NCBI GenBank assembly: GCA_017480995.1
Contig: JAFUQJ010000018.1
Span: 1 to 34,091, forward strand
Reading direction: 5' to 3'
DNA from: Alphaproteobacteria bacterium
GTDB taxonomy: Bacteria; Pseudomonadota; Alphaproteobacteria; RF32; CAG-239
DNA length: 34,091 nucleotides
The stretch's first letter is position 1, and the number at the start of each line of letters is the position of its first letter. A program made the translations under genes and the position numbers. The notes under the pieces were generated by a model. The model was given only the letters and a program-made list of their open reading frames with translations, had not been told where the DNA came from and ran no database searches. Of the stretch, positions 1 to 34,091 are shown piece after piece.

Positions 1-2
1 AG

Positions 3-95
3 CCCCATATTTCGGCAATGATTCAGGCTTATGGTCAGAGTGCCAAAACATCTGTCAACCTTTATAAAGAGAAGGGGAATAAATTTGCACCCTGA
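3..95 (+). CDS. C-terminal end of an upstream gene, unidentified
   Basis: An open frame enters from the left edge and reads about 30 residues to a TGA at 93-95. The visible tail contains SAMIQAYGQSAKTSV and KEKGNKFAP and looks like ordinary protein, but it is too short to assign. It lies directly before virB4, where VirB3-like or other T4SS genes often sit. That is position only, not evidence of identity. If real, its end overlaps the likely virB4 start by 11 bases. Confidence 0.35.
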   Translation, partial: PHISAMIQAYGQSAKTSVNLYKEKGNKFAP

Positions 96-2514
96 TTTTG
101 ATTTTTTTAGCACTTTTGTGCAGGGATTGTCGAGCCTTGAAATCTTGGTTGCCGTTATCGGTTTCGTTTCGGCGGCGGCCTTTGCCGGCTTTTGGGTAAC
201 CAAACTGGGCTATTATATTTTGCCACAGCCGCGTGAATCCCGGGTGTCGGATTTTTTGCCGTTTGACAAACTTCTGTCCGACGGCATGACCATTCGCTGT
301 TATAACGGTTCGCTGGCGCGCGTCTTCAGGGTTGAAGGCATCGACCTTGCTTTCGTGACCGACGAAAAGGTGATGTCGATGCAGGAATCCCGCAAGGCCT
401 GGATTGACGGCATGTCGGATTTGCAGGTGACCTGCCGGGTTATCACGCTGCGCGAGCGGATTCCCATGGCGCAGGAAAAAGGCGAGTTTAATAATCCGCT
501 GCTGGAAACGATTTCCGAAACCTGGTCGGCCAATCTCGACCGCGTTTACAAAAACTCGCACTATATTGTTCTGACCGTTGCCGACCGCGAGGACAACCTC
601 AAGGATTTGAACTATGCGTCGCAGGCGCTGATTGCCACGCTGAACGAATACGGCGTTACCACGCTGTTTGAAGCCGAAGGCAGCGATGCCGCCGACAGCC
701 CGTTGTCGGTTTATGCGCGTATCTGCAGCCCGATTTCCAAACCGATGCCGAAGGTTAACGGCGCTCAGGGCGCCCACATGAATCAGCTTTTGACCGCCGA
801 TCACATCCATTTTACCGGCGAAAACGGCGTCATCAGGTTCTTTTCGGGAGACAAAGAACGTTATGAAGTCGTTATGGGGATTCGTTCTTCCGGCGACTAT
901 ATGGACGAAGGCATGGTCGCCTCATTGCTTGCCATCGACTGCGAACTGACGCTGCTGCATAACGTTCGTCCGATTTTCAAGCCGCATGCCCGTGCTCTCC
1001 TGATGCAGCAGCAGCGCATGGCAACCATGACCAGTTTTTCAAGCGATGTTATCGATCAGTACAGCGAAGTTCTGGCCTCGATTGAAGACAGCGACACCAA
1101 CCACCAGTCTTTGACCGAATATGCCATGGCGGTCATTCTGCAGGGTGAGAGCATGGAGGAAATCGATTTCGGCGAGAGCGAGGTTCAGCGTATCTGCCGT
1201 CTGTTCGGCGTTACGCCGGTGCGCGAGGGCTGGGTGACGCAGGCGACTTTCTTTAATCAGTTTCCGACCTATGATACGCTACCGCGGACATACCGCTATC
1301 TGTCCCGCGTGGTGGCAACGGCCATTTCGTTCGAAAAACCGTCCGAAGGTTTCGGCAAGAGCGACTGGGGCAAAGGCGCAATCAGCATTTTCCGCACCAC
1401 TTCCGGTTCGGCTTATCAGTTCCAGTTTCACGTTTCGCCGGAAGATTCCGCGGTGGCCCACTGCTGCATTATCGGTCCGACCGGTCAAGGTAAAACCACT
1501 TTGCTGACGTTTCTGGCCGGTCAGGCAATGCGCCATCCCGACTTAAAGGTCTTCTTCTTCGACCGTCACCGCGGTGCCGAGATTTTCACCCGCGCCATCG
1601 GCGGCGCCTATGTCGGTTTTGAAGGCGATGAGAAAAACGTGTCGCTCAATCCGTTCGACTGTGACAACAATGTCAACAACCGCGCTTTTCTGCGCCGCTG
1701 GATGCGCGCGATTACGCTGGTCGACGACGCCGTTTCCGAAAAGGAAATCGCCCGTGCCGTAACCACCGCGTTTGACTATCTGCGTCCGGAAGAACGCCGC
1801 ATGACCAATCTCTACAAAAGCTGTTTTTCGCCGACCGGCAATATGCGCCGCGAATTGTTCAAATGGGTTAACCCCGATCAGTACGGCAATATTTTCAACG
1901 CCGATACCGATAGTCTGGACTTAAAGTCCAAGCGCTTTATGGCCTTTGACTTTACGCATATTTTCGAAGACGAGACGCTGGCGCCGGCCGTCATCAGCTA
2001 TATTATGCACCGTATTCAGTCCGAAACCGGCGAGACCGGCGTGCCGTCGCTGATTATGATTGACGAAACCGCGCCGATGCTCAAGCATCCGATGTTCCGC
2101 GACTACTTTGCCATCGGTCTGCAAGAGGGACGTAAAAAACGCCAGGCTTATCTTTGCGCGTTCCAACAGCCCAACATTATCGATAAGCTCGGTGTCGGCG
2201 AGGTCATCCGCGGCCAGTGCCAGACCGTTATCTTTTTCCGCAACCCGCAGGCGATGCCGGAAGACTATGTCAACTGGAACCTGACCAATGCCGAGACTGA
2301 TTTTATCTTCGGCAAAAGCTATCGCGATTTTCCGTATGCCATTTTGCTCTCAAGGCCGGCTACCGGTGAATCTGTCATTCTCGACGTCGATTTGAGCGGT
2401 CTGGGGCCCTATCTGCGGCTCTACAATTCCGGCCGCAAAAACGTCCTTTTGGTTGAGGAACTGATTAAGGAATACGGCGAAGAAAACTTTGTTACAAAAT
2501 ATTTAAATATTTAG
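85..2514 (+). CDS. virB4: VirB4/CagE-family T4SS ATPase
   Basis: VirB4 is the large conserved ATPase at the cytoplasmic base of a T4SS. The protein is about 809 residues, a normal VirB4 length. It has an N-terminal hydrophobic segment (around EILVAVIGFVSAAAFAGF), a CagE/TrbE/VirB4 N-domain, a Walker A motif GPTGQGKTT (bases about 1475-1500) and a Walker B-like SLIMIDETAP (bases about 2047-2076) followed by the EGRKKRQ segment typical of the family. The frame is open to a stop at 19-21, so the first possible start is ATG 31. I prefer TTG 85: it has GAAGGGG at 71-77 with 7 bases of spacing, and the upstream frame reads to base 95. GTG 40 is another option. The extreme N-terminus shows an extra membrane segment but no clear VirB3 fusion. 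Assignment is firm; the start is not. Confidence 0.93.
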   Translation: MHPDFDFFSTFVQGLSSLEILVAVIGFVSAAAFAGFWVTKLGYYILPQPRESRVSDFLPFDKLLSDGMTIRCYNGSLARVFRVEGIDLAFVTDEKVMSMQESRKAWIDGMSDLQVTCRVITLRERIPMAQEKGEFNNPLLETISETWSANLDRVYKNSHYIVLTVADREDNLKDLNYASQALIATLNEYGVTTLFEAEGSDAADSPLSVYARICSPISKPMPKVNGAQGAHMNQLLTADHIHFTGENGVIRFFSGDKERYEVVMGIRSSGDYMDEGMVASLLAIDCELTLLHNVRPIFKPHARALLMQQQRMATMTSFSSDVIDQYSEVLASIEDSDTNHQSLTEYAMAVILQGESMEEIDFGESEVQRICRLFGVTPVREGWVTQATFFNQFPTYDTLPRTYRYLSRVVATAISFEKPSEGFGKSDWGKGAISIFRTTSGSAYQFQFHVSPEDSAVAHCCIIGPTGQGKTTLLTFLAGQAMRHPDLKVFFFDRHRGAEIFTRAIGGAYVGFEGDEKNVSLNPFDCDNNVNNRAFLRRWMRAITLVDDAVSEKEIARAVTTAFDYLRPEERRMTNLYKSCFSPTGNMRRELFKWVNPDQYGNIFNADTDSLDLKSKRFMAFDFTHIFEDETLAPAVISYIMHRIQSETGETGVPSLIMIDETAPMLKHPMFRDYFAIGLQEGRKKRQAYLCAFQQPNIIDKLGVGEVIRGQCQTVIFFRNPQAMPEDYVNWNLTNAETDFIFGKSYRDFPYAILLSRPATGESVILDVDLSGLGPYLRLYNSGRKNVLLVEELIKEYGEENFVTKYLNI

Positions 2515-2599
2515 GCAAAGGCTCCGAAACCGTTTATTTGCATACGAATCTGTGCTATGATAAAAGAATATAAGGCACTAATACAACAGGAGGTCTGTG

Positions 2600-3208
2600 A
2601 TGAATAAAAAGCCGGAAATGAAGTTGGGTTTCGCTTTATTGATTATAGCCTCTTTGTTCTGCGGATCCGTCCATGCGCAGATTCCTGTTACCGACAGCCA
2701 GAATACCAAGAGCACGATTAAAAACTGGTTCACCAACCTGAAAGAAAGCAAGGTCGTCGTCAGCACCATGAATACGGCCAAAAAGACCAGCGCCGCCATC
2801 GGTACCGCCAAAAAGGCCGTTTCCGAATATGTTCTGGAAAACAAAAAGAAAATCGAAGAAAAAATGGCCAAGGTGAAGGAATATAAGGAAAAGGTCGAAA
2901 AATACAAAAAAGATTACGAAGAATACAAAAAGCAGCTTGACGAAGGCATTGCCAAGGCCAAGGAGCTGAAACAGCAGGCCGAAGAAGGCATTCAGACCGC
3001 CAAAGACACCGCTGCCGCCGCCAAGGGAATTGCGGCTGCCGCCAAAGACACCGTCAACAGCAAAATCGGTTCGGTAAGCGACAAGCTCGGAATCGAAAGC
3101 GGAAACTCAGGCAGTGCCTCGGCCGTCGCGCCGGCTGCCGAAACGGAAGCGCCGTCTGTTGAACAAGCGTCGCCCGCCGTTCGCAATACTGCCGTTTCCG
3201 CGGTGTAG
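2600..3208 (+). CDS. Exported coiled-coil protein, VirB5-like N-terminus, ended by an in-frame TAG
   Basis: I do not recognise a characterised family. The start is ATG 2600, six bases after AGGAGG (2588-2593). The product has a Sec signal peptide (LGFALLIIASLFCGSVHA) and a mature start QIPVTD, resembling the IPVxD start common in VirB5/TrbJ proteins. A Lys/Glu-rich coiled coil of about 70 residues follows, then an Ala/Pro/Val-rich low-complexity tail. TAG at 3206-3208 falls inside that low-complexity stretch. The same frame continues with the same composition to 4312, and the downstream part has no obvious ribosome binding site. This therefore looks like the first 35% of one 570-residue gene cut by a nonsense codon: a point mutation, a sequencing error or readthrough. 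It follows virB4 after an 82-base gap, and the genes after it overlap one another, so it belongs to the T4SS operon. Confidence 0.6.
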   Translation: MNKKPEMKLGFALLIIASLFCGSVHAQIPVTDSQNTKSTIKNWFTNLKESKVVVSTMNTAKKTSAAIGTAKKAVSEYVLENKKKIEEKMAKVKEYKEKVEKYKKDYEEYKKQLDEGIAKAKELKQQAEEGIQTAKDTAAAAKGIAAAAKDTVNSKIGSVSDKLGIESGNSGSASAVAPAAETEAPSVEQASPAVRNTAVSAV

Positions 3209-3319
3209 TCAAAACCGGCCGTTGCTTCTGCCGCGGCGGTTTCGACCACGCGCCGGCCGTTTACCGGTGCAGGCGCCGGCTCTTCCGCCGGTTCCGTTGT
3301 TTCGGCCGGACAGTCCGTC

Positions 3320-4312
3320 GTGTCGTCGGGCAGCGGTTTGTCCGCTCAGATTCAGCCCGTTGCGGTTGCCGCGCAGCCGCAGGCCGCCGCTGCCGTTATG
3401 ACGGATGCGGTTGCAGCTCAGGCTGTTCCCGCTGCCGCGGTTCTAAACGGCGCCGAAGTTTCCTCTGCCGTCAGTATGGCGAAACCGGCGGTTGTTGCCG
3501 CGCCTGAAGCCGCGGCAGCCGTCCGGGAGACGTCCGTTCAGCTCAAAGACGCCGCGTCTGTCGGCGCGCTGCCTGCTGCCGACGCTCAGGTCAAGGCCCT
3601 AAAAGCGGCGGAACTTCCGCAGGCCGAACTGACAAAATCCGCTGCGGTGCCTGCCGCCGTCCGCAAACTTGAAACGTCCGATTCCGCGGCCGTGCCGGCA
3701 GCGTCTGTCCGGGATGCGCAAAAAGCAGTTCCGCTTAATTCCGAAAAAACGCAGAGAAAAAGCCTGCGCCGCACCTTTACAACCTCGTCTCTGGAGGGAG
3801 CAGCGCGCATAAACGCGGCTGTTCCTGTCGCTTTTGCTTATGCGCTGGAACTTCCCGATGATTGCAGCGACGTCAATAATACCCGTTTGTTTCCGCGCGC
3901 GACCTGCATGTATTGCGGCCTCAGTTCCGCCAAAGTCAAAGAAAGCGGCGCGGTTGACGAATGTTTGCAGAGCATAAACCTTGAAAGCTCCAAGGCTCAG
4001 GCGTATTCCGGCCGCGACGCGCCCCGGACATATCGCAAGGGTAAACTGGAAATTGCCGCCGTCATGATTGCCGAAAGCTACCGGGCTGCCAACAAGGCGG
4101 AGACTTTTTATGACAACAAGGTCGCGCCGATTGCCGAAGCGCCCGAGGGCGTGGAGCAGGACGCGCTGTCCAATCTGGTGGAATTCAACAAAGTCGTAGA
4201 CGAGCAGCTGAATGACCTGCTGCAGTTGTACAGCTCCCGTCTGGCTTTGCAGAGTTATCTGAATTACGGAAAGTATCGGTTCAAGCCGGAGGATGCGGAA
4301 GATGAGGAATAA
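3320..4312 (+). pseudogene. Downstream part of the amber-interrupted exported protein (Cys-containing helical domain)
   Basis: This is the continuation, in the same frame, of the gene starting at 2600. The frame is open from 3209, and GTG 3320 is only the first possible internal start, with no Shine-Dalgarno sequence before it. About 170 residues are Ala/Val/Pro-rich linker. The last 160 residues form a helical domain with a CMYC motif and the pattern IAESYRAANKAE...LNDLLQLYSSRLALQSYL. Similar helical patterns occur in the genes at 4302, 6020 and 7913. The frame is intact for over 1100 bases after the stop and keeps a structured domain at its end, so any inactivation must be recent, or the stop is bypassed. 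The next gene overlaps its end by 11 bases. Confidence 0.5.
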
Positions 4313-4898
4313 GATTGCCATAGCCGCTGTTTTATTCGGCATCTTTTTGAGCCCTGCCGGAACGGCGCGGGCCGGAGTGGATGACGGCACCGGTTCGGAC
4401 GGCGTCGTCGTTATCTGCAGCCGGACGTTGGCAATGCGCTGCGGCTTGGGTTCCGAAGACGGCGGCAACGCCGACAAGATTAAAGAATGCTTTGACAAGA
4501 TTGCTTCCGATACCTATGGCAGCCAGCTGTATAAACAAAGCGTTACCGAAACGCGGGACAAGGTACTGCACGAGTGCAGCAGAGTTTATTACGAACAGGC
4601 CATAAAATACAAAGCCGATGCCGGCGACTTTGTCGACAAAGGCGACGAAAACGGCAATTCTGAACTCAAAACCGACAAGCACGGCAAAAAAGAGCAGGAA
4701 GGCAAAGTAACGGCAAGTAATGCCAAAAACATCGTAAAACTTTTGGACGTCTATTCTTCAAGCGTCATGCTCGATTCGCTGGAAACGATGTTTGACAATA
4801 TTTCCCAGCGCGAAATCTCCGAGGAAATGAAAAACGACGGCGAGGAGAAACAGGAAGAAACTGCCGCCGCACCGGCCGGAGGAGAAAGCAATGGATAA
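4302..4898 (+). CDS. Small Sec-exported helical protein, function unknown
   Basis: A 198-residue protein with a clear signal peptide (RNKIAIAAVLFGIFLSP, cleavage near TARA). I chose ATG 4302 because GGAGG lies 9 bases upstream; the earlier in-frame ATG 4293 has the GGAGG touching it. Mature features are Cys residues in CSRTLAMRCG, KECF and HECS, then a charged linker, then NAKNIVKLLDVYSSSVMLDSLE. The last segment matches in pattern the end of the preceding gene (LLQLYSSRLALQSYL). The C-terminus is acidic and low in complexity. It overlaps both neighbours and so is co-translated with them. No family is recognised. Being exported and embedded in a T4SS operon, it is probably an envelope or surface component; that is inference. 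Confidence 0.75.
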   Translation: MRNKIAIAAVLFGIFLSPAGTARAGVDDGTGSDGVVVICSRTLAMRCGLGSEDGGNADKIKECFDKIASDTYGSQLYKQSVTETRDKVLHECSRVYYEQAIKYKADAGDFVDKGDENGNSELKTDKHGKKEQEGKVTASNAKNIVKLLDVYSSSVMLDSLETMFDNISQREISEEMKNDGEEKQEETAAAPAGGESNG

Positions 4899-6030
4899 AC
4901 GCGCCGTTTTATTTGTGTCGCTTTTTTTCAGTCTCGCTTGGGGCGCCCGTAATGCCGCGGCGATTACGGACTATGCGATTAACCTGATTGACAAGGGAAC
5001 CGAATATGTCGAGCAGGTCGGGCAGGTACAGGAAGACGTCGCTTCCCAGATGAGTGAATATATGAACGTCAAAGTCGGTATTCCGGGCGATGCCAAGGCC
5101 GTGCAGAAAGCGGCGGAAAAAGCCCAGCGCATAAAGGAAAAAGCCGAAAAGTATCAGGCTAAGGCTGAAAAAATGCAGAAAAAAATGGAAAAAGCCAAAG
5201 AAAAAGCCGCTGCCGTCAAGGCCGAAAAAGACAAACTGCAGGCCAAAGCCGACAAAATCAAAGCCGAATACCAGAAGGCTCAGGACAAAGTAAACAAGGC
5301 CAAAGCCAAAATAGCCGAAGCCAAGGCCAAGGCGGAAGAAATTAAGTCCAAAGTTGACGATGCCAAAGCTCAGATAGACGAGGTCAAGTCCGGCATCAAC
5401 GACATCAAGGAAGGAGCCGCCGCGATTAAAGGCGCTGCGGAGGCCAAGCTGGACGAAGCCAAAGAAAAAATATCCGGTTCGGACGACGGCGCCTCTGCCG
5501 AAGAGGAATATGCGGCGGATGCGGCCGCCGACGAAACGGAGCCGGCTGACGAAAATGCCGGAGAAGCCGATACTGCCGACGCAGCCGCGGAGCCGAGCTC
5601 CGGAGCTGCCGCAACCCCCGTTTCTGTCAAGGCCGATACCCTGTCTGCCCTGAACGGCATGATGCGGGAAAATGCCGTCCGGACGGAAGTCGGCGCCGCG
5701 ATTGCCCTGCCGGAGGATTTGAACGCTGCTGCGGCTCTGACACCGCAGGAAGTCTTGAGCCGGGCCGAAGAGATTAAAGTCGACACCCCGGAAAAAGCGG
5801 AGCTGAGCAGCCCGTATGATTTGCAGGAACAGTTGAAGATGATGGACGAGGCCAAGGCCAAAGAATTGTCGGAACAACGGCCGAAATACATCAGTCAGGA
5901 AGAACTTGAAGGATTGCTCAAAGCCGGGGACGAGGCCAAACTGGAAGCCCTGCGCGCCGGCCGTCAGCCCGTGCGCAAAGGTTTCGAACAAAAAACGGAC
6001 AGTCTGAAAGGAGAGACGAATGTTAAATAA
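4891..6030 (+). CDS. Exported long coiled-coil protein, function unknown
   Basis: A 379-residue protein. ATG 4891 follows GGAGGAG by 6 bases. A signal peptide (about residues 1-23) precedes the mature start ITDYAINLIDKGTEYVEQVGQV, whose ITDYA..LID pattern resembles VirB5/TrbJ N-termini. Residues about 70-200 are a nearly uninterrupted Lys/Glu/Ala coiled coil of AEKAQ/KAKAEEIK type. An acidic Ala/Glu/Asp linker and a less repetitive C-terminal third follow. The architecture parallels the genes at 2600 and 6544. It overlaps the upstream gene by 8 bases and the downstream gene by 11. An extended periplasmic rod or filament-tip protein would fit, but no function can be read from sequence. Confidence 0.8.
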   Translation: MDKRAVLFVSLFFSLAWGARNAAAITDYAINLIDKGTEYVEQVGQVQEDVASQMSEYMNVKVGIPGDAKAVQKAAEKAQRIKEKAEKYQAKAEKMQKKMEKAKEKAAAVKAEKDKLQAKADKIKAEYQKAQDKVNKAKAKIAEAKAKAEEIKSKVDDAKAQIDEVKSGINDIKEGAAAIKGAAEAKLDEAKEKISGSDDGASAEEEYAADAAADETEPADENAGEADTADAAAEPSSGAAATPVSVKADTLSALNGMMRENAVRTEVGAAIALPEDLNAAAALTPQEVLSRAEEIKVDTPEKAELSSPYDLQEQLKMMDEAKAKELSEQRPKYISQEELEGLLKAGDEAKLEALRAGRQPVRKGFEQKTDSLKGETNVK

Positions 6031-6547
6031 AACGAGTATAATTTGTCTTGCCTTTACGTTTTTGTTCCGGATTGAAGCCGCGCGGGCTTTTGACATCGCG
6101 GGCTGTCTCGACAGCTATGCCAAAGAACACAATATCGAATATGATCTGAACAAGCCCGATACCATGATTCAGCCTATTGTCTACTGCCACACGGTAACCG
6201 GCAGCGGGGCCGAAAGCGCCGCCGAGGCCGCCGACACTGTCAATGCGATTATTAACGGATACGCCGTCGAGCTCTATGGCGAAGCGATAGCCGTGCGTGC
6301 GCAAATGGGTGAAGACGCCAAATCGGGCTCTGCCAAACAGCTGGCCAAAAAGGCGCTGAGCTCTTTTATGTCCAAGGACAAAAAATCGGTAATTCAGGAT
6401 AAAGTCACCCCCAATTACAAGGATATTGCCAAGAACATCAGCAAGATTATGGAGCTGGAAGCCCGGATTGCCAATCTGGAGGCCGCGCGCATAATTTCTC
6501 AGGAAAAAGACGGCGCCGAGCTTTTTGAGAAGGAGGACAAAGAATGA
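6020..6547 (+). CDS. Small Sec-exported helical protein, function unknown
   Basis: A 175-residue protein starting at ATG 6020 behind AAAGGAGA. It has a signal peptide (LNKTSIICLAFTFLF, cleavage near AARA), two mature cysteines (GCLDSY and YCHT), and the pattern NAIINGYAVELYGEAIAVRA followed by IAKNISKIMELEARIANLEAAR. That two-helix pattern recalls the genes at 4302 and 3320 and the N-terminal part of the gene at 7913, suggesting a repeated domain type. I have not aligned them. It overlaps its upstream neighbour by 11 bases and its downstream neighbour by 4 (ATGA), so it is translationally coupled. Confidence 0.75.
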   Translation: MLNKTSIICLAFTFLFRIEAARAFDIAGCLDSYAKEHNIEYDLNKPDTMIQPIVYCHTVTGSGAESAAEAADTVNAIINGYAVELYGEAIAVRAQMGEDAKSGSAKQLAKKALSSFMSKDKKSVIQDKVTPNYKDIAKNISKIMELEARIANLEAARIISQEKDGAELFEKEDKE

Positions 6548-7902
6548 AAAAACTGCTGAGCCTTTTTGTTGTCCTTCTGATGCTTGGCGTCGTGCCGTCC
6601 GTCACGCCCGATGTCCGGGCGCAGGCAACAATGGATCCGGTCAAGGAACCGAGCAAGGTGAGCCTGTGGTTCGGCAAGATGAAATCCAAGTGCGAAAAAG
6701 CCATGGAGTGGGTTGCCAATTCGCAGGTCGGTCAGTTTGTCGGCGACGGCATCAAATATGCCAAGCAGGGCATTGCCTTTGCCAAAGAGCAGTACGAGGC
6801 GGCCATGGACTTGTATAACAAGACCAAGGATGCCGTCCTCAACAGTAAGGAATACAAGGCGGCAATGGTTTCCAAAGAAATCGCGCAGGAAACCATGAAG
6901 ATGAAGAAGACGCAGGAGGAGAAAAAGCAAAAACTCGAAGAGATTGAGCAGCAGCAGGAATTGCTCAAACAGCAGGCGCAGGCCAAAATTGCCAATATTC
7001 AATCCAATCTGAACCTCAATGAGAAACGCATGACCGAAGATGCCGAAAAAAGCGGCAGCGTCAGCAGCGAAACGCAGTCTTTTATGAGCGAACAGGAAAA
7101 GGCGCTCGAAGAAATCGAGGCCGAGCTGGAAGATCAGCTCGACAGCCTGAAGTCGTCGGCGGAAACGATTGAGAGCGAGTATAACGACAAACTGGAAACG
7201 CAAGCCGAAAAAGTTGCCGACCTCGGCGTCAAACTGAACGATATCCTCAAAGACGGAGACAACAAGAAAGAAACCCGCTCGGCCAAAGAGATCATACAGG
7301 AACAGCAGGACAAACTGTTTTTGAAAGCCAAAGAAAAGGCTGATCTGGCAACCGAAAAGAAAAAGAAGAAGAACCGCTCCAAAGCGCTGAACGACAGTCT
7401 GGACGGCGGCATGCAGGTTGTCATGGGCGACGTCAAGCTCAAAGAGAGCTCTTCTAACGACAAGGTCGAAGCCAAACAGGGCGTTGCCGGCACTATGACC
7501 GGAGAATCCGAGGTTTCCGGCGTCAACACCGAGGTTCTCGGCGAGCAGATGAATTTTATTATGAATTATATTCGCCTGAATCTGGCCATGATAAAAAGCC
7601 AGGCGATTGCCGAGCTGAATGGCCTGCACGAATTGAAAACGTCGGCCGCGGACAATAAGTTTGACATCTGCCAGTATACCGATCCCGAAAATCGCAAAAG
7701 CGCGCTCGAAATGGCCAAGAGCAAAGCGCAGAAACTGCAAAACAATCTGAATAAGGCAAAAGACAAGTTTGAAGCCGCCAAAGACAAGGTCGAGGAAATC
7801 AGCAGCACGGCCAAAGAGGCCGCCGCCGTTGCCGGCGAGCTCGGCAGCGTGACGCAAGGTCTGGGAGACAGCCTCAAAAACGGTGCGGCGGGGATGTTCT
7901 AG
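6544..7902 (+). CDS. Exported coiled-coil protein, function unknown
   Basis: A 452-residue protein starting at ATG 6544 in an ATGA overlap, with AAGGAGG about 6 bases upstream. Signal peptide residues are about 1-26 (cleavage near DVRA). The mature protein has a short start containing KVSLWFGKMKSKCEKAM, coiled coil over roughly residues 105-250 (rich in Gln, Glu, Lys), a basic KKKKKN patch, then a helical segment MNFIMNYIRLNLAMIKSQAIAELNGLHEL and a Cys (DICQY) before a last coiled coil. It appears to combine the coiled-coil type (2600, 4891) and the helical-hairpin type (4302, 6020) in one chain. No family is recognised. Its operon position suggests an envelope role in the T4SS. Confidence 0.8.
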   Translation: MKKLLSLFVVLLMLGVVPSVTPDVRAQATMDPVKEPSKVSLWFGKMKSKCEKAMEWVANSQVGQFVGDGIKYAKQGIAFAKEQYEAAMDLYNKTKDAVLNSKEYKAAMVSKEIAQETMKMKKTQEEKKQKLEEIEQQQELLKQQAQAKIANIQSNLNLNEKRMTEDAEKSGSVSSETQSFMSEQEKALEEIEAELEDQLDSLKSSAETIESEYNDKLETQAEKVADLGVKLNDILKDGDNKKETRSAKEIIQEQQDKLFLKAKEKADLATEKKKKKNRSKALNDSLDGGMQVVMGDVKLKESSSNDKVEAKQGVAGTMTGESEVSGVNTEVLGEQMNFIMNYIRLNLAMIKSQAIAELNGLHELKTSAADNKFDICQYTDPENRKSALEMAKSKAQKLQNNLNKAKDKFEAAKDKVEEISSTAKEAAAVAGELGSVTQGLGDSLKNGAAGMF

Positions 7903-7912
7903 GGGGAAATCT

Positions 7913-10900
7913 ATGATGAATAAAGTATTGAAAATTTGTTTGCTGAGCTTCCTCGTATCGGTCGTAACGGCGGTCTTTCAGACGGCCGAGGCATTCTTTT
8001 TCCCGCAGCTGGCGATTGATCCTTATCCGGTTTTCAAGCCGTCCGAAACCCTGATTACGGCCGGCAAAAGCACCGCGCATCTGGCGCATACGGCTCAAAA
8101 AACGATTAATACCACCGAGACCACGCTCAACAACGCCAAAACTGCGGTTATGGCCGCATACAGCGGCGAGCTGACCAGCCTGCTCGACGTCGGCGGCACC
8201 AACCCCGGCCAAAAAGAAATCGCCGACTGCAATTATCTCGGACACAAGTTCAAAATGACCAAGGCGGACGACGTGGCCGAGATTGCGCGTCTGCTGTTTC
8301 TGCAGTACCCCGTCAATCCCAAAAAAGACACGGTCGGCGCCCAAAAATACGACGCTTACCGCCAGAGCTTCTATCGCGACAGCCTGATGGAAATTTATAC
8401 GGCGGCTCTTGCTTTGGAAGGAGATTTGGAAACTTCGCTCAAACCGTCTGTTGAAGACAGCATCAAATGCATCAAAGGCGAGGGCACCAACTGCGGGATT
8501 CCTTCCCCCGACGGCAATAACGATTCGGCGTTTGTCGAGGGCAAGGCGCTGGAAGCGACGGCCAATCTCTATGAAATGCTCTTGAAAGTAACCGCTCTGA
8601 AGGCGCAGCTTGCCGCCGTCAAGGTTATCGGCACCGGCACGCCGGGCAGCTATACTGAAGGATACGAGGATACGCCTGTCGTTACCGAGGATTCTGCGTC
8701 GGAAAGCGCTTCCGAGACGCCGCAGCAGCAAAGCAGCCTGCTGCCTGCCGACGGCCGGGTATATGCCTCCGCGCATAAGGCCGCGGTTCAGAGCGTCGGC
8801 TTTGCTCAGGTCGGAATGTCCGGAACGGTTGCGACGTCTTTGTCCGATATCGAGGCGCAAAGCAAGCTCTCCGGCAGCGCTTCGCAGCAGATTGTCGACA
8901 ATACGCTGAGCTTTGTAATGGCGCCGGAAGACACCTCTTGGCACCCTTATACCGAAGCTGCCGACAAAATGGCCGAGCTCGACAAGATTGCGCCGATTTC
9001 CGAGCTGGCAGACGAGGCGATGGCCGTTCATAATCTGATTGTCAAGCTGCCGGAATACCGGAATGCCGCCGAAACCCTCAACGAGGTTAAGGAAGCGCAT
9101 AAACGCGCGTTGGATTCTCTCAAAGAGTCGGATCAGTGCGCGCTGAATTATCTCGGCCGGCGTTATTCCGGCCCGCAAACGCCCTGGGCCGGCCGCAGTC
9201 TCGGAAGCGAAGTGAACAATGCCGACATTCGCAAGGGGATTTCCGGCTGGGCTCTGGAAGCCTATGAGACGGCCAAAGCCGCGCAGACCGCCTCGGACGC
9301 CGGAGAAAACGCGGCCGTTCTTGACGTCGATTTTGATACGGTTGACTTGTCTGACATCAGCGACACCCAAAAGGGCAATCAGGTTATCAAAGCCGGCGGC
9401 GGCGAGAGCATCAGCAGCAACAAAAAGGAGCAGGGCGCCAAAGAAGCGCGGGAAACGGCCATGATTTCGTGGCAGATAGGTTCGGAAGCGGCGCATTTGC
9501 TGACGGACACGCCGGACAAATGGGGCGCCGTTTCCAAAAAAGAGCCGGTTTGGACCGACGTTAAGACTTTTTATAACCAGTATCTTCAGTTTAAATATGA
9601 CAATATCCGCAGTTATCTGAAATCTTATTCCAAAAACGATGTTTTGGCGGTGGTTGCCGAGCGTTTGAAAGGCGGCAAAGATGTGGAAATCAGCGACAAT
9701 AAAAAACAGCAGGCCGTTCAAAACGCCGTCGATACGTTGAGTCAGGAGCTTTCGGCCGTTTCCGCGCAGCAGGATGAAGAGCTCAAAAAACAGACCTCGG
9801 CCCACAGCGGCCAGCTGGCCGCTCTGCAAAAGCGCCGTCAGGATATTTTAAGCCGTATGGAAACGGTTGACGCCAAACAGAAAGAACTGTCCGACAAACT
9901 GGGCGACCTGCGCAACAAAGCGCAGGACGACGCCGTCAACGCCATGCAGGCGACGGTCACGCATAAAACGACTTTTCCGGTCGGGAGCTATACCGTTGCC
10001 GACGAAGGCGGAGCGGAGACGCGCGAGGTTGCTGACGCCGATTCCGACAGCCGCGTTTTCGAAAGCTCAACAGCGGCTAATAAGCAGGATTCCGAAATCG
10101 ACGAGGTTAAGCAGGAACTGGACAAGCAAAATTCCCGGTTGAGCTCGCTCGAAAACGAGCTTGCTTCGGTGGACAAGGAAATTGCGTCTTACCGTCTCGG
10201 CGCTCCGGCAAAAGTTACTTCGCTTTTGGAACGCATCAGGGCCGCCAAACTCCAAAAGAGCGATTCCGTAATGGATAAAATCAGCGAACTGGACGTTTCT
10301 TACAGCAAAGACGTCAAGACTGCGCTGCTGGACGTTATCGGCAAAAAAGCCTCCGCCAATCCGTTGATGACGCCGCTGATTATTTTCGAAAATGTCGACC
10401 GCGCCGCGGGAGAGGCTCTGGACGATTTGTATAGCAAGGTGGACGCGCGGATTGCTCTGGCGCAAAAGCAGTTCGAAAATCTCGGCGACGATTTGTACGA
10501 TGCCGCCAATCATGCCAAAGTGACGGAAATTCATCAGTCGATGATAAACGATATCAAGGCGATGTCGTTGACCGTTGCCGCCGCCGGAATTGAGACCGTG
10601 GACAATATCCGCCTCTATGCCAAGCTGGAAACCGCCGATACGACGGCCGAAGAGGAGGATTATTTTGTCGGTGCGACTGCCAAGGCGCGTGACTTAAAGG
10701 CGCCGAAGGCAATTTTTGAAATAAAGCTGCCGCCGCTGCGCGAAGCCGTCCATTTTGACGAAGTCGACTGGCAAAACGTTTCGCCTTATTCCGAGGGCGT
10801 AACCAAAAGCGGCGCGATAATCAAAGAGGACTTTTTGAACTACGGCGGAAAAATCCCCGAAATCTGGAAATATCTCCTCAAAGACAACGCCTTTGTCGAA

Positions 10901-11839
10901 AAATCGCTGGATCTCAAAGCCGCTCTCAATCAGGGCTGCGAGGCGGTGGCTTTGTACCGCGGCGGCGTTCTGCCCTGTAAAGTCAAAGATTCCGCGATTA
11001 TTCTGGATGTCGACGCCGAAGGAAAATATATCAAGGGAAGTGCCGGCGGAAATCTGAACGTCTGCGCCGGAATTGAAATGAAGTCGGGCCGTCCGCACCA
11101 TGTTCTGCGCGATGTCGACATTACTTTCCCGCTGTTTTTCGGAACGGAAAAAGCGGAAAAAACCGACTGTCCGTACAGCGAGCTCGGAACACTGCTCGAT
11201 GCCGACGAAAACGGCACGCTGTTTTTCCGTCAGGCCGCGTATAACGCTTTTTACGGAATTGTTCATGAGCAAAGACACACGGACAAGGAGTTGAGCGCCA
11301 AGGAAAACATGCTGCATGCGGTTTACGATCAGACGCCTCTTAATCGTAACCAGACCGGCGATTTTCTGGTCTTTTTCGAAAATGAACAGACGCAGCGCAA
11401 AAACCTTGAAGAAACGCAGAAAGACTATGACGAAATGATGCAGGAGTTTTTCGATGTTCTGAAAAGTCAGGGCTTTACGCCGAGCGCCGGTTTCGATTTG
11501 TCGAAAGAAAGCGATTACAACACCGCCCGCCAAAAGCTGGACGACATCAAAAACGGCAAGATTTCTCAGGCTTTGAGCGAACTCGGCGGAATTGACGTTG
11601 CCGACAACGCGGTTGTTCAGGAACGGGTGGACATCATCAAATCCATGATTGCCGCGTTGCAGAAAGACAGCGATGAGACGACGATTATTTCGGCCGGTGC
11701 GGATGAAGATAATCATCTTGACGAAGACATAAAAAGCTCTAAAGTAAATGAAGAAGTCGCGGACAGGTTTACCAAAAGTCTGGACAAGAATGCGGAAAAG
11801 GCCAAACAGGGGCTCAGTCCGTATTGTCCGAACTATTAA
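7913..11839 (+). CDS. Very large exported helical/coiled-coil protein (1308 residues)
   Basis: The start is ATG 7913 (or ATG 7916), with AGGGGGAAAT just upstream; earlier in-frame codons overlap the previous gene and lack a signal peptide. Residues 1-27 are a Sec signal peptide (VLKICLLSFLVSVVTAVF). The N-terminal 230 residues are helical, with YRQSFYRDSLMEIYTAALAL and ATANLYEMLLKVTALKAQL resembling the small neighbours. Long coiled coils follow at about residues 600-690 and 725-770. The last 350 residues form a mixed domain with several cysteines (NQGCEAVALYRG, LPCKV, NVCAGI) and HEQRHTDKE, followed by more helix. I know no T4SS protein with this layout. Length and export suggest an envelope-spanning or surface scaffold. 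It is the last of the exported cassette before virB8. Confidence 0.82.
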   Translation: MMNKVLKICLLSFLVSVVTAVFQTAEAFFFPQLAIDPYPVFKPSETLITAGKSTAHLAHTAQKTINTTETTLNNAKTAVMAAYSGELTSLLDVGGTNPGQKEIADCNYLGHKFKMTKADDVAEIARLLFLQYPVNPKKDTVGAQKYDAYRQSFYRDSLMEIYTAALALEGDLETSLKPSVEDSIKCIKGEGTNCGIPSPDGNNDSAFVEGKALEATANLYEMLLKVTALKAQLAAVKVIGTGTPGSYTEGYEDTPVVTEDSASESASETPQQQSSLLPADGRVYASAHKAAVQSVGFAQVGMSGTVATSLSDIEAQSKLSGSASQQIVDNTLSFVMAPEDTSWHPYTEAADKMAELDKIAPISELADEAMAVHNLIVKLPEYRNAAETLNEVKEAHKRALDSLKESDQCALNYLGRRYSGPQTPWAGRSLGSEVNNADIRKGISGWALEAYETAKAAQTASDAGENAAVLDVDFDTVDLSDISDTQKGNQVIKAGGGESISSNKKEQGAKEARETAMISWQIGSEAAHLLTDTPDKWGAVSKKEPVWTDVKTFYNQYLQFKYDNIRSYLKSYSKNDVLAVVAERLKGGKDVEISDNKKQQAVQNAVDTLSQELSAVSAQQDEELKKQTSAHSGQLAALQKRRQDILSRMETVDAKQKELSDKLGDLRNKAQDDAVNAMQATVTHKTTFPVGSYTVADEGGAETREVADADSDSRVFESSTAANKQDSEIDEVKQELDKQNSRLSSLENELASVDKEIASYRLGAPAKVTSLLERIRAAKLQKSDSVMDKISELDVSYSKDVKTALLDVIGKKASANPLMTPLIIFENVDRAAGEALDDLYSKVDARIALAQKQFENLGDDLYDAANHAKVTEIHQSMINDIKAMSLTVAAAGIETVDNIRLYAKLETADTTAEEEDYFVGATAKARDLKAPKAIFEIKLPPLREAVHFDEVDWQNVSPYSEGVTKSGAIIKEDFLNYGGKIPEIWKYLLKDNAFVEKSLDLKAALNQGCEAVALYRGGVLPCKVKDSAIILDVDAEGKYIKGSAGGNLNVCAGIEMKSGRPHHVLRDVDITFPLFFGTEKAEKTDCPYSELGTLLDADENGTLFFRQAAYNAFYGIVHEQRHTDKELSAKENMLHAVYDQTPLNRNQTGDFLVFFENEQTQRKNLEETQKDYDEMMQEFFDVLKSQGFTPSAGFDLSKESDYNTARQKLDDIKNGKISQALSELGGIDVADNAVVQERVDIIKSMIAALQKDSDETTIISAGADEDNHLDEDIKSSKVNEEVADRFTKSLDKNAEKAKQGLSPYCPNY

Positions 11840-11854
11840 CGGATAGGTTGATTC

Positions 11855-12613
11855 ATGGTGCAAGGTCAAATACAAAACGGCAGACAGACGCTGGCAATCG
11901 AAGACGCCGCTGCCTCGTCGCCGGAGTTTATCGAAAAAATCGAGCGGGAGACGGAAGGCTTCAAGCTGTATTATTATCTGTGGCTTTCCCGGCTGTTTAT
12001 CGCGACGACGATTTTTTCGATGCTGTTTCTGATTGCTTCGGCGCTGGCTTTGTTCCGGCTGGCGCCGATGGTTTCCGTCGAGCCGTTTCTGATTATCCGG
12101 CAGGACGCTTCGGAAGGGATTGTCCGTGACGAGCCGATTGCCATGGACATGCCCTCGCGCGACAAGCTGCTCGAAACCTTTATCCGCCAGTATGTCATTA
12201 CCCGCAACACGGTTATCAACGATCCCAAGGAGATGCGTTCCCGCTGGATGGGCGGAGGGATGGTAAACTTTTTGTCTTCGCCCGAGGTGTTTGAGGAGTT
12301 TTCCAAAGACGTCCGCCGCCGCTGGGAAAACATGTTTAAGCAGGCGCTGGTGCGCGAGGTGGAGATTATTTCCGTCGTTCGCCAGGGCGGCGCGCGTTCC
12401 CCGGTCTGGAAAGTCGATTTTAAGACTTATGATTTATACGACGAGCAAAACCGCAATCAGGCCCAAAAAGAGGCGACGCTCCGCGTGCGTTACTGGACGG
12501 CTTCGGTAACGGCCGCTTTTATCCGCGAGCGCGTCTTTATGGGACGTCGCCTGATTAATCCGCTCGGCTTTACCGTCACGCGCTATTCTCAGACCGAGGT
12601 CGACATCTTCTAG
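11855..12613 (+). CDS. virB8: VirB8-family inner-membrane protein, copy 1
   Basis: VirB8 is a bitopic inner-membrane assembly factor with a periplasmic NTF2-like domain. This 252-residue protein has a short cytoplasmic tail, one TM segment (about residues 46-68) and then the family signature SVEPFLI. A periplasmic domain follows with FIRQYVITRNTV, a VWKVDFKTYDLY strand, and the conserved ending VRYWTASVTAAF...INPLGFTVTRYS. ATG 11855 lies 16 bases after the previous stop; the ribosome binding site is weak (GGATAGG). It is followed by the longest gap in the plus-strand cluster. The second VirB8 at 12929 clearly belongs to the same family but is divergent, so the two may occupy different positions in the complex, as duplicated VirB8s are thought to do in Rickettsiales. 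Confidence 0.9.
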   Translation: MVQGQIQNGRQTLAIEDAAASSPEFIEKIERETEGFKLYYYLWLSRLFIATTIFSMLFLIASALALFRLAPMVSVEPFLIIRQDASEGIVRDEPIAMDMPSRDKLLETFIRQYVITRNTVINDPKEMRSRWMGGGMVNFLSSPEVFEEFSKDVRRRWENMFKQALVREVEIISVVRQGGARSPVWKVDFKTYDLYDEQNRNQAQKEATLRVRYWTASVTAAFIRERVFMGRRLINPLGFTVTRYSQTEVDIF

Positions 12614-12646
12614 CGCTGCAAATTGTTGATAAGTATGGTTAACCTG

Positions 12647-12674
12647 TTAGACATTTAAACTAAAAGAGTATAAT
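12647..12674 (+). promoter_or_regulatory. Promoter-like element upstream of the VirB7-like gene
   Basis: A perfect TATAAT at 12669-12674 is preceded by TTAGAC at 12647-12652, with a 16-base spacer. It lies 50 bases upstream of the lipoprotein start, in an AT-rich gap unlike the flanking coding DNA. A 9-base direct repeat GATAAGTAT at 12628 and 12688 brackets it, exactly 60 bases apart. It could give the core genes (lipoprotein to virB11) transcription separate from the upstream genes. Predicted from sequence only. Confidence 0.45.
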
Positions 12675-12706
12675 TTCATAATAACTGGATAAGTATATAT
12701 TATGGA

Positions 12707-12724
12707 AAAGAAAGGCCTTTCTTT
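12707..12724. promoter_or_regulatory. 18-bp perfect palindrome abutting the lipoprotein start codon
   Basis: AAAGAAAGGCCTTTCTTT is its own reverse complement and ends one base before ATG 12725. It contains the only Shine-Dalgarno-like sequence (GAAAGG) for that gene. As DNA it could be an operator for a dimeric regulator. As RNA, a GGCC-loop hairpin would partly hide the ribosome binding site. Which, if either, is not decidable from sequence. Confidence 0.4.
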
Positions 12725-12913
12725 ATGAAAAAATATTCTAGAGTTTTGTTATTGCTGGTTTTATTTCTGCTGTCCGGCTGTTTCGGCTCCTATTACGAGC
12801 CGGAGCCCGTCGGTATCGGCAAAGGCAGCGACGAGCTGAAGCTGTCGCCCTGCGCCTGCATGGAGATCGAACTTCCGAAAACTTTGCCGGACTGGTTTGT
12901 TGCAACAATATAA
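12725..12913 (+). CDS. Small lipoprotein, VirB7-like by position
   Basis: A 62-residue protein with a classic lipoprotein signal: a charged start, then LLLLVLFLLSGC with a lipobox LSGC (acylated Cys about 19). Only about 43 residues follow, with FGSYYEPEPVG, a CACME cluster and an aromatic DWF near the end. VirB7 proteins are short, fast-evolving outer-membrane lipoproteins that stabilise VirB9. The size, lipobox, extra cysteines and position next to virB8 and virB9 fit that role, but VirB7s share little sequence, so the call rests on context. Lipoproteins of other T4SSs (CagT, DotD and the like) are usually longer. Confidence 0.7.
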   Translation: MKKYSRVLLLLVLFLLSGCFGSYYEPEPVGIGKGSDELKLSPCACMEIELPKTLPDWFVATI

Positions 12914-12928
12914 CAGATAGAGAATCTG

Positions 12929-13657
12929 ATGGCGGAAAGAATTGAGGGGAACCCCGGCGGACGGAGATTAATCGGCAGCAGAGCGGCCGAAAATGCCGCG
13001 CTGAAGCAGTCTTCCGAGCTTTTTGTAGCCAATGTCGGCGAAAAAAGGTATCTGTGGACGGCGCGCGCTTTCGCCGTCATCACGGCGCTGAGCATTTGCT
13101 GCAATCTTGTCTTGATTTTGGCAATTTATCAGGTTTTGCCGCTGTACCGCGTCGAGCCTTTTCTGCTTACGTTCCAAAACCGCTCCGAACAGGTTTACAA
13201 TATTCAGCCGATCCGCGAGGGCATGCGCAACCAGAAGGCGATTACCGAAGTTTTTGTCCGTCAGTATGTGCTGATACGCAGTTCTTTCAGCCGCGATTTG
13301 GCCGAGATGGAAGCGCGCTGGATGCCCGGCGGCGCAATTCAGGAGATGTCGGCGCCGAATATCTATCAGGACTTTTTGAACAATACCGCCAAAAAGGCGC
13401 TCAGCGTTATCAGAACCCGCGGTTTGCAGCGCGAAGTCAAGATTCTTTCCGTCAACGAGCTGACCAACGGCATTTGGCAGGTGGAGTACGAAACCCGCGA
13501 CATGTATCCGGATTCAGCCAAGCCGGAAGTCAATTATTGGACGGCGTCGCTCAACGTCGGCTATCGCAGAAAAACGGTCAAATACGGCGATCGCCTCAAA
13601 AATCCGGTCGGCTTTACCGTCAACAGGTATTCTTTGACTTATAATAAAGTGGAGTAA
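12929..13657 (+). CDS. virB8: VirB8-family inner-membrane protein, copy 2
   Basis: A 242-residue VirB8 homologue: cytoplasmic tail of about 45 residues, one TM (about 46-68, ITALSICCNLVLILAIYQ), then the hallmark YRVEPFLL. The periplasmic domain has FVRQYVLIRSSF, a MEARWMPGG segment matching MRSRWMGGG in copy 1, IWQVEYETRDMY, and the ending VNYWTASLNVGYR...NPVGFTVNRYSL. It keeps every signature of copy 1 but differs in most other positions, indicating an old duplication. It starts at ATG 12929, 15 bases after the lipoprotein stop, with a weak ribosome binding site. It sits immediately before virB9, the usual virB8-virB9-virB10 order. Confidence 0.9.
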   Translation: MAERIEGNPGGRRLIGSRAAENAALKQSSELFVANVGEKRYLWTARAFAVITALSICCNLVLILAIYQVLPLYRVEPFLLTFQNRSEQVYNIQPIREGMRNQKAITEVFVRQYVLIRSSFSRDLAEMEARWMPGGAIQEMSAPNIYQDFLNNTAKKALSVIRTRGLQREVKILSVNELTNGIWQVEYETRDMYPDSAKPEVNYWTASLNVGYRRKTVKYGDRLKNPVGFTVNRYSLTYNKVE

Positions 13658-13664
13658 TTCGAAA

Positions 13665-15332
13665 GTGGCTTTTATGACTAAAAAATCAGGTTTGCTTTTA
13701 TCTGCCGGGCTTTTGAGCTCCCTTTTGTGCTTCGGCTTTGCCGAGGCGCAGGTCAATCAGCAGGTGATGGACGCCAGCGCCGAGCAGGCTCAGGGGACGT
13801 ATACGCCGATGAATTTGGGCTATGCCGGGTTTAATTCGCTCGGCATGACGCAGGCGGCCTGGCTTGATCCGATGCAGAATTTGGGCGAAGGACAGAGCAA
13901 ACCTGCTTATTCGCGCTATTACTGGTCGCCCGATCTGGTCTTGCCGATCCGTGTGCGCGAAGGCATGATTACGCTGATTAATTTTCCTAATTGGGAAATG
14001 ATTGAAGATATTTTTATCGGTGACAACGCGACGTTTGACGGTCAGATTTCCGGGCCGAATTCGTTAATGCTGTATCCGCGCAAGGGCGCCAACGTCGGCG
14101 TCGACACCAACGTGATTGTCTTCGGCCGCTCCGGCAACCGCTATGTGTTCTACGTCAAGAGCGAAGCTGTCAATACCGAGCGTTTGACCAACTCGATTAT
14201 TGATATCGACGTCGTCGGCGGCAACGACGGTTCCGGCGGAACGCCGAACTATGGCAGCGGCGGCGTTTTGGGCGTTCATACCGGCGGCACCGTTTCCGGC
14301 GGCAAGTCGGTTGACGCCAACTATACCCGCAGCTTCCAGAAGAGCGACTGGCTCAAGTCGATTCCGCTTGATCCGTCCAAATTTCGTTTTGATTTGGAAG
14401 TCTATGTACCGAACCCCGACGACGTGGTGATTGCGCCCGAGCGCGTCTGGCGCGATGATATCTTTACGTATATCGACCTCGGCAAAAAGGCGCTGAACAT
14501 GATGCAGCGTCCGGTTGTCAGCATGATCGTCGAACGGGTTGAGGTTCCGGTCGGCTTCCGCACCAAGGGGCCCGACAACCGTTTGATTATTGTCGAGGGT
14601 GTCGGCGATTTGGTCTTGCGCAACGGCAAGCGCCTGATTTGCATCAAACTGCGTCGTTCGGACGCTTCCGGTCTTGAATACGCAATCGATTCTGCCGATT
14701 ATCTGCCTCCGACCTGGGAAGTTCCGGCCCCGCTGCCGGCGCAAAGCGGCGGCGGAGCGGCAGGACAGGGCGGCGTGCCTTATGGTGATGCCGCAGGGGC
14801 TGCCGCCGGTGCGGCTCAGGGAATGCCGGCCGGTTCGGTTCCCGGACAATATGATATTCAGGTCGGCCAGAGTCAGGTTATCGTTCCGCAGTACGGCGGC
14901 AATGCCGGGGGGCAGAACGTCGGCGTGGGGTATCAGCCCGGAACCGGCGCCGCCGCAAACTTTGATTATTCCAAGATGCAGCGGATCAGCAATACCAACG
15001 CCGGCAGCGGCGCGTCCGCCAATCCGTATTGGCAGCAGTACGGCTACGGTTCGGGCTTTGCCGACGGAGGCAACTCCAATATTTCGATTGAGCTCGGAAC
15101 CGATGCCGATGTCAGCAATCTTGAGGAGCTGTGGGGCAGGCTGTCCAAAAAGTATAAGGCGGACTTGGAGCGTTATGAGCCGTTCTTCTCGGTTGACGCG
15201 CCGGCCGACGGTCAGGGCAAGGAGCTGTTTCATCTGCGTGTCGGCCCTGTCAAAACGCTTGAAGAAGGGGACAAAACCTGCAGCATTCTGGGCCGCAACG
15301 GCGTCTTTTGCAGCGTAGTCAGGACACAGTGA
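13665..15332 (+). CDS. virB9: VirB9-family outer-membrane-complex protein with C-terminal SPOR-like domain
   Basis: VirB9 forms the outer-membrane core ring with VirB7 and VirB10. This 555-residue protein is about twice normal length. Residues 1-29 are a signal peptide. The N-terminal VirB9 domain (about 85-185) includes LPIRVREGMITLINFP, IEDIFIGD and NRYVFYVKS. After a Gly-rich loop, the C-terminal domain (about 245-335) shows VWRDDIFTYIDLG and DLVLRNGKRLICIKL. A Gly/Pro/Gln-rich linker (about 345-480) leads to a final 75 residues reading SNLEELWGRLSKKY...FHLRVGPVKTLEEGDKTCSIL, the shape of a SPOR peptidoglycan-binding domain. GTG 13665 has GGAG 10 bases upstream; ATG 13674 is a possible alternative. 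The VirB9 call is strong; the SPOR call is from pattern only. Confidence 0.88.
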   Translation: MAFMTKKSGLLLSAGLLSSLLCFGFAEAQVNQQVMDASAEQAQGTYTPMNLGYAGFNSLGMTQAAWLDPMQNLGEGQSKPAYSRYYWSPDLVLPIRVREGMITLINFPNWEMIEDIFIGDNATFDGQISGPNSLMLYPRKGANVGVDTNVIVFGRSGNRYVFYVKSEAVNTERLTNSIIDIDVVGGNDGSGGTPNYGSGGVLGVHTGGTVSGGKSVDANYTRSFQKSDWLKSIPLDPSKFRFDLEVYVPNPDDVVIAPERVWRDDIFTYIDLGKKALNMMQRPVVSMIVERVEVPVGFRTKGPDNRLIIVEGVGDLVLRNGKRLICIKLRRSDASGLEYAIDSADYLPPTWEVPAPLPAQSGGGAAGQGGVPYGDAAGAAAGAAQGMPAGSVPGQYDIQVGQSQVIVPQYGGNAGGQNVGVGYQPGTGAAANFDYSKMQRISNTNAGSGASANPYWQQYGYGSGFADGGNSNISIELGTDADVSNLEELWGRLSKKYKADLERYEPFFSVDAPADGQGKELFHLRVGPVKTLEEGDKTCSILGRNGVFCSVVRTQ

Positions 15333-15340
15333 CGCAACAC

Positions 15341-18300
15341 ATGAGCAAAGATAACTTAACACATTCCGAGAAGTATATCAAAAAAACCAATCGCATTATT
15401 CTTGCGATTGGTATTACTTCTTTTTTGATATTTGTTTTCGGTGTGTTTTTGCTCATCAAAAGCAATCAGGTCGAAGATAATTTCGAAGAGCCGGTCTTTA
15501 CGGACAACGCCGACGTCTTGGGCGACGTCAGCGCGCCGGCGTTAACGCAGAACATTGAGTTTTCGACCATGGAGGGCGAGATTCCTCTGACCACCACGCC
15601 CGATCCGGTGCCGATGGGCGAGGTTGTGCTCGGAACCGATGCCAAAAACGTTCTGACGCTCGGTACCAACGGCAGGGCCGCCGTCAAAATCGTTTCGGTA
15701 GAGCTGGCAGATCCGCCGGCCGACGGTTTTTCTTTTCAGAGCGGCTGCGACGGCAAAACGCTGACCGGTAACGATACCTGCCATATTACCATGAGCTGGG
15801 CGCCCGTCATTGCCGGAAACGTGCAGAACAATTTTATTATCTCGTGGTATGAGCTTAATCTTGGCGAAAACAACGTCAAATCTGCCAAAGTTCCGGTCAG
15901 CGGCAATGCCGTTACCAAGGAAGACTGCAAGTTGTGCGAGAACGTTTCGGTTTCCGAGGCCGGCGGTGTGGCCGGTACGCCTAAAGCCGTCCGCTATGCA
16001 ATCGGACCGGACGGAAAAATTCTCGGTATTATTGACGAAGACGGCTATGTCCGCGATGCCAACGGCAATATCATCGGCCGTGTCGGCGCCGACGGCATGA
16101 TCCGCGATGCCGACGGCAATGTCATCGGCGTTGCCGAAAACCGTCGTGCCGTTTACGACGAATTCGGCAATCTCATCGGCTATGTCAATCCCGACGGTTC
16201 GGTGGTCGATTTGGACGGCAATGTCATCGGCCGCGTTCTGCCCGACGGCACGGTGGTCGATCTGAACGGCAAGGTTATCGGCCGCGCGGTCGAAACCGGC
16301 TTTGTTTATGATAAGGACGGCAATATTATCGGCCGCGTTTTGCCCGACGGCACGGTTGTGGATATGGACGGCAACGTTATCGGCAGGGTAATGCCCGACG
16401 GCACGGTGGTCGATTTGAACGGCAATGTCATCGGCAATATTACCAAGCCGGGACGCGTGGCGGTCGATGCCAACGGCAAGGTCTTGGGCGTCGTCATGCC
16501 CGACGGCAGCGTTGTCGATGCCAACGGCAATGTTATCGGATACGTTGACGAGAACGGCAACATCGTTTCCAAAAATTCGCCCCTGCAGGGCAAAAAACTG
16601 CGCGTTGCCTACGATGCCAACGGCAATATCATCGGCTATGTCGATGAAAACGGCAATCTGCTCGACATTAACGGCAACATCATCGGCAGAATGCGCGAAG
16701 ACGGCACGATTGTCGATTTGCAGGGCAACGTTATCGGCTATGTCGGCGAAGAAGTGCAGTTTGACGAGAACGGCAATATTATCGGCGCCGTGGTAAACCT
16801 GAGCAGGCTGCCGATTACGCCGCAGGGAACGCTGCTCGGAATTTTGCAAAACGACGGCAGCATCGAAAATTCGGCCAAACAGGTCGTAGGGCGGGCGCTT
16901 CCCAACGGTCTGGTTAAAGATCCCGGCGGTTCCAAAATCGTGGCCAAAATGGTCAACGGCGGCTTTGTCGTCGGTTTCGGCTGCAAACAGCTGGGATATC
17001 TGGACAAAGACGGCCTGATTAAGAAGGGTAACGAGGATACCAAACTGCGGATTACGCCCGAAGGCTCGGTGCTGGATGCCGAGGGGCGCTATGCCGGAGA
17101 AGTCTTGCGCCGCGGCCCCGTGTTTGACAATAAGTGCCGTTTTTTGGGAACGGTTGACAATACCGGAATTGTCAAAGACAACGATAACCGCTATGTCGGC
17201 TGCGTCAATCCCGACGGCAGCGTTTTGGACGAGAAAGGCGATTACGTCGGCCATGTTGCGAGCCGGGGCGCCGCTGTCGACTATGACGGCCGCTACCTCG
17301 GGCGGATAGACAATCAGAACCGCGTCGTCAACGATGCCGGGCTTCCGGTCGGCTGCGTCGGTTTCGGCGGCGACGTTTTTAACAACGAGGGCGTTTATAT
17401 CGGCCGTGTCGTCGGCAGAAAATATGCGTTTGATTTCAACGGCGACTATATCAACCCGGTTGACGACGACGCCAAGGTAAAGATTTACGGCAAGCCCTCG
17501 GCTTCGCTGTCTTCCAATAATCTGGTGCTGGACAACAACAATAAGATTATCGGCGTTGCTCTGGATGCCGAAACGGCGGTCGGCAACGCCCGCGGCAACG
17601 CTTTGGGAATGCTGTTCCCCGACGGCGGCATCTACAGCGCCAAAGGAATTTCTCAGGGAAAGGTCAAAAATGACGGCCTCGGTTTTTACGGTTCCGTTCT
17701 CGGCGCGGCTTTTCCGCGCGGCGAGGTGATTAATCTGCGCGGGGAGAATGTCGGCGTCGCTTATCAAAACGGCGAGGTCTTCAGCCGTTACGGCGATCGG
17801 CTCGGCTATGTCGACGGCCGCGGCAAGTATTTTAATCACAAAAACGAATATCAGGGCGCGATCGTCCGCCGGGGCGCCGCCATCGGGTATGACGGCTCGT
17901 ATCTCGGCTATGTCATTGCCGACGGTACCGTGGTTGACATCAACGGCAAAACTTCCGGCCGCGTTACGCATGACGAAAAAATCGCCGACGACAAAGGCCG
18001 CATTATCGGTGAGGTTATTCCCGAAAACGCGATTATTGACATTTGGGGGAATTATAAAGGCTTTTTGAACTCGCTCGGCGACGTCACCGATCTCAAGGGC
18101 GAAGTCGTTACCGCCATTTTGCCCGGCGGCGCGACCGACAACAATCTGAGCGTCGTCAAATCGGGCGTCGTTATCGATTTCGGCGGCAATCCGGTCGGCG
18201 TGGTCATGCCTGACGGTGCCGTTGCCGATAAGAATAATGTCGTCATCGGCCGGGCGCTGTCCGACGGAAATGTCGTCAGCGTTGCCGGAAAACTCATCGG

Positions 18301-18649
18301 CGAGGTGGTCGACGGCGACATCGTCATCGGCAATAACGATAAAGTTGTGGGTTATGTTCTTTTTGATGGCAAAATAATCGGTAAAGATGATAGTATTATC
18401 GGCAGGAGCCTCTCCGGCGGCCTGGCCATTGATCTGAAAGACGGTATTCTCGGCAAGATTTATAAGATCGGCGCTTCCGTTTTGGGCAATGACGGCGGCT
18501 ACAAGGGGCGGCTGGCGCATGACGGCAGCGTGATTGACGCCGACGGCAAAAATATCGGCTATGTCAAGAGCAACGGTTCGTTTATTGATTTGGACAAGAA
18601 AGTTGCCGGCTATGTGCTGCAAGAGGTTGCCAAAAACCGGAGGAATTAG
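15341..18649 (+). CDS. Inner-membrane-anchored repeat protein, N-terminal half of a split VirB10/DotG-like component
   Basis: A 1102-residue protein. ATG 15341 is preferred; TTG 15308 lies inside virB9. The short basic cytoplasmic start is followed by one TM segment (about 19-40, IILAIGITSFLIFVFGVFLL), the topology of VirB10. Residues about 80-205 form a beta-rich domain with two Cys (QSGCDGKTLTGNDTCHITM) and an ending VPVSGNA, like Ig-type ASH/HYDIN-like domains. A CKLC motif follows. From about 215 to the end the protein is a degenerate tandem repeat of about 17 residues, consensus VVDxDGNVIGRVxPDGT. It has no VirB10 C-terminal domain; that is in the next gene, in the same frame, after TAG plus one codon. 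A structural bridge across the periplasm is inferred. Confidence 0.75.
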   Translation: MSKDNLTHSEKYIKKTNRIILAIGITSFLIFVFGVFLLIKSNQVEDNFEEPVFTDNADVLGDVSAPALTQNIEFSTMEGEIPLTTTPDPVPMGEVVLGTDAKNVLTLGTNGRAAVKIVSVELADPPADGFSFQSGCDGKTLTGNDTCHITMSWAPVIAGNVQNNFIISWYELNLGENNVKSAKVPVSGNAVTKEDCKLCENVSVSEAGGVAGTPKAVRYAIGPDGKILGIIDEDGYVRDANGNIIGRVGADGMIRDADGNVIGVAENRRAVYDEFGNLIGYVNPDGSVVDLDGNVIGRVLPDGTVVDLNGKVIGRAVETGFVYDKDGNIIGRVLPDGTVVDMDGNVIGRVMPDGTVVDLNGNVIGNITKPGRVAVDANGKVLGVVMPDGSVVDANGNVIGYVDENGNIVSKNSPLQGKKLRVAYDANGNIIGYVDENGNLLDINGNIIGRMREDGTIVDLQGNVIGYVGEEVQFDENGNIIGAVVNLSRLPITPQGTLLGILQNDGSIENSAKQVVGRALPNGLVKDPGGSKIVAKMVNGGFVVGFGCKQLGYLDKDGLIKKGNEDTKLRITPEGSVLDAEGRYAGEVLRRGPVFDNKCRFLGTVDNTGIVKDNDNRYVGCVNPDGSVLDEKGDYVGHVASRGAAVDYDGRYLGRIDNQNRVVNDAGLPVGCVGFGGDVFNNEGVYIGRVVGRKYAFDFNGDYINPVDDDAKVKIYGKPSASLSSNNLVLDNNNKIIGVALDAETAVGNARGNALGMLFPDGGIYSAKGISQGKVKNDGLGFYGSVLGAAFPRGEVINLRGENVGVAYQNGEVFSRYGDRLGYVDGRGKYFNHKNEYQGAIVRRGAAIGYDGSYLGYVIADGTVVDINGKTSGRVTHDEKIADDKGRIIGEVIPENAIIDIWGNYKGFLNSLGDVTDLKGEVVTAILPGGATDNNLSVVKSGVVIDFGGNPVGVVMPDGAVADKNNVVIGRALSDGNVVSVAGKLIGEVVDGDIVIGNNDKVVGYVLFDGKIIGKDDSIIGRSLSGGLAIDLKDGILGKIYKIGASVLGNDGGYKGRLAHDGSVIDADGKNIGYVKSNGSFIDLDKKVAGYVLQEVAKNRRN
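15985..18610 (+). repeat. Coding tandem repeat, 51-bp unit, array 1
   Basis: Each unit encodes about 17 residues with the core DGNVIG and a PDG turn. The unit is exactly 51 bp in consecutive copies starting at 16151, 16202, 16253, 16304, 16355 and 16406, where identity is high (for example, GTGGTCGAT begins several units). After about 16.8 kb the copies diverge and spacing varies to about 17-22 residues. From memory the motif recalls DUF3659-type GNVxDxDGNVIGR repeats; this needs a profile search. Confidence 0.85.
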
Positions 18650-18652
18650 GGA

Positions 18653-21600
18653 GTGACCTGGAAGACAAGACTGAAAACGATTTTCAAAACGGCGCGCTGC
18701 GTTATGCTGGCGCAGCTTTTGACGGTCGGTCTGTCTGCGGTGCAGGCGCAGGAAATCACGGCCATTAACTTTGACGGCGAAGTCTTGGGCAAAGTTATTC
18801 CCGACGGCAAGGTTGTCGGCGCCGACAACAAACTTATCGGCAACGTGACCGCCGACAGTTTGATTGTCAGTTTTGACGGCAAATTAATCGGCGGCGTTAT
18901 TCCGCAGGGCGTGGCCATCGGCAGTGACGCGCGTCCGCTCGGCAAAGTAAATAACGACGGTTCCGTCCGTTCCGCTTCGGGACAGGTGCTGGGACGCGTT
19001 TTGCCCAATGGCCTGGTGGTGGACGATTTCTTTAACATTGTCGGCGCGGTTGTCTTCCCGGGGCTGGTTTATTCCGACGAGGGGGCGACGGTCGGCCGCA
19101 TTACCGGCGACGGCCTGTATACCAACCTTCAGGGCCAGCAGATCGGCGTTGTCACGCCGGACGGCTATGCGTACCGCAGGGTAGGCAACGATTATCTGCT
19201 CGAAGGCCGGCTGATTTCTTCCAAAATGGTGGTTTCCCTGCAAGGGGAGTTTATCGGCAGCGTTTCTCCGGGCGGCCAGGTTTCCGACTTTAATTCTCAG
19301 ATAATCGGCAAAATCAAAGCCAACGGTTTTGTTTATGACGACGAAGACCGGATCGTCGGCAAAATCGTCAAAACCGGCTATGCTTTTGACAACAGCGGAT
19401 ATTATCTCGGTTTCGTCAGCTACAACGGCGAAGTCGTTGACGGCGGCAATACGGTCGGACGGCTGCGCGCCGACGGAAAAATTGCCGACCTGACCGGCAA
19501 AATCATCGGTTACAGCATTGATTTCGCGGCGGCCGCGACTGATCTGAAAGGCAAATATATCGGCCGTGTCCTGCCCGACGGAAATTTGGCGCGCGCCAAA
19601 ACAATCAGTGCTCTGGTCGGTGCCCGCGGCGTCGTTTTCGGAGCTGACGGCGGCACCATGGGACAGCTTGCGGCAACCGGCCCTGTTTTTGACTATAAAG
19701 GGGCGTTGCGCGGCCATGCTTTGCCCGGCGGCAGCGTAATTTCGCTCAACGGCACGCCGCTCGGATACGTTGTCGGCTCGGCGGCTTATGATTTGTCCGG
19801 CCGCATGCTGGGACGCGTCAGCCGCGGCAAAATGGTTTTCTCGACGGCCGGCGACGTTCTGGGCGTCAGCGGCATCGGCAGCCGCATGACGGCGGACTCC
19901 AAGCAGCTGTTGGTTTCTCCGCTGGGTTATGTCTTCAATCAGGACGGCGATTTCTCCGGCGAAGCGCGGACGATTGCGCCGCTGTATAATCCTGCCGGCG
20001 CCAATGTTTCGATGATCGGGCTCAACGGCCGCGCCGTCAACGAACGCGGGCTGGATGAGGGCTATGTGACCGGCGGCGGCTATTTGATAAACCAGCAAAA
20101 CAAACTGACGGCCAAGGCCATAGACGATTTTTATGCCGTTTCCAAAGAGGCGAAGTCTTTGGGCAGTCTCAATGCCGACAATCTGATTTTGGATACTTCG
20201 CTGCGCATTATTGCCAAAATTCTGCCCGACAATTCGGTGGTCGAAACCGACCGTTCGGTCAGCAACAATTATCAGCCCAAAACCGGTCAGGCCTATGCCG
20301 AAGACATTGCTGTCGATTTTACCGGAAATTTTGTCGGTTACACGGACATTCTCGGCAACGTCAATAATCTTTCCGGCGCCAAGGTGGGGCATGTGGCCGA
20401 GCGCGGTCTGGTCATTGACAACAACGGCATCGTCAACGGTTTTGTGGTTCCGTATCGCGCCATGCTGAACGAAAGCTGCGAGGTAATCGGCGTCGTCACC
20501 CCGCGCGGCGATGTTCAGAATTTCCGCGGTGTTTATCTCGGCAGGGTTTTGGCCAACGGTCAGGTTCTGAGCGACAGCGGCAGTATTCTGGGCTTCTTGG
20601 CGCCGTCTGCGCCGGTTGTCGGTACTGACGGCAGTGTTTCCGGGGTGGTCGGCGCCGACGGCAAGGTTCTCGATATGGAAAAGAACAGCCTCGGCTGCAT
20701 CAGCCGGAGCGGCCTGCTGCGCAATGCCGACGGTTTGGTTATCGGCGGCGCGCTCAAATCGGGCGCGGCCATGGCTTTCAACGGCGACGTTCTCGGATAT
20801 TCGTCAATTGACGGCGGCATTGTCGGCGCCAATAATCAGATTGTCGGCTATCAGCAGCCCGACGGCAACGTCAATTCCTCTGCCGGCATTCCGGTCGGCG
20901 CCATGATGGAATACAAAGTGGCCTTTAATTTGGACAACCGTTTTATGGGCCGCGTTCTGTCTGACGGAACCGTTGTTGGCGACAAGTTCAAGAATGTCGG
21001 CCGCGTCAATTTTGAAGGATACGTCGTTTCCGGCGGCCAAAAAGTCGGCTATGCCTTGTATGATTTTTACGTCTACGACGCAAACGACAACGCAATCGGC
21101 TATATCAACCGCAACGGCGATGTCGTCAGCTTTATCAACCAGAGCCTGGGGCGGGTTGAACGCGGTTTCCTGCTGGACAAAGAGCAGAATGTCATCGGCC
21201 GTGGCAATCGCGATTACAACATCCGCGAAAAAACGCAGCTGGTTATCGGTCGTCTTTTGTTTAACGGCGATGTAGCCGATGCCGCCGGCAATATTGTCGG
21301 CAAGCTGGCCAAGGCCGGAGAGATAAAGGACAAAAACGAACAGACGATTGCCCAGGCCTCGCCGTTGCAGTATTACAGCAAGATTACCGCGCAGCCCAAG
21401 CGCAAAATGGTCTTTGACAAAGACGGCAACTTTATCGGTTATCTTGACGAGAACGGCAATGTGGTCGATGCCGACGGCAATATCATCGGCACCCTTGACA
21501 AAGACGGCAATGTGGTCGACAAGGACGGCAACATTATCGGCAGCAACGCCAAAGGCAAGGCTGTTTATGACAAGGACGGCAATGTTATCGGTCATTTGGA

Positions 21601-23200
21601 TGAAGACGGCAACGTCGTTGACGCCAACGGCAAAATCATCGGCAAAGTGGCGGAAAACGGCGATGTTGTTGATGCCAACGGCAATGTCATCGGCGGTATC
21701 GGCAGCAACTGGTACGAGAAAGCGCCGGCCCGCAGCGAGCCCGCCGCCAAAGACGAGGACGTCAGTCCGGCTCTCAAACTTCTGGAAAGCAAGCAGTATC
21801 GCAAATCATTGGGTATAGCTCTGACGCCGGACGGCGAATATCTGGGCGATATTCTGGAAGACAAAACGGTCATTGATGCCGACGGCAATTATCTCGGACG
21901 CTTAATGCCCGACGGTCTGGTTATTGACGACGACGGTACTTTAATCGGTGTTGAGGAGGTCAAAAAGCCCGATACCTCCGGAATGTTTGTGCCTGCCGGA
22001 ACGTTCGGCGACGGCGGCGCCTACGGAACCGGAACGGGGCCTGCCGGCAATCTCGGTCCCGGCGGCGGCTACGGTCCCGGCGAACGTTATGATCCGGCGC
22101 GTCAGGCCGCTCTGAATGCGGCCATGGCCGAACGCCGCAAAAACATTACCGTCGGCAAAATCAGCAACGGCATGCGGAAAGAAGCCTTTGACGGTATGCA
22201 GAAAGACTGGGAAGAGCAGGGTATCGGCAAGGTAATTTCATCCTGGCGGGTTGACCTGAGCGAAATGATTTTTGCCGACAAACCGATTCCGGCGGTAATT
22301 GCCCGTCCGATTGACAGCAACAATCCGGCGCCGATTACCGCGTTTGTCGAACGCAATGTCTATGCCGAAGAAGGGCGCAACGTCATCATTCCGGCCGGCA
22401 GCCGTCTGATGGGAACGCTGGGCGGCCTGACCGCCAGCGCGGAAGCGACTTCGGAATCCGCCCGCGTACAGATTTCCTGGGAACGCCTGATCCGTCCCGA
22501 CGGCTCGCTGTTTGTCTTCCAGGGCCTGACTGCCGATGCTCAGGGCCGTGCCGGCGCGCTGGGTTACGTCGATCAGCAGCTGTTCAAAAAATACACTTTG
22601 CCGGTCTTGACAACCAGTTTAACCAGTGCCACATCATACTTTATGGCGCCGAGCGACAACGAATCCGACAATGAAACGCCGCGTCAGCAGGCGGCCAACG
22701 ACGCGCGGCAGAACTTCCTGAACGAAATGAGCAATATTTTTGACGAAATTCTGGCCGACAAGTCAAGCATCAAACCGATGACTTATATTCCGGCCGGTAC
22801 GCGTATTATCGTCTTTCCCAATACCGATCTGTGGTTAAGAACGCTTGAGCGTGATCAGGATTCTTCTCTCCAGCTCGAAAAACCGCAAGTCTTTATTGAC
22901 GATGGCGAAAAAGCTGCCGAAAAGGCCAAATTTGATGCCGAAAGCACCAAAAAGACGGTCAGCACGGCCGGTGCCGGCGGCGATGTCGTTTATGATGCCA
23001 GCGCCGATGTCGAGAGTGCCAAAGCGCCGGCGCCGTTGGTCAGCTCGCCCAAGCAGAATAAACCGGCCGGCGCGGTTCCGGGCTATATTGCTCCGCCGCC
23101 TCCGCCGTCCTCCTCCTCGGGAACGACGGCATCAACGCCGCAGACCGGTACGGGCAGCGGAACGTCGTCGTCTAATAACAGTGTCCCGGCATTGTTTTAG
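18653..23200 (+). CDS. virB10: VirB10/TrbI-family outer-membrane component with giant N-terminal repeat region
   Basis: VirB10 C-terminal domains form the outer-membrane channel ring of T4SSs. This 1515-residue protein starts at GTG 18653 with GGAGG 9 bases upstream. It has a signal peptide (residues about 1-33, ending LSAVQAQ), which normal VirB10, anchored by an N-terminal TM, lacks. Residues about 37-1110 are the same 17-residue repeats as in the preceding gene, degenerate except for a regular block near 980-1020. A Gly-rich linker precedes the TrbI/VirB10 domain (about 1163-1430): ITAFVERNVYAEEGRNVIIPAGSRLMG, ISWERLIRPDGSLFVF, ADAQGRAGALGYVDQ, a hydrophobic antenna-like KYTLPVLTTSLTSATSYF and PAGTRIIVFPNTDLWL. 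The tail is low-complexity Pro/Ser/Gly. It is several times longer than classic VirB10; CagY and DotG are the known repeat-bearing relatives. Confidence 0.88.
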   Translation: MTWKTRLKTIFKTARCVMLAQLLTVGLSAVQAQEITAINFDGEVLGKVIPDGKVVGADNKLIGNVTADSLIVSFDGKLIGGVIPQGVAIGSDARPLGKVNNDGSVRSASGQVLGRVLPNGLVVDDFFNIVGAVVFPGLVYSDEGATVGRITGDGLYTNLQGQQIGVVTPDGYAYRRVGNDYLLEGRLISSKMVVSLQGEFIGSVSPGGQVSDFNSQIIGKIKANGFVYDDEDRIVGKIVKTGYAFDNSGYYLGFVSYNGEVVDGGNTVGRLRADGKIADLTGKIIGYSIDFAAAATDLKGKYIGRVLPDGNLARAKTISALVGARGVVFGADGGTMGQLAATGPVFDYKGALRGHALPGGSVISLNGTPLGYVVGSAAYDLSGRMLGRVSRGKMVFSTAGDVLGVSGIGSRMTADSKQLLVSPLGYVFNQDGDFSGEARTIAPLYNPAGANVSMIGLNGRAVNERGLDEGYVTGGGYLINQQNKLTAKAIDDFYAVSKEAKSLGSLNADNLILDTSLRIIAKILPDNSVVETDRSVSNNYQPKTGQAYAEDIAVDFTGNFVGYTDILGNVNNLSGAKVGHVAERGLVIDNNGIVNGFVVPYRAMLNESCEVIGVVTPRGDVQNFRGVYLGRVLANGQVLSDSGSILGFLAPSAPVVGTDGSVSGVVGADGKVLDMEKNSLGCISRSGLLRNADGLVIGGALKSGAAMAFNGDVLGYSSIDGGIVGANNQIVGYQQPDGNVNSSAGIPVGAMMEYKVAFNLDNRFMGRVLSDGTVVGDKFKNVGRVNFEGYVVSGGQKVGYALYDFYVYDANDNAIGYINRNGDVVSFINQSLGRVERGFLLDKEQNVIGRGNRDYNIREKTQLVIGRLLFNGDVADAAGNIVGKLAKAGEIKDKNEQTIAQASPLQYYSKITAQPKRKMVFDKDGNFIGYLDENGNVVDADGNIIGTLDKDGNVVDKDGNIIGSNAKGKAVYDKDGNVIGHLDEDGNVVDANGKIIGKVAENGDVVDANGNVIGGIGSNWYEKAPARSEPAAKDEDVSPALKLLESKQYRKSLGIALTPDGEYLGDILEDKTVIDADGNYLGRLMPDGLVIDDDGTLIGVEEVKKPDTSGMFVPAGTFGDGGAYGTGTGPAGNLGPGGGYGPGERYDPARQAALNAAMAERRKNITVGKISNGMRKEAFDGMQKDWEEQGIGKVISSWRVDLSEMIFADKPIPAVIARPIDSNNPAPITAFVERNVYAEEGRNVIIPAGSRLMGTLGGLTASAEATSESARVQISWERLIRPDGSLFVFQGLTADAQGRAGALGYVDQQLFKKYTLPVLTTSLTSATSYFMAPSDNESDNETPRQQAANDARQNFLNEMSNIFDEILADKSSIKPMTYIPAGTRIIVFPNTDLWLRTLERDQDSSLQLEKPQVFIDDGEKAAEKAKFDAESTKKTVSTAGAGGDVVYDASADVESAKAPAPLVSSPKQNKPAGAVPGYIAPPPPPSSSSGTTASTPQTGTGSGTSSSNNSVPALF
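18760..21960 (+). repeat. Coding tandem repeat, array 2, same unit as array 1
   Basis: Degenerate copies of the motif (for example FDGEVLGKVIPDGKVVGADNK) fill the first 3.2 kb of the VirB10 gene. A well-preserved block with exact 51-bp spacing starts at 21461, 21512, 21563, 21614 and 21665. Its units are close in both protein and DNA to the best units of array 1 about 5.2 kb upstream, in direct orientation and the same codon register. Confidence 0.85.
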
Positions 23201-23214
23201 TTAAGGAGCGTCAA

Positions 23215-24183
23215 ATGAGTTTTACGGTGTTAGAGTCGATTTTAAGACCTTTGTCTTATTGGTATACTCAGGACAATATCGAAGAAGTGGCGGTCAACCG
23301 CTCCGGTCAGGTATGGCTGCGTCTGCGCGGCAAACGGGCCTATCCGTGGGTGATGTATAAGGATGAGAAGCTGACCAAAGAATATCTGACCGATTTGCTG
23401 TATATTATCGCCAATACCTATGAACTTCCCTTTGATCCGGTGCAGGGCAACCCGGTCGTTTATGCCGCAATTCCCGGCGAGCACCGTTTTTCGGCAATCT
23501 GCGGCCGCAACGTCATGTATGATAATGACGATTTGACCGGCGGTATTGCGCTGACCATCCGCGTCCATTCCGATGACGTTGCTTTCGGGCTGGGAGATTA
23601 CGGCCTTACTCAGGGGCAGAAGCTGCACAAAATTAATCCGCTCAAAGATATCAAAGAACCGGAAGATCCCTACGAACGCCTGCTCCTGAGCATCAAACGC
23701 GGCGATCATATTCTGGTTTCGGGCGCAACCGCAACCGGTAAGACGACTTTCTTAAACAACCTGCTCAAAATTTTGGACATCAACAAACGCATTCTGACAA
23801 TCGAAGATACGCGCGAGCTGGTCGTGCCGCATCCGAACCGTGTGCATATCGTCTTGTCTCGTACCGAGCAGACCAATGCCCTGACTTATGCCAAAGTTAT
23901 CGATTTGGTGGTTCGTTTTACGCCCGATGCGATTATCGGCGGCGAGATATCGACCGGAAACGCCGGCGCCATTTGGGAGCTGATGGGCTCTGGTCACGAC
24001 AACTGTCTGGCCACCATTCACGCCGAAAGCTCGGAAGCGGCGTATCAGGCTTTTACCGATCGTATTTTGCATACCTATCCGACGATCGACCGCAAAAAAA
24101 CCATTGAGGAAATGCACCAGAAGCTGCGCGTTGTCCAAATCAACCGTGACGGCAACCTGCGCGCCGTCACCGAAGTCACTTAG
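23215..24183 (+). CDS. virB11: VirB11-family hexameric traffic ATPase
   Basis: VirB11 is the cytoplasmic hexameric ATPase that works with VirB4. The protein is 322 residues, typical for the family. It has an N-terminal domain (VAVNRSGQVWL), Walker A GATATGKTT (about residues 168-176), the Asp box LTIEDTREL, a Walker B region (FTPDAIIGGEIS, with GGE instead of the usual GEIR) and the His box CLATIHAESSEAA (about 262-274). ATG 23215 follows AAGGAG by 6 bases. It is the last plus-strand gene, 14 bases after virB10, and faces a convergent gene 43 bases away. It is more VirB11-like than PilT-like because of the N-domain and its place directly after virB10. Confidence 0.93.
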   Translation: MSFTVLESILRPLSYWYTQDNIEEVAVNRSGQVWLRLRGKRAYPWVMYKDEKLTKEYLTDLLYIIANTYELPFDPVQGNPVVYAAIPGEHRFSAICGRNVMYDNDDLTGGIALTIRVHSDDVAFGLGDYGLTQGQKLHKINPLKDIKEPEDPYERLLLSIKRGDHILVSGATATGKTTFLNNLLKILDINKRILTIEDTRELVVPHPNRVHIVLSRTEQTNALTYAKVIDLVVRFTPDAIIGGEISTGNAGAIWELMGSGHDNCLATIHAESSEAAYQAFTDRILHTYPTIDRKKTIEEMHQKLRVVQINRDGNLRAVTEVT

Positions 24184-24215
24184 TTTTTTTCATGAAATTA
24201 AGAACGAACGGAACG

Positions 24216-24240
24216 TTCCGCCGCCGTTACAGCGGCGGAA
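24216..24240. terminator. Hairpin at the convergent gene junction
   Basis: A 9-bp GC-rich stem (TTCCGCCGC / GCGGCGGAA) with a 7-base loop lies between virB11 and the convergent minus-strand gene, overlapping that gene's last bases. No clean T-run follows on either strand, though the minus-strand side is moderately T-rich. It overlaps a 12-bp palindrome CGGAACGTTCCG at 24209-24220. It is plausible as a bidirectional 3'-end structure, not a textbook intrinsic terminator. Confidence 0.35.
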
Positions 24241-25006
24241 TGTTAAACTGCGCGATGTCTCCGGGACGAATCTTGGTATTGGAATAGCGCATGTTTCCGG
24301 TTTCGATGACAAATCGCTGCCGTCCGGTAAGTTGCGCGGCAAGATCATAGAAGTCGCGCGCCGGCATTTCCTGCCGCTGCGGATTCATCAAATACAAAAT
24401 GCAGCCCTGCGTTCGCTCGGCCACGCCGCAGCGCGCTCTGCCTTTGGGAACTTCCGGGTTGACAACCACGCCCTGCAAACCGTTGCGCACGACTTTTTCT
24501 TCCGAGAAAAGAACTTTGGAGGTAATAATTCCCACAAAAAACAGCAGGGCGCCGAGCATGATTAAAATCTTTTTGGTCAGGTACGGCGGAATGTCTGACG
24601 CCGGTACAAAAGGCTCATTGGTTTCTTCGACAATGTCGTCATCCGGCTGCTGCGCGGGCAAATCCTCTTCTCCCAAAAAACGCCGCGGCGCATTGCTGCC
24701 CGAAAGCGGAGCGCTCTTGGCCGGAAGCGTCTCTTCGTCCAGATAGGCGTCCAGATTAAAGGCATCGTCGTTATTGCCGCCTTTGGAAATAAAAGGATTG
24801 CTGAAACCCGGATTTTTGGGCGCCGCGAAGGGATCCGCCGGTTTGCCGCCGGCTGCGGCCGGATTGGCGTTGTTTCCCGTTTGCCCGCCGCCGGCCGGAG
24901 CCGAACCCATTGGTCGCTGCGGCATGCGGTTAATCGGTCTCTTAACCTTTTTGAGCATCGGTCGCTGCTGCGTATTTTGATTGGAGCTGTTGTTATCCGT
25001 TTCCAT
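24227..25006 (-). CDS. Bitopic membrane protein, function unknown
   Basis: A 259-residue protein. ATG 25006 has AAAGG 8 bases upstream; a TTG at 25012 is also possible. The first 145 residues are disordered and cytoplasmic in style: Gln/Asn/Pro/Gly-rich with a basic patch (KKVKRPINR) and an acidic patch. One TM follows (about 146-166, ILIMLGALLFFVGIITSKVLF). The C-terminal 90 residues are probably periplasmic, with two Cys (RCGVAERTQGCILYLMN, a likely disulphide), DFYDLAAQLTGRQRFVIETGN and an end IRPGDIAQFNIPPL reminiscent of LysM-type endings. No family is recognised. It is last in the group with the PilN-like secretin lipoprotein, 18 bases after it, so a linker between that protein and the inner membrane is a reasonable guess. 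Confidence 0.75.
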   Translation of the reverse strand: METDNNSSNQNTQQRPMLKKVKRPINRMPQRPMGSAPAGGGQTGNNANPAAAGGKPADPFAAPKNPGFSNPFISKGGNNDDAFNLDAYLDEETLPAKSAPLSGSNAPRRFLGEEDLPAQQPDDDIVEETNEPFVPASDIPPYLTKKILIMLGALLFFVGIITSKVLFSEEKVVRNGLQGVVVNPEVPKGRARCGVAERTQGCILYLMNPQRQEMPARDFYDLAAQLTGRQRFVIETGNMRYSNTKIRPGDIAQFNIPPL

Positions 25007-25024
25007 CTTCAAAACCTTTGCCGT

Positions 25025-26281
25025 TTAGAGGTTGTTTTCCAAATGTTTGTTTGTTTTCAGCGTTTTGATAATCCGCGGCACCATAAAGACGATTGTTTCG
25101 GATTTAGGCTTTTTTACGCCGAAAATGCCGTTGGGCAGCCCGATGATCAAAAAGTTCTCGCCGAGTTTGCTGCGCACGTCAAAACTGGTTATTTCGCCGT
25201 CGCGGGATTCCAAGGTCAGGTCGGTGAAAATCTTGTCATTTTGCTCAAAAGAGGCTTTTGCAAGAATTGAAAGGTCGGCCTCTTTGGAAGTCCGTGCCGC
25301 GCATTTTCCGATGTCAAAGCGCGAGAACCAGACGTTGGGCACGACGAATTTTCCCTCGGCGACCGGTTCCACCCGCGCCTGCTGCCCCAAAAAGGCGTTC
25401 AAAGTACCGACATTAATGTCGTTGGAGGTTGTCAGCACGCGGCCGAGGACGCCGGTGCGCGAACTTTTGATGGCGCCGAATTCAAAGACGCTGGTCATTG
25501 CCTGCCAGTCGATGTCTTTGTCGTTGTGCGGATAAAGCGTAAAGACGCGCACGTCAAAGGCAATCAAAATCGGGTTTTCTTCAAAGTAGTTAATCAGGTT
25601 GAGAACCTGGTTTTTGAGCTCGTAATCGGCATTGAAAGTGATTGAGTAATCGTCAAAATCCGCGGTAAAGTCAGTGATCCCGGCGCCGCGCAGAACGTCG
25701 AGGATTGCCAGCAGTATCGGCCGCGACTGCGGTACATAAAGGCTGAAATTGGCCTTGCGCGAAATCCGCAGCGTTTTGTTGTTGGCATTGTAGGTATAAT
25801 AAATTTCTGCCGCTTCGGTAATCATGTCGATGACTTCCGAAAGCTCGCCGCGCAGATTTTCGGCGGAAATGCTGGCATACGGCGCGTCTTTTGCCACCAG
25901 TTTGATGCCGGCTTCTTTGGTCAGCTTGAGCAGGGCTTTTTCAGCCGGCATTGTCTCAAAGGAAAACCCGGTTACCTCAAACCGCGGCAGCAGGTCGTTG
26001 GTTCCGTTGCGAACCATGTTAAACGCCGTCAGGTTATAAGGGATGGTCGAAATCATCTGCTGGGTGTTCCAGTTGACCGAACAGCGCAGCGGGCTTTCCA
26101 AATCAAGCTGATTGGCGCCTTGGGGCGTCCGGATGTCGGGATATTTCGGTTCTTCGATTTTGGCACTGTACACCGGCGTTTTGGGCTGTGCCTGAACAGG
26201 CTCTTTCTGCCAGGCTCCGCAGGAAGTCAGTCCCAAAACGGCCATTGCCAATATAATACGGGAAGCGTTTTTGAAAATCAT
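25025..26281 (-). CDS. Secretin-like outer-membrane lipoprotein, PilN/BfpB-like
   Basis: A 418-residue lipoprotein with lipobox LTSC (Cys about 21). The middle has secretin N-domain features: FSFETMPAEKALLKLTKEAGIKLV, LRGELSEVIDMITEAAEIYYTY with LRISRKANFSLYVP, and a further domain around ITFNADYELKNQVLNLINYFEENPI. The last 150 residues follow a short secretin core: SSRTGVLGRVLTTSNDINVG, then FTDLTLESRDGEITSFDVRSKLGENFLIIGLPNG and the terminal TIVFMVPRII. This resembles the type IVb pilus secretin lipoprotein family (PilN of R64, BfpB) but is shorter than the roughly 550 residues I remember for those. Its start overlaps the upstream stop in ATGA. No prepilin, PilQ/PilR or pilus ATPase is in the window, so its partner is probably the T4SS. 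The call rests on pattern, not on a search. Confidence 0.72.
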   Translation of the reverse strand: MIFKNASRIILAMAVLGLTSCGAWQKEPVQAQPKTPVYSAKIEEPKYPDIRTPQGANQLDLESPLRCSVNWNTQQMISTIPYNLTAFNMVRNGTNDLLPRFEVTGFSFETMPAEKALLKLTKEAGIKLVAKDAPYASISAENLRGELSEVIDMITEAAEIYYTYNANNKTLRISRKANFSLYVPQSRPILLAILDVLRGAGITDFTADFDDYSITFNADYELKNQVLNLINYFEENPILIAFDVRVFTLYPHNDKDIDWQAMTSVFEFGAIKSSRTGVLGRVLTTSNDINVGTLNAFLGQQARVEPVAEGKFVVPNVWFSRFDIGKCAARTSKEADLSILAKASFEQNDKIFTDLTLESRDGEITSFDVRSKLGENFLIIGLPNGIFGVKKPKSETIVFMVPRIIKTLKTNKHLENNL

Positions 26282-26811
26282 TGCTTTGTTCCTTGAGGCG
26301 TCGGCGCAGGCCTCTGCGGCGCGGGAGCCGCGGCGGGCTGGTTTTCCGATTTATGCAGGAGCTTCTCGACCACCTGGTCCATCGACATGCCGGCGCCGAC
26401 CGTCGGATCGACGGATTTGTCCTGCGCGCCGAGCGCTTCTTTAAACTTTTTGAGTTCGTCTTTGTCTTGTTTAATCATGTCGGGAGAAGCGTTGTTTTGC
26501 AGTTCGGTCTTAAATTCTGACAGGTTTTTTTTGAGCGCGTTGATGCCGCCGGCCATTTTCTTTTCGACATACGGATAAAGCTGCTGATGAGACAGGATAT
26601 ATTCGCCGGTTTCGCTGATTTCTTCAAGCAGGTCGAGAATATAGCCGTAATGCTCGTATTCCTCCATGGCAATATTGCCCTTGCGCACGCACCGGGCGGC
26701 CACGCGCGAAATCGTTCTGTCATAATAGTCTTTCAACAAAATATAGTTGTCGACATACCACAAGTCGTCATTTCGTCCTTTGCCGCTGCTGAAAGAATTA
26801 CTCTGTTCCAT
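26278..26811 (-). CDS. Helical cytoplasmic protein, function unknown
   Basis: A 177-residue protein. ATG 26811 has GAGGAG 6 bases upstream, better than the TTG at 26829. It has no signal peptide or TM. It is helical, with DDLWYVDNYILLKDYYDRTISRVAARCVRKG, a central YEHYGYILDLLEEISETGEYILSHQQ, a charged coiled coil (KKNLSEFKTELQN) and a Pro/Gln/Ala tail. It overlaps the PilN-like gene by 4 bases, so the two are translationally coupled. It could be a cytoplasmic adaptor, chaperone or pilotin-like partner; nothing in the sequence decides. No known family is recognised. Confidence 0.72.
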   Translation of the reverse strand: MEQSNSFSSGKGRNDDLWYVDNYILLKDYYDRTISRVAARCVRKGNIAMEEYEHYGYILDLLEEISETGEYILSHQQLYPYVEKKMAGGINALKKNLSEFKTELQNNASPDMIKQDKDELKKFKEALGAQDKSVDPTVGAGMSMDQVVEKLLHKSENQPAAAPAPQRPAPTPQGTKQ

Positions 26812-26844
26812 CTTATGCTCCTCGTTCAATACGCTCTCGCTTCT

Positions 26845-26873
26845 AATCTAATTGAGACGGCGTCGTTTGTAAA
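26845..26873 (-). promoter_or_regulatory. Promoter-like element before the 177-residue gene
   Basis: Read on the minus strand: TTTACA (26873-26868), a 17-base spacer, TAGATT (26850-26845), then 33 bases to the ATG. It sits directly after the stop of the preceding gene. The -35 hexamer is identical to that of the element before the 859-residue gene. Prediction only. Confidence 0.35.
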
Positions 26874-26879
26874 TTGATT

Positions 26880-29459
26880 TTAATCTTTTATAACACCCTT
26901 TTGATACGGATCGTCCTCGGCGCCGGCCGCGGAATCCGTAATGCTCAGGTTATAGGCGGCTCCCTGCGGCAGTGTATTGGCCGAAATCGTTGCGCCGTCA
27001 AAACTCGGATTCTGATAGAACAAGTCGCCGCAGCAGACGGCTGACTGCTGCAGGATCGGTTCCAGATTGTCGTTGCCGTAATTGATGTTGGCCGCTTCGG
27101 GTTCGTCCTCAATATATTCCCAAACCCATTCTTCGCCTTCGCCGTCGGAAGCGCCGCTCTCGGTGTCAACAGCCTCTTCCGCGTCGTCAAACGCGGCTGC
27201 AGCAGCCGGAGCCGTCTTGGTTTCCGCTTCTCCGCTGCCGAAGCCCCAGTCGTCGGCGGAAAATTCGTTGTCCGCAAGGACAGGCGCAAAATCGGAAGCC
27301 TCGGCGGAGCTTTCTTCTTCAACCGAGCCGAGCCAGTTGGCGCCGATGTTTTCATCCGCGGTTGTGTTAATAAAATCGTCGTCGGTGTCGTCAAGACCGA
27401 GCTCTTCGTCCGACGGCAGCTCGTCCATCGGCGGGGCCGAGGCGGTCATCGCACTCAGAATATCGCGTTCGCCGTCGGTTTCGTCTCTTGCTTCCGGAGC
27501 TGTTTCTTCGACCGGAACTTCTTCAATCATGTCGGGTGCGGTCTCGCTTTCCGTTGTCAGCGGAAAATCCTCGTCCGGCAGAGCGATGTCCGTGTCCGCC
27601 AGCTCAATTTCCGCTGCCGGAGCCGCCAAAACTTCGCTTAATTCCGCTTCCGCAGATTTTTTCTTTTTTTTCTTCTTCGGCGCGGGTTCTTCCGTGACAT
27701 CCGCGGCCGAAAACGTTTCTGCGGCCGGAATATCGGGCTGTTCCGCCGCTTCTTCCGGTTGGTCGTCGGCCAGTTCGAACAACGGCGCGGCCTGAGCTGC
27801 CGGTTCTTCGGCGGGGGCCTCGTCTTTGTCGGGCGAAATGCCTTTTGTTTCAAACGTTTCCGGAGCCGGCTGCAGATGCGGCAGATTGTCGCTCATCCGC
27901 ACATGCCGCGGCGGCGTGATTTCCGAAATGTCGATAATGTCGTCGATTTCGGGTTCCCCGACCGGGCCGTGTCCGTGCGCAAACGGACGGTTGTAAGCGC
28001 CGGACGAATTCTCGGCGGCCGTATTGGCCGGCGTCTGTACGATGACCGGATTCGCCTTGAGCGCCTCAATCAGGCTCTGGGTTGAAAGTTTTTGGCTTTC
28101 TTTAAGCGCAAGCGTAATCATCGAGCCGAGTTCTTCGGTCTGCGATTTTGCCATCTCGCGGTAAAGTTCGGATTGTGTGGCGACCGCGTCTTGCAGCATT
28201 TTGCCGATTTTTTCGCCGTCAAAATCAAAGTTGGCCGCAATTGGTGTCGCAGCCGAAACCGGCGCTGCCGCCGGAACCGCAGCGGGAGCGGCCGGAGCAG
28301 TCGCAAAGGCGGATTCGGGAAGGGAAACGCTGATTTGCAGATTGGCCAGTTTTTCGACAATCTGGTTCAGCTGCTGCGAATAGTCGGTCGTGTTAATCTG
28401 AATGTTGTTGGCGTTGTTGCTGCTGGCCGCGGCGTTGCCGGAATTTTGGTTCAGCGTGTTGTGCTGAACCATAAAATTCATCATCTGCTGTTGAGATTCG
28501 TTTATCAGTCTGGCGATTTCGAGCGTGTCGTTTTTTTGGCGTTCGCTCAAAACAGCAATCGTTTTGCCGAAGTTTTCCTGCGAATTCAAAATTGCCTGGC
28601 TGATTTGCTTGAAGCCGTCTTCGCTGAGCGCCGCCGGTGCCGGCTGGGGAGCTTGGGCAGGGGCGGCCGCTTTGGTCGAAATCGCTTCTGCGGCGGCCTC
28701 AACCTTGCCGAGCCTCTGCGCCAGCTGTTGCTGACCGCTGACCAGAACCTTAATCAGATTCTGCGTCTCGTCGCTGGCCGCGGCAAGCGCAGCCTGCGGC
28801 TGACCGGACGCGGCCGCTATTTTTTTCTCAGATTCGCTGATAGCCTTGTATATGCTTTGCATTTCCTGCCGCTGCTGGGCGCTCTCGTTTTGCAGAACTT
28901 TGACGATTTGCAGCTGCGTCTGCCCGAGCGTCTGGATAATATTGCGGATGTCGTCTTTCTGCGCGGCGTTGTTTTTCTGCATCGCGTCGGCCAGCGTTGC
29001 CGCGAATGTGGCGGCAAAATCTTTGTCCAGCGAGAGTTTGGAGGGGGCTGCCGCAATTACGCCCGCCGCGGGAGCCGCGGCCGCCGGTGCCGCCTGTATC
29101 TTGGCGGTGGCCTGGGCCTGAGCTTCGGCCAGAGCGGTTGCCAGAATCTTTGCTTTGGATACTTCTTCGTCGTCAACGTTTGCGGCCGTCGGCGCTTTGG
29201 ATTTCTCAACGCCTTCTTTCTCGGCCAGTTCGTCAACATAGTCCTGAAGCAGGGCGCCGCCCGGCAGCGAGCCGAACAGACCGCGGATATCGGCCGGCAG
29301 CTCCAGCAGCATTTTGTTAAAGGCAGCCTTGCGTTCCGGCGTAAAGATGTGAATCTGCCGGTAAATGTTCAAAAAGCGCTGCGCAATGACGACCGGATCT
29401 TCTTCTCCGTTTCGCTGGGCCTTGCGGCGCGCTTCCGCTGCTTTGTCAATTTCTGCCAT
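26880..29459 (-). CDS. Large acidic coiled-coil protein without signal or TM, function unknown
   Basis: An 859-residue protein, apparently cytoplasmic. Residues 1-100 are a compact helical region (QRFLNIYRQIHIFTPERKAAF, LPADIRGLFGSLPGG). Residues about 100-480 are Ala/Gln-rich helices with weak coiled-coil repeats (LGQTQLQIVKVLQNESAQQ, LAQRLGKVEAAAEA, SQENFGKTIAVLSERQK). The C-terminal half is very acidic and Pro/Ala-rich, interrupted by a run of seven lysines near residue 600. The last 100 residues regain structure (EWVWEYIEDEPEAANINYGNDN, SAVCCGDLFYQNPSFDG). The start ATG 29459 has only a weak ribosome binding site. Scaffold, substrate or effector are all possible; the C-terminus ends GVIKD and shows no basic VirD4-type export tail. 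It has its own promoter-like element. Confidence 0.75.
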   Translation of the reverse strand: MAEIDKAAEARRKAQRNGEEDPVVIAQRFLNIYRQIHIFTPERKAAFNKMLLELPADIRGLFGSLPGGALLQDYVDELAEKEGVEKSKAPTAANVDDEEVSKAKILATALAEAQAQATAKIQAAPAAAAPAAGVIAAAPSKLSLDKDFAATFAATLADAMQKNNAAQKDDIRNIIQTLGQTQLQIVKVLQNESAQQRQEMQSIYKAISESEKKIAAASGQPQAALAAASDETQNLIKVLVSGQQQLAQRLGKVEAAAEAISTKAAAPAQAPQPAPAALSEDGFKQISQAILNSQENFGKTIAVLSERQKNDTLEIARLINESQQQMMNFMVQHNTLNQNSGNAAASSNNANNIQINTTDYSQQLNQIVEKLANLQISVSLPESAFATAPAAPAAVPAAAPVSAATPIAANFDFDGEKIGKMLQDAVATQSELYREMAKSQTEELGSMITLALKESQKLSTQSLIEALKANPVIVQTPANTAAENSSGAYNRPFAHGHGPVGEPEIDDIIDISEITPPRHVRMSDNLPHLQPAPETFETKGISPDKDEAPAEEPAAQAAPLFELADDQPEEAAEQPDIPAAETFSAADVTEEPAPKKKKKKKSAEAELSEVLAAPAAEIELADTDIALPDEDFPLTTESETAPDMIEEVPVEETAPEARDETDGERDILSAMTASAPPMDELPSDEELGLDDTDDDFINTTADENIGANWLGSVEEESSAEASDFAPVLADNEFSADDWGFGSGEAETKTAPAAAAAFDDAEEAVDTESGASDGEGEEWVWEYIEDEPEAANINYGNDNLEPILQQSAVCCGDLFYQNPSFDGATISANTLPQGAAYNLSITDSAAGAEDDPYQKGVIKD

Positions 29460-29486
29460 CGGTTGTCTTCAGGTTAAACTTTATCC

Positions 29487-29516
29487 ATAATACCGATTTT
29501 AAAGAAATGATGTAAA
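29487..29516 (-). promoter_or_regulatory. Promoter-like element before the 859-residue gene
   Basis: Read on the minus strand: TTTACA (29516-29511), an 18-base spacer, TATTAT (29492-29487), about 28 bases before the ATG at 29459. It lies just downstream of the terminator of the preceding regulator gene, so it is the natural start of a separate transcription unit covering 29.5 down to 24.2 kb. Prediction from sequence only. Confidence 0.45.
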
Positions 29517-29532
29517 TTTCTGGTTAATAAAA

Positions 29533-29562
29533 ACGAAAAAAGCTCCGCAAAACGGAGCTTTT
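29533..29562 (-). terminator. Intrinsic terminator after the XRE regulator
   Basis: Stem AGCTCCG (29541-29547) / CGGAGCT (29553-29559) with a 5-base loop, extended by A-T pairs on both sides. On the minus strand it is followed by TTTTTTCGTTTTT, a good U-tract. It starts 20 bases past the regulator's stop. It marks the boundary between the regulator unit and the 859-residue gene. Confidence 0.85.
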
Positions 29563-29581
29563 GACAGGGGTTTCGCGGGTT

Positions 29582-30553
29582 CTAGAGGCTGATGAAAACA
29601 ACCTTGTGAACTTTTTGCAGATCGTTGTTGCTCAGTTCGATTTTTTCTTCGGGATTCCAGCGGATTCCGTAGAGCATGCCCTGATCGTCTTCGCGAACGG
29701 AAACAATCGCCGCTTCGTTTTCGGAAAGGTAATAAACCGCAATGTCGCCGACGCTGACCACTTCCTGCGGATTGACATACAGAATGGAGCGGCTCGGCAG
29801 CAGCGAACCGAGACGGCGCGTGCACAAGGTTACGGCATAAGCGTCTTTTTTGCCGTTCAGCTGGGCCGGACGGAAGACCTTTTTGATTTCTTCTTTAAAA
29901 TCAATGATGATATTGCCGTTTTTGCCGGCGGCACCGTAAACCGGAACGCGCGAATTGTCCTGCGCGCTGGCGCCGAAAGAGGCGATTGCGCCGCGCGGAT
30001 TGGACAACAGTTTGTATTTTGCGTCGTTACGCTGAATGATTTCTTCCAGCATGCCCTTTTCATCCAGACTCTTGATTTCTTTTTTGAGTTCGTCCAAGGG
30101 CATCTGCAGGGCTTTGGCAATGTTTTTGAGCTCTTTGTCGGAGACTTCTCTTTGTCCCATTTCGATACGGTGGTATACGGACAAGGTCATGTCGGCGCTT
30201 TCGGCCACTTCTATCAGGGTGAGGTTTTTGTCGTTGCGGATCTGCCGCAGTCCGGCGCCGAGCGTTTTCAAGCCGGTTTTTTCATTGATTTTGTTGCGGC
30301 GTTCCTGCTCGCGGCGCCAGGCCTGAACGATTTCTTCCTGAGAATTTTGCTCGTTGACAAACAAATCCTGCAACGGACAGTCCAAGAACTCGGCGACGCG
30401 CACCAGCTGCTCCTGATCCACCCGGCGATATCCTTTTTCGATTTTGGAAATTGCCGACAGGCTGACGTTCAGATGATCGGCCAGTTCCTGCATGGAGCGG
30501 CCGCGCAGGCGGCGATACATTCTGATTTGATTCGGGAAAATAATTTCTTCCAT
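29582..30553 (-). CDS. XRE-family regulator with two HTH domains and an S24/LexA-like C-terminal domain
   Basis: A DNA-binding transcriptional regulator of 323 residues. ATG 30553 has GAGGA 8 bases upstream and starts the first HTH cleanly, so it is preferred over the 30607 start. HTH 1 spans about residues 9-62 (MQELADHLNVSLSAISKIEKG); HTH 2 about 100-155 (LTLIEVAESADMTLSVYHRIEMG). Residues about 200-323 look like a phage-repressor S24 domain (RVPVYGAAGKNG, LGSLLPSRSILYVNP, VGDIAVYYLSENEAAIV). The Ser position is LGSLLP, not GDSMxP, and where the catalytic Lys is expected I see YGIRWNP, so self-cleavage is doubtful. A domain used for dimerisation or ligand sensing is likelier. It is flanked by T4SS genes and so is a candidate regulator of the locus; that link is inference. 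Confidence 0.88.
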   Translation of the reverse strand: MEEIIFPNQIRMYRRLRGRSMQELADHLNVSLSAISKIEKGYRRVDQEQLVRVAEFLDCPLQDLFVNEQNSQEEIVQAWRREQERRNKINEKTGLKTLGAGLRQIRNDKNLTLIEVAESADMTLSVYHRIEMGQREVSDKELKNIAKALQMPLDELKKEIKSLDEKGMLEEIIQRNDAKYKLLSNPRGAIASFGASAQDNSRVPVYGAAGKNGNIIIDFKEEIKKVFRPAQLNGKKDAYAVTLCTRRLGSLLPSRSILYVNPQEVVSVGDIAVYYLSENEAAIVSVREDDQGMLYGIRWNPEEKIELSNNDLQKVHKVVFISL

Positions 30554-30645
30554 CTGAGAATTCCTCACAACAATATGATACCAATATCTGCTGATAATAG
30601 TAATCATTGCAAAATATTAATCAAGAAAATAGTACAAAAAAAGAC

Positions 30646-30679
30646 AATTTGTGTACAAATTTTGTTGCTATTGTGTCAA
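30646..30679 (-). promoter_or_regulatory. Promoter with candidate operator before the XRE regulator
   Basis: On the minus strand a perfect TTGACA (30679-30674) stands 17 bases past the VirB6-like stop. The -10 position (about 30657-30652) is poor, but it is covered by an inverted repeat AATTTG-4-CAAATT (30646-30661). An inverted repeat over the -10 of a regulator gene is the usual layout for autorepression. The leader to the ATG is about 95 bases, AT-rich and otherwise empty. Confidence 0.4.
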
Positions 30680-30695
30680 GAAATTCCGTCTTGTC

Positions 30696-33344
30696 CTAAC
30701 CGTTGTAGCGCTCAAACTCATACATGTGGGCATAGGCCATTTCATTGCCGTTGGCGGCGGCAAAACTGCGGGCGTTCTTAATTTCGTCTTCGCTGAAAAT
30801 GCTGGTGTTCAGGCCCTCGTTGAGTTTTGAATAACGCTTGGTTTTGTTGTAGTAGTCGTAATAGGCCGAATACCCGTAGGTTTCGCGGACGGATTCTGCG
30901 TCGGCGGACTGCTGCCAGTTCTGCATGTCGACGTCTTCGACCTTGCCGTTGATGCGGAACGTCCGCTTGCGGTTAATCACGCCGTCGGTTGCCAGACTGG
31001 TGCCGCGGCCTTTTTTGTCAATCTGCGTCATTTCGGTCATCATGCGCCCTTCGTCCATGCGCGTTTTGACAATCGTTCTGGAACCGTCGGCATGCGTCTC
31101 TTCAAAGCCGATAATGTTGCCGTTGTTGTCGCGAATGGCTTTTTGCTGAACATAAGCGTGGTTTTTCATGTTCATTTTGGTGTTGGGAATTGTCTTGGCC
31201 GCGATTTGTTTTTGCAGCGCAATCATCAGCTGTTCTTCATTGGGCTGCCCTTTAACCGCTTCCATAGCCTTCTGGTAGTTTTCCTGATTGACGGCGCCGT
31301 TCTTTTCAAACATCTTGTTCAGGAACGGGCTGTTGGCCGTGACTTCGTCGTTGTACGAGGTGATGTTTCCGTCTTTGTCGCGTTTTACCTCGGTCGTTAT
31401 GGTAAAGTTTTTGTTTTTGACTTTGGTAACGGTCTCTGTTCCGGTCGCCTTAAAACCCTTAAAAGGATTAATACTGTGCGTCTTTCTGATTTTGCTTTCG
31501 GTCACGGTTTTGCGGCCGTCGGCGGTTTCCGTCAGCGACAAGGTTTTGGAGCGTCTGCGCAGCCAGGATTTCGTATTGTAAGTATAAGTGCCGGTAGCCG
31601 CGTCATAAGTGCCCTTTTTCTTGATACGGTCGGCCTGACGGCTGATTCTCGCCTGACGAATGCCTCCGGCCAGACCGGCGCCGGCGCGTTTGGTCAGATT
31701 CCATGCCTTGTCGGCGGCGGCCGAAACCGGCTTGTCCAAAACTTTGGTTGCGGCGCTCTTGGTAAACGAGCCGGCCATTGTGCCGATGGAACTGCCGATT
31801 TTGGTGCTCGTAATGCTGCCCGAAAATTGTTTGGCGAAATCCGTTGCCTCGCCGATAACGCTCCAGGCCAGGATCAGAACAAAGCAAACTTCCAGGAATT
31901 TTGAAGAAAACCAGGATAACTCGTTGAGAAGGAGTTCCATCTCAACGCCTTTGGCATATTCTTTAAACAAGGTATCCGTATTGGCCGTTGCGTTGGTAAT
32001 GATTTGTTCCAGCGCGGTGGTTACCATCAGCGCAATCAGCGACACAAACACAAAGGCAAACATCGCGTTGATAAACGTCTCCCAGACTTTGCCGGTATAT
32101 TGCCGCGTCGCTTTGAAGGCATAGGCGCCGATGGCAAACGGGAGAAGCGAGCCGGCCACTGCCAGCTGCAGCACGGAGTCGATCATCATAAACGGCACCG
32201 CCAGCAGAATCAGCATGCCGCCCACCCACAGGCCGATTCCGACCAGCAGATAACCGAGATGAGGAATAATAAAAGCTCTTTTTTGCCATGAATAACAAAT
32301 ACTGGCGCTGCCCAGAGCCTTAACCCGCGCCGCCCGGTTTTGGATCAGTCCCATCGTGCAGAGGACGCCTTCTCCCATTTCGGTCGGCAGCGCGCCTTCT
32401 TTTTCGGTGCTCGGGAGATTATATTTGGTCATGCTTTCGCATTTGTATTCGTCAACTTCGGCTTTAACTTCGGAAGTATTTGTCGTTTTTGCCTTTTGCA
32501 GGGCGTCATTGGAGCCGCTGCCTGCCTGTTCCGGCGTTAGAATCGCTTCCGCCGCGCTCATTCCGGTATTGAATATCGGGCTGAGTGCATCATTAAGAAA
32601 AGAAAAGGCGCCGGATTGCAGCAAAACGACCGCAATCAAAACAAACAGACTCTGGGTAATGATTGCCAACACCAGATCTTTGAGATCGCGGACTTCCGGC
32701 GAGGATACAAAAGCCAAAATCTGCAAAGCAATCCAGACTGCAAAACCGATAATAACCACTTTGTAAACCGAGCCGGAATAGCCGTCTATCGCTTTGCGTG
32801 TCATAACGCTGGCAGCGCGGAAAAACGTGGCAAACAGCGGACAGAAAGTACACTTGCCTTTGACTTCATCGTAGTAACATTTAGGCGAGCATTTGGTATC
32901 AGAGCTTTTACAAGCATTTGCTAATTTGAATAACATGTTCTTTTGCGAGTTGAGATTCGCTATTTTAACGTTTAGTTTTGATGCTGAAGCCGCATCCTTA
33001 GTTTGATGTAAGGCTTCTTTGGTCGCCGCAATTTCTTCATCAATTTCGGCATTGCGTTTTTGTATCAGGCGGTCTTTATCAACATCAAGATATTCATTAT
33101 ACAACTCCGTGGTTCTTGCTTCTCTTTTTTCAGCCGGAATGTTGGCCACGGTTGTCATTAGTTTATCAAGCTCTTCTGTCTCAGCTTCCGTACGGTTTGC
33201 TTTATAGAGCAATTCCTCCGCTCGTTCTATATATTGAGTATAATCTTGAGCATAAGAAAATTGAGAGAATGCAATAATAGCCCAAATCGTCAGAAACAAA
33301 ATTTTGACGTTTATTTTCTTGAATATGCCCAATACGTTAGTCAT
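30696..33344 (-). CDS. virB6: VirB6/TrbL-like polytopic membrane protein with long hydrophilic tail
   Basis: VirB6 proteins are polytopic inner-membrane channel parts. This one has 882 residues against about 300 for classic VirB6. It begins with a signal-like segment (residues about 14-31), then a helical, probably periplasmic domain ending in a Cys cluster C145-x6-C-x3-C-x8-C-x2-C followed by PLFATFF. About six hydrophobic segments lie between residues 193 and 510 (YKVVIIGFAVWIALQILAF; LVLAIITQSLFVLIAVVLL; a double block near LGYLLVGIGLWVGGMLIL; AMFAFVFVSLIALMVTTAL; FLEVCFVLILAWSVIG). The last 370 residues are hydrophilic, basic at first, with NGNIIGFEE and DKDGNITSY motifs like those in the VirB10 repeats. 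Long-tailed VirB6 proteins are known in Rickettsiales. It starts 11 bases after the preceding gene and has a modest ribosome binding site. Confidence 0.82.
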   Translation of the reverse strand: MTNVLGIFKKINVKILFLTIWAIIAFSQFSYAQDYTQYIERAEELLYKANRTEAETEELDKLMTTVANIPAEKREARTTELYNEYLDVDKDRLIQKRNAEIDEEIAATKEALHQTKDAASASKLNVKIANLNSQKNMLFKLANACKSSDTKCSPKCYYDEVKGKCTFCPLFATFFRAASVMTRKAIDGYSGSVYKVVIIGFAVWIALQILAFVSSPEVRDLKDLVLAIITQSLFVLIAVVLLQSGAFSFLNDALSPIFNTGMSAAEAILTPEQAGSGSNDALQKAKTTNTSEVKAEVDEYKCESMTKYNLPSTEKEGALPTEMGEGVLCTMGLIQNRAARVKALGSASICYSWQKRAFIIPHLGYLLVGIGLWVGGMLILLAVPFMMIDSVLQLAVAGSLLPFAIGAYAFKATRQYTGKVWETFINAMFAFVFVSLIALMVTTALEQIITNATANTDTLFKEYAKGVEMELLLNELSWFSSKFLEVCFVLILAWSVIGEATDFAKQFSGSITSTKIGSSIGTMAGSFTKSAATKVLDKPVSAAADKAWNLTKRAGAGLAGGIRQARISRQADRIKKKGTYDAATGTYTYNTKSWLRRRSKTLSLTETADGRKTVTESKIRKTHSINPFKGFKATGTETVTKVKNKNFTITTEVKRDKDGNITSYNDEVTANSPFLNKMFEKNGAVNQENYQKAMEAVKGQPNEEQLMIALQKQIAAKTIPNTKMNMKNHAYVQQKAIRDNNGNIIGFEETHADGSRTIVKTRMDEGRMMTEMTQIDKKGRGTSLATDGVINRKRTFRINGKVEDVDMQNWQQSADAESVRETYGYSAYYDYYNKTKRYSKLNEGLNTSIFSEDEIKNARSFAAANGNEMAYAHMYEFERYNG

Positions 33345-33355
33345 CGCCTTATTCC

Positions 33356-34090
33356 CTACTTGTCCTTGTCGCCTTCGGGCTTTTTATTACGGGTGCCGAA
33401 TTCGTTATAAGCCTTGTCGGTTGCATCTCCGGCCTTTTTGGCGGCATCTCCGGCTTTTTCAACGCCTTTTCCGGCCATCTCAACGCCCTTGCCCGCCATT
33501 TCTGTCGCTTTCCCGGCTGCCATCATCGCGCCGCCGACCACATTGCCGACCACCGGAATGGCCTGCAGTCCTTTGCCTGCCGCAGACAAGCCTTTGCCGA
33601 TTCCCTGAACACCTTTGCCGGCGGCCTGAGCAACTTTGCCGGCTCCTTTGGCCGCGCTGCCGGCTCCGCGCATTCCGCGTCCGGCAAGCGTTTTGGAATT
33701 GCCGCTGCCTTTGCCGGCCATGCTTTTGGCAAATCCGACGGCTTTTCCGGGCAGGCCTTTGAGAGCGTTTCCGGCCTGATTGAGCGCAATATCCCGTGCA
33801 TATCCGACCGGCTTCATCGCCTGATCTTTTGCCCAGCGTGAAGCTGCCGTCGCCCACTGGTGCATCGGATTCGTCTCGCCGAAGGCCTTGTCGGGGAAGA
33901 ATTTGTTGACTAAATCCGGCACGGTGTTTTGAACCAGTTTGAACGAATACAGGAACGCAAACAACAGCATCACAAATGTTGTGCTGAACAAAGACAGTTT
34001 GGCGGCAGCGTAATCCAGATCCGGTTCATGATCATTTCTGTAATTCTTCGCATCGACAGCCTTGCTTTGGATAGAACCGGATTCATCCAT
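33356..34090 (-). CDS. Membrane protein with Gly/Ala/Lys-rich repetitive tail, possibly partial
   Basis: The visible part has 244 residues. The ATG at 34090 is one base from the window edge, so the true start may lie outside. It has one hydrophobic segment (about 33-53, LSLFSTTFVMLLFAFLYSF), an amphipathic stretch, then about 120 residues of AGKGxxxAGKG-type repeats (GKGVQGIGKGLSAAGKGLQ; GKATEMAGKGVEMAGKGVEKAG) and a charged end. It precedes the VirB6-like gene by 11 bases in the same direction. It may be the last TM and cytoplasmic tail of another VirB6-type protein, since such proteins often come in tandem, or a small separate membrane protein. Upstream sequence would decide. Confidence 0.6.
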   Translation of the reverse strand: MDESGSIQSKAVDAKNYRNDHEPDLDYAAAKLSLFSTTFVMLLFAFLYSFKLVQNTVPDLVNKFFPDKAFGETNPMHQWATAASRWAKDQAMKPVGYARDIALNQAGNALKGLPGKAVGFAKSMAGKGSGNSKTLAGRGMRGAGSAAKGAGKVAQAAGKGVQGIGKGLSAAGKGLQAIPVVGNVVGGAMMAAGKATEMAGKGVEMAGKGVEKAGDAAKKAGDATDKAYNEFGTRNKKPEGDKDK

Positions 34091-34091
34091 A

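Follow-up and report, generated by a model that had tools for sequence, protein, structure and literature searches.

A conserved two-gene VirB10 in a divergent VirB-type secretion system of Alphaproteobacteria: predicted inner- and outer-membrane halves

In this work, we describe a VirB-type secretion locus in which the VirB10 subunit appears as the products of two adjacent genes, an inner-membrane half (VirB10-N) and an outer-membrane half (VirB10-C). Judged from the sequences of its relatives, the split is real and conserved, and the two-gene state is kept in one clade of Alphaproteobacteria, represented mostly by gut MAGs. We regard it as probable that the VirB10 of this divergent VirB-type system is naturally made as two chains, that it arose by one fission, and that its halves would bridge the envelope by non-covalent docking. 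In every characterised T4SS, VirB10-like subunits are said to reach across the whole envelope, and their scaffold and signal-transducing roles are taken to rest on this (PMC6520456); VirB10 is reported to be inserted in both membranes (PMC6362355). In the literature searched, which was mostly judged from listings, no description of a natural two-gene VirB10 was recognised.

The window, by which we mean the whole stretch of 34,091 nucleotides that was analysed, is one contig of a 1.49 Mb genome (158 contigs, 84% complete). It carries a VirB-type secretion locus comprising a VirB4-like ATPase (31..2514, + strand; PF03135 45 bits, above cut-off; TIGR00929 383.5 bits, under the cut-off of 643.1), two VirB8 proteins (paralogue 1, 11855..12613, + strand, PF04335 E 4.7e-16; paralogue 2, 12929..13657, + strand, PF04335 E 4.4e-24), VirB9/CagX (13665..15332, + strand, PF03524 E 8.5e-12), the two VirB10 halves, a VirB11-like ATPase (23215..24183, + strand; TIGR02788 139.9 bits, under the curated cut-off of 249.95) and a VirB6/TrbL-like inner-membrane protein (30696..33344, − strand, PF04610 E 3.5e-09). 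Since VirB11 and VirB4 are matched with clear bit scores that nonetheless fall under the NCBIfam cut-offs, we treat the system as a divergent VirB-type relative. The split VirB10 genes sit between virB9, directly upstream of VirB10-N, and virB11, directly downstream of VirB10-C. The VirB8 paralogues form a tandem pair within the operon. VirD4-type coupling proteins are encoded on two other contigs of the source genome, and a profile search of this 84%-complete genome for three relaxase families (PF03432, PF08751 and PF03389) gave no match, which fits a role in protein secretion without proving it.

VirB10-N (15341..18649, + strand; 1102 aa, stop codon TAG) has a start that resembles the starts in its relatives. 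Its transmembrane anchor occupies residues 19-37 (15395..15451, + strand; 19-residue hydropathy 2.79 at residue 19), and the 32 single-chain VirB10s discussed below likewise begin with an anchor. An Ig-like (ASH/HYDIN-type) module may follow at about residues 80-190 (15578..15910, + strand); it is tentative because the PF15780 match at residues 91-162 (E 0.00085) reaches 19.9 bits at a cut-off of 27. The remainder of the protein is a beta-flower repeat array (15998..18646, + strand; PF21785, Bflower_2, E 4.7e-65 in 8 stretches) with a period of 17 residues, autocorrelation peaking at 17 and 34. Part of these repeats, searched against PDB sequences, returned weak Rhs, teneurin and Tse5-type matches only (best E 4e-05), and the Pfam search of VirB10-N found no TrbI domain. 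In one genus (g4; loci L036/G037, L068/G079 and L069/G082) the N-half frames are 2,094 to at least 2,481 residues long and the C-halves are of usual length.

VirB10-C (18653..23200, + strand; 1515 aa, GTG start) begins with a predicted Sec signal peptide (residues 1-32, 18653..18748, + strand), assigned from the lenient (-3,-1) rule and hydropathy, and continues with its own beta-flower array (18749..21925, + strand; PF21785 E 8.5e-63 in 6 stretches), again with a period of 17. The TrbI/VirB10 outer-membrane domain lies at residues 1206-1395 (22268..22837, + strand; PF03743 E 3.6e-35, above cut-off), its best solved relative being ComB10 (2bhv, E 6.8e-20), followed by TrwE, TraF and VirB10. 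In the 19-residue hydropathy scan no segment of VirB10-C reached anchor strength, the sole one reported (1.82, at residue 121) falling within the repeats. The usual combination of the VirB10 anchor and TrbI on the same chain is thus not found here, the anchor being on the N-half only. The first-pass annotation had described the locus in just these terms (an anchor without TrbI in the first gene, a leader and TrbI without an anchor in the second, one type of repeat in both), and the profile search of both products against TrbI/VirB10, which only the C-half matched, upheld this description.

A survey of relatives was used to see how general this arrangement is. A complete VirB10 elsewhere in the genome would have spoken against the split, and the source genome (84% complete) gave one TrbI match only. 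Among 153 genomes of the order, 121 had a TrbI match and 32 had none; there was one match per genome in 120 of the 121, and in the remaining one, G177, one domain is cut over two contigs. Most of the TrbI matches in the order (109 of 122) fall within open frames of roughly 1,270-1,890 residues. Four frames are longer, two belonging to split loci with long arrays (G171 and G166) and two coming from masked stretches (G130 and G173); nine are shorter, those of G030 and G035 touching contig ends. In an even sample of the class, at least 123 of 385 genomes had a TrbI match, most frames among the matches listed being shorter than 700 residues.

The best 80 of 541 relatives comprised 41 split loci, 32 that join the two modules in a single chain and 7 that are masked or truncated by contig ends; the window and seven other genomes add eight more split rows. 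A profile of the N module (N-half residues 1-205) matched all 32 single-chain proteins, at their N-terminus, as well as 44 of 48 N-halves and none of 49 C-halves, and the TrbI profile matched 32/32 single-chain proteins, 0/48 N-halves and 49/49 C-halves. The four N-halves without the N module start in a masked stretch or at a boundary of the contig or of the sequence fetched. VirB11 matches just downstream of VirB10 in single-chain and split loci alike, and a VirB9-like frame was seen by eye upstream. 'Azospirillum sp. CAG:239' (L133), which we take to be placed by GTDB in the order RF32, family CAG-239, has one of the split loci. One record among the alphaproteobacterial split loci on the tree is titled 'Lactobacillaceae bacterium' (L100) and is probably a mislabelled MAG.

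We propose that the ancestor was one chain composed of anchor, Ig-like module, repeats and TrbI, and that a single fission inside the repeat array would have given the second part a signal peptide. The C-half would be exported, shed its leader and join VirB9 in the outer-membrane ring, and the N-half would remain in the inner-membrane platform; the bridge would be formed, with no peptide bond, by the C-terminal end of the N-half array docking onto the N-terminal end of its C-half counterpart.

Alignments that covered 31 of the 48 N-halves and 32 of the 49 C-halves, taken in windows of 50 residues, served to measure conservation at the new ends. The last 50 residues of VirB10-N (18497..18646, + strand) stand at percentile 0.992 of all such windows and at 0.998 among repeat windows; for residues 1051-1090, i.e. 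leaving aside the last 12, which overlap the ribosome-binding site, the values are 0.874 and, over repeats alone, 0.887. On the other side of the junction, the C-half reaches 0.995 for its first 50 mature residues, both over all and over repeat windows, and 1.000 for mature residues 1-40. In two groups of single-chain proteins (10 and 4 rows) the corresponding position gave percentiles of 0.31-0.61 over the whole chain and 0.26-0.66 over repeats; with the parts taken apart, the N-side end gave 0.07 and 0.34 and the C-side start 0.77 and 0.41. A third single-chain group (7 rows) is without a placed junction and lies outside this control. Identity at fourfold sites of the ends (0.34 for N and 0.34 for C) is at background (0.34 and 0.33 overall), therefore the constraint on the new ends acts mainly at the protein level. 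Other parts of both halves, among them N-half residues 251-375 and the first 175 residues of the C-half, approach the new ends in conservation.

The raised conservation of both new ends, the one observation that speaks for contact, suggests, but does not prove, end-to-end docking. A change in how energy from the inner-membrane ATPases reaches the outer-membrane ring, as put forward in the first-pass annotation, may follow from such contact. Docking would be the most natural reason for constrained ends, but exporting the C-half, keeping the ribosome-binding site or contacting other partners could explain them as well: conservation of the first residues of the C-half could stem from export or leader processing, and that of the last residues of the N-half from the ribosome-binding site. 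We also considered that the halves do not dock at all, the C-half alone being a working outer-membrane VirB10, the N-half an independent inner-membrane protein and the bridge made by other components, for example VirB8, VirB9 or the stalk. The completeness of every C-half for TrbI is compatible with this, as is the lipoprotein-like, anchorless appearance (by eye) of two outgroup VirB10s, which indicates that loss of the anchor may be tolerated elsewhere. We nevertheless think it unlikely, since the two genes abut or nearly so at 48 junctions, the N-half retains the N-terminal module of single-chain VirB10s and both new ends are unusually conserved.

As to the history of the two-chain state, a tree of TrbI and VirB11 parted the 49 split from the 34 single-chain rows by one branch (SH-aLRT 95), that is by one change. 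This tree excluded L045 and eight cut or masked rows, and included L046 as single-chain with its frame running from the contig end; L129, L002 and L003 have no VirB11 match and stand outside the trees. An earlier tree with all rows agrees, provided that G201 (L056) is counted as split. This row was classed as split by eye, from its leader and split junction, the frame break coming later in the C-half. L056 itself belongs to an early split lineage, and its C-half has a frame break, real or from assembly, about 400 residues in, at about 2006-2033 on the reversed strand. The uninterrupted homologues that were sought as possible counter-evidence do exist as single-chain proteins, but outside the split clade on the tree.

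Placing the single-chain giants in one clade gave an AU p of 0.50 and was thus not rejected. Because the root among giant VirB10s is accordingly not fixed, the direction of change rests on the architecture of the outgroups. In G054 and G063 an Ig-like module is followed by TrbI in one chain, with HYDIN-type matches of E 5e-06 (above cut-off) and 1.1e-04 (under cut-off), respectively, and in G058 a single frame contains the anchor, what looks by eye like an Ig-like stretch, and TrbI. One fission within the repeat array is the simplest reading of these data, and most likely it was a single old event. That the split state is older among the giants, with single-chain giants as later fusions, is left some room by the unfixed root; it seems to us quite improbable, given that G054 and G063 combine the Ig-like module with TrbI in one chain and that G058 joins anchor, Ig-like stretch and TrbI in one frame.

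With regard to the site of the fission, a long collinear match placed the homologous junction point in 20 of 32 single-chain relatives, 15 times at residues 785-830, within continuous repeats, and 5 times at 432-522; because of the repeats, the homologous junction in single-chain proteins is uncertain. The VirB10s of L044 (G054; 12943-14556) and L046 (G063; 3-1829), both on reversed strands and from two other families, have by eye a lipobox-like start that replaces the anchor ahead of the Ig-like module and TrbI, which counts somewhat against the outgroup case for fission. A lipoprotein VirB10 of this kind could be a further way of losing the anchor; the G063 frame reaches the contig end.

The proposed two-chain architecture depends also on the leader of the C-half being cut. 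By eye, this leader opens with basic residues, followed by a short hydrophobic core and an A-x-A-type end ahead of the mature start, which is conserved. The lenient (-3,-1) rule is satisfied beside that start in 48 of 49 C-halves, the exception, L034, being partly masked. For the leaders the strongest 19-residue hydropathy spans 1.04-2.24 (n=49), below the 2.34-3.46 measured for the anchors of N-halves and single-chain proteins (n=76), and none of the 49 leaders attains anchor hydropathy. An uncut leader would serve as a signal anchor, so that both chains would sit in the inner membrane and the C-half would span the envelope alone. The recurrence of the putative cleavage motif at the same place, the hydropathy outside the range of anchors and the strong conservation of the mature start make such a topology very unlikely.

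Frame length alone is no proof of a split, therefore the junctions were read directly. In the window, the stop TAG (18647-18649) is followed by GGA (18650-18652) and by the GTG start at 18653, with both frames open, and GGAGG, the predicted ribosome-binding site of the C-half (18639..18643, + strand), lies 9 nt ahead of GTG, within the end of the N-half gene. In 48 of 49 split rows the frame of the N-half stops next to the C-half; in the other, L129, the contig begins too near. At these 48 junctions the first gene stops with TAA (21), TAG (20) or TGA (7), the second frame is in phase with the first in 13 cases and out of phase in 35, and a second start codon, counted from the final base of the stop, lies at +1 to +8 in 46 cases and at +19 (L076) and +20 (L107) in the other two. 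A Shine-Dalgarno-like motif, by a loose pattern, precedes the candidate start at all 48. These junctions look like those of two coupled genes.

The claim made earlier that the split is real, with a good ribosome-binding site, is borne out by this comparison. Its companion, a shared frame interrupted by an amber codon, is correct for the window (TAG, then GGA) and does not extend to the group as a whole, where phase was kept at 13 and TAG used at 20 of the 48 junctions. It had also been suggested that rare readthrough of TAG could still yield a fused form of some 2,600 residues. The idea that readthrough, or another recoding step, makes a working fusion draws on the two in-phase frames of the window with only TAG and one codon between them. 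The varied stops and frames do not support a general route to such a product, and the leader would land in the middle of the chain, where no segment of anchor strength is found in 32 single-chain relatives (strongest 1.99). We hold it to be scarcely credible; amber readthrough would be incidental, and as a general mechanism it is largely refuted. The two-gene state at 48 junctions with differing stops and frames also means that the TAG is no sequencing error. A broken gene or an assembly or sequencing error, for which broken single-chain genes such as that of G351 (L155) offer a precedent, was given a negligible probability and ruled out by the survey, where 41 of the best 80 loci are split and the 40 of these with a readable junction have a close second start. 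In L155 (7376-7397, reversed strand) a VirB10 of single-chain type is broken into two overlapping frames, the second without a leader, which contrasts with the true split.

In comparison with known systems, the split VirB10 resembles VirB10, TrwE, TraF and ComB10 (TrbI family, PF03743) in its C-terminal outer-membrane domain and in the gene order virB9-virB10-virB11, and differs from them in being two chains, known VirB10s being single polypeptides that carry an inner-membrane helix. Like the present proteins, CagY, the VirB10 of the Helicobacter pylori Cag system, is described as very large and as containing a long repeat region (PMC6520456); it is one chain, and its repeats are reported to be alpha-helical modules (PMC2581425), whereas those of the present proteins match the beta-flower families PF21785/PF21784. 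Giant VirB10s made as single chains in other alphaproteobacterial MAGs (L071, L084 and L112 among them) share the N module, beta-flower-type repeats, TrbI and the downstream VirB11, in one chain of 1,273-2,831 residues with no internal anchor-strength segment (strongest 1.99, n=32). Large size is also a feature of DotG/IcmE, the VirB10-type protein of Dot/Icm, which is one chain with a repeat region. A Dot/Icm reading of the locus, based on its large VirB10-type protein, was ruled out, as the ATPase of the window scores 139.9 bits with VirB11 and 18.6 bits with DotB (cut-off 463.3). An engineered Split CagX (VirB9) of H. pylori is likewise a core-complex subunit made as two chains, although artificial and a different subunit from VirB10 (PMC13417560); in this mutant the periplasmic ring is reported to assemble, other cap components being absent or minimal (PMC13417560).

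A stable, clade-wide two-chain VirB10 would amount to a natural experiment on whether the covalent link is needed and where the bridge may be cut. If the halves do dock, the inner and outer rings need not contain equal numbers of them. A two-chain subunit could relieve symmetry mismatches such as those of Cag, for which a 14-fold outer-membrane cap and a 17-fold periplasmic ring are reported (PMC13417560). The fuller reading, a two-part strut docked via beta-flower repeats, with unequal copy numbers in the two rings, make-and-break coupling and no single chain relaying the inner-membrane signal outward, has in our opinion an even chance of being right, going by sequence data.

Several further genes of the window deserve mention. 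The C-terminal part of VirB9 (13665-15332) has a SPOR-like match of 19.7 bits (cut-off 21), perhaps indicating contact with peptidoglycan. Six consecutive genes at 2597-7902 include several with leader-like starts (by eye); two have coiled-coil-type Pfam matches under cut-off and four have none at E 0.01. At 25025-26281 (− strand) a 418-aa product, lipoprotein-like by eye and without a Pfam match, resembles, again by eye, the 420-aa product adjoining VirB10 in L044.
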